From: Erwinia rhapontici
Lineage (GTDB): Bacteria > Pseudomonadota > Gammaproteobacteria > Enterobacterales > Enterobacteriaceae
Direction: 5' to 3'
NCBI RefSeq assembly: GCF_012271765.1
Contig: NZ_VRKO01000016.1
Coordinates: 248,001-312,000, forward strand
DNA length: 64,000 nt
Position numbers and translations under genes: made by a program. Below the pieces are notes generated by a model. That model searched no databases. It had not been told where the DNA came from and saw only the letters and a program-made list of their open reading frames with translations. This document shows positions 1-64,000 of this stretch, piece after piece (position 1 is the stretch's first letter; every line of letters starts with the position of its first letter).

Positions 1-672
1 ATGGGCGGTTATATCTTTGGCCAGGACGGTAAGGGCGGGCTCAACACCCTGGACATCGGGCTGAACACACCGGGCAGCGTAGACGCGGTCAGCTATCTCA
101 AGAGTTTCTTCACCCAGGGGCTGCTGCCCAGCGGCATCCTCGGTGACAACGGTCTGAACGCCATCGACTCCCTGTTTACCGAGAAAAAAGCGGCGGCGGT
201 GATCAATGGTCCCTGGGCATTCCAGCCTTACCAGGCGGCAGGCATCAACTATGGCGTGGCGCCGTTGCCTGAGCTGCCTAACGGCAAACCCATGAGCTCC
301 TTCCTCGGCGTAAAAGGCTATGTGGTGTCCACCTGGAGCAAAGATAAAACGCTGGCGCAGCAGTTTATCCAGTTTATTAACCAGCCGCAGTATGTGAAAG
401 AGCGCTTCCAGAAAACGCAGGAAATTCCGCCGGTCGTCGCCCTGATGAATGACCCGCTGATTAAAAACGATGAAAAAGCCAATGCGGTGGCGGTGCAGGC
501 GGCGCGTGCCGTTGCGATGCCGGGTGTGCCGGAGATGCAGGAAGTGTGGGGCCCGGCCAATGCGGCACTGGAGCTGAGCGTGACAGGCAAGCAGGAGCCA
601 AAGGTCGCACTGGATAATGCGGTGAAGCAGATTGCCATGCAGATTGAAGCGATGCAGGCCAGCAACCAGTAA
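1..672 (+). CDS. ganE: Galactan/oligosaccharide ABC transporter binding protein (3' part, MalE-like)
   Basis: This is the C-terminal 223 residues of a MalE-type periplasmic solute-binding protein. The gene is cut by the left edge of the window: the first ATG lies inside the family's C-terminal lobe, and full-length members are about 400 residues. Visible family features are the INGPWA motif (about residues 68-73), the YGVAPLPELPNGKP stretch and a VPEMQEVWGPANAAL stretch like the end of MalE. It is followed 40 bp later by two MalF/MalG-type permeases and two galactan hydrolases, so the likely ligand is beta-1,4-galacto-oligosaccharides. The name follows the Dickeya gan locus and is inferred from context. 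Confidence 0.85.
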   Translation: MGGYIFGQDGKGGLNTLDIGLNTPGSVDAVSYLKSFFTQGLLPSGILGDNGLNAIDSLFTEKKAAAVINGPWAFQPYQAAGINYGVAPLPELPNGKPMSSFLGVKGYVVSTWSKDKTLAQQFIQFINQPQYVKERFQKTQEIPPVVALMNDPLIKNDEKANAVAVQAARAVAMPGVPEMQEVWGPANAALELSVTGKQEPKVALDNAVKQIAMQIEAMQASNQ

Positions 673-712
673 GCCCCTGCCGCTCGCGGTTTGAATAAAT
701 AAGGAAAAGGCT

Positions 713-2020
713 GTGATGATTTCCCCCAGTGAAAAACTGACGCTGCACAAGCGCTCACGCCAGCATGCTCTGGCAGGCGTGCTGCTGGCGCTGTTACCCG
801 GTTTTGGCCAGTTTTACCACCGCCAGTGGGCAAAAGGGCTCTGCTATCTGATCCTGCTGACCAGCTTTTACGGTGTGTTTCATAACTTCCTCCAGCACGG
901 GCTGTGGGGGCTGGCAACGCTGGGGGAAGAAGTCCCCCGCGATAACTCCATCTTTTTGCTGGCAGAAGGCATTATCAGCGTCCTGATTATCGCCTTTGGC
1001 CTGACGATATGGGGACTGTCGCTGCGCGATGCCTGGCTGAACGGCTGCCGCCGTGACGAAGGCAAACCGCTGCACGGGGTGCGTAAGCAGTATCAGCTGC
1101 TGCTGCGAGAGGGGTTCCCGTACCTGATGATCACGCCGGGGTTTTTCCTGCTGGTGTTTGTGGTGGTGTTCCCGATCCTGTTTGGGTTCGCCATCGCCTT
1201 TACCAACTATAACCTCTACCACACGCCGCCCGCGAAGCTGGTGGATTGGGTGGGGCTGAAAAACTTCGTCAATATCTTCACCCTGTCGATCTGGCGTTCG
1301 ACCTTCTTCGACGTGCTGCAATGGACCGTGGTCTGGACGCTGCTGGCCACCACGCTGCAATGTTCAGTGGGTGTGATGCTGGCGATTCTGGTGAACCAGA
1401 AAGACCTGCGTTTTAAACCGCTGATCCGCACCATTTTTATCCTGCCGTGGGCGGTGCCGGGCTTCGTCACTATCCTGGTGTTTGCCGGCATGTTTAACGA
1501 CAGTTTTGGCGTGATTAACAATGCGATCCTCGATTTCTTCGGCATTGCGCCGAAAGCATGGATGACCGATCCGTTCTGGACCAAAACCGCACTGATTATG
1601 ATGCAGACCTGGCTGGGCTTCCCGTTTGTGTTCGCCATGACGACCGGCGTATTGCAGGCGATCCCTGACGATCTGTATGAAGCGGCGATGATGGACGGTG
1701 CCGGGCCCTGGACGCGTCTGAAAACCATCACTCTGCCGCTGGTGATGTACGCCATTGCGCCCATCATCATCACGCAGTACACCTTCAACTTTAACAACTT
1801 CAACATTATCTACCTGTTTAACAACGGCGGTCCGGCGGTGGCAGGGTCAAACGCAGGCGGCACCGATATTCTGGTGTCGTGGATCTACAAGCTGACCATG
1901 TCGTCATCGCAGTATGCGATTGCCGCAACCATTACGATTTTGCTGTCGATCTTTGTGGTCGGTCTGGCGCTGTGGCAGTTCCGCGCCACCAAATCGTTTA
2001 AACAAGATGAGATGGCGTAA
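713..2020 (+). CDS. ganF: Oligogalactan ABC transporter permease, MalF type
   Basis: This is an inner-membrane permease of 435 residues. The N-terminal ~130 residues contain a TM2-like stretch (LLALLPGFGQFYHRQWAKG) and two hydrophobic helices. The transport domain follows with the MalF-type EAA loop (YEAAMMDGAGPWTRLKTITLPL, about residues 322-343), which docks the ATPase. A GTG at 713 and an ATG at 716 both fit; AAGGA at 701-705 is 7 bases from the GTG. It would pair with the next gene to form the channel for galacto-oligosaccharides. No ATPase gene (GanK/MsmK type) is in the window, so it must lie upstream or elsewhere. Confidence 0.9.
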   Translation: MMISPSEKLTLHKRSRQHALAGVLLALLPGFGQFYHRQWAKGLCYLILLTSFYGVFHNFLQHGLWGLATLGEEVPRDNSIFLLAEGIISVLIIAFGLTIWGLSLRDAWLNGCRRDEGKPLHGVRKQYQLLLREGFPYLMITPGFFLLVFVVVFPILFGFAIAFTNYNLYHTPPAKLVDWVGLKNFVNIFTLSIWRSTFFDVLQWTVVWTLLATTLQCSVGVMLAILVNQKDLRFKPLIRTIFILPWAVPGFVTILVFAGMFNDSFGVINNAILDFFGIAPKAWMTDPFWTKTALIMMQTWLGFPFVFAMTTGVLQAIPDDLYEAAMMDGAGPWTRLKTITLPLVMYAIAPIIITQYTFNFNNFNIIYLFNNGGPAVAGSNAGGTDILVSWIYKLTMSSSQYAIAATITILLSIFVVGLALWQFRATKSFKQDEMA

Positions 2021-2030
2021 GGGAACCGTT

Positions 2031-2882
2031 ATGGCGAAGTCAGTCAGTATTAAACGTGAAAAATGGCTGCGTCTGTCGCTCACCTGGCTGGTGGTTCTGG
2101 TGGTCTCGACCATCATTATCTACCCGCTGGTGTGGACGGTCGGGGCGTCGCTGAATGCGGGCAACAGTCTGCTGAGTAGTTCGATTATTCCTGAGAACGC
2201 ATCGTTACAGCACTACCGCGACCTGTTTAACGGCACGGTGCCGTACCTGACGTGGTACTGGAACTCGATGAAAATCAGTTTCTTTACCATGGTGCTGACC
2301 TTAATCAGCGTGAGCTGCACCGCGTATGCATTCTCGCGCTTTCGCTTTAAGGGGCGGCAGAACGGTCTGATGCTGTTTCTGCTGTTGCAGATGATCCCGC
2401 AGTTCTCGGCACTGATTGCCATCTTTGTGCTGTCGCAGCTGCTGGGATTGATCAACAGCCATCTGGCGCTGGTGCTGATCTACGTTGGTGGCATGATCCC
2501 GATGAACACCTATCTGATGAAGGGTTACCTGGACGCGATTCCAAAGGACCTGGATGAGTCAGCGCGCATGGACGGGGCAGGGAACTTCCGTATCTTTATC
2601 GAGATCATCATGCCGCTTTCGAAGCCGATTCTGGCGGTGGTGGCGCTGTTCTCCTTCACCGGCCCGCTGGGGGACTTCATTCTTTCCAGCACCATTCTGC
2701 GCAGCCCGGATCAGTTCACGCTGCCCATCGGGCTGTACAACCTGGTCTCGCAGAAAATGGGGGCCAGCTACACCACTTACGCCGCCGGGGCAGTGCTGAT
2801 TGCCGTACCGGTCGCCGTGCTCTATCTGGCGCTGCAAAAATACTTCGTTTCCGGCCTGACCTCAGGAAGTACAAAGGGATAA
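2031..2882 (+). CDS. ganG: Oligogalactan ABC transporter permease, MalG type
   Basis: This is the second permease subunit, 283 residues with about six membrane segments. The EAA loop is visible as DESARMDGAGNFRIFIEIIMPL near residues 180-200. The reading frame is open further upstream, but that stretch overlaps the end of the MalF-type gene and has no MalG-like sequence. The ATG at 2031 has GGGAACC just before it and gives the expected N terminus (a short basic stretch, then a first membrane helix). It is 10 bp from the preceding gene and 3 bp from the following endogalactanase, which indicates one operon. Confidence 0.9.
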   Translation: MAKSVSIKREKWLRLSLTWLVVLVVSTIIIYPLVWTVGASLNAGNSLLSSSIIPENASLQHYRDLFNGTVPYLTWYWNSMKISFFTMVLTLISVSCTAYAFSRFRFKGRQNGLMLFLLLQMIPQFSALIAIFVLSQLLGLINSHLALVLIYVGGMIPMNTYLMKGYLDAIPKDLDESARMDGAGNFRIFIEIIMPLSKPILAVVALFSFTGPLGDFILSSTILRSPDQFTLPIGLYNLVSQKMGASYTTYAAGAVLIAVPVAVLYLALQKYFVSGLTSGSTKG

Positions 2883-2885
2883 ACC

Positions 2886-4079
2886 ATGACACCTAAAACG
2901 CTGTTACTCGCCCTGGCAATGGCCTGGGCGACGCCTCTCTTCGCCGCAAATCCGGACGTTATTCGTTCCATCGGCCCGGTGCCGGCCGATTTTGTCAAAG
3001 GGGCTGATATCTCCACGCTGCCGGAACTGGAAAAGCAGGGGGTGAAATTTTACAACGCCCATCACCAGCTACAGGACCCGATTGCCATCCTGAAAGCCAA
3101 CGGCATCAATACTATTCGCCTGCGCCTGTGGGTTGACCCCTATGACAGCAACGGCAAAGCCTACGGGGGTGGCACCAACGACCTGCCCACTACCCTGGCG
3201 CTGGCGAAACGTGCCAAAGCCGCCGGGATGCAGATCCTGCTGGACCTCCACTACAGTGATTTCTGGACCGACCCGGGTAAGCAGTTCAAACCGAAAGCCT
3301 GGGAAAAACTGACTTTCCCGCAGCTGGAAACGCGCGTGCATGACTACACACGCGACACCCTTGCCCGCTTCAAAGCCGAGGGCGTGCTGCCGGATATCGT
3401 CCAGATTGGCAACGAGCTGAACGGCGGCATGCTGTGGCCGGAAGGGAAAAGCTGGGGGCAGAACGGTGGGGAGTTTGACCGTCTGGCGGGCCTGCTGAAA
3501 GCGGGCATCACGGGCGTGCGGGAAAACCTCAGCGATCCGGGCCAGGTCAAAATCATGCTGCACCTGGCTGAAGGCACCAAAAATGACATGTTCCGCTGGT
3601 GGTTCGATGAGATCACCCGCCGTCAGGTGCCGTTCGATGTGATTGGTCTGTCGATGTACACCTACTGGAACGGCCCGATTAGCGCCCTGAAAGCCAATAT
3701 GGACGATATCAGCCAGCGCTATCAGAAAGACGTGATGGTGGTGGAAGCGGCCTATGCATACACGCTGAAAAACTGCGACAGCGCCGAAAACAGTTTCCAG
3801 GCGAAGGAAGAGAAAGATGGCGGCTACCCGGCCACCGTTGAGGGGCAGGCGGCCTATCTGCACGACCTGATGCAGGCGGTGCTGGCGGTGCCGAATCACC
3901 GCGGTAAGGGCGTGGTCTACTGGGAACCGACGTGGATTGCCGTGCCGGGTAACACCTGGGCGACGCCGGAAGGCATGAAGTATATCCACGACGAGTGGAA
4001 GCAGGGCAACGCCCGTGAAAACCAGGCGCTGTTTGACTGCCAGGGCAACGTGCTGCCGTCAATTCAGGTATTTCATTAA
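2886..4079 (+). CDS. ganA: Arabinogalactan endo-beta-1,4-galactanase, GH53, secreted
   Basis: This 397-residue glycoside hydrolase family 53 enzyme cuts beta-1,4-galactan, the side chain of rhamnogalacturonan I, into short oligosaccharides. A signal peptide is clear (basic start, LLLALAMAWATPLFA, cleavage near residue 21), so it acts in the periplasm or outside. The acid/base glutamate is in IGNELNGG (about E177) and the likely nucleophile is in MVVEAAYAY (about E287). Substrate-strand motifs such as GVDISTLPELE (here GADISTLPELE) and LDLHYSDFWTDPGKQ fit GH53. The symbol follows Dickeya usage; in Bacillus subtilis the ganA and ganB names are swapped. Confidence 0.95.
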   Translation: MTPKTLLLALAMAWATPLFAANPDVIRSIGPVPADFVKGADISTLPELEKQGVKFYNAHHQLQDPIAILKANGINTIRLRLWVDPYDSNGKAYGGGTNDLPTTLALAKRAKAAGMQILLDLHYSDFWTDPGKQFKPKAWEKLTFPQLETRVHDYTRDTLARFKAEGVLPDIVQIGNELNGGMLWPEGKSWGQNGGEFDRLAGLLKAGITGVRENLSDPGQVKIMLHLAEGTKNDMFRWWFDEITRRQVPFDVIGLSMYTYWNGPISALKANMDDISQRYQKDVMVVEAAYAYTLKNCDSAENSFQAKEEKDGGYPATVEGQAAYLHDLMQAVLAVPNHRGKGVVYWEPTWIAVPGNTWATPEGMKYIHDEWKQGNARENQALFDCQGNVLPSIQVFH

Positions 4080-4097
4080 TTTACAGGCCTGAGGGCC

Positions 4098-4112
4098 GGT
4101 GTCACTGACACC
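4098..4112 (+). other. Intercistronic palindrome before the GH42 gene
   Basis: The sequence GGTGTCACTGACACC is a perfect 7-bp-arm palindrome around a single C. It is extended by flanking CTGAG (near 4088) and CTCAG (near 4113). There is no T tract after it, so it is not a classic terminator. It may be an mRNA-stabilising or attenuating hairpin between the endogalactanase and beta-galactosidase genes. Confidence 0.45.
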
Positions 4113-4126
4113 TCAGAGGAACCGCA

Positions 4127-6184
4127 ATGACTAGATTTCCACCGCTCTTTGCCGGGGTCAACACGCTGCTGCACGGCGCGGATTACAACCCGGAACAGTG
4201 GCAACATACCCCGGGCATCATTGATGATGACGTCGCGATGATGCAGCAGGCGAACTGCAATGTGATGTCGGTTGGCATCTTCAGCTGGGCGAAACTGGAG
4301 CCGGAAGAGGGGCGCTATGACTTCGGCTGGCTGGATGACGTGATTGAAAAACTGCATCAGCGGTCGATTCGGGTGTTTCTGGCCACGCCCAGCGGCGCGC
4401 GCCCGGCGTGGATGTCGCAAAAGTACCCGGAAGTGTTGCGCACCGGGCGCGATCGCGTGCCTGCGCTGCACGGCGGGCGGCATAATCACTGCATGACTTC
4501 GCCGCTGTACCGGCAAAAAGTTCGGGCGATCAACAGCCAACTGGCGGCGCGCTATGCGCACCATCCGGCGGTGATCGGCTGGCATATTTCCAACGAATAC
4601 GGCGGCGAGTGCCACTGCGGGCAGTGCCAGCAGGCCTTTCGCGGCTGGTTGCAGCGCCGCTACGGCACCCTGGAGCAGCTTAACCACGCCTGGTGGAGTG
4701 ATTTCTGGAGCCATACCTACAGCGACTGGTCGCAGGTGGTTTCCCCTGCACCGCAGGGGGAAATGTCGATTCACGGGCTGAATCTCGACTGGCGGCGCTT
4801 TATGACCGATCAGGTCACCGACTTCTGTATCGAAGAGATCAAACCGCTGAAAGCGGCCAACCCGGACCTGCCTGCCACCACCAACTTTATGGAGTATTTC
4901 TACGACTACGATTACTGGAAGCTGTCGCAGCCGCTCGATTTTATCTCCTGGGACAGTTACCCGACCTGGCATAACGAGCAGGATGAAACCACGCTGGCCT
5001 GTTATACCGCCATGTATCACGACCTGATGCGCACCCTGAAACAGGGGCAGCCGTTTGTGCTGATGGAGTCGACGCCGGGGGCGACCAACTGGCAGCCCAC
5101 CAGCAAGCTGAAAAAACCGGGGATGCACATTCTCTCTTCATTGCAGGCCGTGGCCCACGGGGCGGATGCGGTGCAGTATTTCCAGTGGCGTAAAAGCCGC
5201 GGCTCGGTGGAGAAGTTCCACGGTGCGGTGATTGACCACGTCGGGCATCTGGATACCCGTATTGGCCGCGAAGTCAGCGAACTGGGTCGGATGCTGGCAG
5301 CAATGGCCCCGGTGCAGGGTAGCCGCGTTGACGCGAAAGTGGCGATCGTTTTCGACTGGGAAAGCCGCTGGGCGATGGACAATGCCCAGGGGCCGCGCAA
5401 TACCGGCCTGCACTATGAGCGCACGGTGGCCGAACACTACCGCACGTTCTGGGAGCAGGGCGTGGCAGTAGACGTGATCAATGCCGATGTTGACCTCAGC
5501 GGGTATGCGCTGGTGATCGCCCCGATGCTGTATATGGTGCGCGACGGCTTTGCCGCCCGCGTGGAGCAACATCTGCGCCAGGGCGGGCAGTTTGTCGCCA
5601 GCTACTGGACGGGCGTGGTCAATGAAAGCGACCTCTGCCATCTGGGCGGTTTCCCGGGGCCGCTGCGGCCGCTGCTGGGGATCTGGGCGGAAGAGATCGA
5701 CAGCCTGACGGACGACGAAACCAACGGCGTATGTGCTGTCGAAGGCAACATGCTGGGCCTTCGCGGCAGCTATCAGGCCCGTGAGCTGTGCGAACATATT
5801 CATCTGGAAGGGGCAACCGCGCTGGCCGTTTACCAAAGCGATTTTTATGCCGGCCAACCCGCGGTCACCGTTAACGCCGTGGGCGCCGGGCAGGCCTGGT
5901 ATATCGCCTCACGTAATGACCAGGCTTTCCATCGGGATTTCTACGGTGCACTGATTGCCAGGCTGGCGCTGCCACGTGCGCTGGCGGTGGACCTGCCTCC
6001 GGGGGTGACCGCGCATCGCCGCACCGACGGCGAGTCCAGCTTTATCTTCCTGCAAAACTTCACGGCGCAGGCGCAGACGGTCACGCTGCCTGCGGGTATC
6101 AGCGATCTGATTGACGGTGTGCCGCTCTCCGGCGAGCAGATCATGCCGCCGTGGGGCTGCCGCGTGCTGCGCGCGCCGCTGTAA
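4127..6184 (+). CDS. ganB: Beta-galactosidase / exo-beta-1,4-galactanase, GH42
   Basis: This 685-residue GH42 enzyme has no signal peptide, so it acts in the cytoplasm on imported galacto-oligosaccharides and releases galactose. The acid/base glutamate is in HISNEYGGECHC (about E157) and the nucleophile is in MESTPGATNW (about E314). The cluster ECHCGQCQQAF carries the cysteines that bind zinc in many GH42 proteins. The C-terminal part fits the family's trimerisation and beta-sandwich domains. SD-like AGAGGAA precedes the ATG. It is the last gene before a strong terminator, which closes the ganEFGAB operon. Confidence 0.95.
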   Translation: MTRFPPLFAGVNTLLHGADYNPEQWQHTPGIIDDDVAMMQQANCNVMSVGIFSWAKLEPEEGRYDFGWLDDVIEKLHQRSIRVFLATPSGARPAWMSQKYPEVLRTGRDRVPALHGGRHNHCMTSPLYRQKVRAINSQLAARYAHHPAVIGWHISNEYGGECHCGQCQQAFRGWLQRRYGTLEQLNHAWWSDFWSHTYSDWSQVVSPAPQGEMSIHGLNLDWRRFMTDQVTDFCIEEIKPLKAANPDLPATTNFMEYFYDYDYWKLSQPLDFISWDSYPTWHNEQDETTLACYTAMYHDLMRTLKQGQPFVLMESTPGATNWQPTSKLKKPGMHILSSLQAVAHGADAVQYFQWRKSRGSVEKFHGAVIDHVGHLDTRIGREVSELGRMLAAMAPVQGSRVDAKVAIVFDWESRWAMDNAQGPRNTGLHYERTVAEHYRTFWEQGVAVDVINADVDLSGYALVIAPMLYMVRDGFAARVEQHLRQGGQFVASYWTGVVNESDLCHLGGFPGPLRPLLGIWAEEIDSLTDDETNGVCAVEGNMLGLRGSYQARELCEHIHLEGATALAVYQSDFYAGQPAVTVNAVGAGQAWYIASRNDQAFHRDFYGALIARLALPRALAVDLPPGVTAHRRTDGESSFIFLQNFTAQAQTVTLPAGISDLIDGVPLSGEQIMPPWGCRVLRAPL

Positions 6185-6197
6185 ACAGCTGTTCACC

Positions 6198-6221
6198 AGC
6201 GGGCGCAAGCCCGCTTTTTTT
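6198..6221 (+). terminator. Rho-independent terminator after the GH42 gene
   Basis: The stem AGCGGGC / GCCCGCT closes a GCAA tetraloop and runs directly into seven T residues. It sits 13 bp after the GH42 stop codon and before the stand-alone EIIB gene, so EIIB would be transcribed only by readthrough or from its own promoter. Confidence 0.88.
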
Positions 6222-6241
6222 ATGTCTGAAAGGAGAGGTAT

Positions 6242-6556
6242 ATGGTCAGTCTGAAATCGTTTAAGCATTACTTCAGCCGGCAGGAAACCCCGGAGGAAGC
6301 CGACGCAGCGGAGTGTGCGCTGCTGGATCAGTTAATGGGCTGCTTTGGCGGGCGCGAGAATATCGTGCAGGTGGATGCCTGCCTCACGCGACTGCGCGTC
6401 ACGGTGAAATCGGTGGCGGCAGTGAATGCCAGCGGATTACAGCAGGCAGGGGCAACGGGAGTGGTGATTCTGGGCCATGAAGTGCATGCTATTTTTGGCA
6501 CGCGCTCTGACCGTCTGCGCCAGCTGATGGAAGCACACTATTTCCGTCAGCCATAA
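6242..6556 (+). CDS. Stand-alone PTS EIIB domain protein (glucose/N-acetylglucosamine type)
   Basis: This 104-residue protein consists of about 28 N-terminal residues and one EIIB domain of the glucose family. The phospho-acceptor site is intact: VDACLTRLRVTVKS has the cysteine at about residue 41. The stretch GVVILGHEVHAIFGTRSDRLRQLM fits the rest of the domain. No EIIA or EIIC partner lies nearby. GGAGAGG gives a strong ribosome binding site 5 bases before the ATG. It sits between the gan operon terminator and the porin gene. It could receive phosphate from a glucose-type EIIA for signalling, or be a relic of a larger transporter. Its role is unknown. Confidence 0.8.
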   Translation: MVSLKSFKHYFSRQETPEEADAAECALLDQLMGCFGGRENIVQVDACLTRLRVTVKSVAAVNASGLQQAGATGVVILGHEVHAIFGTRSDRLRQLMEAHYFRQP

Positions 6557-6585
6557 AAAAAATGGATAACCGGTAACGGTTATCC
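6555..6585 (-). terminator. Terminator of the porin gene
   Basis: A perfect stem GGATAACCG / CGGTTATCC with a 4-base loop lies at 6564-6585. Read on the minus strand it is followed by a run of eight T residues (6555-6562, broken only by one base at 6563). It lies 52 bp beyond the porin stop codon. Confidence 0.82.
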
Positions 6586-6637
6586 AAATTAACGATCCAG
6601 TGCTTATCCAATGATGATGAAGGCGTTGATCAGGGCA

Positions 6638-7897
6638 TTACCACCAGGCTTCAACCTGCACACCAAAGTTCCAGGTGTTGCTGGCCGTGCCGTCCTGGAA
6701 GCTGTTCCCCTGCTCGGAGTCATTCAGGTAAGAAGTGAAGATGCGCAGTTCCGGGCGTGACATAAATTCCGGACCCGCGGCCAGGCCCAGCGCGAGGGTA
6801 TATTTCTGCCCGGCCTGTTTGTAGTCGCTGCCGTCTTTGTTCTGATCTTTCTGCATAAACGTCCCGGCTTCACCGATACCGCGCACATAGTCGGTAAACT
6901 GGTACTGGGCGCGCCCGACCAGGGAGAGCAGGGTACTTTTATCGGTGAACGCGGTGACGTTATCGGCGGAACCCCAGGTCACGACCTGATTCAGCGACAG
7001 GCGGTCAGTGATCGGCAGCAGGCCGGTGTTGATCACGCGATAGCCTTTGGCATCACGGGTATCGTTCCACATGTCATACCAGCCGCCGCCCTGCGAGATC
7101 ATATTCTGCGCCAGCCCTTTGTTGGCATACTGCAGCACCAGTTTCTGATAGCCGCCCCACATATCCTGGCTGATTTCCCCGGTGACCATCACGCCGTTAT
7201 CTGCGTCATACAGTTCGCCGTACTCTTTCTGTTTGTTGGTCGGGTTCGGCATGGCGTAGTCCACACCGAACTCTGTCCATGCGCCGTTCCACGGCTTCCA
7301 GCCAGCGTAACGGACATCGAGGTAGTTGATATTCACGTCGTTATCGCCGTCGGCACGGTAGTCAACATCGTTGGCATCACCGCGTATCCAGGCGACGGAG
7401 ACGGCGCCTGGGCCAAAGGTGTAGTTTTCAATACCGGCACCGGAGCCGGAGATATTCCAGTATTTGGTATCAATGATATGCAGGTCATGGCGCTGGTAGT
7501 AGCGTTTACCGCCCCAGATGACGGCGTTTTTATCCCCGGGGATCAGGCCTTTGATTTGCAGGTTGAGCTGACGCAGCCCGAACTGGGCGTCGTCGCCGAA
7601 GGTGGTTTCATTATCGTTGGAGCCGTCGGAAAACATGCTGACCATTGAGTCGACATAGAAACTGACGTCATCCTTTTTGTACACTTCGCTGCCCAGTTCG
7701 ATTTCACCGTAGGTATCGGCTTCGTTACCCAGACGACCAATCTTATTTTTTTGCCACTCCTCCATGCCTCCATCGCGCGAAACCCCCACACCGCCGCGCA
7801 GATAGCCGTGGAAATCAATGTTGTCGATGGCTGCGAATGCAGGAGAAGTCAGTGCTGCGGCAAGTGCCACAGCGGTCGCTGTCAGTCTTGTGTTCAT
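6638..7897 (-). CDS. ganL: Maltoporin-like outer-membrane porin for galacto-oligosaccharides
   Basis: This 419-residue LamB-family porin has a signal peptide (MNTRLTATAVALAAALTSPAFA) and then IDNIDFHGYLRGGVGVS, which is the typical first LamB beta strand. The stretch NAVIWGGKRYYQRHDLHIIDTKYWNISGSG holds the aromatic and basic residues of the sugar path. The protein ends in a tryptophan, WW, as is usual for outer-membrane barrels that use a C-terminal aromatic assembly signal. It is divergent from the LacI-type regulator and near the galactan enzymes. By analogy with Dickeya GanL it would admit oligogalactans across the outer membrane. Confidence 0.9.
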   Translation of the reverse strand: MNTRLTATAVALAAALTSPAFAAIDNIDFHGYLRGGVGVSRDGGMEEWQKNKIGRLGNEADTYGEIELGSEVYKKDDVSFYVDSMVSMFSDGSNDNETTFGDDAQFGLRQLNLQIKGLIPGDKNAVIWGGKRYYQRHDLHIIDTKYWNISGSGAGIENYTFGPGAVSVAWIRGDANDVDYRADGDNDVNINYLDVRYAGWKPWNGAWTEFGVDYAMPNPTNKQKEYGELYDADNGVMVTGEISQDMWGGYQKLVLQYANKGLAQNMISQGGGWYDMWNDTRDAKGYRVINTGLLPITDRLSLNQVVTWGSADNVTAFTDKSTLLSLVGRAQYQFTDYVRGIGEAGTFMQKDQNKDGSDYKQAGQKYTLALGLAAGPEFMSRPELRIFTSYLNDSEQGNSFQDGTASNTWNFGVQVEAWW

Positions 7898-8012
7898 GTC
7901 ACCCTCTGTTTATATTTGTCATACGTTCACACGATGGCGACAGTAAACGCCTCACGATGAGCGTGAAGCAATTGGAGTAACGAAATTGTGTGATTTAGTG
8001 CAAGTATTTACC

Positions 8013-8026
8013 CGTTATTTGTAACG
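8013..8026. promoter_or_regulatory. Candidate regulator operator between ganL and ganR
   Basis: The inverted repeat CGTTA-TTTG-TAACG has 5-bp arms in an even-length site, as is usual for LacI-family operators. It is in the divergent region between the porin and the regulator, so it is a plausible GanR site. There is no second confirmed copy in the window, because the ganE promoter is outside it. Confidence 0.4.
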
Positions 8027-8029
8027 ATT

Positions 8030-8045
8030 GGTGAAGTTGATCACC
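8030..8045. promoter_or_regulatory. Candidate CRP-cAMP binding site
   Basis: GGTGA-N6-TCACC differs from the consensus TGTGA-N6-TCACA by one base in each half and is fully symmetrical. It lies next to the candidate operator in the divergent ganL/ganR region, where catabolite control would be expected. Confidence 0.45.
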
Positions 8046-8162
8046 GAATTATGTATGTGAACGTCTGACTTTACTGTGGGTTTTTGACAGTGTGACCGAC
8101 TTAACCTGAACGTCATTTGCACTGTGATACAATCCGGCCATCTGTAAACAGGGAAGCGAACC

Positions 8163-9233
8163 ATGAAATCAAAGAGTGCCACCTTGGAAGATGTCGCCCG
8201 TCGCGCTGGGGTGTCTTATCAAACGGTTTCCAGGGTGCTGAATAAGTCTGCGAACGTTTCGGAAGGTACGCGCAGCAAGGTAACAAAGGCGATAGAGGAG
8301 CTGCGCTATGTGCCTAACCGCCTTGCGCAACAGCTGGTGGGAAAACAGAGCACCACGCTCGGTCTGGTGACCACGTCTCTGGCTCTCCATGCCCCTTCTC
8401 AGGTGGCGGCGGCGATTAAGCGCTACGCCAACGCGGCGGAGTATCAGGTGCTGATCGCCATGATCGGTGAGAACGTCAATCAAAGTTTGCAGGAGTCGAT
8501 CAACGAGCTGAAATCGCAGCTGGTCGACAAAGTGATTATTAACGTTCCGCTGGATACCGCCTGTGCCGAGCGAATCGTCGAAGAGAACCAGGACATTATT
8601 TGCCTGTTCCTGGACGTCGACCCTTATTGTTCGGTGTTTAACGTTTCGTTTAACCCGGCGGATGGCACCCGGGCCAGCGTCAAATACCTCTACGAGCAGG
8701 GGCACCGTGAGTTTGCGCTGCTGGCGGGTCCAGCGCACTCCGTTTCGGCGCGGCTGCGGCTCAGGAGCTGGCTCGAGACACTGGAGAGCTACCGGCTGGC
8801 CCCGGTGAGCGTCATTCACGGTAACTGGGATGCGCAGAGCGGCTACAGCGGCATCTTACAGCTGCTGCGTGAAACCCCGCACTTCAGTGCGCTGCTGGTG
8901 GGGAACGATCAGATGGCTTTGGGCGTGCTGAGTGCCTTGCATCAGCAGGGCGTAACCGTGCCGGGGCAGGTGTCCGTGGTGGGGTATGATGACACGTATG
9001 AGAGCGCGTTTTTCCATCCGTCGCTGACCACGGTGTCGCTGGACCTGGACTTACAGGGAAAAGAGGCGGTGCAGCGTATTTTGCAGGCCAGCGATGATGA
9101 CCACAGCCGCTCATCCTCCATTCTGCCCGCACGTCTGGTGGTGCGCAGCTCAACGTCAGCGGCCGGTCAGCAGCAGCAGGATTTAAAACAGATAGCCGAA
9201 CAGCTGCGCCTGATTGCCAGCCGTCTGGGATGA
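8163..9233 (+). CDS. ganR: LacI-family regulator of galactan use
   Basis: This 356-residue protein has an N-terminal LacI helix-turn-helix (ATLEDVARRAGVSYQTVSRVLN, residues about 6-27) and a hinge (YVPNRLAQQLVGKQ). A periplasmic-binding-like effector domain follows, with LLVGNDQMALGVLSAL and VVGYDDTYESAFFHPSLTTV. The C terminus has a leucine-rich tail (QLRLIASRLG) that resembles the LacI tetramerisation helix. It is divergent from the porin gene. It is likely a repressor relieved by galactose or a galacto-oligosaccharide, as inferred from the neighbours. Confidence 0.9.
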   Translation: MKSKSATLEDVARRAGVSYQTVSRVLNKSANVSEGTRSKVTKAIEELRYVPNRLAQQLVGKQSTTLGLVTTSLALHAPSQVAAAIKRYANAAEYQVLIAMIGENVNQSLQESINELKSQLVDKVIINVPLDTACAERIVEENQDIICLFLDVDPYCSVFNVSFNPADGTRASVKYLYEQGHREFALLAGPAHSVSARLRLRSWLETLESYRLAPVSVIHGNWDAQSGYSGILQLLRETPHFSALLVGNDQMALGVLSALHQQGVTVPGQVSVVGYDDTYESAFFHPSLTTVSLDLDLQGKEAVQRILQASDDDHSRSSSILPARLVVRSSTSAAGQQQQDLKQIAEQLRLIASRLG

Positions 9234-9249
9234 CGGCTGAACGGTGATG

Positions 9250-9279
9250 GCTTCCGGTTGACCGACGTCCGCCGGAAGC
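9250..9279. other. Hairpin between convergent genes
   Basis: GCTTCCGG (9250-9257) pairs with CCGGAAGC (9272-9279). It lies in the 53 bp between the convergent regulator and binding-protein genes. There is no U tract on either strand, so termination here is only a guess. Confidence 0.35.
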
Positions 9280-9286
9280 TGTCGCG

Positions 9287-10288
9287 TTATTTCGCCCCAA
9301 AGCAGGCGTTCAGCCCGGCCTGGGTATCCTTGCTTGCCAGGCCGGGCATCGGTTTATCCGCGATAAGTGTGACACCGGTATCCACATACCCGGACACTTT
9401 CTTACCGTGCCGGGCGTAAGCCACCGCCGCATCAACGCCCATCGCTGCCATGGTTAAGGGATATTGCTGCGCTGTGGCAGCAATCTTCCCTGAACGCACG
9501 TTGTTCACTCCGGCACAGCCCCCATCGACCGAGACGATCATCGCCTGTTTACCGGCTTCCTGTAAGGCCTTGTACGCGCCGGCAGCGGCCGGTTCGTTGA
9601 TGGTATACACCAGGTTGATATCAGGATGGCTTTTCAGGCAGCTGGCCATTACCTCATAGCCTTCCTTCTCGGCGCCTTGAGAAAAACCGGCACAGACGGT
9701 TTCAGCGGTGACCGACAGCTCACTGGAGTCGGCACCTGCTGCCGCTAATCCCAGCCCGCTCATAAAACCATTATGACGTCTTGCCCCGACTAAATGTCCG
9801 GGCGATAAATCCAGCATGGCAATCTTCAGTGGCTGTCCGGAAAATTTTAACGGCATGGCGGCTTTGGCATATTCGCCAATCAGCTGCCCGGCTTTATAGT
9901 TGTCAGTACCAAACAGCGCATCCACCGCCGTCATCGGATCGGTCGGGGAGTCCAGTGCGATGACCTGCACCCCTTTGGCACGCACTTCATCCAGTGCGGG
10001 CACAATGGCTTTGGCATCGCTCGGGGTGATCAGCAGAGTGGTCGCCCCTGCGGCCACCATCTCCTGGATGGCCTGAATTTGCGCCGGATAATCGCCGTCT
10101 TCTTTGCCTGCCGCCGTCAGGAGTTTCACCCCATGCACGGTAGCGCCCAGCATGGCACCTTCTTTCATTTTCAGGAAAAAGGGGTTGGTATCTGTTTTAG
10201 TGATCAGGCCAATAGTGATGCTGTCGTTACTGGCATACGCCGCTGAACTGACCATCGCGGCGAGAGCAAAAGCACAGGTTATTTTCAT
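9287..10288 (-). CDS. Periplasmic sugar-binding protein (RbsB/FrcB type), orphan
   Basis: This 333-residue type-1 periplasmic binding protein (Peripla_BP_4) has a signal peptide (MKITCAFALAAMVSSAAYA). Its first strand is ITIGLITKTDTNPFF, followed by LLITPSDAKAIVPALDEVRAKGVQVIALDSPTDP. The stretch VYTINEPAAAGAYKAL and the IVSVDGGCAGVNNV loop are typical of ribose/fructose-class binders. No ABC permease or ATPase is adjacent. It begins 9 bp after the stop of a chemoreceptor gene on the same strand, so the two are probably co-transcribed. The simplest reading is that it presents a sugar to that receptor, as ribose- and galactose-binding proteins do for Trg. The ligand is unknown. Confidence 0.85.
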   Translation of the reverse strand: MKITCAFALAAMVSSAAYASNDSITIGLITKTDTNPFFLKMKEGAMLGATVHGVKLLTAAGKEDGDYPAQIQAIQEMVAAGATTLLITPSDAKAIVPALDEVRAKGVQVIALDSPTDPMTAVDALFGTDNYKAGQLIGEYAKAAMPLKFSGQPLKIAMLDLSPGHLVGARRHNGFMSGLGLAAAGADSSELSVTAETVCAGFSQGAEKEGYEVMASCLKSHPDINLVYTINEPAAAGAYKALQEAGKQAMIVSVDGGCAGVNNVRSGKIAATAQQYPLTMAAMGVDAAVAYARHGKKVSGYVDTGVTLIADKPMPGLASKDTQAGLNACFGAK

Positions 10289-10297
10289 CTCAGATCC

Positions 10298-11905
10298 TTA
10301 GCGCATCGCTGCTGTTGTATCGTTGAGACGGCCTGCACGTGAAATATCAAACGCAGAGATCCCTTCCAGCAATAAATAAGCCTGCTGCTTAAGGCTGGCG
10401 GCAGCGGCGGCACTCTCTTCCACCAGGGCGGCATTTTGCTGCGTGGCTTCGTCCATATTGACCACGGCTTTATTCACCTGATCGATACCCGTGTGCTGTT
10501 CGCTGGAGGCGAGGGTGATTTCGGCCATCAGGCTGTTAACGCCCTTAACCGCATTGACCACTTCCTGCATGGTACTACCCGCCTCATCGACAAGCTTAGA
10601 ACCGGTATTGATCCGCTCGACAGACTCATCGATCAGGTTTTTGATTTCCCTCGCGGCGGTGGCACTGCGCTGGGCGAGGATGCGAACCTCACCGGCCACA
10701 ACGGCAAATCCACGGCCCTGCTCACCGGCGCGGGCGGCTTCCACGGCCGCATTAAGCGCCAGGATGTTGGTCTGGAAAGCAATCCCTTCAATGACGGTAA
10801 TAATCTGGGTGACCTTGCCGGAACTGCTGGCAATGTCGTGCATGGTGCTGACCACACGTTCGACCACATTGCCGCCACGCTGTGCCACCTGAGAGGCACT
10901 GGTCGCCATCAGATTTCCCTGGTGGGCATTATCGGCGTTGTGCTTCACGGTGGCGGTTAACTGCTCCATGCTGGCAGAGGTCTGCTCCAGTGAAGAGGCC
11001 TGCGCTTCGGTGCGGCGGCTTAAGTCTTCATTGCCCAGGGTAATTTCACCTGACGCGGAAACTATGCTCTCAGCCGAGTTTGCCACCTGGCTGATCAGGT
11101 TATGCAATTTCTCCTGCATCTCACCCAGGGCAGCCAGCACGCTACCGGCCGGGGCAGTGACCGCGCCGTTAACCTGGCTCAGGTCGCCCTGAGCAATGCG
11201 CTGAACGACCTGACCTAAAATGGCCGGTTCTTCGCCTAAGGCACGGAACAGGGAGCGGATGATCATTGCACCGAGAATCACTGCCAGACTCAGCGCCAGC
11301 AGGCTGATCGCGATGAAAATAATCCGCGTTTGCTGATAGGCGCTCTCTGCGGTACTCAGACTCTCCGCCGCGCGCTCGGTGCTGTATTTAAGGTACTGAT
11401 TCGCCGTGGTCAATAAGGTGGTGAGCTGAGGGCGTAATTCACGGTTCATACGGTCAATCGCTTCCGCCTTTTTCTCCGCCAGGGCTAACTCAACAATGTG
11501 GTGAGCAATGGGGCGATACCCCTCTTCCGCCTGTGCGATGGCGGAAACAAACTGTCGATCCTGGTCGGTTACGTCAGTGTGCTGCTTGATGGCTGCCTGT
11601 AACTGAGTCAGCGCTGCGGCGGTTTTCTCTTCTGCTGCGGCCACCTGTTTTTTACCGGCTTCAATGTCGGCGGCCTCACTGACCAGCACCAGACCGTACA
11701 GACTCAGTGAACTGTCCTTCACACCGCTGAGAATAAGATTGACGGAGGACTCACGTGCCGCCACCTGCTGCACATGGGTTTTGAATCGGTCATTCGCATT
11801 GCTGAGGGCGTTCATCGCGAGAAGAACGACGGCAAGCACAATCACCACTAACACGCCGAACCCGAGGAGGAGCTGAGTTCGTACGGTGGTATTTTTGAAT
11901 TGCAT
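10298..11905 (-). CDS. Methyl-accepting chemotaxis protein
   Basis: This 535-residue chemoreceptor has an N-terminal membrane helix ([20 protein letters not shown]). A helical periplasmic domain of the four-helix-bundle class (about residues 33-190) follows, then a second membrane helix ([22 protein letters not shown]) and a HAMP domain. The signalling tip is canonical ([20 protein letters not shown]...). Methylation-helix sequences such as [13 protein letters not shown] and [12 protein letters not shown] are present. There is no C-terminal NWETF-type pentapeptide, so it probably depends on other receptors for efficient CheR/CheB recruitment. It lies directly upstream of an orphan sugar-binding protein, its likely partner. 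Confidence 0.92.
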
Positions 11906-12229
11906 AAATGGACACCCCTAAAATGGCAACTTGAAGGTCAGCCAGCGGCCGTGAAAACCGGCATGGCGCAGAATATATATTGTAATTGAATCGATTCAGC
12001 TACCCGGTTTGATGACACAGCAAAAAAGTGAGAGTGAAATGTCATTCAGACTGCGGATAGAATTTTGAAAATGCTGATCGGATTAACGGCGTGCAGGGGG
12101 GAAACTTGACGGTTCGACGCAGGCAAGACGCGGCTTTTTTGAAAAGTGTGATGAGAATCGCCTTATTGGTCAGTCGGCGATGGCCGGGTTTACTCGCGAT
12201 ACAATTCAGAGGATCGTGCCGGGAAAGCT

Positions 12230-12275
12230 GTTTCCTTCCGGGAAACAACTGTTATACTGTTTCCCGGAAGGAAAC
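12230..12275 (+). promoter_or_regulatory. HigA operator/promoter: perfect 18-bp inverted repeat
   Basis: GTTTCCTTCCGGGAAACA at 12230-12247 is exactly inverted at 12258-12275, with a 10-bp spacer. Each arm is itself a palindrome (GTTTCC / GGAAAC). The spacer holds most of a -10 box, TATACT at 12253-12258. A dimer bound to each arm would therefore cover the promoter, which fits autoregulation by the antitoxin. It ends 15 bp before the toxin start codon. Confidence 0.8.
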
Positions 12276-12289
12276 AAGGAGTGTTAGCC

Positions 12290-12571
12290 GTGATCAAAAG
12301 CTGGAAGCATAAGGGATTGCAAAAACTGTTCGAAACAGGAAATCCCAGTGGTGTGCAGGCCAAAGATGCCGAACGGATCAGAACGCGTCTGCTGGTTCTT
12401 GACGAAGCCCTGTCGGTAGAAGAATTCAGAAACTACCCTGGCTTCAGGTTCCATCCGCTGAAAGGCGACAGGCAGTATCTTTACGCCATTACTGTTCGTG
12501 CCAACTGGCGTATCACTTTCGAGTTCAGAGACGGTGATGCTTACATACTTAATCTGGAGGACTACCACTAA
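12290..12571 (+). CDS. higB: HigB-type toxin (RelE superfamily mRNA interferase)
   Basis: This 93-residue protein begins MIKSWKHKGLQKLFETGN, the usual HigB N terminus. It contains FRFHPLKGDRQYLYAITVRANWRITFEF, which fits the RelE/HigB core. HigB enzymes cut mRNA on the ribosome. I use the GTG at 12290, because AAGGAG (12276-12281) is 8 bases away and the protein then starts like its relatives. A GTG at 12281 is also in frame. The toxin gene comes first and the antitoxin second, which is the typical higBA order. Confidence 0.9.
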   Translation: MIKSWKHKGLQKLFETGNPSGVQAKDAERIRTRLLVLDEALSVEEFRNYPGFRFHPLKGDRQYLYAITVRANWRITFEFRDGDAYILNLEDYH

Positions 12572-12888
12572 TGGCTATGATGACCCCCCCGCATCCCGGC
12601 AGCCTGATTACCGAGTATCTTGAGGACTATAACGTCAGCCTGCGGACGCTGGCCGGAAACCTCGGGGTATCCCCCTCGGCGTTGAGCAAAGCGGCGGCAG
12701 GAAAAACCGCTATTACCCCTGAAATGGCGGTACGACTGGAAGCCGGGCTGGGCATTGCGGCCCGTCTCTGGCTGGCGATGCAGGCAACGTACGATATTAG
12801 CCGGGTCCGCGAAACGATTGATATCACGCAGGTCGTGCCCGCCTGCTATGACGAAACCGATGGTCAGCCAGTGAAGACCTGTGGATGA
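12571..12888 (+). CDS. higA: HigA-type antitoxin (XRE family)
   Basis: This 105-residue protein starts MAMMTPPHPGSLITEYLEDYNVSL, as HigA/VapI proteins do. Its XRE helix-turn-helix is LRTLAGNLGVSPSALSKAAAGKTAITPEMAVRLEAGLG. The ATG overlaps the toxin stop codon by one base (TAATG), so translation is coupled. It would neutralise HigB and bind the inverted repeats upstream. Confidence 0.92.
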   Translation: MAMMTPPHPGSLITEYLEDYNVSLRTLAGNLGVSPSALSKAAAGKTAITPEMAVRLEAGLGIAARLWLAMQATYDISRVRETIDITQVVPACYDETDGQPVKTCG

Positions 12889-12959
12889 TGACCTGAACCT
12901 GGCCTCATTACGCTCTTCACCGGCATCAGCACTCTTCATGCTAGTCGCATGATGCCCGG

Positions 12960-14234
12960 TTACGGATTGGTCACCGGGTCCTGCTCATCAGTCGGGCCTG
13001 CCTCCTCCGGCGGTGACATTGTCGCCCGGCGCAAGGTGCCGACCAGGCTTGCCAGCACCAGCGCTACGCCTGCGGCCACCGCGCCAAATGACAGTACGCT
13101 CACCACTGGCGTAAACAGCTTACCTAACACGCCTAATCCCAGAGCACCGACAGAATCCCCGGTTACATCCTGCGCGGTGCCCAGACTGTTCACGCGACCG
13201 AGCAAAGCGTCAGGGGTATGGTGTTGAATCAGCATATATTGCAGCAGCGAAGCGATCGCGTTGCAGTAGCCATACACCACCAGTGCCAGCAGGGCCGGGA
13301 TAAAGTGGCTGTAAAGCCCCAGTGAGGCAATGGCCAGAAACGCGCAGGTGGCGCTGATCAGGACCAGCACACCTGGACGGGCATAACCCGGTACCCAGCC
13401 GCTGGTAAAGGCGCCAATCATGGCCCCCAGCGGCACGGCGGAATACATCAGACCAATCGCCGAAGCGTCAGCGTGATAGCTGATAGCCAGCGCCGGGAAC
13501 AGAATACGCACCGCGCCGACGATGCTCACCAGCATGCCCAGCAGCACCACGGAACCCACCACCTTCTGCTGGCAGACAAACTGAACGCCGCTGGCCAGGG
13601 CGCGCAGCGGATGCTCCGGCTCCTGCACTTCCGGCTTCATCGACGGCAGACGCACCAGCGGGATTAACGTTGCCAGCGTACCGACAGCCGCCACGGCAAA
13701 GGCCCAGCCCACGCCGCCCGCCACAATAATCACCCCGCCAATGGCCGGGGAGAGGATAGCCCCGAGACGTACGGTCACCATACTCAGCGCACCGGCCGCG
13801 CCGAGGTTCTCACGCCCGACCAGCAGCGGGATCACCGCCATTAATGCCGTCATCCCCAACGCCCCGAAGAAACCGTCCCAGGCGGCCAGCAAATATAGTG
13901 CCCACAAAGAGGGTTCCGGCAGAAACGCATTCAGACTGAGGGCCGCGAAGCCGATGCCGCAGGTACCACGGGCAAACAGAATCAGCTTACGACGATCGAG
14001 GCGGTCTGCGAGGATGCCACCCAGCATCAATCCGATAAACATACCGATGCCATCCAGCATCACGGCCACACCCACCTGAAGCGTGGAGCCTGTCATGGCC
14101 TGGATCTGAATCGGTACGCCGACTGCCAGCATACCGAGTGAGAACACGGACAGCATGCGGGCACAAAAGATGGCGCGGAAATGGGCGTTATTTTTCAGCA
14201 GGCTGAAATCAAGCAGAATGGAGGGCTTTGCCAT
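12960..14234 (-). CDS. entS: Catechol siderophore exporter EntS (MFS)
   Basis: This 424-residue major-facilitator protein has twelve predicted helices and strong local resemblance to E. coli EntS. Examples are LDRRKLILFARGTCGIGFAALSLNAFLPEPSL, GVTALL-like GMTALMAVIPLLVGRENL, TVRLGAILSPAIGG and MLIQHHTPDALLGRVNSL. It exports the finished siderophore across the inner membrane. It is divergent from fepD across a Fur box, as in E. coli. The genes that follow entS in E. coli on the far side (fepB, entCEBAH) are absent; a HigBA pair and a chemoreceptor are found there instead. Confidence 0.93.
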   Translation of the reverse strand: MAKPSILLDFSLLKNNAHFRAIFCARMLSVFSLGMLAVGVPIQIQAMTGSTLQVGVAVMLDGIGMFIGLMLGGILADRLDRRKLILFARGTCGIGFAALSLNAFLPEPSLWALYLLAAWDGFFGALGMTALMAVIPLLVGRENLGAAGALSMVTVRLGAILSPAIGGVIIVAGGVGWAFAVAAVGTLATLIPLVRLPSMKPEVQEPEHPLRALASGVQFVCQQKVVGSVVLLGMLVSIVGAVRILFPALAISYHADASAIGLMYSAVPLGAMIGAFTSGWVPGYARPGVLVLISATCAFLAIASLGLYSHFIPALLALVVYGYCNAIASLLQYMLIQHHTPDALLGRVNSLGTAQDVTGDSVGALGLGVLGKLFTPVVSVLSFGAVAAGVALVLASLVGTLRRATMSPPEEAGPTDEQDPVTNP

Positions 14235-14358
14235 GAGTATCCATGTAGTTAATAGGGCTCAATGCCTGGCGGCCGGAATGCTGTCCGGTGCGGCGCGTAA
14301 GGATGCCGATGTTTTTCTGGCGGGGCGCATGGTAACATATTTGGTTAGTAACGTTAAT

Positions 14359-14377
14359 GATAATAATACTCATATTC
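14359..14377. promoter_or_regulatory. Fur box between entS and fepD
   Basis: The 19-mer GATAATAATACTCATATTC matches the consensus Fur box at 15 of 19 positions by my count. It lies 29 bp before the fepD start and in the divergent gap to entS, so Fe-Fur could repress both. Confidence 0.8.
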
Positions 14378-14405
14378 ATTTGCATATGAAGAGGATCTCT
14401 CAGGG

Positions 14406-15431
14406 ATGTCATTGCAGCAAGCTTCCCCCCCATCTGCTCCGTTGTCGCAAGGCCTTTCGCGCAGCGCGGGTGTCATCATCTGTCTGATATTACTGACGGC
14501 GGTCAGCCTGGCGAGTCTGATGCTTGGGGCCAAACCCATCGCGCCTGCCCTGGTGTGGCAGAGTCTGTCCGGCCAGATCACTAACGCCGATAGCATCATT
14601 ATTCTCAATGCCCGTCTGCCGCGTACGCTGGCCGGGATCCTCGTAGGCCTGGCGCTGGGCGGCGCAGGGGCGGTGATCCAGGCACTGACGCGTAATCCGC
14701 TGGCAGACCCCGGCATTCTCGGCGTCAATGCCGGGGCCAGCTTCGCGATGGCGATTGGCATTACCCTGTTTGGCGTCAGCGGCATGGCAGGCTGGCTTGG
14801 CTTTGCCTGGGGCGGCGCGCTGATTGCCAGCATGGCGGTCTGGGCGATTGGCACACTGAGCGGTGGCCGGGTCAATCCGGTACGGTTGACGCTGGCCGGG
14901 GTGGCACTGAGTGCGGTATTGGGCGGGCTGACTTCGTCGCTGTCGCTGCTTAATCCGCAGACCTTTGACCAGCTGCGCTTCTGGCAGGCGGGAACGCTGG
15001 ATATCCGTTCCTCAGCGAACCTGATGCTGGTGGCCCCGGCGATAGTCGTCGGCGCGGTGCTGGCACTCGCGGCATCGCGTTCACTGAACAGTCTCAGTAT
15101 GGGTGAAGACATTGCCGCCGCGCTCGGCACCCGGGTGCTGCTGGTGCGCCTGCTGGCGCTGCTGTCGGTGATGCTGCTGTGTGGATCGGCCACGGCGCTG
15201 GTGGGGCCCATTGGTTTTGTTGGCCTGATGGTGCCCCATGTTGCGCGCTGGTGGGTGGGGGCCGACCAGCGCTGGATCCTGATTTATTCGTTTCTCATGG
15301 CCCCGGTGCTGTTGCTGACCGCCGATATTGCCGGGCGTTTTATGGCACAGGGTGAGCTGCGGGTGTCGATTGTCACCGCATTGATCGGTGCGCCAGTCTT
15401 AATCTGGTTAGTCCGTAGCCGCAAACATTAA
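14406..15431 (+). CDS. fepD: Ferric-siderophore ABC permease FepD
   Basis: This 341-residue FecCD/BtuC-family permease has about ten membrane helices. Family motifs include LPRTLAGILVGLALGGAGAVIQALTRNPLADPGILGVNAGAS and GPIGFVGLMVPHVARW. It would form a heterodimer with FepG to move the ferric catechol siderophore from the periplasm. The ATG at 14406 has CAGGG just before it, which is a weak ribosome binding site. fepG starts 10 bp after it. Confidence 0.95.
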   Translation: MSLQQASPPSAPLSQGLSRSAGVIICLILLTAVSLASLMLGAKPIAPALVWQSLSGQITNADSIIILNARLPRTLAGILVGLALGGAGAVIQALTRNPLADPGILGVNAGASFAMAIGITLFGVSGMAGWLGFAWGGALIASMAVWAIGTLSGGRVNPVRLTLAGVALSAVLGGLTSSLSLLNPQTFDQLRFWQAGTLDIRSSANLMLVAPAIVVGAVLALAASRSLNSLSMGEDIAAALGTRVLLVRLLALLSVMLLCGSATALVGPIGFVGLMVPHVARWWVGADQRWILIYSFLMAPVLLLTADIAGRFMAQGELRVSIVTALIGAPVLIWLVRSRKH

Positions 15432-15441
15432 GGATGACAGG

Positions 15442-16476
15442 ATGCACAGTAAAACCTTACTGATCGGCCGTGCTGACGGCTGGCTCAATCTGCGCCTGGC
15501 GTCCCGGGTGCTGTGGGCGAACCTGACGCTGATCGTTCTCGCTGCACTGCTGGCGCTGTTTGCGCTGTGCTACGGCACGCTGAGCATCAGCCCGGGGCAG
15601 GTGTGGCAGGCGTTGCAGGGGGAAGGGCCTCGCGGATTTATGACCGTTATCGCACAGTGGCGTGCACCGCGTGCGGTGATGGCGCTGGTGCTGGGGGCGG
15701 GCCTTGGCGTCAGCGGGGCGATCTTCCAGTCGGCGATCCGCAACCCGCTCGGCAGCCCGGATGTGGTGGGTTTTAATACCGGGGCGTTTACCGGGGCGCT
15801 GGTGATGATTATCGGCTTTGGCGGCAGCTACTATCAGATTGCCGCCGGAGCGCTGGTGGGCGGTATTGGTTCGGCGGCGCTGGTTTATCTGCTGGCGTGG
15901 CGCCAGGGGATTGTGGGTTTCCGCCTGATTATTGTCGGGATTGGCGTGGGCGCGGTGTTGTCGGCGCTCAATACCTGGCTGATTGTCAGCGCCTCGCTGG
16001 AGAGTGCCATGAGTGCTGCGCTGTGGGGGGCGGGATCGCTTAACGGCATCACCTGGGCGAAAGGGCAGCCTGCGCTGCTGCTGGTGCCACTGACCATTAT
16101 GGTGTCGCTGGCGCTCAGCCGCCGTTTGCAACTGATGGAAATGGGCGACGACAGTGCGCGGGCGCTGGGGGTGAATGCTGAGTCCAGCCGTCTGTGGCTG
16201 ATGCTGTGCGGCATTATTCTCACGGCAATTGCCACCGCCAGCGCCGGGCCGATTGCCTTTATTGCGCTGGCCGCGCCGCAGATTGCCCGCCGCCTGACCG
16301 GTGCCAGCGCGGTGCCGCTTTTTTCCGCCGCCACCACCGGGGCGCTGTTGTTGCTGACGGCCGATGTGATCGCTCAGCATGCGTTTAACGGGGTACAACT
16401 GCCGGTGGGGGCTGTTACCGTCAGCATCGGTGGTGTTTATCTCATCTGGTTACTTATCAGGGAGTCACGACGTTGA
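15442..16476 (+). CDS. fepG: Ferric-siderophore ABC permease FepG
   Basis: This 344-residue FecCD-family permease is the partner of FepD. The motifs WRAPRAVMALVLGAGLGVSGAIFQSAIRNPLGSPDVVGFN and AGPIAFIALAAPQIARRL are typical. About nine or ten membrane helices can be seen. It is followed immediately by fepC, whose start is 2 bp after the fepG stop. Confidence 0.95.
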   Translation: MHSKTLLIGRADGWLNLRLASRVLWANLTLIVLAALLALFALCYGTLSISPGQVWQALQGEGPRGFMTVIAQWRAPRAVMALVLGAGLGVSGAIFQSAIRNPLGSPDVVGFNTGAFTGALVMIIGFGGSYYQIAAGALVGGIGSAALVYLLAWRQGIVGFRLIIVGIGVGAVLSALNTWLIVSASLESAMSAALWGAGSLNGITWAKGQPALLLVPLTIMVSLALSRRLQLMEMGDDSARALGVNAESSRLWLMLCGIILTAIATASAGPIAFIALAAPQIARRLTGASAVPLFSAATTGALLLLTADVIAQHAFNGVQLPVGAVTVSIGGVYLIWLLIRESRR

Positions 16477-16478
16477 TC

Positions 16479-17300
16479 ATGGATACTTCTTTATCCCCCC
16501 GTCTTCAGGCCGCTGGCGTGACGCTGGCCTACGATCAAAAAGTGATCGCCAGTGAGCTTAGCGTGCAGATCCCCGACCGCCAGTTTACGGTGATTATTGG
16601 CCCTAACGCCTGCGGCAAGTCAACGCTGTTACGCGCCCTGTGCCGCCTGCTGAAACCGCGTAGCGGGCAGGTGCTGCTTGATGGTCATGATATTCATCAG
16701 ATGGGCACCAAAGCGCTTGCCCGCCAGCTGGGTCTGTTGCCACAGCATGCGATTGTCCCGGAGGGGATCAGCGTGGCCGATCTGGTGGCACGTGGACGCT
16801 ATCCACATCAGAGCTTACTGAAGCAGTGGAGTGAAGCCGACCGTGAGGCGGTGGCGGCGGCAATGCAGGCCACCAACATCAGTGAACTGGCCGCGCGCAG
16901 CGTGGATGAACTGTCCGGCGGCCAGCGTCAGCGCGTGTGGGTGGCGATGGTGCTGGCGCAGCAGACGCCGCTGCTGTTACTGGATGAACCGACCACCTGG
17001 CTGGATATCGCCCACCAGATTGAGCTGCTGGATCTGTTCCGTCAGTTAAATCAGGAGCACGGGCATACGCTGGTGGCGGTGCTGCATGATCTGAATCAGG
17101 CCTGTCGTTACGCCGACCACTTAATCGTGATGAAGGAAGGGCAGATTATCGCCCAGGGTAAACCCGCTGAGATTGTGGATGCACAGCTGGTGCGGCAGGT
17201 GTTTGGCATGAGTAGCGTGGTGATTGACGATCCGGTATCACATACACCGATGATCGTGCCGTGCGGGCGTTATCATCAGCCTTTACAGGGATCGTTGTAG
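16479..17300 (+). CDS. fepC: Ferric-siderophore ABC transporter ATPase FepC
   Basis: This 273-residue ABC ATPase energises FepDG. It has Walker A GPNACGKST (an alanine replaces the usual glycine of GPNGCGKST), signature LSGGQRQR, Walker B LLLLDEPT and the switch histidine in VLHDLNQACRYA. The conserved stretch VARGRYPHQSLL also matches the FepC/FecE class. The ATG at 16479 is used; TTG at 16473 is possible but would overlap the fepG stop. The stop codon runs into the first unit of a tandem palindromic repeat, and there is no separate terminator. Confidence 0.94.
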   Translation: MDTSLSPRLQAAGVTLAYDQKVIASELSVQIPDRQFTVIIGPNACGKSTLLRALCRLLKPRSGQVLLDGHDIHQMGTKALARQLGLLPQHAIVPEGISVADLVARGRYPHQSLLKQWSEADREAVAAAMQATNISELAARSVDELSGGQRQRVWVAMVLAQQTPLLLLDEPTTWLDIAHQIELLDLFRQLNQEHGHTLVAVLHDLNQACRYADHLIVMKEGQIIAQGKPAEIVDAQLVRQVFGMSSVVIDDPVSHTPMIVPCGRYHQPLQGSL

Positions 17301-17548
17301 GGGTGAGGCACGCCTCGTCCGGTGCGGAATAACAAGGGTCGGGCATGCCCGACCCCTACGGGTATTGCTGCAGGGGCGAGGCACGCCTCGTCCGGTGCGG
17401 AATAACAAGGGTCGGGCATGCCCGACCCCTACGAGTATTGTTGTTGGGGCGAGGCACGCCTCGTCCGGTGCGGAATAACAAGGGTCGCGCATGCCCGACC
17501 CCTACGGGTATTGCTGTAGGGGCGAGGCACGCCTCGCCCGCTGCGGGG
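17297..17548. repeat. Tandem array of palindromic repeats, 73-bp period
   Basis: GAGGCACGCCTC recurs at 17305, 17378, 17451 and 17524, exactly 73 bp apart. Each unit also carries a second palindrome around GGCATGCC (GGGTCGGGCATGCCCGACCC; in the third unit one base differs, GTCGCGCATG). The units therefore alternate two hairpins, like clustered REP/BIME elements. The array fills the gap between the convergent fepC and the synthetase gene. It may terminate both transcripts or protect their ends. Confidence 0.9.
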
Positions 17549-17561
17549 CGGTCCCCCTTCT

Positions 17562-20500
17562 TTACGCCAGGTCCTGGCACGCCTCCATCAGCCCAGCCAG
17601 CAATGGCCCCAGCGTCACCAGCGTTTCCGGTGACAGGATATCCATATGCTCGCAGGCCAGTTCGTGGATCTGCACTTGCTGAAGATAAGGCGCCCAGCTG
17701 TCTTTCACATCCATTCCCTCAGGCAGGGTATTTTTCGCCACAAACAGCGTGGCCTGCCCTTCAAAGCGTGGTGTCCTGGCGGTACTCAGGCGCTCAACCG
17801 CATCGGCATAGTTTGCGACGATAGTGCTGAACATTTCCGCCTTCTCTGCCAGTAACAGCGCATCGTCATCAGTGGAGGCCATAAACTCGGCCTCCTCGCG
17901 CGCCACTTCGGCACGCGCATCCTCTTCCGACGGGCTGGTCCAGTCCTGGCCTTCCGGCGGATAGGTATCCAGCAGCCCGAGGAAGTTCACCTGTTCTCCC
18001 TGCTGTTGCAAACGTGCCGCAATACCGTGGGCGAGGGTGCCGCCCAGCGAGTAGCCCAGTAAGTGATACGGACCGTGCGGCTGAATGCTGCGCAGCGTCG
18101 CCAGATGGCGTTCGCACATTTCATCCACACTTGCGCAGCGGGCAATCACGCCGTTCGGGCGTGGCGATTGCAGGCCAACAATCGGGAAATTGCCCCCGAG
18201 ATGACGCATCATGCCGGAGTACTGCCAGGCAAAGCCGGAAGCCGGGTGAATACAGAACAGCACCGGTCCTGTACCGCTGCGGAACGGCAGGCTTTCGCCG
18301 TTGGCACGGTTGTCCGCGTTCACGCCACGCGCGCTGTCATCCAGCAGGCGTGCCATGTTTTCGACGCTACGTGCGGCCATGATCTGCCCGATAGAGAGCG
18401 GTTGTGGCAGGCGACGGCGCAGCTCGGCGGCCAGGCGCATCGCCAGCAGCGAGTGCCCCCCCAGCGCGAAGAAGTCATCATCGGCATAGACCGTGTCACG
18501 CGCCAGCAGGCTGGAGAACAAGGTCACCAGCAGTTGCTCATGCAGGCCCTGTGCGGGACGACCTTCAGACTGCGGCGTCTGCGGCAACGGCAGGGACTTA
18601 CGGTCCAGCTTGCCGTTAGCGCTGAGCGGGAAGTGGTCCGTCAGCACATAGCTGACGGGCAGCATATGCGCCGGTAAGCGCTGTGCCACTTGCTGATGCA
18701 CAACGGCGGTATCCAGTGTGACACCGGGCTGTGCGATCAGCCACGCCACCAGCTGACGCGCATCGGCACCCACGGATGCCACACTGCCCAGTTCACGGGC
18801 GGCCACAACGGTCTGTGCCACGCCATCAACGGTTAACAATGCCTGTTCAATTTCGCCCAGCTCAATACGCTGCCCACGAATTTTCAGCTGATCGTCACTG
18901 CGTCCCAGATACTCAACGGCCCCGTTCTCCAGCCAGCGGGCAATGTCCCCGGTACGGTACATCCGTTCACCGTCGGCAAACGGGTCGGCGACGAAGCGTT
19001 GCGACGTCAGGTCGGCGCGATACAGATAGCCGTCTGCCAGCTGCACGCCGCACAGGTAGAGATCGCCCGCCACGCCGAGCGGCACCGGGCGCAGCAGCCC
19101 GTCGAGGATGCGCAGTTCCGTGTTCCACACCGGGTAACCAATCGGCACGCCTGCGCCGCTGCATTGTCGCAAGCTTTCGCCGCTGGCCGGATGGTATGTG
19201 ACATCAACGGCGGCTTCGGTTGGGCCATAGAGGTTGTGCAGCGGTGCCGCGATCAGCGCCTCATAGCTGGCGGCCAGATCGCAGGAGAGGGCTTCACCGC
19301 TACAGAACACGCGTTGCAGGCTGTGGCACCCTTTGTCGCTGCCATCACGGCTTTCCAGCGCGGTGACCCACGCGGCGAGCATCGAAGGCACAAAGTGCAT
19401 TGTCGTCACGGAATAATCTTCAATCAGCTGTACCAGCGCATCCGGATCGCGATGGGCTTCCGGCGGAGCCATCAGTAACTGAGCACCGACCATCAGCGGC
19501 CAGAAGAACTCCCACACGGAGACGTCGAAGCTGCACGGTGTTTTCTGCAACACCACGTCATTCGCCTCCATCGGGTATTCATCCTGCATCCACCACAGGC
19601 GGTTAACAATCGCCTGCTGACCGACCACCACGCCTTTCGGGCGCCCGGTCGATCCGGAGGTATACAGCACATACGCCGGACGCTGTGGATCGGCGGCAGG
19701 CAACGGATGCGTCGGCTGACGCTGTTCGTCTTCCAGCCGATCAAAGGCCAGAATCGGCCCCATCACTGCAAAGCGTGCGGCTAAGGTGCTTTCACTGATA
19801 ATCAGGCGTGGACGGGAGTCCTCCACCATCAGCGCAAGACGGTCGTCCGGATAACCGGTATCCAGCGGCAGCCAGGCGGCACCGGCCTGTAGAATGGCGG
19901 TCAGTGCCAGGCTCAGGCGTACCGAACGCGGCAGGGCAACGGCAACGATATCACCCGGTTGTACCCCGGCCTCAATCAGACGGTCGGCCAGCAGACGTGC
20001 CTGCTGCTGCATCTGGCGATAGGTCAGACGATGCTCGCTGTCCAGCAGGGCCAGCGCGTCTGGCGTGCGGTTAACCTGCTGTTCAATGGCCCCTTGCAGC
20101 GTGCCTGCGGCCACCGGGTAAGCGGTGTTATTGATGCTGGCAATCAGCGCCTGTTCGTCAGGGGTTTGCAGCTGCCAGCGTGCCAGCGGCAGGTCGGGCT
20201 GCGCCACCAACTGGGCAATCAGCATCAGCAGGCGCTCAGCAAAGCGTTGCGGATGTGGCACCGCATCGCGGTACTCCATCAGCAGATGCAGACGCTCACC
20301 CGGCAGCACCAGCAGGGTAAGCGGATAGTGGGTGTAACCCCGGTTGCTGATATGGTCGCAGCGCAGGCCATTGTGGCCCTGCAACAGGTCGGCGTTGTCC
20401 GGGTAGTTTTCCACCACCAGCAGGGTGTCAAACAGCGTACCGCTGCCGGCCAGCTGTTGGATCTCACCCAGGCCGAGATCGTCATGTTCGATCAGCTGGA

Positions 20501-23500
20501 TCTGCTGAGCCTGGTGATCGGCCAACTGATCGAGTAGCGGACGCTGGCTGTCGAAACGCACGCGCACAGGCAGGGTGTTACTGAACAGGCCAACGTGCTG
20601 CTCCTGGCCGTCAATCTGGCCGAAGCGACCGGAAACCGGTGAACCAAACACCACGTCCTGGTGGCCGCTTTCAATCGCCAGCTGCATTCCCCAGATGCCC
20701 TGCATCACGCTGTTCAGCGTCAGGCCCCGGCTGCGGCACAGTGCCAGCAGGCCGCGTTCCAGATCGGGTTCCAGTACCAGGTCCAGGTCGTGCACCGGAC
20801 CGTTATGGGTATCGTCACCAAACAGCAGCGTGGGACGCAAATCCTGCAACACCTGTTGCCACAGCTGGCGGGAGGCGTTGGCATCACGCGAGGTTAACTG
20901 ACGCACGATATCCGCGTAGCTGAAGCGGTGCGGCGTCAGGGCCTGCGGGCCGTGGTACAGCGCGGTAAACAGATCGCCTAAGATCACCGGCGTTGACCAG
21001 CCATCCACCACCAGGTGATGGGCATTCAGCATCAGTGTAAAGCGCTCGCTGTCAGCATGCTGCACCAGCAGTGCATGCAGCATCACCGGCTGGCTGAACA
21101 GATCCCGTGCCAGCTCGCGTTTCTCCAGCGCCAGTAACGCCTCGGTTTCTTCAGCGGCTGACAGGGCAGGGAGTACGTGGCGATCCAGCGTCCAGAGCGA
21201 CTGTTCCTGCGGGAGAGCCGGGATCAGTTGTAACGGCTGTAGCGCCTGTTCACTGTCAAAGCGGGCCGCCAGCTGCGGATGGTGACGGACCACCGCATCC
21301 AGTGCGGCACGCAGGCGATTCTCATCCAGCGCACCGCTAAAGCTCAGGCGCGTCAGTGAGTTATAGCTGCCGCTGCTGTCGGCGGTGGCGGCATGGAACA
21401 GCAACCCTTTTTGCAGCGGTAGCAGCGGCAGAACAGCGGCCAGCGGGCCATGACGCTCACCCAGCTGAACGACATCCTGCTGGCTGACTCCGTCAATGGC
21501 GACCTCGGCGGCCACTAAGGTATCCGCCGCTTCCTGTGGATGACGATGGGCGAAATCGCTCAGCGCATCGCAGGCACCGGCCAGCGCCAGGTGCAGGGCA
21601 TCAATATCCTGCTCGCTGAATACCCCATTCAGCCAGCCCCAGTTAACCGCCAGCTGCGGCAGCGCGCCGGTTTCATCCACGAAGATATTAATTTCCAGGC
21701 TGTGCAGCTGCGGCATGTCAGGTGACTGATGTACCGCAAAGGCATCGCGGAAATGTTTACGCGTCCGCTGTGGCGTCCACAGGCCCTCTGCGGCACTGAA
21801 ACGCCCGAGGTAGTTAAACAGCACTTCCGGCGCATGCTGCTGTGCCAGCGGCTGTAACTGGGTGGAACGCACCGCATCGAGATAGCGCAGCTGGCCGTAG
21901 CCAACGCCACGATCCGGCACGGCACGCAGCACACTTTTGACCGCGCGCAGGGCATCGCGCAGGCTGCCGCTATCGCCTTCATCCAGCGTGACCAGCAACG
22001 GGTACTCTGCGGTCAGCCAGCCAACGGTGCGGGCCAAATCATGGTCACCCGCCAGTTCGGCGCGGCCATGCGATTCCAGGGTGTAGCGCAGCTGGCTGAC
22101 CTTAAAGCGGTCGATCAGCGCCAGTGACAGTGCGCACAGCAGCGTCTCTTCCACGCTGGCACGATACTGCTGCGGCAGCGTGCTCAGCAGCGCCTGGGTC
22201 TGCGCCCCGTCGAGCAGCGTACGCTTCTCTTTCAGTTCGCTGTGGGTATCCTGCGGATGCAGCGCCCGCTGGCCGAGCAGCGGCACCGGATGCTGCAACA
22301 TGCTCTGCCAGAAAGGCAGCTCAGCGGCACGACGGGAGACGTTGCTTAACAGCGCAGCGGACCAGTCATGCAGTGATGTCTCTTCCGGCGGCAGGGTCAG
22401 CGGGGTGCCGCTGATGGCGGCCTCCGCTGCCTGACGCAGTTCATCCAGCAGTACACGCCAGGACACACCGTCCACCACCAGGTGATGGATCACCAGCACC
22501 AGGCCAAAGGCCCGCTCGTTCTGCTGGAGCAGCGTGGCCTGCATCATCACGCCGTTCTCCGGGTCGAGGCGGGTGACGGCGGCGTCGAAGGCATCTTCTG
22601 CGCAGGCTTCCGGGGCATCATGCAGCGGCTGGGCGGTGACCCAGCGGGTAAATCCGGCAGGACGAGGTTCACCCACCACCAGCTGCCCGTCACGGGTAAA
22701 GGCGGCCAGCGCCGGGTGTGCGCGGCTCAGCGTGGTCAGTGCCTGCTCAAGGTGAGCACGCTGCAATGCCTCAGGGACCTGCAGGAACACGCCGTGCGCA
22801 AAGCGCTGATTAATGCCGCCATGTTCGTTAAACCATTGCAGGATGGGTAAGCCGCTGATGGCACCGTGCTGCGCCACGTTATTGACGGCGGTGCGGGTGG
22901 TCAGCAGGGGCATATTTTGTGCCATACGTGCCGGGGTACGCTGGGCGAAGATATCGCGCGGACGCAGCAGATAACCCGCACGGCGGGCGGCCGTGCCCAG
23001 CCCCATCGCGGAAATACTGTCCCCGCCCAGCGCGAAGAAATCATCGTCAGCGCCGACGCGTTCCATTCCCAGCAGGTCAGCAACGGCCTGGCAGATCAGG
23101 GTTTCCTGTGCGCCCTGCGGCTCGCGTCCGGGTTTAAATGCCACCTGCTGCGGCTCAGGCAGGGCCTGGCGGTCAATTTTGCCGTTCACGTTCAGCGGCA
23201 GTTCATCCATCACCACCAGGATTGCGGGCACCATGTAGTCGGGCAGGGTGACTGCCAGTTTCGCCAGCAGTTTTGCGGATAACTGATCGTCGGCACGCAG
23301 GGCATCGTCATACACCGAGCAGTAGCCAATCAGGCGGTTGGTGGCACCGATAGGCTGAGCAATCACCACGGCGGTGCTGACCTCATCCAGCGCCACCAGC
23401 GCATTTTCCACTTCGCCCAGCTCAATACGGAAACCACGCACCTTGATCTGGTGGTCAACGCGGCCGATAAAGGCCAGCTGACCATCGCTGCGCCAGCGCA

Positions 23501-26102
23501 TCAGATCGCCGCTGCGGTACATCACTTCCCCCTCCAGGAACGGGTTAGCGACAAAACGCGCGGCGGTCAGATCCGGGCGACGCAGGTAGCCACGGGCAAT
23601 CCCGGTACCGGAAATGTACAGCTCGCCCACACAGCCGACCGGAACCGGACGCAGTTTGCTGTCCAGCAGCCACACCTGGGTGTTACCGACCGGGCGGCCA
23701 ATCACCGGCTGGTCAGAGACCATCACGCTGGCACCCAGGGTATCGATGGTGTACTCAGACGGGCCGTAATAGTTATGGATCTCCAGCTCCGGGTGCTGCT
23801 GCATCAGCTTCCACAGCGTTGGCGTCGCCGCCTCACCGCCGATCATCACAAACGCCGGACGATGGCTTTCCGGCTCAAACAGTCCGGCATCAATCATCTG
23901 TGAGAAGAAGGACGGGGTGATATCCAGCAGGTCAACCGGCACCTGTTTCATCTTCTGCAACAGCGCCCAGGCATCGCGGCGCAGTTCTTCGTCGAAGATA
24001 TTCAGCTCGCAGCCCATCATCATGCAGAACAGCGGTTCCCATGAGGAGTCGAAAGAGAAGGAGGCGGTGTGTCCGGTGCGCATACGGCGCGGCTGGCTGC
24101 GATGGAAGCGCTCAATCGCCGGGCCGAACAGGTTAGCCTGATGGGAAAGAAACAGGTTGAGCAGTCCGGCGTGAGTACTCATCACGCCTTTCGGGCGCCC
24201 GGTGGAACCGGAGGTGTAGATCATATACGCCAGGTGTTCACCACGCTGGGCAACACGGCGCTCGCTGTCGCTCACCGGGGTGGCAACGTGCGCATCACAG
24301 ACGGCCCGTACGGCAGCATCATCAATACAGAGATACTCACCGTCCGGCATCTGGGCCACGGTGCTGCTGTGCGTCAGCAGCAGCTGCGGTTGCGCGTCAT
24401 CGCACATCAGCGCCAGACGCTCACGCGGGTAGTCGAGGTCCAGCGGCATATAGGCGGCACCGCTGGCCAGCACACCGAAGATCGCCACCAGCGAATCAAC
24501 GGAGCGCGGGATACCAATAGCCACCACGTCTTCGGCACCCAGGCCGCGCGCAATCAGCTCGCGAGCCAGCTGCATGGCACGGGCAGAAAGCTGGCCGTAG
24601 GTCAGGCTGATATCGCCGCAGGCCACGGCGACCGCATCCGGCTGCGCGTCCACCTGGCGCTGTAACATTGCCAGAATCGACACCACACCTTCCGGCGGCG
24701 TGACGCTGATCCCCTGAGACCAGCGGGCAATTTGCTGCTGTTCATCGTCGGCAATCAGCGCCAGGCGGGAGAGCGCTTGCTGTGGCTGCTGCGCCAGCTG
24801 GTTTGCCAGGAACGCAATGCGTTCACCGTGCCAGGCCAGCGTTTGCGCATCATATTTCTCGGCGTTGGCGACCAGCGTGACCTGCAACTGGCCGCGCTGG
24901 AAGCCGATTTCAAACTCCAGATCGTCGACCGGGCCCATCGCCAGGGTGTGGCTGATGGCATCAATGCCGTCAAAGGACAGACTGTCGTGATAGACCTTCA
25001 GGTTGATCACCGGGCCATACAGCGACTGGCTGCTGCCGACCAGACCAAGGTCACGGCGCAGTTGTTCTGCCTCGTAACGTTGATGGCGGCGAACCTGTTT
25101 AATCTCGCTCTGTAAGGCGCGGCTGATATCGGCCAGCGTCATGCTGTCTTCAATATCCAGCAGCAGCGGCAGAACGTTGACGACCGGGCCGGTGGCGGCC
25201 AGCGCGGCGGAACCCATGCGGCGCATAAACGGGAAACCAATGCTCAGGCGGGATTCACCGCTGATGCGTGCCAGATAGGCGACCAGCAGGGCGCTGGCAA
25301 TTTCTGCCGGGGCGTTCTCCTGCAAACCGGGCTGAAGGGTCAGCGCCGCCAGCAGCGCCGGGGGCAGGGTCACCTGTTGTTTTAACGGTGCGCCGTGGGC
25401 GCTGGCGGGGAAGGTTTCGCTGGAGAGTGAAATTGCCGTCGGGAAGTGCTCTGCGTGCTGTTGCCAGAACAGGGCGGCACGTTCACAGGCGGGTGAATGC
25501 TGCCAGGCCTGATACTCAGCGACCACTTCGCCAAAGGAGATAAACGGCGATGCCGCCGGTGTTTCACCCGCACGCAACGCCTGATAGATCGCTGCCACGC
25601 GGCGTGTCAGGGCCTCAAAGCTGAAGCCGTCGAGCATCAGATGGTGGTAGCGCTGATACCAGAACCAGCGATCGTCACTCACGCGGATCATCAGCTGGCG
25701 GTACAGCGGGCGGGCACCGTCTGCGGGCAGATCGGCGGCCAGATCGGCCTGCATCAGGTCGTGCGCGGCCTGCACGGCATCGCTGCGTGGGCTGAAATCA
25801 ACCCATTCAACAGGCTGTACCTGTTCTGGGGTACGCGTATGAGGGAGTCGCTGCACGGCGCTGCCGTCATCAGAGAGGCCAAAGGTGGCCTGCACGGTAT
25901 CGGCTTCGGACATCGCCTGGCGGATCGCTCTATCCAGCATCGGGCGGTCAATATCGCCATGCAGTTCACTGTAGTGGGCAACGGCAAAGGTGTTTCTTGC
26001 GCTGGCGATCTGATCGGCGATCCAGATCCCCGGCTGCGCCGCAACCAGCGGATATTCGGTAAATTCGGCCTGTATTTCAGGCATGATCTGAGCTTCTGAC
26101 AC
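17562..26102 (-). CDS. Two-module siderophore NRPS (C-A-T-E-C-A-T-TE), EntF/CbsF/VabF-like
   Basis: This synthetase has 2846 residues; E. coli EntF has about 1290. Domains in order, with approximate residues: C1 (HHLMLDG, 154); A1 ([11 protein letters not shown], 631); T1 (GGDSI, 1027); E ([10 protein letters not shown], 1206; [23 protein letters not shown]); C2 (HHLVVDGWS, 1696); A2 (FDVSVWE, 2194); T2 (GGHSL, 2548); TE (GYSLGG, 2685; EHMD, 2818). The A2 pocket reads DVWHFSLVD, the serine code. The A1 pocket has aspartates at the positions equivalent to 278 and 331, which suggests a basic amino acid. The E domain has all seven core motifs, so the first residue should become D. GTG at 26102 (AGGA 9 bases upstream) is chosen over ATG at 26084. 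Expected product: cyclic trimer or fragments of DHB-D-(Lys/Arg/Orn)-L-Ser. Confidence 0.93.
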
Positions 26103-26140
26103 GGTGGCAATTCCTGTCGTAAGAGGTAAAAACTGATCCC

Positions 26141-26170
26141 GTAGGGGCGACCTTTTTTCCGGTCGACCCG
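26141..26170. repeat. REP-like palindrome between ybdZ and the NRPS gene
   Basis: GTAGGGGCGACC and GGTCGACCCG flank a T-rich loop. The same family is seen near 36944, 37013 and 38338. It is in the 74-bp gap inside the fes-ybdZ-NRPS operon, where such hairpins often modulate expression of the downstream gene. Confidence 0.7.
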
Positions 26171-26176
26171 GGCTGG

Positions 26177-26389
26177 CTAACCTGCCGTTTTCAGCACGGC
26201 GGGGCGCATGTCGTGCCAGTTTTCTTCGATGTAACGAATACATTCGGCGCGGGTATCCGGGCCGCTCACGGCCTTCCAGCCAGCAGGAACGTCGGAAAAC
26301 GCTGGCCACAGGCTGTATTGCTGGCGTGCATTGAGCAGCACCAGGAAGTCGAGGGTTTCATCGTCGAAGGGATTTTGTTGTTCGGTCAT
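26177..26389 (-). CDS. ybdZ: MbtH-like protein (YbdZ)
   Basis: This 70-residue protein has the MbtH signature: [26 protein letters not shown], then VPAGW and the C-terminal [11 protein letters not shown]. MbtH-like proteins bind adenylation domains of NRPSs and are often needed for their activity. The reading frame is open upstream, but the family N terminus ([11 protein letters not shown]) fixes the start at 26389, 1 bp after the fes stop. Confidence 0.95.
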
Positions 26390-26390
26390 G

Positions 26391-27740
26391 TTAATTACCT
26401 GTCTTTCCAGAATAGGGAGGTGTAATAAAGTCGGCGAGTAGCCAGCGTAAGCCGTCCAGCAGCCCGCCGCGCCAGCACAGGGCATCATGCCCGCCGGAGA
26501 AAATTCGGAAATTAATGTCATGCCCGCCCGGGAGCAGCGCCTGACGCATCTGTTGGTTAACCCAGGCCATATCGGCTTCGCGATCGCCCGCTTCCTGGAA
26601 GATCTTTAAGCGGCTGGCCGGCAGTACACCCTTGATCGCCTGCCCGGTCAGCCAGCCCATCTCCTGCTCACCGGCTTCGGAAAAGTGGGTGACCAGGCGG
26701 ACGTTTGGCCACCAGAAGGAGCCAGACTGGCTGAGGATGCGGCCAAAGCGCCCGGGCCAGTGCAGCCCGGCATACATCGCCGCCAGGCCGCCGTAACTTT
26801 GCCCGGCGACCACGGTACGGTCGGCCTCTTCACTGAATTCCACACGGCTGCGCGCCAGCGGCAGCAATTCCTGCTGCACCGCCTGCCAGAATTCAGCATT
26901 GCAGGGCAGCTCTTTTTCGCGCCAGTCACCGTTAATCACATCAATCAACAGCCAGCAGGCGGCGGGCAGATGGCCGCTGTCGGTTTCGGCATGCAGCGCG
27001 GAATAAAGCGGTTGTCCGTCTGCCCAGTTCTGTCCATCCAGCAGAATCACCAGCGGGCGCTGCTCTGGGATCGCTGTACTGCCCGTGGTATAGAGCCAGA
27101 TACGGCGCTGATTCCCCAGCAGGGCGCTGTCCCAGGTAAATTGTTGCAGCTGGTGGTTATCGGGGTGTATCGGCTGTCCGCTGTCCAGCGCGTGCCACGC
27201 AGACTGGTCCGGCGCCGCGGGCATATGCGCGGCCGACAGCGCGTGCCCGCGGCTGTTGAGGTGGGCACAGCTGCGATTTAACGGGTCGGCAATCGCCAGC
27301 GGGAACAGAGATATCCACCATTCGCGCTGTTGTTTGCGGCGTGTGTCGTCATCGGTGCTAAAAGTGGGGGGGAGTTGCTCAGCGTTTACCGGGATCAGGC
27401 TGTAACTGCCACGCCAGTGCTCATCAATCTCCGTTGACCAGTGCCAGACATCGGTTCCCGCCAGGCGTTGCAAACTTTGCGGCTGCGGGCTGTGGTGGTC
27501 GGTCACGCAGTTAATATCCACATAAACCTGATGTATTGCAGAGCGGGTTTCGTCACCTGCCGGGTCACGCCAGAAATAGTTCATCCGGACTGTTCCTTCA
27601 GCAAAGGCTTCAACCAGTGGCGTGCCATGTTGCGCAATGTGCTGCCACCAGCTCTCTTCACCCACGTTATCGGCGGCCAGCAGCTGTGCTGCATGACCTG
27701 CGGGCTGACGCATCGGCCATAATGTGTGCCGTGTTGTCAC
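26391..27740 (-). CDS. fes: Ferric-siderophore esterase Fes
   Basis: This 449-residue protein has the Fes N-terminal domain (YVDINCVTDHHSPQPQSLQRLAGTDVWHWSTEI) and an esterase domain. The nucleophile is in VVAGQSYGGLAAMYAGLHWPGRFG and the histidine in GGHDALCWRGGL. Fes hydrolyses the tri-serine lactone of the imported ferric siderophore in the cytoplasm, which releases iron. Its presence suggests that the product made by the two-module NRPS is cyclised or an oligo-ester of serine. The protein is longer than E. coli Fes (about 400), mainly by a short N-terminal extension. Confidence 0.93.
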   Translation of the reverse strand: MTTRHTLWPMRQPAGHAAQLLAADNVGEESWWQHIAQHGTPLVEAFAEGTVRMNYFWRDPAGDETRSAIHQVYVDINCVTDHHSPQPQSLQRLAGTDVWHWSTEIDEHWRGSYSLIPVNAEQLPPTFSTDDDTRRKQQREWWISLFPLAIADPLNRSCAHLNSRGHALSAAHMPAAPDQSAWHALDSGQPIHPDNHQLQQFTWDSALLGNQRRIWLYTTGSTAIPEQRPLVILLDGQNWADGQPLYSALHAETDSGHLPAACWLLIDVINGDWREKELPCNAEFWQAVQQELLPLARSRVEFSEEADRTVVAGQSYGGLAAMYAGLHWPGRFGRILSQSGSFWWPNVRLVTHFSEAGEQEMGWLTGQAIKGVLPASRLKIFQEAGDREADMAWVNQQMRQALLPGGHDINFRIFSGGHDALCWRGGLLDGLRWLLADFITPPYSGKTGN

Positions 27741-27827
27741 GATAATTTTCCTTAATTTACATTTAATTACTTAAAAGGAGGGACTTTAATCTCTCTTACA
27801 GTAAATGACGCTAATACAAATAGTATT

Positions 27828-27846
27828 GAGAATAGTTTGCATTTGC
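27828..27846. promoter_or_regulatory. Candidate Fur site shared by fes and the first receptor gene
   Basis: GAGAATAGTTTGCATTTGC matches a Fur box only partly (about 11 of 19), but the surrounding block is repeated upstream of the second receptor gene (30501-30550). It lies in the 307-bp divergent gap between fes and the receptor. E. coli has a shared Fur site between fes and fepA in the same place. Confidence 0.55.
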
Positions 27847-27966
27847 AATAAGATGCGTCGCAACTTTCTTAAGGGCCTGTAAGTTGTACGTAAATATCGG
27901 TTTTCTTAAGAAGGGCAGAAGAATCGACGAAAGTAGTGGCAAACGTGATTCTCACATTTCACCGCG

Positions 27967-27993
27967 GCCAATCAGTTCTCCTTAACAATTGGC
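27967..27993 (+). other. Conserved leader hairpin of the first receptor gene
   Basis: GCCAAT and ATTGGC form a 6-bp stem 81 bases before the start codon. A GGG and then T-rich sequence follow (eight T at 28007-28014). The same leader hairpin occurs 82 bases before the second receptor gene. It could act in attenuation or be an sRNA or protein target. Confidence 0.45.
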
Positions 27994-28047
27994 GGGTTTT
28001 AACGGGTTTTTTTTATCAGCAAATCTGTTCAGACGGGATACCAGAAC

Positions 28048-30237
28048 ATGTTTAATAAGATTAAAAAACAGGCATCACCAGGCATTGCAGTTCGTTCAGA
28101 CAAACACACCCTGCGTTTATTACTGGCTTCAACCCTGCTGATGGCGCCCGCCGTGCAGGCAGCCACCGAAGCCGAAAATACGCTGACGGTCACCGCAGAC
28201 ACCCAGGAAAGCGTCACCGCCCCGACCAAAGGGATCGTAGCGAAAGAGAGCGCTTCAGGCACCAAGACCGCCACACCGCTGCGTAAAACCCCGCAATCCA
28301 TTTCTGTGGTGACGCGCGATCAGATGGACGATCAGGATGCTCGCTCAGTGGCTGATGCACTGAGTTACTCCAGTGGCGTGGTAGCAACCTACCGTGGAAA
28401 CTCGAACCGTAATGATGAAGTGATCAGCCGTGGTTTCCGTTATGCACCAAAATTGCTGGATGGATTACATTTCGGTCTTTCTTCTGAGAATGGCGGGGCT
28501 GGGCAACTCGACCCATGGTTGCTTGAGCGTGTTGAAATCGTACATGGCCCGGCATCGGTACTTTATGGCCAGGTGAGCCCTGGTGGGCTGGTTCTGATGA
28601 CCAGTAAGCGCCCGACAGCAGAAAGTATTCATGAAGTGCAACTCAGCACCGGTAATCGCCACTATGGTGAGGCAGCGGTGGACTTCGGCGGCAAGCTGAA
28701 CGATGACAACACCTTGTTCTACCGCCTGAACGGCATTGCCAGCACCCAGAATGAGTTTGTGAAAAACAGCAAACAACAGCGTATGGCGATTGCGCCAGCG
28801 ATCACCTGGCTGCCAAATGAAGACACCAGCTTTACGCTGTTAACCAGCTACCAGAATGACCCGAAAGCGGGTTCGCGTAACTTCTTGCCACGCGCAGGTA
28901 CGCTCTATTCTACCGCTGCTGGCTATGTTCCTTATGACCTGAACGTCAGCGACTCTGACTTTACTAAGTCAAAGCGTGAACAGACCTCTATCGGTTACAG
29001 CCTGGAGCACAGCTTTAATGAAGCGGTATCGTTTACCCAGAACCTGCGTTACAGCCACCGCAATGAAGACTACAAATATCTGGTCTACAACGTGGATGAC
29101 GGCAACCGTACACTGACGCGTCTGGCGCAGCATGAAACGGCGATGACTAACGAATTCAACGTCGACAATCAGTTGAAAGGGCTATTCGATACCGGTGAAG
29201 TGAAGCATACCGTGCTGGGCGGTTTCGATTACCGCTACTCGCATATTGATAGCAAACTGTATCGTGACTACGGCAGCAGTTACCCGATGGACTGGAGCAA
29301 CCCGAGCCGTGTAGAGGTTGATGAAAGTTTGTTGGAGCTGGCCACCCATACCAAGAAATCCCTGAACCAGTACGGTGTGTATGTCCAGGATCAGCTGGAG
29401 TGGAATAACTGGAACCTGCTGCTGTCAGGTCGTAATGACTGGTCGCAGGTGAGCAACAAGGACCTCACAGCCGGGGGTTCAGATATCACTTATAATGACA
29501 GCGCGTTCACAGGGCGTGCCGGACTGCTGTATGCATTCGATAACGGTATTTCACCGTATGTCAGCTACAGCACCTCGTTTGAACCGGTGCTGGAGCAGGC
29601 GGCGGCAGGTGCCGATCCGCTGAAACCGACCACCGGTGAACAGACGGAAATCGGGGTGAAATTCCAGCCAGTGGGCGTGAATGCGATGATGACAGTCTCC
29701 TGGTTTGATATTAACCAGAAGAACGTCACCTCTTATAACCGTCTGACCAGTGCTTACGAGCAGATTGGTAAGGTCAACTCTCAGGGTATTGAGACAGAAC
29801 TTCATGTGCAGCCAACGCCGGAAATTAAGCTGACTACCGCTTATACCTATACCGATGTGGTGACCAAGAGCTCAACAGATCCGGATAAAGTCGGTCACAG
29901 CCCAAATGCTATCCCGCGTCATGCTGCTTCAGCCTGGGGTAGTTACAGCTTCCTTGATGGTGTGCTGAATGGTTTGACTGTGGGTACCGGCGTTCGTTAT
30001 GTGGGTAAAGCTCCGGGTGATGATATCGGCGAATACTATGTGCCGCATTACACCCTGTACGATGCGATGGTGAAATATGAACTGGGCCAGGCTGTCCCGA
30101 CTCTGAAAGGGACCACCTTACAGTTCAATGCGCAGAACCTGACGGATGAGCACTATGTGTCATCTTGTGCGGGTCAGTGGGCATGTTTCTACGGTGCAGG
30201 CCGTACGTTTGTTGCTTCTGTTAATTACCGCTGGTAA
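28048..30237 (+). CDS. TonB-dependent siderophore receptor 1 (FhuA/Fct-like)
   Basis: This 729-residue outer-membrane receptor has a signal peptide (cleavage near AVQAA) and the TonB box ENTLTVTA. The plug domain follows ([36 protein letters not shown] ... [19 protein letters not shown]). A 22-strand barrel ends in ASVNYRW with a terminal tryptophan. It belongs to the FhuA/FoxA-type siderophore receptors, not the FepA type. The Dickeya ferric-chrysobactin receptor Fct is also FhuA-like, and this gene occupies the fepA position opposite fes. It is therefore the probable receptor for the peptide-catechol siderophore. The C-terminal barrel has a disulfide-like pair ([10 protein letters not shown]). 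Confidence 0.93.
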
Positions 30238-30327
30238 TGGGTAGAGCAGGGCGTTCGTCGCCACTTTGAACTAAAGCGGGGTTCCACAGAGAACCGCGTT
30301 CCTGACAAGCTTCATTATCATCCTTTT

Positions 30328-30357
30328 AGCCACCCCAGACGGGGTGGCTATTTTTTT
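30328..30357 (+). terminator. Terminator of receptor gene 1
   Basis: AGCCACCCC / GGGGTGGCT is a 9-bp perfect stem with an AGAC loop, then A and seven T residues. It separates the two receptor genes into independent transcription units. Confidence 0.92.
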
Positions 30358-30520
30358 ACCTGATCGTTCCCTCACCGCACGTCCTGCTTTTTTCTGACGC
30401 CAGTCTGTTTAGCCGAACCGTTATAAATCACACTGATTTTTTCTTTAGTTTACATGTTGTTACTTTTTATCGTCCATGCCAGTTATTTGTGTAATAAGAA
30501 ATGCTAATACAAATGTTATT

Positions 30521-30539
30521 GAGAGTGATTTACATTTGC
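30521..30539. promoter_or_regulatory. Candidate Fur site of receptor gene 2
   Basis: GAGAGTGATTTACATTTGC (about 12 of 19 to the Fur consensus) lies in a block homologous to the promoter of receptor gene 1, including CTAATACAAAT upstream and ATGCGTCG downstream. Its conservation after duplication supports a real regulatory role. Confidence 0.55.
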
Positions 30540-30661
30540 ATTAGTATGCGTCGGAACTTCACACAGGTAAGAGGTAACTCTTCATTTAGTAAGGTTTTTT
30601 TTCATAAGCAGAGGGTGCGTTCGGACGTTAATGATCCGTGCCATTCCTGAAGTTAGCTACG

Positions 30662-30688
30662 GCCAATCAGTAAATCTAATGGGTTGGC
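30662..30688 (+). other. Conserved leader hairpin of receptor gene 2
   Basis: GCCAAT pairs with GTTGGC (one T-G wobble) at the same distance from the start codon as in receptor gene 1. The loop sequence differs but the stem is retained. Confidence 0.42.
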
Positions 30689-30743
30689 GGGCTTTACTGG
30701 TTTCTTTCGTAGACAAGGCTGTTTCAGACGAGATAACACAACT

Positions 30744-32930
30744 ATGTTGAAGAAGATAAAAACCCAGGCGCGCCCTGGTGTGGCAGTACACTCTGGAAAT
30801 ACCACCCTGCGCCTGTTGCTGGCGTCTTCACTGCTGGCGGCGCCGCTGGCGCAGTCCGCCACTGACAACACGCTGACGGTGACGGCGGAGTCCCAGGAGA
30901 GCGTGACGGGGCGAAACAGTGGTATTGTGGCGAAAGAGAGCGCTTCAGGCACCAAAACCCCCACCCCGCTGCGCAAAACCCCGCAATCGATTTCGGTGGT
31001 GACACGCGAGCAGATGGATGACCAGGCGGCAGCATCGGTTTCCGATGCCCTCAGTTATACCAGCGGTGTGGTGACCAACTATCGCGGTAACTCCAACCGT
31101 AACGACGAAATTATCAGCCGTGGCTTCCGCTACGCGCCAAAACTGCTGGATGGTCTGCACTTTGGTCTTTCCAGCTCCAGCGGGGGAGCCGGGCAGGTTG
31201 ACCCGTGGTTGCTGGAGCGCGTGGAGATGGTCCATGGCCCTGCAGGGGTGTTATACGGCCAGGTCAGCCCGGGTGGCCTGGTGATCATGACCAGCAAGCG
31301 CCCGACGGCTGAAGCCGTTCGCGAAGTGCAGCTCAGCACCGGCAATCATCATCTGGGCGAAGCGGCCTTTGATTTTGGCGGTAAGCTGAACGATGACAAC
31401 ACGCTGTTTTATCGTCTGAACGGTATTGCCAGCACCAGACATGAAGAAGTGAAAAACAATAAACAGGAACGCGTGGCAATAGCGCCCGCCATCACCTGGC
31501 TGCCGAATGCCGATACCAGCTTTACCCTGTTAACCAGCTACCAGAACGACCCGAAAGCCGGATCGCGTAACTTCCTGCCGATGGTCGGGACGTTGAAAGA
31601 AGCCAGCACCGGGTATATCCCGTATGACCTGAATATCAACGACCCGAACTACTATGGTAACAAGCGCGAACAGGCTTCCATTGGCTACGAATTTGACCAC
31701 AGCTTCAATGAAACGCTGTCGTTTACCCAGAACCTGCGCTATACCCATCGTGATGAAGACTATAAATATATGGTCTACACCACCAGCTCCGACCTCAACG
31801 ACCACACCATTGAACGTCGCCCGCAACATGAAACGGTGATGACGAACGAATTCGGTGTCGATAACCACCTCAAAGGGCTGTTTGATACCGGTGATGTCGG
31901 CCATACCGTGCTCGGTGGGCTGGATTATCGCTGGAGCCGCGTTGCCAGCACCCTGTCACGCCATACCTCGACCCAGTACCAGCTCGACTGGGCAAATCCT
32001 GGTCGTGTTGATGTGAATGAGGATGATTTTACCCCCAGCATTAACACCGTGAAGCAGCTGCATCAGGTTGGGGTCTACCTGCAGGATCAGATGGAGTGGA
32101 ATAACTGGAACCTGGTCCTGTCCGGCCGCAACGACTGGTCGCAGATCCGCACGATTAACCGCCTGAACGGTACGGATGTGAAGAACAATGACAGCGCCTT
32201 TACCGGCCGTGCCGGGCTGTTGTACGCCTTCGATAACGGTCTGTCGCCGTACATCAGTTACAGCACCTCGTTTGAACCGAACCTGAGCAATGGCGCACCG
32301 GGAACCGATCCGTTTAAGCCGACAACAGGGGAGCAGACCGAAGTGGGGGTGAAATACCAGCCGCCGGGTTCCAATACCGTGATGACCGTGTCGGTGTTTG
32401 ATATTACTCAGAAAAATATCACCTCGGCGAATACGGTGACCGGTTACAACGAGCAGATCGGGAAGGTTGACTCTAACGGCGTGGAAATGGAAGTGCATGC
32501 CCAGCCGTTGCCGGAAGTCAAACTGATGGCGGCTTATACCTATACCGATGCGGTGACAAAAGAGACTTACACAACCGCTCAACTTGGACGTACCCCTGCC
32601 AGCATTCCGCGTCATGCGGCATCGGCCTGGGGCAGCTACAGCTTCCTGAATGGGGCTCTGAGTGGGCTGACCGTAGGTACGGGTGTGCGTTACACCGGTG
32701 ATGCCCCGGCGGACAGCACCGGAACCAACGAAGTGCCGCACTTCACGCTGTACGATGCGATGGCAAAATATGAACTGGGCGAGGCGGTTTCCAGCCTGAA
32801 AGGCACCACGGTTCAACTGAATGTGCAGAACCTGACCGACAAGCACTATGTGGCATCCTGTAGCAACAGCGAAGCCTGTTTCTATGGTTCAGGCCGCAAT
32901 GTGGTGGCATCGGTGAACTATCGCTGGTAA
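30744..32930 (+). CDS. TonB-dependent siderophore receptor 2 (FhuA/Fct-like paralogue)
   Basis: This 728-residue paralogue of receptor 1 has the same architecture: signal peptide, TonB box DNTLTVTA, plug with [19 protein letters not shown], barrel and a C-terminal VASVNYRW. The start at 30744 aligns with that of receptor 1 ([15 protein letters not shown]); a further upstream ATG has no family support. The two proteins agree over most of the plug and differ most in the outer loops (for example around the YDLN and NRLNGTDV regions). This fits different ligand forms, such as monomer versus cyclic trimer. It has its own promoter and terminator. Confidence 0.93.
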
Positions 32931-32994
32931 GCCGCGAATCGTCTGACGACGAGGTGATACGTACACGCCTCGTCCAGCGATTTATCATCTTTTA

Positions 32995-33021
32995 CCACCC
33001 CAGCCGGGGTGGTTTTTTTTT
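32995..33021 (+). terminator. Terminator of receptor gene 2
   Basis: CCACCCC / GGGGTGG forms the stem around AGCC, followed by nine T residues. It is nearly the same sequence as the terminator of receptor gene 1, as expected after a tandem duplication. Confidence 0.92.
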
Positions 33022-33064
33022 GGCGCTCTGTCAGACTGAATGCTGCCAGTAACAGGAGAGATAA

Positions 33065-33703
33065 ATGTCGCAGTTATCGGGCCGCAGCCGTGCAGGCGCG
33101 TGCTGTTTCGCCGCCGGGGGATTGCTGTATCTGCTGGCCGAACGTACCAGCGCGCTGGCCTGGCATCATCCGGCCTATCGCTACAGCCACAACTATATTA
33201 GTGATCTCGGTATTCCTGAATGCGGGGCGCAGATTTGCTCACCGCTGCATAACGTGATGAATGCCGGATTTGCGATGGAAGGCGTGCTGTTTCTGCTGGC
33301 TTGCTTACTGTTGCGGCCGCAGCTGTCAGGGGGAATGGGGTGGGCGGCGTTGCTGGCAGGCGGCCTGCATGGCATTGGTGGCGTTATGATCGCGCTATTC
33401 CACAGCGGTGGGGAAGCCGATGGGGTGACATTGCATCAGGCAGGTGCGGTGATGGCGATTGGCGGGGGTAATCTGTGCCTGATCGTCACCGGCCTGGCGT
33501 TGCGCCGTTGCACGCCAGTGTATGCCGGGTTTAGCCTGCTGCTGGGAATGGTCGGCTTGCTCTGTATGGTGCTCATCCCGTACGTGGCGTTGCCGATCGG
33601 CATCATTGAGCGTGCGGCGGTGTATCCCATCACCCTCTGGCAGGTGGTGAGCGGATTTTCGTTGCTGTTACTGTCTTACCGGTTCAAAAGGAGCGTGTTG
33701 TGA
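33065..33703 (+). CDS. DUF998 family membrane protein
   Basis: This 212-residue integral membrane protein has about six hydrophobic helices. The N-terminal SHNYISDLGIPECG motif is typical of DUF998 proteins, whose function is not established. AGGAGAG precedes the ATG. The stop codon overlaps the GTG start of the following AcoR-type gene by GTGA, so translation of the two is probably coupled. This makes it part of the activator transcript, but nothing in its sequence shows a role in acetoin metabolism. Confidence 0.85.
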   Translation: MSQLSGRSRAGACCFAAGGLLYLLAERTSALAWHHPAYRYSHNYISDLGIPECGAQICSPLHNVMNAGFAMEGVLFLLACLLLRPQLSGGMGWAALLAGGLHGIGGVMIALFHSGGEADGVTLHQAGAVMAIGGGNLCLIVTGLALRRCTPVYAGFSLLLGMVGLLCMVLIPYVALPIGIIERAAVYPITLWQVVSGFSLLLLSYRFKRSVL

Positions 33704-35646
33704 ATCAGAGCCAGCGTGAACATATTGCCACCGTGCTTGCCTGCACCCGCGAAGATACCCGGAATCTGGCGCAGGGTCAGCATGACCAGGCCATCCATGA
33801 CTCCTGGCAGCGCTGCGTTATCAACCATGGTCTTGATCCCAGCCGTATGCAGGCGGCGCGCATCCTTCCCTGGCAGGAGCTGCGAGAGCATCGCGAACAT
33901 CTTGAAGAGTTTCGCCATATTGCCCGGCACGGTTTGAGCCGGTTATACCAGCAGATTGCTCCGGCGGGCTATGTGGTGTTGCTGACGGATGCCCACGGGG
34001 TGACGGTGGACTATCTGGGGGATGACAGCGCTGAAATCAGCCTGCGTCGCGCTGGCCTGTTCCTGGGGGCACAATGGTCGGAAGCCTGGGCGGGCACCTG
34101 TGCGGTTGGCACAGCGCTGGCGACCGGGAAACCGCTGACCGTACATCACAACGACCATTTCGATGCCACGCATATCGCGCTCTCCTGCTCGGCCGTGCCG
34201 CTGTTCGATCCGCAGGGGCAGCTTAACGCCATCCTGGATATCTCCGCACTGACCTCGCCGCAGCCGAAATCCGGCCAGCAGCTGGCGTTACAGATTGCGC
34301 GGATGCATGCCCACCAGATTGAAAATGCCTGGTTTGAGCATCGCCACCGTGCCGACTGGGTGCTGAAACTCAGCCCGTCCTCGCCGTTTGTCGAGGTCAG
34401 CCCGGATTACCTTATTGCTTTTGATGCCGATGGCCGGGTGATCGGGCATAACCACCGTGCGCAGCGGATGCTGGAGAAAGAGCTGGGCATTGATGCGCCG
34501 CTGCCGCACTGCCGCAGCACGCTGCTCGGGATGCCGATTGAACAGCTGTTTAATACTTCGATAGACAGTTTGCCGGACTGGCTGGCCAGCGCCAGCGGTC
34601 GTCAGGGCACGCTGGATCGGCTGCACAGCGGTGAGCGGCTGTATGTGACGGCAGTGCAGCCCGCACGCCGCCCGGAGCGCACGGCGATCACCACGCCCGC
34701 CGCACTGCCTGCGCCGCTGGCGGCCCTCACGGGCGGCGATCCGGCATTGCAGCAACAGTTACAGCGTGCCTCGCGCTTACTGAGTGCGCCGCTGCATCTG
34801 GTGGTGCAGGGGGAAACGGGCAGCGGCAAAGAGTATTTTGCCCGCGCTTTCCATCAGTCCAGCCAGCGCAGTGGGCAGCCGTTTATTGCGGTGAACTGTG
34901 CCGCGATCCCCGCGACCTTGATTGAAAGTGTGCTGTTTGGTCATCTGCCGGGCAGTTTCTCCGGGGCGGGCAGCAAAGCGCGGCGCGGCCTGGTCCAGGA
35001 AGCCGACGGCGGCACGCTGTTCCTTGATGAGATCGGTGATATGCCGCTGGAGATGCAGACGCGGTTGCTGCGCGTGCTGGCCGAGCAGGAGGTGCTGCCG
35101 GTCGGGGCTTCACGCCCGGTTGCGGTGGATATCCGTGTGATTTCGGCTTCACATCATGTGCTTGAGGAGCTGGTGGAGCAGGGGCGTTTTCGCGCCGATC
35201 TGTTCTGGCGTTTGCAGGGGGCGCGCATCACCCTGCCTGCACTGCGCAACCGTCAGGATCTCGACTGGTTAATCGACAACATGCTGGCGGGCAAAGCCCG
35301 ACTGTCCGCAGCGGCGCGTCAGTGCCTGCATCAGCATGGCTGGCCGGGTAACCTGCGTGAACTGAGCAATGCGCTGGATTACGCCGTGGCGATGGCCGAT
35401 GGCGACACGATTGACGCTGGCGATCTGCCTGACGGCATCGGCATTAGCGCACCGCTGACGTTAATTCAGGCGCGTTCGGCAGAGGGACAGACGCTGGCGG
35501 ATGAAGGGCAACAGCTGGTGGCCCTGCTGCGTGCCGCACGCTGGAACCACAGCGCCGTGGCGCGTCAGCTGGGCATCAGCCGGATGACGCTGTATCGCCG
35601 GATGCAGCGTTATGGCATTCAGTCGCCCAACACGCAGCCTGCATAG
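33700..35646 (+). CDS. acoR: Sigma-54-dependent activator, AcoR type
   Basis: This 648-residue enhancer-binding protein has an N-terminal AcoR-type sensing region with a GAF domain (about residues 70-190; GTCAVGTALATGKPLTVHHNDHF). A central AAA+ domain follows (Walker A GETGSGKE near residue 371; Walker B GGTLFLDEIGD). The C-terminal Fis-type helix-turn-helix is VARQLGISRMTLYRRMQRYGI. The sigma-54 contact loop is GSFSGA rather than GAFTGA, a conservative variant. AcoR proteins activate acetoin and butanediol catabolic genes. A near-consensus sigma-54 promoter lies before the butanediol dehydrogenase gene at 39433, its likely target. The start is GTG with AGGAG upstream. Confidence 0.88.
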   Translation: MNQSQREHIATVLACTREDTRNLAQGQHDQAIHDSWQRCVINHGLDPSRMQAARILPWQELREHREHLEEFRHIARHGLSRLYQQIAPAGYVVLLTDAHGVTVDYLGDDSAEISLRRAGLFLGAQWSEAWAGTCAVGTALATGKPLTVHHNDHFDATHIALSCSAVPLFDPQGQLNAILDISALTSPQPKSGQQLALQIARMHAHQIENAWFEHRHRADWVLKLSPSSPFVEVSPDYLIAFDADGRVIGHNHRAQRMLEKELGIDAPLPHCRSTLLGMPIEQLFNTSIDSLPDWLASASGRQGTLDRLHSGERLYVTAVQPARRPERTAITTPAALPAPLAALTGGDPALQQQLQRASRLLSAPLHLVVQGETGSGKEYFARAFHQSSQRSGQPFIAVNCAAIPATLIESVLFGHLPGSFSGAGSKARRGLVQEADGGTLFLDEIGDMPLEMQTRLLRVLAEQEVLPVGASRPVAVDIRVISASHHVLEELVEQGRFRADLFWRLQGARITLPALRNRQDLDWLIDNMLAGKARLSAAARQCLHQHGWPGNLRELSNALDYAVAMADGDTIDAGDLPDGIGISAPLTLIQARSAEGQTLADEGQQLVALLRAARWNHSAVARQLGISRMTLYRRMQRYGIQSPNTQPA

Positions 35647-35655
35647 CGGAAAGAC

Positions 35656-36408
35656 ATGACGATGAAAAAAAACGTTCAGGTCGCGGGTGACGGCCCGTTT
35701 ATGTTGCCACACGGGCGACTGCTGTTCTGTTCAGACCCGACTGAGGCCGAGGACGGGTTGTTTCCGCTGGCTGCCGCAGGCCATAAAGTGGCCCAGCTGT
35801 GGTACGGGCCACAGTCGCTGGTGGTGCCTTCCAGCTACCGGCGTTTTAGCTCGCTGGAGGCGGTGCGGGAGCAGTTTGCCGCAGCCGGATGCCCGGTGTT
35901 CCTGCGTAAATCCGGCGGCGGGCTGGTGCCACAGGGGCCGGGCATTATCAACCTCAGCCTGGCGTATCCGATCGCGCGTACCCTCGGTGAGGCAGCGGAA
36001 GAGGTGTATCGTCATCTGTGCGCGATCTTAAGTGATGCGCTGGCGGAGCTGGGTGTGGTAACGGGCTGGCAGGCGGTGGAAGGATCGTTCTGCGACGGGC
36101 GTTTTAACCTCGCCTGCGGCGAAGGACAGCAGGCGCGTAAAATCGCCGGAACGGCACAATACTGGCGGGCAATCCCTGACAGTGATGTGGATGCACCGCG
36201 TCGCCATGTGGTTCTGGCCCATGCGGTTCTGCTGGTGGACTGTGATTTAGCGGCGGCACATCGCCAGGCGAATCAGTTTGAGGCGGCGTTAGGCAGCGGG
36301 CGTTTCTATCAGGCATCAAAAACGGTCAGTGTGGCGCAGAGGCTGTCAGCCCGGCATCCGTATTTGCGTGATGAGGTGGTTGACGCGCTGATCGCGAGGA
36401 TCACGTAG
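35656..36408 (+). CDS. Lipoate-protein ligase family protein (LplA/BPL fold)
   Basis: This 250-residue protein of the biotin/lipoate ligase family has the lipoyl-adenylate loop LRKSGGGLVPQGPGIINLSL (about residues 80-100; the classic form is RRxSGGGAVYHD). GTAQYWR and HVVLAHAVLLVDCDL follow. It starts 9 bp after the AcoR-type gene. Acetoin dehydrogenase needs a lipoylated E2 subunit, so the pairing is sensible, but no aco dehydrogenase genes are in the window. The replacement of YHD by VPQ in the loop leaves its catalytic competence open. It could also be an octanoyl- or lipoyl-transferase relative. Confidence 0.75.
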   Translation: MTMKKNVQVAGDGPFMLPHGRLLFCSDPTEAEDGLFPLAAAGHKVAQLWYGPQSLVVPSSYRRFSSLEAVREQFAAAGCPVFLRKSGGGLVPQGPGIINLSLAYPIARTLGEAAEEVYRHLCAILSDALAELGVVTGWQAVEGSFCDGRFNLACGEGQQARKIAGTAQYWRAIPDSDVDAPRRHVVLAHAVLLVDCDLAAAHRQANQFEAALGSGRFYQASKTVSVAQRLSARHPYLRDEVVDALIARIT

Positions 36409-36445
36409 GGCTGGAGGTTTTATCGCTGCAAGAATCGCGTCAGGT

Positions 36446-36459
36446 CTGAGGTTTCCCCA
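36446..36459. repeat. Isolated MITE end-like sequence
   Basis: CTGAGGTTTCCCCA differs at one position from the terminal inverted repeat of the element at 36842-37079. No matching partner end lies within the next few hundred bases, so it may be the remnant of a second copy. Confidence 0.4.
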
Positions 36460-36557
36460 TCAGACAAGAGCGAAATGATCTGTAGAGGCGGATCTTGTTT
36501 TTCGGTCGGCCTGTCAGGAGTTTAACGGCCAGGTCAACGTCAAGGGCGTTTCGCTTT

Positions 36558-36732
36558 CCCGCTGCGCGGGCTGAGCGACCCAGGGCGGCCAGTCGCCGCC
36601 GCCCTGTGGACCCGGGCTTGCGGCTGGCGCTGCGTCCACTGCGTGGATGCCTTCGCAAGCGTCGTTCACCGACGGAATGGTCGTGACGGCACATCCCTGT
36701 GCCGGCTCTCCCTCTCACCGCCGTCCTGGCGG
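36558..36732. other. Hairpin-dense GC-rich segment without a credible gene
   Basis: At least six short hairpins follow one another: CCCG/CGGG (36558-36570), CAGGGCGGC/GCCGCCCTG (36581-36606), GTGGAC/GTCCAC (36606-36639), CGTCG/CGACG (36660-36674), GGCACA/TGTGCC (36688-36703) and CCGCC/GGCGG (36718-36732). Open frames across it give low-complexity, arginine-rich products with no family features. It could be a structured RNA, part of a mobile element or a decayed repeat. Confidence 0.45.
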
Positions 36733-36841
36733 TTCGTCCTGGTTCACTGCGCTTCCTCAGCGCTGCTGAATGCCGCCTCAACGTCAAAACCGAGGTCAAC
36801 ACCCAAACCGAAAACAACTCTGGACGGGTAGGGGGTGACCA

Positions 36842-37079
36842 CTGAGGTATCCCCACAAATATTAGTGGCTGATAATTCTGCCTCTGGTCTGAAAATAGAG
36901 TGCTCACTGTGGGTTTAAAACCGCCACGGCATCCGAACTTTCGTAGGGGCCGACCCTCTTTTCCGGTCGGACCGGCCTGAATGTATGCACCGCAGGCGAG
37001 GTCTGCGTCACTGGCTGACCGGAAAAGAAGGTCAGCCACTACCAATTAATCGCTGTTTTGTTTTATGGGGATACCTCAG
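36842..37079. mobile_element. 238-bp MITE-like insertion with 14-bp inverted repeats
   Basis: The ends are perfect 14-bp inverted repeats, CTGAGGTATCCCCA at 36842-36855 and its complement at 37066-37079. They are flanked by a 10-bp direct repeat GGGGTGACCA (36832-36841 and 37080-37089), which is a target duplication. There is no transposase. The end sequence CTGAG...CCCC recalls the IS4/IS10 group, but that is from memory. The target, read across the insertion, is itself a REP-like palindrome (GTAGGGGGTGACC ... CCGGTC). The element carries two further copies of that repeat family inside (36944-36974 and 37013-37043). Confidence 0.85.
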
Positions 37080-37306
37080 GGGGTGACCATTTTTTCCGGT
37101 CTGCCCATGATGTTGAGCAGGGTGCCGAGGCCCGCAGGGATGCGGACATTATCCGTGGTGATGGTCTGCACAATGGTTCAGGTCATCATCAAGAGCGTTT
37201 CGCTTTCCTGCTATGTGACTGACAAATTAACCCTCGCAAACGTTAAACAGCACACACAAATGCTATCCTTGGCTGGCGATAATCATGGAAAAACTAAGGA
37301 ATAGTA

Positions 37307-37840
37307 ATGATTGATAAGGAAATGAAGGATGGCAGCTTGCGCCTGATGACACCAGGTGAAGTCAAAATGGCCAAAGATATTTTTCGCGAGACAATTAACT
37401 ACTCGAAAGTGTGGGTACATAAAGGGAGTTATTTCTTTTTTGGACTACAGAATAAGAACACTTCCATGTCTCCCAATGGAGAAATGTATTTCCGAAATTA
37501 TTACCACCCGGACTTCTCAAAAGCCAGTATAAGCAATCAGCACATTTTTATTCATGAGCTGTCTCACGTATGACAGTTCCAGCACGGTATGAGGGTTAAA
37601 TTAAGAGGGCTGCTGAGTTGGGCAGCAAAGTATCAATATACCTTAAGCAGTTGGCCACTCAGCGTTTATGGCATGGAACAGCAAGCACAAATTATTGCAG
37701 ATTATTATCTACTTACGCGTTTCAATGGACGAGAGGATTGGAATTCGAATACTTTATGTACTAACTGTAAAGACTTATCTGATGCGGATTTAATCAGCCA
37801 GTATAAGCACACGCTGAGATCCTTCCCGTGGAGTCTGTAA
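37307..37840 (+). pseudogene. Zinc-metallopeptidase-like T6SS/Rhs-associated effector, interrupted by a stop codon
   Basis: One frame of 177 codons is interrupted at codon 89 by TGA (37571-37573). Across the stop it reads FIHELSHV-stop-QFQHGMRVKLRGL. Relatives have HExxHVWQ here, so a TGG tryptophan codon has very likely become TGA, directly after the HExxH zinc motif. The rest is intact (MEQQAQIIADYYLLTRF). Such short HExxH proteins occur near vgrG/rhs genes as 'Rhs-associated' or type VI effectors and are followed by a lipoprotein immunity gene, as here. AT-rich composition contrasts with the flanks and suggests transfer. The UGA-C context could allow some readthrough. Confidence 0.8.
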
Positions 37841-38286
37841 TGAAGATGAAAAAAATAGTGTTTCCCGTGCTACTCACTTCACTTTTGACGGGATGCGGAT
37901 TATTGGGCGATTACACGCCATTGCCTGAAATCGGGCAGGTTTCAAAGTCTCAGGCTGGATTCTGTTTCCAGATTAAAAATCCAGGTGACTATTACGTACA
38001 TTTTCTTTCGATCAGAGAGAGAAGTGCGCCTGAGAGGTCTGGCTTCAATAGAGAGTTTCCTGCCTTGCCGATCGCTGATAATCAGCTGTGTATTCCACCG
38101 TCTTACTATCACTTCCCGGATGATGGCGAGATCAATGTTGATATAGCTTTACGCTCACCGACAAAGAAAAGGGAATATCGTCGAGATATCATTTCTGAAT
38201 TCAGAATGGTGAATGGTATGCCTATGCCCTTTGCTCCAAAGGAATATTCAGTGAAAACCGATGACTATATACGGGAAATAGAATAA
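37840..38286 (+). CDS. Lipoprotein, candidate T6SS immunity protein
   Basis: This 148-residue protein has a lipoprotein signal peptide with the lipobox LLTGC near residue 19. The mature part contains FCFQIKNPGDYYVHFLSIRER and LCIPPSYYHFPDDGEINVDI, features of the periplasmic lipoproteins annotated as putative type VI immunity proteins. It overlaps the stop of the effector pseudogene (TAATG), so the two were translated together. A GTG at 37828 is also possible. The gene is intact although the effector is broken, as expected if protection from sister cells is still useful. Confidence 0.75.
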   Translation: MKMKKIVFPVLLTSLLTGCGLLGDYTPLPEIGQVSKSQAGFCFQIKNPGDYYVHFLSIRERSAPERSGFNREFPALPIADNQLCIPPSYYHFPDDGEINVDIALRSPTKKREYRRDIISEFRMVNGMPMPFAPKEYSVKTDDYIREIE

Positions 38287-38316
38287 CGGAGCTGAACGAT
38301 CCCATTAAAATAATTA

Positions 38317-38362
38317 TGGGGTACCTCTGGCCGTTATGGCCGACCTTTTCATTTGGTCGGCC
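38317..38362. repeat. Degenerate MITE end-like motif and REP-like palindrome
   Basis: TGGGGTACCTCTG (from 38317) resembles the right end of the element at 37066-37079 with one base missing and one changed. It is followed by a REP-family hairpin, GGCCGACC (38338-38345) and GGTCGGCC (38355-38362). Both lie between the lipoprotein gene and the end of the butanediol dehydrogenase gene. Confidence 0.5.
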
Positions 38363-38377
38363 AGCACAGCCTGAGGA

Positions 38378-39433
38378 TTACTGCGGTGGACGAACCAGGA
38401 TTTTCACCTGATTTTTCTCTTTCACCAGCGCTTCAAACCCTTCTGTTACCAGATCTTTCAGCTCAATGCGCTTGGTCACCAGCTTCTCAGCCTGGAAGTA
38501 GCCCTGGGTCATCAGCTCCATTACCGCCGGGAAGATATGACGGTAAGCGATGATGCCTTTGACGTTACGCTCGGCCAGCACCACTTTGTTCGGGTGGAAT
38601 GAGGCTTCGCCTTCCCAGATAGACACAATGATGGTTTCGCCTTCGTAACGGGTGCTGTCGATGCACTGCTTCAGCACCACCGGCACGCCGGTCACTTCGA
38701 ATGCGACATCCACGCCGCCTTTGCTCAGTTCACGAATGGTGGCAACCGCATCCTGTTTGCTCGGATCAATCACCACGTTGGCACCCAGCTCCCGCGCTTT
38801 CTCGCCACGCTGCGGTGACAGTTCCACCACATAAATCTCAGAGGCACCCGCAGCACGCAGGGCTTCAATCACCAGCAGACCGATAGGGCCGGCACCAAAT
38901 ACCGCCGCTTTGTCACCGGCTTTCAGCTTGCTCATACGCACCGCATGCAGCGCCACGGCGGCAGGCTCGACCAGCGCACCCTGCTCGTAAGAGAGACCGT
39001 CTGGCATACGGTGCACCATGTGCTCATCCACGGTAGTGAAGGAGGAGAAACCGCCACCGCCGCCGGACAGACCGTGGAAGCCCAGGTCACCACACAGGTT
39101 GTATTTGCCTTCGCGGCAGGCTTCGCATTCACGACACGCAAGGATCGGCTCGACGACCACACGGTCACCGGCTTTGAATTTGCTGACACCGGTACCGACT
39201 TCGACCACTTCGCCAGAGAACTCGTGGCCCATAACGATAGGGGCAATATCGTGGCTGATTTTATGCGGTTTATCGACCGGAACAAAGATCGGCCCGGCGA
39301 GGTATTCGTGCAAATCGCTGCCGCAGATCCCGGTCCATGCCACTTTGATTTTTACCTTGCCTGCAGAAACCTGGGGTTCTTCAATATCGTCAATACGGAT
39401 GTCATGCGCTTTATACCAACGTGCTGCTTTCAT
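38378..39433 (-). CDS. (R,R)-2,3-butanediol dehydrogenase / zinc alcohol dehydrogenase
   Basis: This 351-residue medium-chain zinc dehydrogenase resembles Bacillus BdhA. Its catalytic-zinc residues are in GICGSDLHEYLAG and GHEFSGEVVEVG, and the structural-zinc cysteines are in CRECEACREGKYNLC. The NAD-binding motif is VFGAGPIGLL. It would interconvert 2,3-butanediol and acetoin. AAGGGAAAAGAAG precedes the ATG. About 80 bp upstream is a sigma-54 promoter, and an AcoR-type activator is encoded 2.7 kb away. A sorbitol- or threonine-type dehydrogenase is a less likely alternative. Confidence 0.9.
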   Translation of the reverse strand: MKAARWYKAHDIRIDDIEEPQVSAGKVKIKVAWTGICGSDLHEYLAGPIFVPVDKPHKISHDIAPIVMGHEFSGEVVEVGTGVSKFKAGDRVVVEPILACRECEACREGKYNLCGDLGFHGLSGGGGGFSSFTTVDEHMVHRMPDGLSYEQGALVEPAAVALHAVRMSKLKAGDKAAVFGAGPIGLLVIEALRAAGASEIYVVELSPQRGEKARELGANVVIDPSKQDAVATIRELSKGGVDVAFEVTGVPVVLKQCIDSTRYEGETIIVSIWEGEASFHPNKVVLAERNVKGIIAYRHIFPAVMELMTQGYFQAEKLVTKRIELKDLVTEGFEALVKEKNQVKILVRPPQ

Positions 39434-39511
39434 CTTCTTTTCCCTTGAGATTGGTCAACATCCTGTCCATTGCCACTAATGCGGCCGGATCAGGAACTCA
39501 GGGCTGCATAG

Positions 39512-39527
39512 TGCGAAAAGCGTGCCA
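39512..39527 (-). promoter_or_regulatory. Sigma-54 (-24/-12) promoter of the butanediol dehydrogenase gene
   Basis: On the minus strand the sequence is TGGCACGCTTTTCGCA. It matches TGGCACG-N4-TTGCW at every position except one (C for T). The GG and GC elements have the correct spacing. The transcript would start near 39500, about 65 bases before the ATG. Confidence 0.82.
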
Positions 39528-39610
39528 GGAATTGGGTGGTGGGTAAGTTGTTGATTTTTAGATGGTAGAGTGAGGAGGGCGCTGGGAGGGGAGGGGACAA
39601 GGCGGGGGAG

Positions 39611-39642
39611 TGTGACAGGTGTAACGGGGTGCGGGTGTAACA
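39611..39642. promoter_or_regulatory. Candidate upstream activator sites for the AcoR-type protein
   Basis: Three related heptamers, TGTGACA (39611), TGTAACG (39620) and TGTAACA (39636), lie about 90-130 bp upstream of the sigma-54 promoter. That is the usual place for enhancer-binding-protein sites. The assignment to AcoR is an inference. Confidence 0.45.
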
Positions 39643-39738
39643 GGGTGGGCCGGTGGTAATAGTCAGATTTTGGTGCGTTGTTGAGTGTCTGCTGTGTGCC
39701 AGGAGCGGACATCATCCCAACTACCGTAATTTATTATT

Positions 39739-40494
39739 TTATGAACAAGTGGCAGATGACATTGAACCCTTTTGCGTTTCAATAAATTTGAAAATTTCAT
39801 TTATTGATGCTTTGTCAGGCTTGTTAAATTCACTCAAATGATCTCCTTTCCCAAGGGTCATCAATAAACCATATTGTTGCGCTATCTCAGCCATAGGAGA
39901 GTTATAAGGGTCGTTGGCTCCGGCCCAAAGTAAAATTGGTGTCTTATAAGGAAATAAAGCTTCTTTTTTTTCAGAATACTTTCTTAATTCATTGAAAAAG
40001 CATCTGACACTTTCTTGATCATCCAGCGAAAGCCCAGAGACAAGTTCTGGTGCTGTGCTTCTTGCATAAGACATAAACATATCAAAACTAAGTTTGCCTT
40101 CAGGCGTTTCCGGAAGGCCATTCTTTAAATCCCATCCGCCTAAAACGACAGAATGCAGCCGTTCCGGATGGTGGTTTAGCAGCCCTAATGCTGCCCATGC
40201 GCCAGAGGAATACCCAATAACATGCGCTTTCTCATAGCCCAGCTCATCCATAATTTTCACAATGGATAAAGCCTGATTTTGTTGTGTATATAATTCTGGC
40301 ACTGACGGTTTTACGCTTTCGCCGTGGCCTAAAAGGTCCGGACAAACAACGTGAAAAAATGGACTAAATAAGGAGAATAATCCATTATTTCGCCAAGATT
40401 TTCCGTCCATTAGAAGACCATGAAGCATTATAACCAGTGGGCCTTTTCCTTCTGCAATATATGACAACTGAGGTGAGCCTGATGTAGATGGCAT
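39739..40494 (-). CDS. Alpha/beta hydrolase
   Basis: This 251-residue alpha/beta-hydrolase has the oxyanion stretch VIMLHGLLMDGKSW, the nucleophile elbow HVIGYSSGAWAA, the acid in WAGANDPYNS and the histidine in LGKGDHLSEF. There is no signal peptide. The start at 40494 is preceded by AAAGGG; an upstream start at 40530 would add 12 residues. Its substrate cannot be told from the sequence. It is the first of three AT-richer genes that look recently acquired compared with the GC-rich genes on both sides. Confidence 0.82.
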   Translation of the reverse strand: MPSTSGSPQLSYIAEGKGPLVIMLHGLLMDGKSWRNNGLFSLFSPFFHVVCPDLLGHGESVKPSVPELYTQQNQALSIVKIMDELGYEKAHVIGYSSGAWAALGLLNHHPERLHSVVLGGWDLKNGLPETPEGKLSFDMFMSYARSTAPELVSGLSLDDQESVRCFFNELRKYSEKKEALFPYKTPILLWAGANDPYNSPMAEIAQQYGLLMTLGKGDHLSEFNKPDKASINEIFKFIETQKGSMSSATCS

Positions 40495-40758
40495 ATGTGT
40501 CCCTTTAAATTTAGAGTGGACAGAAAGCATACACGTCTTTAGACAAGCAGCTCAACGACTAATCGCATAACGTCAGCTCCTCGCTCAAAACTGTCTGTCA
40601 AAGTGGTTAAGCTCTACAACAGCTCAGAGGTACAAAAAATCACCTTCACGTACAATAATTTTCGATATCCAAACTGACCCCTTCCATACCGCTGGGGGCT
40701 ATCAGTGAAGCAGGTAAACACAGAGTTTTGGCTTGGGTCTATCGTATTCATCCATCCC

Positions 40759-41256
40759 CTAAAACGGCAACCGAAACCATATGGCCCACAGGATATAAAC
40801 GCCACCCGCGAGAAATAACAGGCGATAGACCCAGACAATGGCGTTTTCCTGCCGCAGGTAAAATTTCAGCGGGTTACGGTGCAGGTTGGCCGCATTGTGA
40901 GTTTTATGAAAATGCGTCATCTGTTGCGCGCCTCTGCTGGCCAGTGCAATCATAAAACTGGTCATCATGATCATCACTAATACCATATAGCTTTTCACCA
41001 GAAGCCCCAGGCTCAGGCGCAGCCATGAACTGTCACCCTTGTGCAAAACGACGACACCATGTTTTTTAAGCGCAATCGCAGCAAAGCTAAGCGTAAGGTG
41101 CACGACCAGCAGGATGACAAAATGCTTCGCATTGGTGCGGAAAGGATTCTTCAGTGTGATACCAAAGATCCAGGCGAAAAACAGCAGTGTTGATGCCAGC
41201 CACATCATTGAGTTTAGAATCATTCCAGGCCTGCTCAGTAAATTACTCAGTGGCAT
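40759..41256 (-). CDS. Small integral membrane protein of unknown function
   Basis: This 165-residue protein has four hydrophobic helices (about residues 12-32, 45-62, 84-106 and 140-162). A basic, histidine-rich cytoplasmic or periplasmic loop (HFHKTHNAANLHRNPLKFYLRQ) precedes the last helix. I do not recognise a family. It is co-oriented with the hydrolase and acetyltransferase genes but separated from each by more than 130 bp. Confidence 0.65.
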   Translation of the reverse strand: MPLSNLLSRPGMILNSMMWLASTLLFFAWIFGITLKNPFRTNAKHFVILLVVHLTLSFAAIALKKHGVVVLHKGDSSWLRLSLGLLVKSYMVLVMIMMTSFMIALASRGAQQMTHFHKTHNAANLHRNPLKFYLRQENAIVWVYRLLFLAGGVYILWAIWFRLPF

Positions 41257-41392
41257 ATTTTTGCCGAATGACGGTAAGAGCGCCAGGATGATTTTTGCTG
41301 CTAAATCGTAACTGACAATATTTCACGAATACTCGGGTTCTTTTGACTGACGGTTTTTTGCCAAAAGCGGACGTCAGATCCGCTAAATACAA

Positions 41393-41845
41393 TCAGCGCA
41401 ATGGCTTTGAGAAACAGACAGCTTCTGTCCTGCCTATGTATGGGCCGTAATTCTCAATACGGATATAACCATTTTTCTCGTAGAAATTTACAGCCCGATA
41501 GTTCATGTGTCGGGTTTCCAGCCTAAGTTCTGTATATCCCATCTCTTTTGCCGATTTTTCAAGAAAAGTGAGTAAGGCACCGCCAATCCCTGACACACTT
41601 CGGTCTGAAAACATTCTTTTAAGCTCGGCGATATTTTGCGTTAATGGCCTTATAGCACCGCATCCTATAGCTTTGCCATGAGAATTCTTTGCTAATGCCC
41701 ATAAAGCTTTGTCATCACTCATTGCTTCAACGGTGAAATTGCTTTTGCCATTATCACCAGTAATAGCGGCAAGTTCTACTGACAGCATTTCGATTAATCG
41801 ATGGGATTCTGAAGAAAATGGATCTGATTTCTCTACTGTTATCAT
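41393..41845 (-). CDS. GNAT-family N-acetyltransferase
   Basis: This 150-residue protein has the GNAT fold. IAELKRMFSDRSVSGIGGALLTFLEKSAKEMGY holds the acetyl-CoA loop (RxxGxG/A appears as RSVSGIGGAL) and LRLETRHMNYRAVNFYEKNGY is the family's C-terminal motif. The frame is open to 41938, but those extra residues are hydrophobic and not part of the domain, so ATG 41845 with CAGGG upstream is preferred. The acetyl acceptor is unknown. Confidence 0.82.
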   Translation of the reverse strand: MITVEKSDPFSSESHRLIEMLSVELAAITGDNGKSNFTVEAMSDDKALWALAKNSHGKAIGCGAIRPLTQNIAELKRMFSDRSVSGIGGALLTFLEKSAKEMGYTELRLETRHMNYRAVNFYEKNGYIRIENYGPYIGRTEAVCFSKPLR

Positions 41846-42003
41846 GGTTATACCCTGCAGGATGAGTGTGACCAACATAAAGCATCCTGTTAAGGAAAGC
41901 ATCAGCCAATACGGGGGATGGGACAACACTGTTTCCAAACTATCCCGAGGGTATCATGCCCGCTCCTCACTCTAAGCCGCCATCAGTCCACTAACTCCCA
42001 CAC

Positions 42004-42036
42004 CAAAAAAATGCCATCCCTCAACGGGACAGCATT
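42004..42036 (-). terminator. Terminator of amn
   Basis: Read on the minus strand, AATGCTGTCCC pairs with GGGATGGCATT (one mismatch) across a GTTGA loop and runs into seven T residues. It lies about 65 bp after the amn stop codon. Confidence 0.75.
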
Positions 42037-42101
42037 CCAAAATCATCCAAACCACTCTGACCTCAAAGGCATAAGCGGTTTTGTTTCCCTACATACTCAA
42101 C

Positions 42102-43559
42102 TCACCGGAACGGCGGTTCATTAAACGTGCGCAGCTTACGCGAGTGCAGGCGGTCGCCCTCGGCGCGCAGCAGATCGATGGCGCGAATGCCAATCTGCAA
42201 ATGCTCGGAAATGGCACCCTCATAGAAGCGGTTCGCCTGGCCCGGCAGCTTAATTTCGCCGTGCAGCGGCTTATCGGAAACGCACAGCAGGGTGCCGTAA
42301 GGCACGCGGAAGCGGTAACCCTGGGCGGCGATGGTGGCGCTTTCCATATCGACGGCAACGGCGCGGCTGAGGTTGAAACGCAGCGCGGAAGCCGAATAAC
42401 GCAGCTCCCAGTTGCGGTCGTCGGTGGTCACCACGGTGCCGGTACGCAGGCGTTCTTTCACCGCTTCACCCGGCATCCCGCTCACCAGTTTGGTGGCGTC
42501 ATACAGCGCGCGCTGCACTTCGGCGATGCTCGGGATCGGGATATCCGGCGGCAGCACAGCATCCAGCACATGGTCGTCACGCAGATAGGCGTGCGCCAGC
42601 ACGTAGTCGCCAATGGTCTGGCTCTCGCGCAGTCCGCCGCAGTGGCCGATCATCAGCCAGGCATGAGGGCGCAGCACGGCGAGATGGTCACAGATGGTTT
42701 TGGCATTCGACGGGCCCACACCAATGTTCACCAGCGTGATGCCCTGGCCGTCTTTGCCGATCAGGTGCCAGGCGGGCATCTGGTGTTTTTTCCAGGCGAG
42801 GTCAGACACCGTCTGTTCCGGGTGCGGCGTATCATGCGTGATGGTGGTGCCACCCGCGCAGGAGAGCGCCAGATACGGTGACGTCGGGTCGGCAATCTGC
42901 TCGCAGGCCCACAGCACAAACTCATCGACATAACGCGTGTAGTTGGTGAACAGCACGTAGGGCTGGAAATCTTCCACCGGCGTGCCGGTGTAGTGGCGCA
43001 GGCGTGCCAGCGAGAAGTCGGTGCGCAGGGCATCGAAGTGCGACAGCGGGAAGGTTTCACCCGGCGGTAGCAGTCCATCGGCATTCTCATCGCCAATCTG
43101 CGACAGCTCGGTGGTCGGGAAATGCTGGGCGATCCCGGCGCTCATGCTGCGATCCAGCGCCAGGCCGGAACCGTCAATCACATACGGGAAGGGGATCTCC
43201 TGCTGCGATGGCAGCACGTCAATCTGCACCTGATACTCCTGGGTCAGCAGCGTGAGCTGATCGCTGAGGTAGTGGCGCAGCAGGGCCGGGCGGGTAATGG
43301 TGGTGCTGTAGCTGCCTGCGCGGGTGAAGCGACCAAAGGCGCGGGTCAGGCGCTGGGAGGGGGCCACGCCGTCCCAGGTGACGCGCAGCTGCGGATAAAC
43401 AAACAGGCCAGCTGCGCGCTGTGTGGCATCAGGCAGGCTGCCGTCAGCGATGAACGCCGTGATGGCGTCGCGCAGGGCATCAACTGCCGCGTTGTAATGG
43501 TTTTCGAGGCTGTCGAGCGCTTCGGTGACGGTCAGGGATCGCGCTACGGGATAAGTCAT
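42102..43559 (-). CDS. amn: AMP nucleosidase
   Basis: This 485-residue enzyme hydrolyses AMP to adenine and ribose 5-phosphate and regulates the adenylate pool. It is highly similar to E. coli Amn, for example in TYGGRFT-like AFGRFTRAGSYSTTITRP, YPYVIDGS-like FPYVIDGSGLALDRSMSAG, NIGVGPSNAKTICDHLAVLRP and the C-terminal HSRKLRTFNEPPFR. The ATG at 43559 is preceded by AAGGAG; an ATG five codons upstream lies inside that ribosome binding site and is rejected. It is a core gene and a useful anchor for the chromosomal position. Confidence 0.97.
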   Translation of the reverse strand: MTYPVARSLTVTEALDSLENHYNAAVDALRDAITAFIADGSLPDATQRAAGLFVYPQLRVTWDGVAPSQRLTRAFGRFTRAGSYSTTITRPALLRHYLSDQLTLLTQEYQVQIDVLPSQQEIPFPYVIDGSGLALDRSMSAGIAQHFPTTELSQIGDENADGLLPPGETFPLSHFDALRTDFSLARLRHYTGTPVEDFQPYVLFTNYTRYVDEFVLWACEQIADPTSPYLALSCAGGTTITHDTPHPEQTVSDLAWKKHQMPAWHLIGKDGQGITLVNIGVGPSNAKTICDHLAVLRPHAWLMIGHCGGLRESQTIGDYVLAHAYLRDDHVLDAVLPPDIPIPSIAEVQRALYDATKLVSGMPGEAVKERLRTGTVVTTDDRNWELRYSASALRFNLSRAVAVDMESATIAAQGYRFRVPYGTLLCVSDKPLHGEIKLPGQANRFYEGAISEHLQIGIRAIDLLRAEGDRLHSRKLRTFNEPPFR

Positions 43560-43584
43560 GGTCTCTCCTTGCATCGTTTAATTT

Positions 43585-43709
43585 ATACCCGTCATACTTC
43601 AAGCTGCCTCTTTGCTGGCGACGTTCACTCACCCGAATCACTTACCTGTGTAAGCTCATCGGGATTCGCTCTCTTACCGCCTCAACGCAGCTCGAATTAT
43701 TTAGGGTAT
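43585..43709. repeat. ERIC element
   Basis: A 125-bp imperfect palindrome begins ATACCCGTCATACTTCAAG and ends GAATTATTTAGGGTAT. It contains TGTAAGCTCATCGGGATTC and, in reverse, GTAAGTGATTCGGGTGAG, which correspond to the two well-known conserved ERIC primer regions. It lies in the gap between amn and the LacI-type gene. Confidence 0.9.
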
Positions 43710-43710
43710 G

Positions 43711-44901
43711 TTAGCTGCTGGCACCGGGTTCCAGGCTGAATCTCACCTGTTCTTCCTGCGGCTGCGGGGCATTGTCCAGCATCGCCATCAGCTGCTGGCC
43801 CACCTGCTGGCCCAGCTTTTCGTAATTCAGTCGCATTGAGGTCAGCGCCGGAAAGGTGTGATCGCAGTTAGCCGAGCCATCAAGGCAGGCCACCGCCATA
43901 TCATAGGGTACCTTCAACAGTCGCCGCTGACACTCAGACAGTACACCAAAAGCAATCTCTTCATGGCTACAGATAATCGCATCCAGATCCGGCTGATTTT
44001 GCAGTAGCTGCCCCAGCGCATAGCGGCCAAACTCCAGGCTTGGCGCATCCGGCACGGTGATCATCAGGTCCGCATTCTGATAGTGCATCAGCATCGCTTT
44101 ATGCCAGCCGTTCAGCTGCTGTTTGTGCAGGCGGTTATCCGTGTGCGCGCCAATAAAGCCGATGCGGCGATAGCCTTTATCCAGCAGATGCGCCGTCAGG
44201 CGTTCGGCCGCATCATTGATGGCGATATCGAGGGTGATATCGGCAGAAAAACGCTCCGCGCCGCAGACGTTAACCGTCACCAGTTCAGCGGATTCAATCA
44301 GGTCGCAGGTCTTTTTGGAGAGCTGCGCCCCGAACAGTACCAGGGCAGAAGGGCGGTTTTGCAGCAGTTTTTCCACCAGCGGCGTTTCACCGTACTGATG
44401 ATATTCATGGCAGGCCATAATCAGCTGGAAAGGCTGTTTACTCAGGGTTTGTTGCAGTGCCTGAACAAAGCGGGTGCTGGCACGATCGTGCTGAAAGGGG
44501 TAGAGCACGGCCACGGTATGCAGCTGGGACGAGGCGAGCGTGCTGGCGGCCTGATTGGGCACGTAGCCGAGGGTCGCGACCGCCTGTTGGATTTTGATGA
44601 GCGAGGCTTCAGAGACCTGGCTCGGATCGCGCAGCGCGCGCGATACCGTCATCGGGCCGATACCGGCATGGCGGGCGACATCCTGCAAGGTGACGCGGTC
44701 GCTGCGCCCGGCTGCCAGTTCGCTGGCTTCCGGATTGGCCTGATAGCCCAGTGCGCGGGCGGCCTGTTCTACTTTGTTACGAACACTGTCTGACACCAGC
44801 TCCGGTGTGCGCATCACGCGCGACACGGTCATGGCCCCGACGCCGACATAATCGGCGACATCCTGCAGCGTCACCCGACCGCTACTGCGACGCTTGCGCA
44901 T
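43711..44901 (-). CDS. LacI-family regulator with two tandem helix-turn-helix domains
   Basis: This 396-residue protein has two complete LacI DNA-binding domains in series: VTLQDVADYVGVGAMTVSRVMR (about residues 10-31) and VTLQDVARHAGIGPMTVSRALR (about 69-90). Each is followed by its own LGYxxN hinge sequence. One LacI-type effector domain follows (LFGAQLSKKTCDLIES, AIICSHEEIAFGVLSE, VACLDGSANCD). Normal LacI proteins are about 340 residues with one such domain; the extra ~59 residues equal one duplicated domain. It is divergent from the Ula-type PTS operon, which it probably controls. Confidence 0.9.
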   Translation of the reverse strand: MRKRRSSGRVTLQDVADYVGVGAMTVSRVMRTPELVSDSVRNKVEQAARALGYQANPEASELAAGRSDRVTLQDVARHAGIGPMTVSRALRDPSQVSEASLIKIQQAVATLGYVPNQAASTLASSQLHTVAVLYPFQHDRASTRFVQALQQTLSKQPFQLIMACHEYHQYGETPLVEKLLQNRPSALVLFGAQLSKKTCDLIESAELVTVNVCGAERFSADITLDIAINDAAERLTAHLLDKGYRRIGFIGAHTDNRLHKQQLNGWHKAMLMHYQNADLMITVPDAPSLEFGRYALGQLLQNQPDLDAIICSHEEIAFGVLSECQRRLLKVPYDMAVACLDGSANCDHTFPALTSMRLNYEKLGQQVGQQLMAMLDNAPQPQEEQVRFSLEPGASS

Positions 44902-44935
44902 CCTGGTTTCTCCTTCTTTGCTGGTTCCGGCAGGG

Positions 44936-45184
44936 CCGGGCGAGGCGTGCCTCGCCCCTACAAAAGTATATGTAATGGTGAGGCGTGCCTCGCCCCCACG
45001 AAATTAGCGTAGGGGTCAGGCATGCCTGACCCATTATCAACGCGCATGTGATGGTGAGGCGTACCTCGCCCCCACGAAATTAACCCAGGGGTCAGGCATG
45101 CCTGACCCATTATCAACGCGCATGTGATGGTGAGGCGTACCTCGCCCCCACGAAATTAACCCAGGGGTCAGGCATGCCTGACCC
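44936..45184. repeat. Tandem palindromic repeat array, 76-bp period
   Basis: Units alternate a GGTGAGGCG-type palindrome (GGCGTGCCTCGCC or GGCGTACCTCGCC) with GGGTCAGGCATGCCTGACCC. The junction GACCCATT occurs at 45029, 45105 and 45181, exactly 76 bp apart. The first unit is partial. It is related to the array at 17297-17548. It fills the divergent gap between the regulator and the PTS promoter. Confidence 0.88.
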
Positions 45185-45267
45185 ATTCTCACCGTCAGTG
45201 TGCCGTTGCCGACGTCTGGCAACAAATTATTCTCCGGCTGATGATAAGCCGATCACAATTAATGATA

Positions 45268-45288
45268 GCTATAACAGTTAGCGTTATC
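45268..45288. promoter_or_regulatory. Candidate operator of the PTS operon
   Basis: ATAAC-AGTTAGC-GTTAT is an inverted repeat with 5-bp arms, and TAACAGTTA is nested inside it. It lies about 80 bp before the EIIA start and may be the site of the double-headed LacI-type regulator. The evidence is symmetry and position only. Confidence 0.35.
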
Positions 45289-45364
45289 TTTTTAGATGTT
45301 CGTCACATTAATCAGATGAGTCTCACACTACTCTGCTCGGGCGATTAAGAGAGAGGTGACACAC

Positions 45365-45808
45365 ATGCTTAAAGAATTACTGACAGCCGACGTTGTTCAG
45401 ATTATCCCTGCCTGCGCTGACTGGCGTGAGGCTGTCTCACTTTCCTGCCAGCCGCTGCGCGATAATGGCACCATTGAAGCCCGTTATGTCGAGGCTATCT
45501 ACCGCTCACACGAGGCGATTGGTCCATATTACGTGGTTGGCCCTGGTATCGCTATGCCTCATGCACGTCCTGAAGACGGCGCAAACAAAATGGGCGTCAG
45601 CCTGACGGTGGTCCGCGAGGGTGTAAACTTCGATTCAGAAGGGAATGACCCGGTGCATCTGCTGATTGTGCTGGCCGCAACGGACAGTAACAGCCATATC
45701 GGCATTATTACCGCGCTCGCCCATCTGTTTGATACCCCTGAAGATACGGCATCGCTGATTGCAGCGACAGAGGTCGAACAAATTTTATCCATTATTTCAC
45801 GCTATTAA
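45365..45808 (+). CDS. PTS EIIA component (UlaC/SgcA, fructose-mannitol type)
   Basis: This 147-residue EIIA domain has its active-site histidine in GIAMPHARPED (about H66). Other motifs are ARYVEAIYRSHEAIGPYYVVGPG and HIGIITALAHLF. It accepts phosphate from HPr and passes it to the EIIB protein encoded next. ATG 45365 is preferred to GTG 45356, because the family N terminus is MLKELL. EIIA, EIIB and EIIC form a compact operon with 19-bp and 11-bp gaps. Confidence 0.92.
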   Translation: MLKELLTADVVQIIPACADWREAVSLSCQPLRDNGTIEARYVEAIYRSHEAIGPYYVVGPGIAMPHARPEDGANKMGVSLTVVREGVNFDSEGNDPVHLLIVLAATDSNSHIGIITALAHLFDTPEDTASLIAATEVEQILSIISRY

Positions 45809-45827
45809 TTCTTCCAGAGGAAAAAAA

Positions 45828-46115
45828 ATGAAAATCACCGTGGTATGTGGCAACGGTCTTGGTACCAGCCTGATGATGGAAATGAGCATTAAATCAATCG
45901 TTAAAGATCTGGGCGTGAATGCAGAAGTCGACCACGTCGACCTCGGTTCAGCCAAAGGCACCGCCAGCGATATCTTCGTGGGCACCTCCGATATTGCCGA
46001 GCAGCTGGTGGCTCAGCAGGTGGGCGGTAAAATTGTCTCCCTGAAAAACATGGTAGACAAAGTGGCGATGAAAGAGCGTATCTCCGAAGCTCTGAGCGAA
46101 CTCGGCGCGTTATAA
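45828..46115 (+). CDS. PTS EIIB component (UlaB/SgaB type)
   Basis: This 95-residue EIIB domain begins MKITVVCGNGLGTSLMM, so the phospho-cysteine is C7. The family is the lactose/ascorbate-type small EIIB. CAGAGGAAAA is the ribosome binding site. It passes phosphate to the sugar carried by the EIIC encoded next. Confidence 0.94.
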   Translation: MKITVVCGNGLGTSLMMEMSIKSIVKDLGVNAEVDHVDLGSAKGTASDIFVGTSDIAEQLVAQQVGGKIVSLKNMVDKVAMKERISEALSELGAL

Positions 46116-46126
46116 GGGAGCCAAAA

Positions 46127-47386
46127 ATGGAATTTTTCCGTTTTTTAATGAGTGATGTGTTGTCTGAGCCGTCCATTCTGGTGGGGCTGATTGCGCTGAT
46201 CGGTCTGGTGGCACAGAAAAAACCGGCCACGGAAGTGATCAAAGGGACAGTGAAAACCGTGATGGGCTTCCTGATCCTCGGTGCCGGTGCCGGACTGATT
46301 GTCTCTTCTCTGGGCGACTTCGCCGCGATCTTCCATCATGCCTTTGGTATCCCGGGTGTGGTGCCGAACAACGAAGCGATCGTTGCCGTGGCGCAGAAGA
46401 GCTTCGGCACTGAAATGGCGATGATTATGTTCTTCGCGATGGTTATCAACATTGCGATTGCCCGCTTCACGCCGTGGAAATACATCTTCCTGACCGGTCA
46501 CCACACGCTGTTTATGTCGATGATGGTGGCGGTGATCCTCGCGACAGCAGGCATGAAAGGCGCCAGCCTGATTGCGGTCGGTTCGCTGGTGGTTGGTGTG
46601 TCGATGGTGTTCTTCCCGGCGATTGTCCACCCGTATATGAAGAAGGTGACGGGTTCAGACGACGTAGCATTTGGTCACTTCTCGGCGATTTCTCAGTTAC
46701 TGTCTGCCTGGATCGGCAGCAAGTTCGGTAATAAAGAGAAATCTACCGAAGATATGGAAGTACCGAAAAGCCTGCTGTTCCTGCGTGATACGCCGGTGGC
46801 GATTGCCTTTACCATGTTCTTCATCTTTATCTTCACCTGTCTGGTGGCGGGCCCGTCAACGGTCAAAGAGATGAATGCGGGTGGCAAAAACTGGTTTATG
46901 TTCTCACTGATGCAGTCCATCACTTTTGCCGCCGGGGTTTACATCGTGCTGCAGGGTGTGCGCATGGTGATTGCGGAAATCGTTCCGGCGTTTAAAGGCA
47001 TCTCCGACAAGCTGGTGCCGAACGCGAAACCGGCCCTCGACTGCCCGGTGGTGTTCCCGTATGCCCCTAATGCGGTGCTGGTGGGCTTCCTCAGCAGCTT
47101 TGTTGCCGGGGTACTGGGCATGTTCCTGCTGTACGCGCTGAATATGACGGTGATTATTCCGGGCGTGGTGCCGCACTTCTTCGTCGGTGCTGCCGCCGGG
47201 GTGTTCGGTAATGCCACCGGTGGGCGCCGTGGTGCCATCCTGGGGGCCTTCACCAACGGCCTGCTGATTACCTTTATTCCGGTGTTCCTGCTGCCGGTAC
47301 TGGGCAGCATCGGTCTGGCGAACACCACCTTCAGTGACTCTGACTTCGGTGCTGTCGGCATCCTGTTAGGCCTGATTGTGCGTTAA
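46127..47386 (+). CDS. PTS EIIC component (UlaA/SgaT family)
   Basis: This 419-residue membrane permease of the ascorbate family (SgaT/UlaA) has about ten or eleven helices. Family motifs include VKTVMGFLILGAGAGLIVSSL, FTPWKYIFLTGHHTLFMSMM, and GGRRGAILGAFTNGLLITFIP. UlaA carries L-ascorbate, but the operon has no ula-type lactonase, decarboxylase or epimerase genes. The sugar is therefore not certain; a related uncharacterised sugar acid or pentitol is possible. A strong terminator follows. Confidence 0.92.
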   Translation: MEFFRFLMSDVLSEPSILVGLIALIGLVAQKKPATEVIKGTVKTVMGFLILGAGAGLIVSSLGDFAAIFHHAFGIPGVVPNNEAIVAVAQKSFGTEMAMIMFFAMVINIAIARFTPWKYIFLTGHHTLFMSMMVAVILATAGMKGASLIAVGSLVVGVSMVFFPAIVHPYMKKVTGSDDVAFGHFSAISQLLSAWIGSKFGNKEKSTEDMEVPKSLLFLRDTPVAIAFTMFFIFIFTCLVAGPSTVKEMNAGGKNWFMFSLMQSITFAAGVYIVLQGVRMVIAEIVPAFKGISDKLVPNAKPALDCPVVFPYAPNAVLVGFLSSFVAGVLGMFLLYALNMTVIIPGVVPHFFVGAAAGVFGNATGGRRGAILGAFTNGLLITFIPVFLLPVLGSIGLANTTFSDSDFGAVGILLGLIVR

Positions 47387-47403
47387 GGTTCTTTGCCTGA
47401 AAG

Positions 47404-47443
47404 CAGGGGCTGGCGAGATTCTCGTCAGCCCCTGTTTGTTTTT
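47404..47443 (+). terminator. Terminator of the PTS operon
   Basis: CAGGGGCTGGCGAG pairs with CTCGTCAGCCCCTG (one G-U pair) and is followed by TTTGTTTTT. It begins 18 bp after the EIIC stop codon. Confidence 0.92.
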
Positions 47444-47574
47444 AGCGGTGCATGAACCCGGATTAATGCGTCTTAGCTGAATTTCACCCAACCACATTCG
47501 TTTTTCTTAGTGGCGTAAAAACCTCAGCCCTTTATTTTTTAAGCCTCTGACCTGGCTGAAATAAGGGACTTAAC

Positions 47575-48873
47575 GTGACGACTCAACACCGCAGACGACT
47601 GAAAACACTGGTGGGCGCGGGCAGCGTGATTTACGCCGCCAACGACACCGACCGCGCCTTTGGCATTCAGCGCGCCGTGGCACTGGCGCAAACCGCTGAA
47701 CGCGAAAAAATCACCGGGCTGTTTACCGCCGATCTGCTACAGAGCGATCCCGCCGGGCTGGCCGGGATCACCGGCAGCCAGGACCCGATTGTCACGCTGG
47801 CGGCGTTAAGCCAGGTGACCCGCCAGATAGGCTTGATAGCCACCGTCACCACCACCTTCCAGCACCCGTATAATCTGTCGCGCCTGATCGGCACGCTCGA
47901 CCATATCAGCGCCGGGCGTGCGGGCTGGAATGCGGTGACCTCCTCGGTCGGTGAGGAGAATTTTGGCGGGGGCGAGCTGCCTTCTCCGGCCGCGCGTTAT
48001 GCCCGCGCCACCGAATTTATTGAAGTGATTAATGCACTGTTCGACGCCAACGACCGGGACGCGGTGCAGCGCAAAAACGGGGGTGGCGTCAGCCTTGATC
48101 CGCGTAAGCTGCACCCGGTTAACTATCACGGTGATTTCTTCCGCGTGGCGGGGCCGCTGAATGTGCCTCCGCCACCGCAACATCGTCCGGTACAGTTCCA
48201 GGCCGGGCAGTCGGAGGAGGGGATCAGCCTCGGCGCCCGCTATGCCGAAGTGATTTACACCTCGCAGCCCACGCTGGATGATGCCAGTACGTTTGTGGCC
48301 GAAGTCCGGCGGCGTGCACTGCTGGCAGGTCGCGAACAGCCGCCGCTGATCATGAACTCTTTCCATTCAGTTATGGGTGAAAATCCGGCCGATGTGGCAC
48401 GACGGCTGGAAGAGAAGCATCAACGCATTGACTATCAGCGTGGACGTCTGAAGGTGGCAGATATGCTCGGCGGGGAGGTTGACTTGCAGGATCTGGATCT
48501 CGACCGGACGATCCCGGAATCCCTGTTGCCGGATACGCGTCAGGTGAACCGACGTCGTGGACGTGCGGAAATTTTTACCCGCTATGCCCGCCAGGGGCTG
48601 ACGCTGCGTCAGCTGATTATTGAAGCCGAAGAGACCGGACACTGGTTTGTCGCCGGAACCCCGGAATCGCTGGCCGATGCCATTGAGCAGCGCTATAACG
48701 CGGGCGTACTGGATGTGATTTCGCTGCACGGGCTGGGGCAGTCAGACCAGGAAGATCTGCTGATTAATGGCCTGCTGCCGGAGCTGCGCAAACGTCATCT
48801 GCTGGATGAAGATTATCGGGGCGAAGATTTCCGCACCAGCCTTGAACTGCCCGCACGACTGCCGGGCAGGTGA
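47575..48873 (+). CDS. FMN-dependent monooxygenase (NtaA/SnaA/DszA, bacterial-luciferase-like)
   Basis: This 432-residue LLM-class flavin monooxygenase has features of the NtaA/SnaA/DszA branch: ITGSQDPIVTLAALSQVTRQIGLIATVTTTFQHPYNLSR, SAGRAGWNAVTSS and QAGQSEEGISLGARYAEVIYTSQP. Members use reduced FMN to oxidise small sulfur or nitrogen compounds. The substrate is unknown, and there is no reductase or ABC importer next to it. It starts with GTG at 47575; the upstream region is short of a clear ribosome binding site (AGGGACT at about 47563). Confidence 0.87.
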   Translation: MTTQHRRRLKTLVGAGSVIYAANDTDRAFGIQRAVALAQTAEREKITGLFTADLLQSDPAGLAGITGSQDPIVTLAALSQVTRQIGLIATVTTTFQHPYNLSRLIGTLDHISAGRAGWNAVTSSVGEENFGGGELPSPAARYARATEFIEVINALFDANDRDAVQRKNGGGVSLDPRKLHPVNYHGDFFRVAGPLNVPPPPQHRPVQFQAGQSEEGISLGARYAEVIYTSQPTLDDASTFVAEVRRRALLAGREQPPLIMNSFHSVMGENPADVARRLEEKHQRIDYQRGRLKVADMLGGEVDLQDLDLDRTIPESLLPDTRQVNRRRGRAEIFTRYARQGLTLRQLIIEAEETGHWFVAGTPESLADAIEQRYNAGVLDVISLHGLGQSDQEDLLINGLLPELRKRHLLDEDYRGEDFRTSLELPARLPGR

Positions 48874-48900
48874 TACAGGTGTCACAGAGGCCGCGATTGA

Positions 48901-49500
48901 TCAGGCGATTGCGGCAGCCATATTGCGTAACTCTGGCAGGCCGCTGAGATCCTGCTCCAGCACCAGGTCCTGATGAATTTTCAGGATCACCGCTTTCACC
49001 ACATCAGAGGTTTTTTTCATCCCCTGCTGCTGCATCAGCTGGTTGAGTTCCGCCTGCTGCTTTTGCGTGATTTTCATCGAGAGGCGTCTTGACGCTTTCG
49101 CATCCGCCATGTCGCTGCTCAGCAATGTTTTCAGTTCCTGCTGCGGATAACGGCCGCTGGTCAGCGCATGCAGATACCAGAGGATCAAAGCCTTGTTGAA
49201 GTTTTCGCTGAGGGTGGTATCAATCTTCTGCGTAGCAACATACAGAATATCCAGGTAGTGTACCGGCACTCTGATTTCCAGCGGGGAACTGGACTGTTCG
49301 AAGGCCTCTTTGATACGCGCGGTGGACTGCGCGGGGATAGCGGCCACCTCATCGCAGCGGTCGCAGACAGCGGCGAGAATATTTTTCACCGTGCCACGCT
49401 TATCGCTGAATGCGACATCACGTACCCGGTAGGTGGCAGATGTTTTACCGCAGTTATGGCACAGCAGCGTCCGTGTTTCGCCCTCTTTGACAATTCTCAT
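48901..49500 (-). CDS. Zinc-ribbon protein, MqsA-like candidate antitoxin
   Basis: This 199-residue protein has an N-terminal zinc ribbon with two CxxC pairs (LLCHNCGKTS at about residue 15 and AVCDRCDEV at about 47), arranged as in MqsA/YgiT. The middle is helical (YATQKIDTTLSENFNKALILWYLHAL). The C-terminal segment MSKITQ-like MKITQKQQAELNQLMQQQGMKKTSDVVKAVILKIH resembles a ribbon-helix-helix rather than the XRE domain of MqsA. It starts 16 bp after a small MqsR-sized gene on the same strand. It is probably the antitoxin of that pair, but the combination of domains is unusual. Confidence 0.65.
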   Translation of the reverse strand: MRIVKEGETRTLLCHNCGKTSATYRVRDVAFSDKRGTVKNILAAVCDRCDEVAAIPAQSTARIKEAFEQSSSPLEIRVPVHYLDILYVATQKIDTTLSENFNKALILWYLHALTSGRYPQQELKTLLSSDMADAKASRRLSMKITQKQQAELNQLMQQQGMKKTSDVVKAVILKIHQDLVLEQDLSGLPELRNMAAAIA

Positions 49501-49516
49501 GGTCACCTCTTCCTTG

Positions 49517-49813
49517 TTACAGATGCACGCTGATAAAAATCATATCAGGTTCCATAAAATAAAATTTAACGTACCACCAGCCGCCGCATTTCCAGCTGCG
49601 ACAGATATGAACATCCACGTCAGGGGCCCGATGATGAGGGCTGCAATGATACCCCGACCCGCTGGTTTTCCTGATCAGTTCAGCAACCCAGACCTTATCC
49701 ACCACGCCCGTCGCAAACAGGTTTTTTACGTCCAGATCCCGCCGGACTTCATGGTCATAAGCATCTTGCCTGAGGCAGTTGATTGCCTGCTTCTTCACCT
49801 CTGTGAGTGTCAT
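49517..49813 (-). CDS. Small MqsR-like candidate toxin
   Basis: This 98-residue protein begins MTLTEVKKQAINCLRQDAYDHE. The core is VAELIRKTSGSGYHCSPHHRAPDVDVHICR and the end is WYVKFYFMEPDMIFISVHL. The length and the C-terminal strand pair (YVKxYxxxPDxIFIS) are like MqsR (98 residues; ends YLKITVIHDVLIVSFKEK), an mRNA interferase of the RelE fold. The start at 49813 has a perfect GGAGG site 5 bases upstream; the frame is open further but without support. It precedes the zinc-ribbon gene, the toxin-first order of mqsRA. The family assignment is an inference. Confidence 0.6.
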   Translation of the reverse strand: MTLTEVKKQAINCLRQDAYDHEVRRDLDVKNLFATGVVDKVWVAELIRKTSGSGYHCSPHHRAPDVDVHICRSWKCGGWWYVKFYFMEPDMIFISVHL

Positions 49814-50001
49814 ATTACCTCCGTGTATTGTGTACGTTTCATTTCGTACTTTCAAGTGCCAGACACAATAAATCTGCCTGGATTGTAAACGCAGGTGCGA
49901 CAGAAAGGATGAAGTCATGGCGCTAAAGGGGCAGGAAATGACAACTTTCAGAGCAGGCTCGTAAAACTGACGTTGGGCAAAACTCTGCCCTGACCGAAAT
50001 A

Positions 50002-50013
50002 GTTACCGATAAC
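50002..50013. promoter_or_regulatory. GntR-like operator candidate before gcd
   Basis: GTTACCGATAAC is an imperfect palindrome like the E. coli GntR/IdnR operators (TGTTACCGATAACA type, from memory). It is about 110 bp upstream of gcd, whose product starts the route to gluconate. The AT-rich stretch 50020-50110 probably holds the promoter. Confidence 0.4.
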
Positions 50014-50122
50014 AATTAAAATAATTTTGTTTTTATATCAGATTTTTTTAGTTAAATTAGTGTAAGTACGTTGTAATTATTTGTCAGATAATAATTGCGC
50101 ACTTTAACACTAAGGGATACCA

Positions 50123-52486
50123 ATGCTTAACAAGATAACCAGTATTGTCATCGCAATCGTCGGGATCGCGATGCTCTACATGGGTACACAACTGCTGTTG
50201 ATCGGCGGTACGCCGTTCTATGCACTGATGGGCCTCGGCCTGCTGGTCACGGCTATCACGCTGTTTATGAATAAAAAAATCGCTTTGTCTCTCTACGCTT
50301 TATTAATGTGGATGGTACTGGCGTGGATGATTTATGAAGTCGGCTTTGACAAATGGCAGTGGATCCCGCGCGGAGACATCATTGGCGTGATCGGCCTGTG
50401 GCTGGCGTTGCCCTGGGTGGTTCGCCCACTGTACAAAAAAGAAGGGCGCCGTTTTCATCCCTTCCTCGGCACGACGGTCATTCTGATTGTGGCGCTGGTG
50501 GTGGGGATGATGTTTTACGATCCATTGCCACAGGCAGGCAACATTACCAACCAGCGCCAGAGCGGCGACACCGAGGTGGCGGGCAGTGACTGGACGGCCT
50601 ACGGTGGCACCACCAACGGCCTGCGTTTCTCCAGCCTGAAACAGATCACGCGCGATAACGTCAGCAAGCTGGATGTGGCCTGGACCTACCATACGGGCGA
50701 CGTGCGCGATGCGGAAAAAGATGCCACGGAATACACCTTTGAAGCCACGCCGCTGAAGGTGAACAACAGCGTCTATTTCTGTACGCCGCACAATGAAGTC
50801 CATGCGCTGAACCCGGAAACCGGTGCGCTGAAGTGGAAATATCAGCCAGCGAAAGATGCCTCTTATCTGCAACAGCATCAGACCTGCCGTGGCGTCAGCT
50901 ACTATGACGGCAGCGCGGTACAGGCAGAGAGCACTCCCGCCCAGCCCGCCCTTTGCCGCAAGCGTATCTATAACGCCAGCAACGATGCCAAACTGATCGC
51001 GCTGGATGCGGATACCGGCAAGCTGTGTGCTGACTTCGGTAACAACGGCGTGGTGGATCTGCATGCCAATATGGGCACAGTGCGCCCGCATGCTCTGATG
51101 CAAACGGCAGCACCGCTGGTGGCGGGTAACCTGGTGATTGTCGGCGGTTCCGTCATGGACAACGGCTACAATACTGGAAATCCATCTGGGGTGATCCGTG
51201 CCTATGATGCGATGTCTGGCCGTCTGGTGTGGAACTTCGACCCGGCCAACCCGGAAAACACCCAGCCGATTGCCGCCGACCAAAGCTATCCGCAGGATAC
51301 GCCGGTGGCGTGGGGTACGCTGAGTGCTGACCTGAAAAATGGCCTGGTGTATGTGCCGTTTGGTAATGCCTCGCCGGATGAAGTGGGCATTGCGCGTGAT
51401 GCTAACAGCAACACCGAGAAGTTCCGCGACACGCTGGTGGCGCTGGATCTGAAAACCGGTAGCTTCAAATGGCGCTTCCAGTCCTCGAAAAACGATCTGT
51501 GGGACCGCGATAATCCGTCACAGCCTTCGCTGCTGGATATCGACTATCAGGGCCAGAAACAGCCTGTGGTGATCCTGCCGACCAAAACCGGCAACCTGTT
51601 TGTGCTTAACCGCCTGACGGGCCAATCGGTGTACCCGATTAATCAGGTTGATGTTTCCACGCAGGGCATCAGCGGTGAGAAATATTCCCCAACGCAGCCC
51701 GTTTCTGCGCTGAACTTTATTCCGGCACCGCTCAATGAAAAAGCGATGTGGGGCCTGACGCCGTTTGACCAGATGGCCTGCCGTATTGACTTCAAGTCAC
51801 TGCGTTATGACGGCAATCCGTGGACGCCAGCGACCGAAGCCGGTTCGATTATCTTCCCGGGCAATATCGGGGTGTTTAACTGGGGTTCTGTTGCGGTCGA
51901 TCCTGAGCGTCAGATCCTGATCGCTTCACCGGTGCGTCTGGCTTACAAATACAACCTGATCAAACGTTCGGCGGCAACGGCGGACAAGCGTCTGTTCACC
52001 AAAGACGGTACGCCGTACTGGAATGAGAACTTTGAAGGTGATTACGCCATTCATATTCAGCAGCTCTCTTCCAGCCTGGGTATTCCGTGCATCGCGCCGC
52101 CGTGGGGCCGCATGGTCGGTGTTGACCTGAAAACCGGGAAAACCGAATGGCTGCGCCGCGTGGGCACCACCAAGAACCTGAACACCAGCTTCCTGCCGGG
52201 ACGCTTCCCGATTGGCTTCCCAATGGGGATGGTGGCACACGGTGGCCCGTTAACCACCGCAGGTGATGTGGTGTTCCACGGTGCAACGGCCGATAACTTC
52301 TTCCGTGCTTACGATGTCAACACGGGTGAGTTACTGTGGCAGACCGAACTGCCCGCCGGGGGCCAGGCCACGCCTGCCACCTATATGGGCAGCGATAACC
52401 AGCAGTATGTGGTGATTGCGGCCGGTGGTCACGGTTCGCTCGGCACCAAAGCCGGTGACTCGGTAGTGGCTTACCGCCTGAAGTAA
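50123..52486 (+). CDS. gcd: Membrane-bound PQQ glucose dehydrogenase
   Basis: This 787-residue quinoprotein oxidises glucose to gluconolactone in the periplasm and passes electrons to ubiquinone. The first ~140 residues form five membrane helices. The PQQ beta-propeller follows (W-motifs such as ALNPETGALKWKY, ALDADTGKLCADFG, ALDLKTGSFKWRFQ). The catalytic aspartate equivalent to E. coli D466 is in SKNDLWDRDNPSQP (about D458). The C terminus is GGHGSLGTKAGDSVVAYRLK. PQQ synthesis genes are not in the window. The acid it makes can dissolve mineral phosphate. The ATG follows AAGGGATACCA. Confidence 0.95.
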   Translation: MLNKITSIVIAIVGIAMLYMGTQLLLIGGTPFYALMGLGLLVTAITLFMNKKIALSLYALLMWMVLAWMIYEVGFDKWQWIPRGDIIGVIGLWLALPWVVRPLYKKEGRRFHPFLGTTVILIVALVVGMMFYDPLPQAGNITNQRQSGDTEVAGSDWTAYGGTTNGLRFSSLKQITRDNVSKLDVAWTYHTGDVRDAEKDATEYTFEATPLKVNNSVYFCTPHNEVHALNPETGALKWKYQPAKDASYLQQHQTCRGVSYYDGSAVQAESTPAQPALCRKRIYNASNDAKLIALDADTGKLCADFGNNGVVDLHANMGTVRPHALMQTAAPLVAGNLVIVGGSVMDNGYNTGNPSGVIRAYDAMSGRLVWNFDPANPENTQPIAADQSYPQDTPVAWGTLSADLKNGLVYVPFGNASPDEVGIARDANSNTEKFRDTLVALDLKTGSFKWRFQSSKNDLWDRDNPSQPSLLDIDYQGQKQPVVILPTKTGNLFVLNRLTGQSVYPINQVDVSTQGISGEKYSPTQPVSALNFIPAPLNEKAMWGLTPFDQMACRIDFKSLRYDGNPWTPATEAGSIIFPGNIGVFNWGSVAVDPERQILIASPVRLAYKYNLIKRSAATADKRLFTKDGTPYWNENFEGDYAIHIQQLSSSLGIPCIAPPWGRMVGVDLKTGKTEWLRRVGTTKNLNTSFLPGRFPIGFPMGMVAHGGPLTTAGDVVFHGATADNFFRAYDVNTGELLWQTELPAGGQATPATYMGSDNQQYVVIAAGGHGSLGTKAGDSVVAYRLK

Positions 52487-52493
52487 TCTGAAC

Positions 52494-52519
52494 CGGGGAG
52501 CGGTATCTGCCGTTCCCCG
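52494..52519. terminator. Hairpin between convergent gcd and cdaR
   Basis: CGGGGAGCGG pairs with CCGTTCCCCG (one G-U pair) over a TATCTG loop. It lies between the gcd stop and the cdaR stop. There is no long T run on either side, so termination may be partial. Confidence 0.5.
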
Positions 52520-53674
52520 TCAGTCATTATCAAGCTGGTCGGCCACATACAGCAGGAAGCGGTCGTCCAGTTTGCTCAGATTCAGCCCGGTCAGGTCGGC
52601 AATGCGTTTCAGCCGATAGTCCAGGGTATTTTTGTGAATATAGAGGGCTTTTGCCGTGGTGCTGGCATGCAGATCATGACGAAACCAGGCACGTAACGTT
52701 CTGCGATAAACCCCATTTTCATCCATTGCTTTTAACCGTTTCAGTGGGCTGACCAGCTCAGCCGCCTGCCAGCCATCCGCTAAACTGTCCAGCAGCACTG
52801 GCAGCTTACTGTCCTGATAATCATAACAGTGCACCTCTGGCATACGCTGCTTACCCACCTTCATGGCCGCTTTTGCCGTGCGATACGATCGCTCAACGCC
52901 GCCCGTTCCCGGGAAAAAGTTCCCCAATGCCAGGCGTACTTTGAGTGAGCTGCCCTGTTGCAGGCGCTGATAAAGCCGCTCCATCCGCTGTTTATGCTCT
53001 TTCGGCTCCCAGCGTTCGGCATGCAGGTGAGCGGGGCGAAGGACCACCATTTCCGTCAGTGACACGATAGCCATCAGATCATCCTGCCCGCTTTCCAGCA
53101 GTAAAGACTGGAGTTGTTGCAGTTCACTCATGGCACTGGTGACGCCGAGCTGCCCGCTCTCCAGCTCCACCACCATGGCCACGCGCGGCTGTTGCAGATC
53201 CACATTGAGGCGCTGTGCCCATTCACTGGCGGTTGCGGTGTTCCCACTGTTGCGGATCAGGCTTAACACCAGCTCTTCACGCAGGCGGCTGTTATGGGCC
53301 AGCAGTTGCAGCAGACGCGCCTGCTCGAGCATCATTTCGGCGGTCATACGCACCAGTTCACCAAACTGCATCAGCCCCTGAGGGTCCCCGGTCAGTCCGA
53401 TGACGCCAACGGTCTGGTTATTCAGTTTGAGCGGCAGATTGATGCCGGGCTTCACGCCGTGGAGCGAGTGCATCGATGCATCATCAATGGTGACGACGCG
53501 CTGCTGGGTTAACGCTAACAATGCGCCTTCATGCATTTCACCGATCCGCGCCGGGTCGCCGCTGCCAATAATGCGTCCATTGGCTCCCATCACGTTGACG
53601 TTGCAGTTGATGATCTGCATGGTTCTGTCGACGATGGAACAGGCAAGCCTGGCATCGAACAGAGATTCACTCAT
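52520..53674 (-). CDS. cdaR: CdaR-type carbohydrate diacid / glycerate regulator
   Basis: This 384-residue protein has the sugar-diacid recognition domain at its N terminus (LFDARLACSIVDRTMQIINCNVNVMGANGRIIGSGDPARIGEMHEGA). The C-terminal PucR-type helix-turn-helix is LHASTTAKALYIHKNTLDYRLKRIADLTGLNLS. E. coli CdaR (385 residues) activates glucarate/galactarate genes and garK, and responds to glycerate and similar acids. Here it follows the permease, glycerate kinase and pyruvate kinase genes on the same strand (89 bp from the last), so it probably controls them. The ATG has CGGAG upstream; a GTG 22 codons earlier has no family support. Confidence 0.88.
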   Translation of the reverse strand: MSESLFDARLACSIVDRTMQIINCNVNVMGANGRIIGSGDPARIGEMHEGALLALTQQRVVTIDDASMHSLHGVKPGINLPLKLNNQTVGVIGLTGDPQGLMQFGELVRMTAEMMLEQARLLQLLAHNSRLREELVLSLIRNSGNTATASEWAQRLNVDLQQPRVAMVVELESGQLGVTSAMSELQQLQSLLLESGQDDLMAIVSLTEMVVLRPAHLHAERWEPKEHKQRMERLYQRLQQGSSLKVRLALGNFFPGTGGVERSYRTAKAAMKVGKQRMPEVHCYDYQDSKLPVLLDSLADGWQAAELVSPLKRLKAMDENGVYRRTLRAWFRHDLHASTTAKALYIHKNTLDYRLKRIADLTGLNLSKLDDRFLLYVADQLDND

Positions 53675-53763
53675 TGACGGACTCCGGAATAACTGACGAA
53701 TGCACGCCGCGCAGTCGGGTCCTGCGCGGCGCTGCGGCACAGAGGCCGCAGAGAGAAGTGGAC

Positions 53764-55206
53764 TTAGTCGACGATCGAAATACGGCAGGTGTTGGCGCTG
53801 CCAATCTGGCCAACGCTGTCTCCCTGCGTGACGATCACCAGATCGCCCGAGGCCAGGTAACCTTTTTCACGCAGAATAGCGATAGCATCCTGCGCCGACT
53901 GTACGCCTTCGGCATGACCGTTAAACAGCACCGGCGTGACACCACGATACAACGTGGTCAGATTGAGCGTGGACTGATGGCGGGAGAGGGCGAAGATCGG
54001 CAGGCGCGAGGTGATGCGCGACATCATACGTGCCGTGCGCCCGGATTCGGTCATGGCAATGACGGCTTTCACCCCGGTCAGATGGTTTGCCGCGTACATG
54101 GCAGACATCGCTGTCATCTCTTCGATATTGCTGAACTCAACGTCCAGGCGGTGTTTAGAGGTGTTCGTTCCCGGCACCCGTTCCGCACCCAGGCAGATAT
54201 TATGCATGGAGGTGATGGCTTCTACCGGGAAGCTGCCCGCTGCGGTTTCAGCCGACAGCATGACGGCATCGGTGCCGTCGAGCACGGCGTTGGCGACGTC
54301 CATCACCTCTGCGCGGGTTGGCATCGGGTTGGTGATCATCGATTCCATCATCTGGGTGGCGGTGATCACCACGCGGTTAAGCTGGCGTGAACGCGCAATC
54401 AGGCGTTTTTGCACCCCGACCAGCGCCGCATCACCAATCTCGACGCCGAGGTCACCACGCGCCACCATAATGACATCGGAGGCGAGGATCATATCGTCCA
54501 TGCTTTCCTGTGTTGCCACCACTTCGGCACGCTCTACTTTTGCCACAATCAGCGCCTTACAGCCCGCTTCACGCGCCAGACGGCGGGTGAAACGCAGGTC
54601 TTCACCGCTGCGCGGGAAAGAGACGGCAAGGTAGTCGACGTTCATTTTGGCGGCGGTGAGAATATCGGCTTTGTCTTTCTCGGTCAGGGCATTGGCGGAG
54701 AGACCACCGCCCAGCTTATTCACGCCTTTATTGTTCGACAGCACGCCGCCCACGGTGATCACGGTAGAGATCGTCGCGCCCGCCACGCGCAGTACGCGCA
54801 GTTGAATGCGGCCATCGTCCAGCAGCAAAATATCGCCGGGCACCACATCATCGGGCAGGGATTTATAGTCGATACCCACGCGCTGGTTGTCGCCCTGGCC
54901 TTTGTCCAGCAGGGCATCGAGGATAAATTCATCGCCGACCGTCAGCAGGGCTTTACCTTCTTTAAAGGTCGAAACACGGATTTTCGGCCCCTGGAGATCG
55001 CCTAAAATCGCCACCTGACGACCAAGGCGGCTGGCGACATCACGCACGCGCTGGGCGCGGGCAATATGGTCTTCGGCGGTACCATGAGAAAAGTTCAACC
55101 TGACGACGTTAGCGCCCGCTTTGATAATTTTTTCGAGGTTATTATCCCGGTCTGTCGCCGGGCCTAACGTGGCAACAATCTTGGTGCGTCTCAATACTTC
55201 AGACAT
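53764..55206 (-). CDS. Pyruvate kinase, PykA type
   Basis: This 480-residue enzyme has the same length as E. coli PykA and matches it closely: [80 protein letters not shown] and [40 protein letters not shown]. It makes pyruvate and ATP from PEP. Housekeeping pykA normally lies near zwf/lpxM. Here the gene is inside a glycerate operon (64 bp after garK), so it is likely a second, pathway-dedicated copy. ATG 55206 with AAGGA is the start. Confidence 0.93.
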
Positions 55207-55270
55207 GATCACGTCCTTGGTTAAATGTCACCCGTCGTTATCCTGGCGCGTTGATGCCAGTGATCGGGTA

Positions 55271-56422
55271 TTAATGAGAACCTGCCGCTGTTTTTTTTAT
55301 CAGTCGGCCAATATTTTCGCAGGTGCGTTCCATATTGGTTGTGCCTTCCTGCAACAGCGATTCTATTGCCGCCGCGTGCGGGATAATGCCAAAAATAGCA
55401 TCAATGCCAGCGTCATACAGCGCGCCGACATCATCGCCAATACTGCCAGCAACTGCAATGACCGGAACCTGATGTTGTCTGGCGGTCTGTGCTACACCGA
55501 AAGGCGTTTTACCAAAACGTGTCTGGAAGTCGATGCGGCCTTCCCCGGTAAAGCAGTAATCAGCCCCGGCCAACTTCGCGCTCAGACCACTGTACTCAAC
55601 CACGATTTCAATACCTTTACGCAGCGTACAGTGGGTGAAGGCCATCAGCCCGGCGCCCAGCCCTCCCGCGGCTCCGGCTCCTGGCGTTGCTGCCACTTCG
55701 TAGCCGAGTTGCTGCGAGATAACGTCAGCATAATGAGCGAGGTGATGGTCGAGGGTGGCGACCATCTCAGGTGTTGCCCCTTTTTGCGGACCAAACACCG
55801 CCGATGCACCCTGCGGACCGCATAGCGGGTTGGTGACATCACAGGCCACCTGAATATCTACCTCTGCCAGTCGGCTGTCCAGCCCGGAAATATCAATGCG
55901 GTGTAAATCACCCAGTGCGCCGCCACCGGGCGCTAAACGTTCACCCTGTTTATCAAAGAAACGCACGCCCAGCGCTTCTGCCATTCCGGCCCCGCCGTCA
56001 TTGGTGGCACTGCCGCCGATGCCCAGAATGATCTTCCTGATGCCTTTATCCAGGCAGGTGCGGATCAGTTCCCCGGTGCCCCAGGTGGTGGTCAGCAAAG
56101 GATTTTTAGTGTGCTGGTTAACGTAATGGATGCCGCTGGCCGAGGCCATCTCAATCACCGCAATGTCGCCACCGCCCATAATGCCGTAGCAGCCTTCCAC
56201 CGGGGTACCCAGCGGGCCGGTCACCTGTAGCGTGAATATCTCACCCCCCGTGGCATCAATCAGTGACTGAGTAGTGCCTTCGCCGCCGTCCGCCATCGGA
56301 ACGTGAATATAGTTGGCATCAGGAAACACGCGCTTCAGCCCGGCCTCCATCGCGAGGCAAACCTGCTTCGCCGTCATGCTCTCTTTGAAGGAGTCGGGTG
56401 CTAATACAAACGTCTTGTTCAT
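55271..56422 (-). CDS. garK: Glycerate 2-kinase
   Basis: This 383-residue type-I glycerate kinase (GarK/GlxK family) makes 2-phosphoglycerate from D-glycerate. Motifs: FVLAPDSFKESMTAKQVCLAMEAGLKRV, PMADGGEGTTQSLI, GIGGSATNDGGAGMAEALG, and DYCFTGEGRIDFQTRFGKTPFGVA. The ATG at 56422 gives the family N terminus MNKTFVLAPDSFK; nine upstream codons in frame are rejected. It starts 16 bp after the permease gene. Confidence 0.94.
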   Translation of the reverse strand: MNKTFVLAPDSFKESMTAKQVCLAMEAGLKRVFPDANYIHVPMADGGEGTTQSLIDATGGEIFTLQVTGPLGTPVEGCYGIMGGGDIAVIEMASASGIHYVNQHTKNPLLTTTWGTGELIRTCLDKGIRKIILGIGGSATNDGGAGMAEALGVRFFDKQGERLAPGGGALGDLHRIDISGLDSRLAEVDIQVACDVTNPLCGPQGASAVFGPQKGATPEMVATLDHHLAHYADVISQQLGYEVAATPGAGAAGGLGAGLMAFTHCTLRKGIEIVVEYSGLSAKLAGADYCFTGEGRIDFQTRFGKTPFGVAQTARQHQVPVIAVAGSIGDDVGALYDAGIDAIFGIIPHAAAIESLLQEGTTNMERTCENIGRLIKKTAAGSH

Positions 56423-56438
56423 AATGGGTTGCCTTATA

Positions 56439-57752
56439 TTAACGAGCAAAGCCGTAGAGAAGAGTCGCGACCAGCGTCATGGTTCCGCCCACCATTGCCT
56501 CATAAGGCAGTAGCGCCATACGTTGTCTGATGCTCATATTCATGCTCTGGGCCGTCACGTGGAAGTAGTTTCCCTGTGGTAATGAGTCAATCACGGTGGC
56601 GCCGGTGTGCACCATCACCGCAGAGGCAATCGGCGCCATGCCAATATTAGTGATCGTATGGCCGAAGGTGCTGGTGGCGAGGATCACCCCGGTGGAGGTC
56701 GACGCTGTGGCACCCGCCATCAGGATGCCGGAAATCGGGGCGAGGAAAGTGCCGGAAATCCCCATCATATCGATCAGTTGCACCACCTGGGTGGAGAGGT
56801 CTGATGCGGCAATCAGTCCAGCGATCGCCCCGGCACCGATCAGAATCAGCACGGTGGCGGTCATTTTTTCCAACCCGGACGTAGTATAGGCCAGCATTTT
56901 CTCTTTTTTGCCCATTGCCAGCAGTCCGACGAAACCGGCCACTGGCAACACGTACATGGCATCCAGTTTGAAGGCGGTCAGCGCGCTGAGATGGAAGATC
57001 GAACCTATCGGGTTGACCATCAGCAGGATCACGGCCAGCAGCGGAGCAACCACGGCTTTACCCAGCGTTGGGTACTGCTTATCGCCGGATGCATTGCCTT
57101 TGCCATAGGCTGCCGCGGCTTCAGCATCCGATACGTTGATACCTTTATTTCTCAGCAGTGAGGCGACAAGCACCGTCATCAGCAGGCCGCACAGGGCCGG
57201 AATAAAACCGGCAATCATCACATCGCTAAGATTAATATGGAAACCATTAGCGGCAGCAATGGCGTTGGGGTTGGGCGAAATAATATTTCCCGCTTTCCCT
57301 CCGCCAGATAAGGCCAGCAATAAAGCAATTTTCGATATGCCGATTTTATTACCGACGGAGAGCGCAATTGGTGCAACAATTAACACCGCCACCGGAATAA
57401 AGACACCAACGGCGGTAATAATCATGGTAGCCAGTGCCAGCGAAATAATCGCTTTGCTCTCACCCATTCTTTTCACAATCGCCTGGGCGATGGTTTCCGC
57501 TGCGCCGGACTCCATCATGACTCCAGCCAGCACCCCGGCCGCAAGGACGCGGATCACTGTGCCCATCACGCTCTGCGTGCCGGATGTCAGCAATGAAATC
57601 GTCTGCTCCAGGCTGCCGCCACCGATAAATGAGCCGATAATAGCACCGAAAAACAGTGAGTAAACAGGGTTGGTTTTTTTCAGAATAAGAAAAATGGCAA
57701 TAAACAGACCTGCCAGCGCCCCATACCAGGCAAGGGGTTCGGAAATAGGCAT
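56439..57752 (-). CDS. GntP-family permease, probable glycerate transporter
   Basis: This 437-residue GntP-family H+ symporter has about twelve helices. Family motifs include VSGGGKAGNIISPNPNAIAAANGFHINL (here LSGGGKAGN...) and GATASTSTGVILATSTFGHTI. GntP proteins carry gluconate and other short sugar acids. As the first gene of an operon with glycerate kinase, glycerate is the most likely substrate, though gluconate is not excluded. AGAGGTGACAAA precedes the ATG. The 275 bp upstream are AT-rich and should contain the operon promoter; I see no clear operator. Confidence 0.87.
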   Translation of the reverse strand: MPISEPLAWYGALAGLFIAIFLILKKTNPVYSLFFGAIIGSFIGGGSLEQTISLLTSGTQSVMGTVIRVLAAGVLAGVMMESGAAETIAQAIVKRMGESKAIISLALATMIITAVGVFIPVAVLIVAPIALSVGNKIGISKIALLLALSGGGKAGNIISPNPNAIAAANGFHINLSDVMIAGFIPALCGLLMTVLVASLLRNKGINVSDAEAAAAYGKGNASGDKQYPTLGKAVVAPLLAVILLMVNPIGSIFHLSALTAFKLDAMYVLPVAGFVGLLAMGKKEKMLAYTTSGLEKMTATVLILIGAGAIAGLIAASDLSTQVVQLIDMMGISGTFLAPISGILMAGATASTSTGVILATSTFGHTITNIGMAPIASAVMVHTGATVIDSLPQGNYFHVTAQSMNMSIRQRMALLPYEAMVGGTMTLVATLLYGFAR

Positions 57753-58027
57753 TTTGTCACCTCTATATTATTATCATTGACGATAGGGTACAGCTATCCC
57801 TGAGTTGTTTTTTATAATGTCCGAACAGGTGTTATAAATTTTTTTTATTTTCATTGTAAGTGTTAAATAATAAATTTCGCCTCGCGTAATATTCAGTGAG
57901 AATATTCTAAGGCTTATTGTAGAGTGACGCTATGTGCGTTTACCCAAATAACCGGGGGAATAAAAGGAAAGAGTTGGGCGATCGCCCAGGAGCAAGAGAG
58001 GTTTATCACAGGTTCAGGGTGGAGGAA

Positions 58028-58729
58028 TTACAGGGCCAGCTTGAAATGTCTGTTCAGCATCATCCTGCCTTTCGGGGTGATCGTGACCATCCGGTAACCC
58101 GGCGTACGGACAAACCATCCCTGCGCTTCGCCGTGCTGGAAAAAAGCGGCACCGATATAGCCACCAAGATGAAATCGTCGCTCACTCCAGTCCAGGCAGG
58201 CGCAGCAGTGTTTCCTCCGGGTACCGGCATCGGGTTCAATCCCCAGTTCAGTCAGGTGTCGTCTGCCGGTATCGGTCAGCGCAGCGCCATCTGCCGTTAT
58301 CCACTGTGCATCGCGCATTGCGTCATAGATCTGTACCGCGACTTCCCCCGCCAGATGGTCGTAACAGGTGCGGGCATAACGCATATCGGCGGGCGTGCTG
58401 GGTTCTGGTGCCGCAACACGCCGCCATGACACTCCCATCATGGTTTCGATCAGCTGCGCAATATCGCCACCGGCCAGCCGGTAATAACGGTGCCGCCCCT
58501 GGGACAGGCAGGAAATCAGACGGCTTTGCACCAGACGTGCCAGATGCGCGCTGGCGGTGGAAGAAGCAACGCCCGCCACGGCACTCAGCTCTGTCGCCGT
58601 CCAGGCGCGCCCGTCCATTAAGGCGCAGAGTATTTTAACCCGGGAGGTATCCGCCAGGGCCGCCGCGACGGCGACCATGGAAAACGCCAGCACATCCTCA
58701 TTGTCGGTCGTTATCGTCTGTTTGTGCAT
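58028..58729 (-). CDS. ArsR-family transcriptional regulator
   Basis: This 233-residue protein has an ArsR winged helix at its N terminus (AVAAALADTSRVKILCALMDGRAWTATELSAVAGVASSTASAHLARLVQSRLISCLSQGRHRYYRL). A C-terminal extension of about 130 residues contains ARTCYDHLAGEVAVQIYDAM and CCACLDWSERRFHLGGYIGAAFF. The CCAC cysteines might bind a metal or sense a thiol or oxidant. It begins 2 bp after the ACT-domain gene, so it is the last gene of a three-gene operon that it may repress. Confidence 0.85.
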   Translation of the reverse strand: MHKQTITTDNEDVLAFSMVAVAAALADTSRVKILCALMDGRAWTATELSAVAGVASSTASAHLARLVQSRLISCLSQGRHRYYRLAGGDIAQLIETMMGVSWRRVAAPEPSTPADMRYARTCYDHLAGEVAVQIYDAMRDAQWITADGAALTDTGRRHLTELGIEPDAGTRRKHCCACLDWSERRFHLGGYIGAAFFQHGEAQGWFVRTPGYRMVTITPKGRMMLNRHFKLAL

Positions 58730-58731
58730 GG

Positions 58732-59124
58732 TTACTCAGGCACTAAGGCCCATTGTTTGGTAGCGCGTTCGGCAGCAGCGGGGTTGTCCGTCACCAGAAT
58801 TAACTGATTCGCATGATCGCTGTACTGCGTCAGGATCGAAATCCCGGCGTCTGCCAGTGCGGTTGCGATCTCGCCCAGTTCACCCGGGCGCGCCTGCTTC
58901 AGCTTGCGGATCAGCGGCTGGCAGACATTCTGAACCTGAAACCCTTCTGCCTCAAGCACAGCCCGCGCCCGCTTGCCTTCGACCACCAGAAAGTGTGCAT
59001 GACTGTGTTCACCTGCGCTAAAGACACCACCGCCTTCCAGGCCGATACCCTGACGGCCTAACAGGCTCGCCAGCGCGGCCAGCGCACCGGGAACATTGGG
59101 TAACAGGATATGGATATCAAACAT
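58732..59124 (-). CDS. ACT-domain protein
   Basis: This 130-residue protein begins MFDIHILLPNVPGALAALASLLGRQGIGLEGGGVF, an ACT-like beta-alpha-beta start with the conserved NVPGALA turn. A second ACT-like unit follows (RPGELGEIATALADAGISILTQYSDHANQLILVTDN). Such proteins usually bind amino acids and act as sensors. Its start overlaps the end of the ABM gene by 8 bp. The in-frame extension upstream of 59124 has no family features. Confidence 0.82.
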   Translation of the reverse strand: MFDIHILLPNVPGALAALASLLGRQGIGLEGGGVFSAGEHSHAHFLVVEGKRARAVLEAEGFQVQNVCQPLIRKLKQARPGELGEIATALADAGISILTQYSDHANQLILVTDNPAAAERATKQWALVPE

Positions 59125-59440
59125 GGTGTTGTCCTTTATTTTCTGATGAGTAATCCCGCAGTACCCCGGCAATGCGGATGCGGTAGAAGGAAAAAAGGTG
59201 GCGGCGTCCTTCAGCCTGGGCCGCCTGGTGGTGGGCATTCTGTTTCCAGGCCAGTACGGCGTCTTCGTCGCGCCACCATGAAAGCGACAGGATCTTGCCG
59301 TCGTCGGCCAGGCTACGAAAACGTTCAATGGCAATAAAACCATCAATATCTGCCAGCAGAGGTTTCAGTTCAGCGGCAAGTTGCAGGTAACGCGTTTGCC
59401 CGTCAGGGCTTATCTCGGCTTCAAAAAGAACGGCGATCAT
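59117..59440 (-). CDS. Antibiotic biosynthesis monooxygenase (ABM) domain protein
   Basis: This 107-residue protein has the dimeric alpha/beta-barrel ABM fold: MIAVLFEAEISPDGQTRYLQLAAELKPLLADIDGFIAIERF, then ILSLSWWRDEDAVLAWKQNAHHQAAQAEGRR. Members act as small cofactor-free oxygenases or haem-binding proteins. The ATG at 59440 is used; ten residues further upstream are not conserved in the family. It is the first gene of the ABM-ACT-ArsR operon. Its substrate is unknown. Confidence 0.85.
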   Translation of the reverse strand: MIAVLFEAEISPDGQTRYLQLAAELKPLLADIDGFIAIERFRSLADDGKILSLSWWRDEDAVLAWKQNAHHQAAQAEGRRHLFSFYRIRIAGVLRDYSSENKGQHHV

Positions 59441-59571
59441 CAGTGCACTCTCTTGCAGGGGGAGAGGCAACTTTACTGATCTAAAAAAACAACACTTCGC
59501 TGGAGAACGAAATATGGAGGGGGAACTTGCGCAGCGCTATCCGGTGTTTTGAGAGCGCTGCGCAGAAGGGA

Positions 59572-60360
59572 CTAGAGTCGGGCAATACGCAGCAAGTCGT
59601 CTTTAGCGCCTGGCGCTACGGCCAGCACCGGGGCACCACGCAGCAGGTGCTCACCGGCGGTGTTAAACGTGTGGGTCCAGCCGCCTGCCTCATTGACCAG
59701 GCAGTAACCCGCCAGGCAATCCCACGCGTGCATATGGGGTTCGTAATAGCCCACCAGACGCCCGGCGGCAACGTATGCCAGCATCATGGCCCCCGATCCG
59801 TTGCGGAAGAAGTTGCCGCCTGCGGCGGTGATCCCGGCGGCAATCTCACCTACGCGTTCCGGGGTAACATAGCTGTTAGCACCGAAGCCGGTGACGTGGT
59901 TCTGCATGGTGCGTGCCGGATCAACCTGCAACGGTTTGCCATTCAGCGTTGCGCCCTGGCCGCGTGCAGACACAAAGCACTCCTGCTGGCACGGTGCCAT
60001 GATCACGCCAATGACCGGCTGCCCTTCGTGGATCACGGCAATCGATACGCACCAGTTCGGCATACCGTTAACAAACGGGCTGGTACCATCAATCGGGTCC
60101 ACCACCCAGGTGAAACCTGAGCTGCCCGCCTGCAAGCCGAACTCTTCACCGAGAAAACCGTCATCCGGGAATGCCTGAGCAATCTGCCCGTTAATCAGCA
60201 TTTCCACTTCGCGGTCGGCGATCGAGACCACGTCCTGCGCATCTCGCTTGGTTTCAATCACCAGCGTTTCACGGCGATGAAAATAATCGAGCGCTTTGGC
60301 GCCGGCTTCTCGTGCTACCTGTTCCGCCAGTCTCAGCCGGCGGGAAATGTCTTCACTCAT
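59572..60360 (-). CDS. Inositol-monophosphatase-family sugar phosphatase
   Basis: This 262-residue phosphatase has the family metal sites: FLGEEFG (GEE), WVVDPIDGTSPFVNGMPNWCVSIAV (DPIDGT) and the C-terminal HAWDCLAGYCLVNEAGG (WDxxAG). It is 22 bp downstream of an AfuC-like ATPase gene on the same strand. If the transporter imports hexose phosphates, this enzyme could dephosphorylate them. A histidinol-phosphatase or CysQ-like role is a less likely alternative. Confidence 0.88.
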   Translation of the reverse strand: MSEDISRRLRLAEQVAREAGAKALDYFHRRETLVIETKRDAQDVVSIADREVEMLINGQIAQAFPDDGFLGEEFGLQAGSSGFTWVVDPIDGTSPFVNGMPNWCVSIAVIHEGQPVIGVIMAPCQQECFVSARGQGATLNGKPLQVDPARTMQNHVTGFGANSYVTPERVGEIAAGITAAGGNFFRNGSGAMMLAYVAAGRLVGYYEPHMHAWDCLAGYCLVNEAGGWTHTFNTAGEHLLRGAPVLAVAPGAKDDLLRIARL

Positions 60361-60382
60361 GTTCAGTCCTTATTAATGGGGA

Positions 60383-61444
60383 TCACTGGGCAATCAGCGC
60401 CAGTCCCTGAGGTTTGAAATCCACGAATACGCGGCTGCCCGGCGCCAGCTGGCTTTCCATCTGCACATCGACAATAAACAGCGCACCCAGCGCCGTCTGC
60501 ACTTCATATTCGATGTGGTCCCCCAGCCAGGTGCTGTGGGTGACTTCACCGTTTAGTGCGCCTGCCGGTTCAGTGCGCAGCGTAATAAACTGCGGTCGCA
60601 CCGAGAGCTGCGCGGCACCGGGGCGGGCGTAAGCGCCGGGTACGCGATATTCACGATTGCCCAGTGCGATCACCGCTTCGCTGTCTTCCACCCGGCGGAT
60701 ATCGCAGGGCAGGATATTGGCCTCGCCCATAAAGTCGGCGATAAATACCGACGCCGGTGACTGATACAGCTCCTGCGGTGCACCCTGTTGGGCAATATGC
60801 CCTTCTTTCATGACAATAATCTTATCGGAGACGGCAAGCGCCTCTTCCTGATCGTGAGTCACGTATACGGCCGTAAAGCCCAGCCGCTGTTGCAGATCGC
60901 GGATTTCAGTGCGCACACGGCGGCGCAGGCGTTCATCGAGGTTGGAGAGCGGTTCATCCAGCAGCAACACCTGCGGCTCCAGCACCAGCGCACGTGCTAC
61001 GGCAATACGCTGCTGCTGCCCGCCGGACAGCTCCGCCGGAAGGCGCTGGCCCATATTCTCCAGGCCGACCAGCTTCATCCCTTCGCGGGCACGATCCTGC
61101 GCTTCTTTTTTCGACATTCCGCCGGAGAGCAGGCCGTACATCACGTTATCCAGTGCGCTCATATGCGGGAACAGGGCGTAGGACTGAAACACCATCGCCA
61201 CATCACGTTCGTTAGCGGGTAGATGTGTCACATCTTTACCGCCAATCAGAATACGCCCGGAGGTCGGGTGTTCCAGTCCTGCCAGCAGGCGCAGGGTGGT
61301 GGTTTTGCCACAGCCGCTGGGGCCGAGCAGGGTCACCAGCGTGCCCGGTTCAACCGTCAGCGATAAGTTGGGCAGGGCGTTGAAATCGGCAAACTGTTTG
61401 GTGACGTTCTCAAACACCACCGAGCCGGAACGAATGGTCGTCAT
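60383..61444 (-). CDS. afuC: ABC transporter ATPase, AfuC/PotA-like
   Basis: This 353-residue ATPase has Walker A GPSGCGKTT, the Q-loop VFQSYALFPHMSALDNVMYGL, signature LSGGQQQRIAVARAL, Walker B VLLLDEPLSNLDE and switch VTHDQEEAL. A C-terminal TOBE domain follows (REYRVPGAYARPGAAQLSVRPQFITLR). Its start overlaps the permease stop (ATGA). The arrangement (binding protein, fused permease, ATPase, phosphatase) resembles AfuABC, which imports phosphorylated hexoses; a ferric or phosphonate importer is the alternative. Confidence 0.82.
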   Translation of the reverse strand: MTTIRSGSVVFENVTKQFADFNALPNLSLTVEPGTLVTLLGPSGCGKTTTLRLLAGLEHPTSGRILIGGKDVTHLPANERDVAMVFQSYALFPHMSALDNVMYGLLSGGMSKKEAQDRAREGMKLVGLENMGQRLPAELSGGQQQRIAVARALVLEPQVLLLDEPLSNLDERLRRRVRTEIRDLQQRLGFTAVYVTHDQEEALAVSDKIIVMKEGHIAQQGAPQELYQSPASVFIADFMGEANILPCDIRRVEDSEAVIALGNREYRVPGAYARPGAAQLSVRPQFITLRTEPAGALNGEVTHSTWLGDHIEYEVQTALGALFIVDVQMESQLAPGSRVFVDFKPQGLALIAQ

Positions 61445-63675
61445 ACGGCACTCTCCTGATGTAATGCCGGTGGTGGAGCCACCGGTGCTGTGGCAATGCG
61501 GGTAGCGCGGCGCAGGCGGCGTTCACCGACCAGCAGCTGGAAGGTGAGGATCACCGCCAGCATCACCACAATAAGGACGGAGGAGTAAGCGATAGCGACG
61601 CCGTATTCCCCGTTTTCGACCAGCCCGACGATATAAGAGGTGGCCATGTTGTACTGGGCGCTGACAAGGAAAATGACGGCGCTGATGGAGGTGATCGCCC
61701 GCACAAAGGCGTAGACCAGTGCGGCGCTGATCGCCGGTTTCAGCAGTGGCAGGATTACTTTGCGTAGCGTGCGGAAACTGCTGGCCCCTAATGTTAATGA
61801 GGCTTCATCCAGGCTGCGGTCGAGCTGGCTCATGGCGGCAATTCCCCCGCGAACGCCAACCGGCATATTGCGGAAAACAAAGCAGGCGACAAGGATCAGC
61901 GCTGTACCGGTGATCTCCAGCGGCGGCAGGTTGTACGCCATGATATAGCTGACACCAATGACGGTGCCGGGAATGGCAAAACTGAGCATCAGCATAAATT
62001 CAAAGGTCGAACGCCCGGCAAACTTCTGCCGTACGATCAGCCAGGCGGTCAGCAGGCCGACAATGGCCGTCAGCGGAGCCGCAATCAGCGCAATTTCCAT
62101 GGTGGTCCAGAACGAGTTCCAGGCCACGCCGGTCCACACCATCTGGCCCTCGTTCCAGTGGAAGCCGAACGCGCGGGCGTAGTGCGCCAGCGTCAGGCTG
62201 CTGTCCAGGCCCCACGACTGTACAAATCCACCAATCAGGATCATGCCGTAGATCACCAGCGTGAACAGGCCCCACGGGATCACCAGTGCGTAAACACCGT
62301 AACGCAGGCCTCGCGGCAGACCGCAGTGCTGACCGGAGTCGCCTTTGCCGGTGACGGTGGCAAAGTTTTTACCCGACAGCCACAGTCGCTGGAGAATAAA
62401 GGCGCTGAGGGTAAAGCACAGCAGGATGATCGCCAGCACCGCTGCCCGGCTCGGGTCGTTTTGCGCCCCGACCACCGAGAAGAAGATCTCGGTCGAGAGC
62501 ACGCCGTGGCTGCCACCCAGCACCATCGGGTTGCCGAAGTCCGCCATACTTTCGATAAAGCTGATCAGGAACGCATTCGCCAGGCCCGGTGCCATCAGCG
62601 GCAGCGAGACGTAGCGGAAGGTGCGCCAGCGGTTAGCGCGCAGCGTTTGCGAGGCTTCTTCCAGTGACGGACTGACGCCTTCAACCACACCAATCAGCAC
62701 CAGGAAGGCAATCGGCGTGAAAGAGAGAACCTGGGCTATCCAGATCCCGGTCAGACCATACAGCCAGCGGCCTGGCTCAATACCAAACACCGTTGCGAGC
62801 AGTTCTGTCACGACGCCTGCACGGCCAAACAGCAGCATCAGCGCCAGGCCAATAACAAACGGCGGCGTGATGATCGGCAGCACGGTCAGCATGCGCAGCG
62901 CTTTCTTAAACGGCAGCGGCGTGCGGGTCGCCGCCAGCGCAAAGGCCAGACCCAGCAGGGTAGAGCCAGAGGCGGTCATCAGTGCCAGCCACAGGGTACG
63001 CCAGGCCGTGCCGCAGCCTCCGCTGCCGTTCAGGCAGCCGAGGCTCCAGATAGCCGGGTCCTGAATATTGGCGATCATGCCATCCGGTTTAAAGGAACCG
63101 TCCACATCCTGTACGGAGGCGACAAACATACTGAGCACCGGGTACAGCACGAAGGTGGTCACCAGGGCTACCAGCAGTACAATTGCCGCCACCACAAAGG
63201 CATCACCGCGCAGCACGCCGCGTTCTGCCAGCGCAAAGGAGAACAGCAGCAGGAAAGTGGTCAGAAGCAGGATCGCCCCTGCGCCAAAAGCAGGCTGGCC
63301 GTCGCTGAGTGCGCCGAACAGCTGTTCGCTCCACTGCCAGTTCCAGCCTGTGTAACCAATCGCATGGCCTTCAAACAGCAAAAACAGGACGCCAAAGATA
63401 CTGGCCCCCATCAGTAACCAGGAGCGGCGATTGCCCACGGGCAGTAAGCGCGCCAGGGCGCAGATCAGTAGCATCAGCACGGCAATAGTCAGCCAGGGAC
63501 GCTGGAACTGGGCAATCTGCCATAGCGCCGGGGCCGTTTCGCGATCCTGCCAGAGTGTTGTCAGCCAGCCGAAGTCGAAAAATCCGGCTTCCAGGCTGTA
63601 CCAGGGCAGCAGCAGGATGGCAAGTGCGCCCAGCACGAAAGCCCCGTCCAGGCGGCGGTTTTGAGCATTCATCAT
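61441..63675 (-). CDS. afuB: Fused two-domain ABC permease, AfuB-like
   Basis: This 744-residue permease contains two transport domains in one chain. The EAA loops are visible as SPSLEEASQTLRANRWRTFRYVSLPLMAPGL (about residues 336-366) and DRSLDEASLTLGASSFRTLRKVILPLLKPAI (about 615-645). The N-terminal ~200 residues add several membrane helices. FbpB/AfuB proteins of iron- or hexose-phosphate importers are fused in the same way. The start is ATG at 63675 or 63672. Confidence 0.86.
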   Translation of the reverse strand: MMNAQNRRLDGAFVLGALAILLLPWYSLEAGFFDFGWLTTLWQDRETAPALWQIAQFQRPWLTIAVLMLLICALARLLPVGNRRSWLLMGASIFGVLFLLFEGHAIGYTGWNWQWSEQLFGALSDGQPAFGAGAILLLTTFLLLFSFALAERGVLRGDAFVVAAIVLLVALVTTFVLYPVLSMFVASVQDVDGSFKPDGMIANIQDPAIWSLGCLNGSGGCGTAWRTLWLALMTASGSTLLGLAFALAATRTPLPFKKALRMLTVLPIITPPFVIGLALMLLFGRAGVVTELLATVFGIEPGRWLYGLTGIWIAQVLSFTPIAFLVLIGVVEGVSPSLEEASQTLRANRWRTFRYVSLPLMAPGLANAFLISFIESMADFGNPMVLGGSHGVLSTEIFFSVVGAQNDPSRAAVLAIILLCFTLSAFILQRLWLSGKNFATVTGKGDSGQHCGLPRGLRYGVYALVIPWGLFTLVIYGMILIGGFVQSWGLDSSLTLAHYARAFGFHWNEGQMVWTGVAWNSFWTTMEIALIAAPLTAIVGLLTAWLIVRQKFAGRSTFEFMLMLSFAIPGTVIGVSYIMAYNLPPLEITGTALILVACFVFRNMPVGVRGGIAAMSQLDRSLDEASLTLGASSFRTLRKVILPLLKPAISAALVYAFVRAITSISAVIFLVSAQYNMATSYIVGLVENGEYGVAIAYSSVLIVVMLAVILTFQLLVGERRLRRATRIATAPVAPPPALHQESAV

Positions 63676-63698
63676 AACCTCGATCGTTTATGATCCGG

Positions 63699-63718
63699 CC
63701 TCCCGCACGGGCGGGAGG
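63699..63718. other. Intercistronic hairpin between binding-protein and permease genes
   Basis: CCTCCCGC and GCGGGAGG form a perfect 8-bp stem around ACGG. There is no T tract on the minus strand. It is a likely mRNA-stabilising or partial-termination hairpin that keeps the binding protein more abundant than the permease. Confidence 0.6.
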
Positions 63719-63733
63719 GGAAGGGAGGAAGAA

Positions 63734-64000
63734 TTACTGGGCGCTGGCGCCGATCTCTTTATCCCAGCGGCTGAGCAACGCTTTGCGTTTGGCCGAGTCA
63801 CCGTAGGTTTTGAAGTCGTAATCGATCAGTTTGATATTCTCGAAGCGCGGCGCGTATTCCGATATCGCCGCATTTTTATTTGACGGAAGCTGGAAGGATT
63901 TGGCGTCTTTCATATGGGACTGTGCCTCCGCACTGAGTGCCCAGTCGTACCACACTTTGGCGGCGGCCAGGTTACGCGCCCCTTTCACAATCGACATGGA
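63734..64000 (-). CDS. afuA: ABC transporter binding protein, AfuA-like (3' part)
   Basis: This is the last 89 codons or so of a periplasmic binding protein of the iron/AfuA class; the gene continues past the window end. The visible part, GARNLAAAKVWYDWALSAEAQSHMKDAKSFQLPSNKNAA, is the conserved C-terminal helix region of these proteins. The ATG-like methionine at 63997 is internal, not the start. It is the first gene of the transporter operon. Confidence 0.8.
   Translation of the reverse strand, partial: SMSIVKGARNLAAAKVWYDWALSAEAQSHMKDAKSFQLPSNKNAAISEYAPRFENIKLIDYDFKTYGDSAKRKALLSRWDKEIGASAQ

Follow-up and report, generated by a model that had tools for sequence, protein, structure and literature searches.

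Next to fes and ybdZ in the genome of Erwinia rhapontici lies a large non-ribosomal peptide synthetase (NRPS) gene, in what we take to be the entF slot of the E. coli gene order, which raises the question of which siderophore the enzyme makes and whether that siderophore is a new one. The window, i.e. the whole stretch of 64,000 nucleotides that was analysed (contig NZ_VRKO01000016.1, positions 248,001 to 312,000), carries the gene at 17562..26102 on the minus strand. Its frame is intact, with a GTG start at 26102, 2846 codons, and zero internal stops, and Pfam finds in the 2846-aa protein three Condensation-superfamily stretches (C1, E, and C2), two AMP-binding, two PP-binding, and one Thioesterase domain. 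The resulting order C1-A1-T1-E-C2-A2-T2-TE within one protein, which a first-pass annotation had proposed, is that of CbsF. The gene is very probably the Erwinia orthologue of cbsF and would encode a chrysobactin/trichrysobactin (DHB-D-Lys-L-Ser) synthetase; as such it adds a well-supported case to a known system and brings no new chemistry. Full-length identity amounts to 87.8% with E. persicina, and to 65.0% and 65.1% with the orthologues of Dickeya oryzae and D. undicola, two congeners that represent Dickeya here in place of the published strains EC16 and 3937. The top NCBIfam match is the EntF equivalog PRK10252, at 1922 bits under a cut-off of 2400 bits, and by this measure the protein is not EntF; it has two modules and an E domain, and neither the single C-A-T-TE module nor the full-length PRK10252 match of EntF.

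The starter condensation domain C1 (24723..26063), assigned by Pfam and motif, is expected from homology to accept DHB from EntB. The A1 domain (23148..24695) has the code DSWDMGYIDK, with aspartates corresponding to residues 278 and 331 and isoleucine to residue 330 (presumably in GrsA numbering), as had been described before, and the Arg/Lys/Orn-like pocket proposed then can be narrowed to the Lys type by code identity and phylogeny, which predict selection of L-Lys as in CbsF. The code is identical in both Dickeya CbsF orthologues examined, which supports kinship with CbsF, and recurs in 37 of the 49 named CbsF-like loci, both Dickeya among them. Five of the remaining 12 have V for I330, four from Yersinia have F for Y322, one has two changes, one sequence is incomplete, and one lacks a usable frame. 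One residue separates the window's code from that of FreF (Yersinia frederiksenii ATCC 33641), for whose product a published Marfey analysis showed L-Lys (PMC8480324). The A1 tree places the window in a clade of 21 rows (support 100/99) that also contains FreF, which uses Lys, and the CbsF orthologues of Dickeya, and assigns EntF and the Ser domain of the window itself to a separate clade; A1 thus groups with Lys-type rows and not with the non-basic specificities that the first-pass annotation had named as evidence against its reading. Code and A1 tree do not map one-to-one onto substrate. Chromobacterium violaceum makes cyclic trichrysobactin with D-Lys (PMC13251462), and in the loci compared here, which are from other Chromobacterium species, C. 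subtsugae and C. sphagni have the A1 code DGLDMGFISK and C. subtsugae branches outside the 21-row clade; the code can therefore drift at constant substrate and, in principle, the reverse may also occur. T1 (22917..23111; Pfam, motif GGDSISAMG) is the carrier domain of the first module. In the second module, C2 (20148..21437) was assigned by Pfam and motif, and A2 (18588..20120) has, as previously read, a serine code: DVWHFSLVDK equals the codes of two EntF proteins from the same bacterial family and the published Ser code of TnbF module 2 and enterobactin synthetase (PMC3795760). As in CbsF, this L-Ser-selecting domain is followed by T2 (18333..18551; Pfam, motif GGHSLLAMR) and TE (17583..18275; Pfam, motif GYSLGG), the latter for release or oligomerisation. 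The mapping of code positions was checked in two ways, by the agreement of A2 with the published Ser code and by a TnbF match of 6/10, which equals the published 60%.

Would another basic residue serve as well? The two aspartates of the pocket suit any of them, and if A1 activated L-Arg, the product would be vanchrobactin-like (DHB-D-Arg-L-Ser); the vanchrobactin synthetase arrangement likewise includes an E domain. As the Arg contrast for A1 we used, in place of VabF, solely a probable Yersinia ruckeri synthetase, whose product we take to contain L-Arg. Its row stands next to the Lys clade in the A1 tree, just outside the 21 rows, on a long branch with weak placement (82/64), but its code DAWDAGLVDK differs from the window's at 4 of 10 positions, whereas the latter is identical to the CbsF type and one step from FreF. 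Set against this enzyme the window's code is of the Lys type, and Arg specificity is very unlikely. Activation of L-Orn, which would give a D-Orn relative of turnerbactin, is most unlikely: Orn and Lys are one carbon apart and a siderophore built of Orn, DHB, and Ser, turnerbactin, has been described (PMC3795760), but the window's code equals the TnbF module 1 code DSDDGGLVDK at only 6/10 positions, in line with the 60% match published between that code and the CbsF code (PMC3795760), and the enzyme has the E domain that TnbF lacks. A class-wide genome search aimed at Vibrio and Teredinibacter (E 1e-200) matched one of 369 genomes, namely the E. rhapontici genome itself.

The configuration of the lysine would depend on the E domain (21513..22871), in which the catalytic motifs are intact as in CbsF. 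For the seven classical motifs claimed at first, the check covered five stretches, FNYLG among them, and found all five. Among 67 E-bearing relatives, HHxxxDG is kept in 65, and E-x-HGR and NYLG in all 67. A silent E domain, leaving the L-Lys form (frederiksenibactin) as product, might be suspected on three grounds. In 13 comparisons with relatives that have an E domain, conservation is lowest in E in 8 (it ties with C1 in two, and C1 is lower in three); among six domains E has the top dN/dS in 5/5 comparisons; and Yersinia has FreF-type enzymes with no E domain. With every checked motif intact and dN/dS at 0.14-0.38 in the five comparisons, well under 1 even if such ratios are rough because some dS values exceed 1, the E domain is under purifying selection and its silence is most improbable. 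Classification of C2 as D- or L-accepting would not discriminate, because in TnbF, whose product is L, C2 clusters with the D-acceptors (PMC3795760). That the strain makes enterobactin, with the NRPS gene as an accessory, has in its favour that entCEBA, fes, entS, and fepDGC are all of the enterobactin type. Yet a genome-wide PF00668 scan found three Condensation-family domains, all in the NRPS gene, and no second gene with condensation domains in the assembly (19 contigs at draft level, with a completeness rating of 100%), so that EntF is absent from the assembly and the chance of this alternative is close to nil. On this evidence we rejected specificity for Orn and, from the contrast with the probable Y. 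ruckeri enzyme, for Arg, as well as silence of the E domain and production of enterobactin. DHB-D-Lys-L-Ser is the preferred reading; the basic-residue A1, the intact E domain, and the kinship with CbsF support the DHB-D-(basic residue)-L-Ser logic proposed at first, while no positive evidence was obtained for the new diastereomer or new residue suggested with it, D-Lys being that of the known products chrysobactin and trichrysobactin.

The surrounding genes fit this assignment. As first described, the NRPS gene is flanked by fes-ybdZ and by fepCGD, and entS lies beyond fepD. The ybdZ gene (26177..26389, minus), read from its sequence rather than a family scan as a 70-aa MbtH-like protein, has a homologue adjoining the NRPS in 26/26 named loci examined, and fes (26391..27740, minus), a ferric siderophore esterase gene, matches NCBIfam PRK10439 with 579 bits against a cut-off of 222. 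On the other side lie the genes for the ABC transporter ATPase FepC (16473..17300, plus; best match PRK10253, below cut-off), the permeases FepG (15442..16476, plus; PRK10440) and FepD (14406..15431, plus; PRK10441), and the exporter EntS (12960..14234, minus; PRK10489), the last three over their cut-offs. The periplasmic binding protein family has 13 members genome-wide and none inside the window. The divergent entS/fepD gap contains a Fur-box-like site (14353..14377), in which two overlapping 15/19 matches to what we took as the 19-base Fur consensus are the best in the whole window and its only convincing ones; in the gap between fes and the divergent receptor gene rec1 the best match is an unconvincing 12/19, a score reached by 75 strand-positions in the window and exceeded by 25. 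The order receptor-fes-ybdZ-NRPS-fepCGD-entS recurs in Dickeya, Prodigiosinella, Lonsdalea, and Brenneria, and the cbs-type arrangement receptor-fes-ybdZ-NRPS in Dickeya, Lonsdalea, Brenneria, Serratia, and Xenorhabdus, followed by fepCGD in some and directly by entS in others.

The DHB supply is encoded on another contig by an intact entCEBA operon, which adds a mapped example of a siderophore locus and its DHB operon lying apart. EntE and EntA score over their NCBIfam cut-offs; EntC has PRK15016 as its best match, below cut-off, and exceeds that of the isochorismate synthase subfamily; EntB, with no NCBIfam match at 1e-40, was assigned by position and sequence. The genome thus encodes 2,3-DHB synthesis and an aryl carrier protein, as expected for CbsF. 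In the proposed pathway, EntC, EntB, and EntA would make DHB, which EntE would load onto EntB; A1 would activate L-Lys on T1, C1 would join DHB to it, and E would epimerise it to D; A2 would place L-Ser on T2 for C2 to join to DHB-D-Lys, and TE would release chrysobactin or build the tri-ester (linear or cyclic trichrysobactin). We lean toward ester-linked oligomers, because Fes adjoins the NRPS gene. EntS probably exports the product, Fct-like receptor(s) and FepDGC would re-import the ferric form, and Fes would help to free the iron. Among the literature matches listed, from a search mostly confined to journals outside subscription, no report of chrysobactin measured in E. persicina or E. 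rhapontici was found; the locus offers a concrete D-Lys prediction for the siderophore of this strain, and places a chrysobactin-type pathway, as the sole condensation-domain NRPS found in the genome, in the E. persicina side of Erwinia.

Within the genus, EntB is present in 15/37 genomes, and a dimodular or EntF-type NRPS in 14 of these 15 and in none of the 22 others (sorted by hand, with shared ancestry uncorrected); one genome has EntB without either type. The statement that EntF is replaced holds for the position relative to E. coli but is misleading for Erwinia: EntF-bearing genomes have the cluster order ybdZ-entF-entS-entCEBA, and one genome carries both types at separate places, for which reasons in-place replacement within the genus was rejected. 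A further single-module NRPS, also with a Ser-type code, is present in other Erwinia genomes; in the 8 copies examined, the identity of its C domain to C1 is no more than 22-24%, against 41-46% for that of EntF, and it was therefore not counted as a catechol synthetase.

Two Fct-like TonB-dependent receptor genes stand in tandem here; in other Erwinia a single one of the two types has been kept. The first, rec1 (28048..30237, plus), named by position and similarity, is 62-63% identical to the cbsF-adjacent receptor of two Dickeya and occupies what we take to be the fepA slot of E. coli; its paralogue rec2 (30684..32930, plus) is 70.7% identical to it. The receptor tree puts the split between the two types before the divergence of the Erwinia species examined, unless one type was acquired; in the locus stretch compared, some species have just one of them. 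A divided ligand range, e.g. monomeric or linear vs cyclic trichrysobactin, or own D-Lys vs foreign L-Lys forms, is a speculative and rather unlikely suggestion; if true, one Erwinia strain would sort siderophore relatives by size or chirality at the outer membrane, and rec1/rec2 would form a natural pair for testing stereochemical uptake.

Among known systems, Dickeya CbsF is alike in E-containing domain order, A1 code (two orthologues), 65% full-length identity, and neighbour order, but in Dickeya entCEB lies next to the receptor, which is single in the stretches compared. Serratia marcescens has a CbsF-like NRPS in Db10 (cluster two; PMC4117218) and in SM6 (EG355_08745; PMC6498229), for which the parts of these sources available to us report no product. 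That of strain 106R shares the architecture, 67.0% full-length identity, and the receptor-fes-ybdZ-NRPS order; unlike the window, S. marcescens has V for I330 and entS rather than fepCGD after the NRPS in the stretch compared, and its single receptor groups with the rec1 type. FreF of Y. frederiksenii ATCC 33641 is related in C1-A1, has the Lys code with one change, and has fes, ybdZ, fepCGD, and entS nearby, but lacks an E domain and yields an L-Lys product (PMC8480324). The viobactin (cyclic trichrysobactin) synthetase of C. violaceum shares the E-bearing architecture and has a D-Lys product (PMC13251462); the C. subtsugae relative, of divergent A1 code, is 54.0% identical at full length, and no Fct-like receptor was detected in the locus stretch compared. 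EntF, finally, likewise lies beside fes-ybdZ and resembles the enzyme in C1 (41-46% identity), A2 (61-65%), and TE (47-54%), but consists of one module and has no E domain.

The synthetase gene lies at 17562-26102 on the minus strand and encodes 2846 aa in an uninterrupted frame with a GTG start. Pfam detects three Condensation-family stretches, two AMP-binding, two PP-binding and one Thioesterase domain in this protein, which position and motif place in the order C1-A1-T1-E-C2-A2-T2-TE; domains and motifs together bear out the C-A-T-E-C-A-T-TE layout read by the first-pass annotation. The gene is surrounded by entS, fepDGC, ybdZ, fes, and two TonB receptors of the FhuA/FoxA type. The epimerization (E) domain has five of five checked motifs intact. 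Among 80 named loci, an E domain is detectable in 67, the others being nine long frames without E (five from Yersinia) and four fragments; the motifs E-x-HGR and NYLG are each kept in 67/67 of the E-bearing loci, and HHxxxDG in 65/67. In comparisons with five relatives, the dN/dS of E (0.143, 0.172, 0.233, 0.271, and 0.380) was the highest of six measured domains every time, the other five ranging from 0.041 to 0.272. The E domain is therefore the least constrained of the six, yet clearly constrained.

The first adenylation domain (A1) carries the code DSWDMGYIDK. An identical code occurs in 37 of the 49 named CbsF-like loci, including Dickeya oryzae and D. undicola; the Dickeya CbsF comparison consists of these two orthologues, which stand in for the two published Dickeya strains. 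The frederiksenibactin synthetase FreF of Yersinia frederiksenii ATCC 33641 has DSWDMGFIDK, and its product contains L-Lys by Marfey analysis (PMC8480324). Other codes are those of the Orn enzyme TnbF (DSDDGGLVDK; PMC3795760, in excerpt), of a Yersinia synthetase that is probably from Y. ruckeri (DAWDAGLVDK), and of two EntF proteins (DVWHFSLVDK); in this comparison the probable Y. ruckeri synthetase stood in for the Arg enzyme VabF. In a 37-row A1 tree, for which the tool reported the bootstrap as not fully settled, the window groups with E. persicina within a 21-row clade (support 100/99) that includes the Dickeya CbsF orthologues and FreF. Next to this clade, on a long and weakly supported branch (82/64), lies the probable Y. 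ruckeri row. EntF and the window's own second adenylation domain form a separate clade. Lys as the substrate and the D stereochemistry of the product are predictions. Chromobacterium subtsugae falls outside the 21-row clade, although a congener makes a D-Lys product. The A1 code of C. subtsugae and C. sphagni, DGLDMGFISK, differs from that of Dickeya and Erwinia; given the product of the congener, the code has possibly drifted at constant substrate.

The first-pass annotation regarded the gene as a replacement of EntF in the entF position. Neighbors were examined in 26 of the 80 named loci, and fepC comes next after the NRPS in 16 of them. Dickeya, Prodigiosinella, Lonsdalea, and Brenneria show the arrangement entCEB - receptor - fes - ybdZ - NRPS - fepCGD - entS, and so does X. 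bovienii; the Erwinia loci follow it as far as the stretches reach, with entCEB absent from the stretch. The loci of S. marcescens, Pantoea, Enterobacter, Mixta, X. hominickii, and Enterobacteriaceae B14 have entS without fepCGD after the NRPS, and in Y. massiliensis entCE come after entS. In four Erwinia genomes that have EntF but lack a dimodular NRPS the order is different, ybdZ-entF-entS-entCEBA, and fepDGC was not detected in the 20-kb stretch around their entF; fes precedes ybdZ in three of the four and was not detected in the stretch of the fourth (G009). A further genome, G024, has this same EntF cluster, with fes, and a dimodular NRPS elsewhere. Because of this different order, and because G024 holds both systems at separate places, the dimodular NRPS and EntF in Erwinia are separate clusters and not alleles. 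The likeness to the E. coli entF slot thus stands as general architecture only, and replacement does not hold within Erwinia.

When 37 Erwinia genomes were assigned by hand from the genome table, a dimodular relative was present in 10 (one as fragments only, one in two frames), EntF in 5, both together in 1, and EntB in 15. A dimodular or EntF-type NRPS occurs in 14 of the 15 EntB genomes vs. 0 of the 22 others (Fisher p 2.5e-9, uncorrected for kinship). In the single exception, G022, no such NRPS was found in the genome; its EntB (contig C2, 517424-518275; 88% identity) marks a dihydroxybenzoate (DHB) operon without the usual synthetase. A different single-module NRPS with a Ser-type code is present in other Erwinia genomes. 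In the eight copies examined (loci L027 and L029-L035, 1321-1349 aa, G022 included), identity of its C domain to the DHB-type C1 is just 22-24% (24% in G022), vs. 41-46% for EntF, so it was not counted as a catechol synthetase; the PF00668 search did not find it in the window's genome.

That search returned three stretches in the genome, all within the window's NRPS, and a protein search likewise revealed no further gene with a condensation domain. The genes entC, entE, entB, and entA lie together on another contig, C8 (locus L039, 6564-10993, minus strand). Matches to the phosphopantetheinyl-transferase family came from three genes, of which one barely reaches the cut-off. The best Fur-box-like sites in the window are two overlapping 15/19 matches in the gap between the divergent entS and fepD. 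On the plus strand, the tandem Fct-like TonB receptors rec1 (28048-30237) and rec2 (30684-32930) are 70.7% identical and represent two supported groups in a 24-row receptor tree. Both types are found in E. persicina and P. coffeiphila; in the stretches examined, Erwinia sp. JUb26 has only the rec2 type, and the rec1 type alone is present in E. aphidicola and E. piriflorinigrans. The S. marcescens receptor clusters with the rec1 type. The Dickeya receptors adjoining cbsF are 62-64% identical to rec1 and rec2 alike.

About 4 kb past the window end, a cluster read by eye (C4, 315594-330500; L009 9595-18822 and L043 1856-8438) encodes an aryl-AMP ligase-like protein, a type II thioesterase-like protein, an SbnA-like PLP enzyme, a FAD oxidase, a one-module PKS, an amino-acid dehydrogenase-like protein, a TonB receptor, a binding protein, and an MFS pump. 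Its gene content makes it a probable ros cluster, the one for proferrorosamine (pink pigment) described from E. rhapontici/E. persicina (PMC9650351). That study states that all strains of this group that it covered carry ros genes; a ros-like cluster so close by fits an origin of the window in that group.

The best-matching named loci come from E. persicina (two records; 87.8% identity for the full-length orthologue), Erwinia sp. JUb26, E. aphidicola, 'Pantoea coffeiphila', E. piriflorinigrans, and an uncultured Erwinia sp. In the assembly of E. aphidicola JCM 21238 (L076; G003:C18:36587-45131) the synthetase is in two frames, of 2390 aa and 549 aa. The 83-kb E. aphidicola plasmid NZ_CP142295.1 carries a copy at 42478-45681 with 85.6% identity across C1-A1, and related plasmid-borne copies occur in Pantoea and Serratia grimesii. 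These plasmid copies suggest that the locus has spread horizontally.

Among the papers listed in the literature searches, no measured product of this type from Erwinia was seen. In the excerpts consulted, chrysobactin and cyclic trichrysobactin are described from Dickeya (PMC8480324), viobactin from Chromobacterium violaceum (PMC13251462), and CbsF-like genes from S. marcescens Db10 (64% to chrysobactin synthetase; PMC4117218) and SM6 (PMC6498229). Chrysobactin/trichrysobactin clusters have been predicted in E. rhapontici 1SR (61% similarity by antiSMASH; PMC13188922), E. phyllosphaerae ZX-13 (53%; PMC12735078), E. sorbitola (PMC9978198), and a Serratia strain (46% and 38%; PMC10651056), again according to excerpts. 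With these published systems and predicted Erwinia clusters the case is known in type, and the window's synthetase is a well-supported further example of the chrysobactin-type system.
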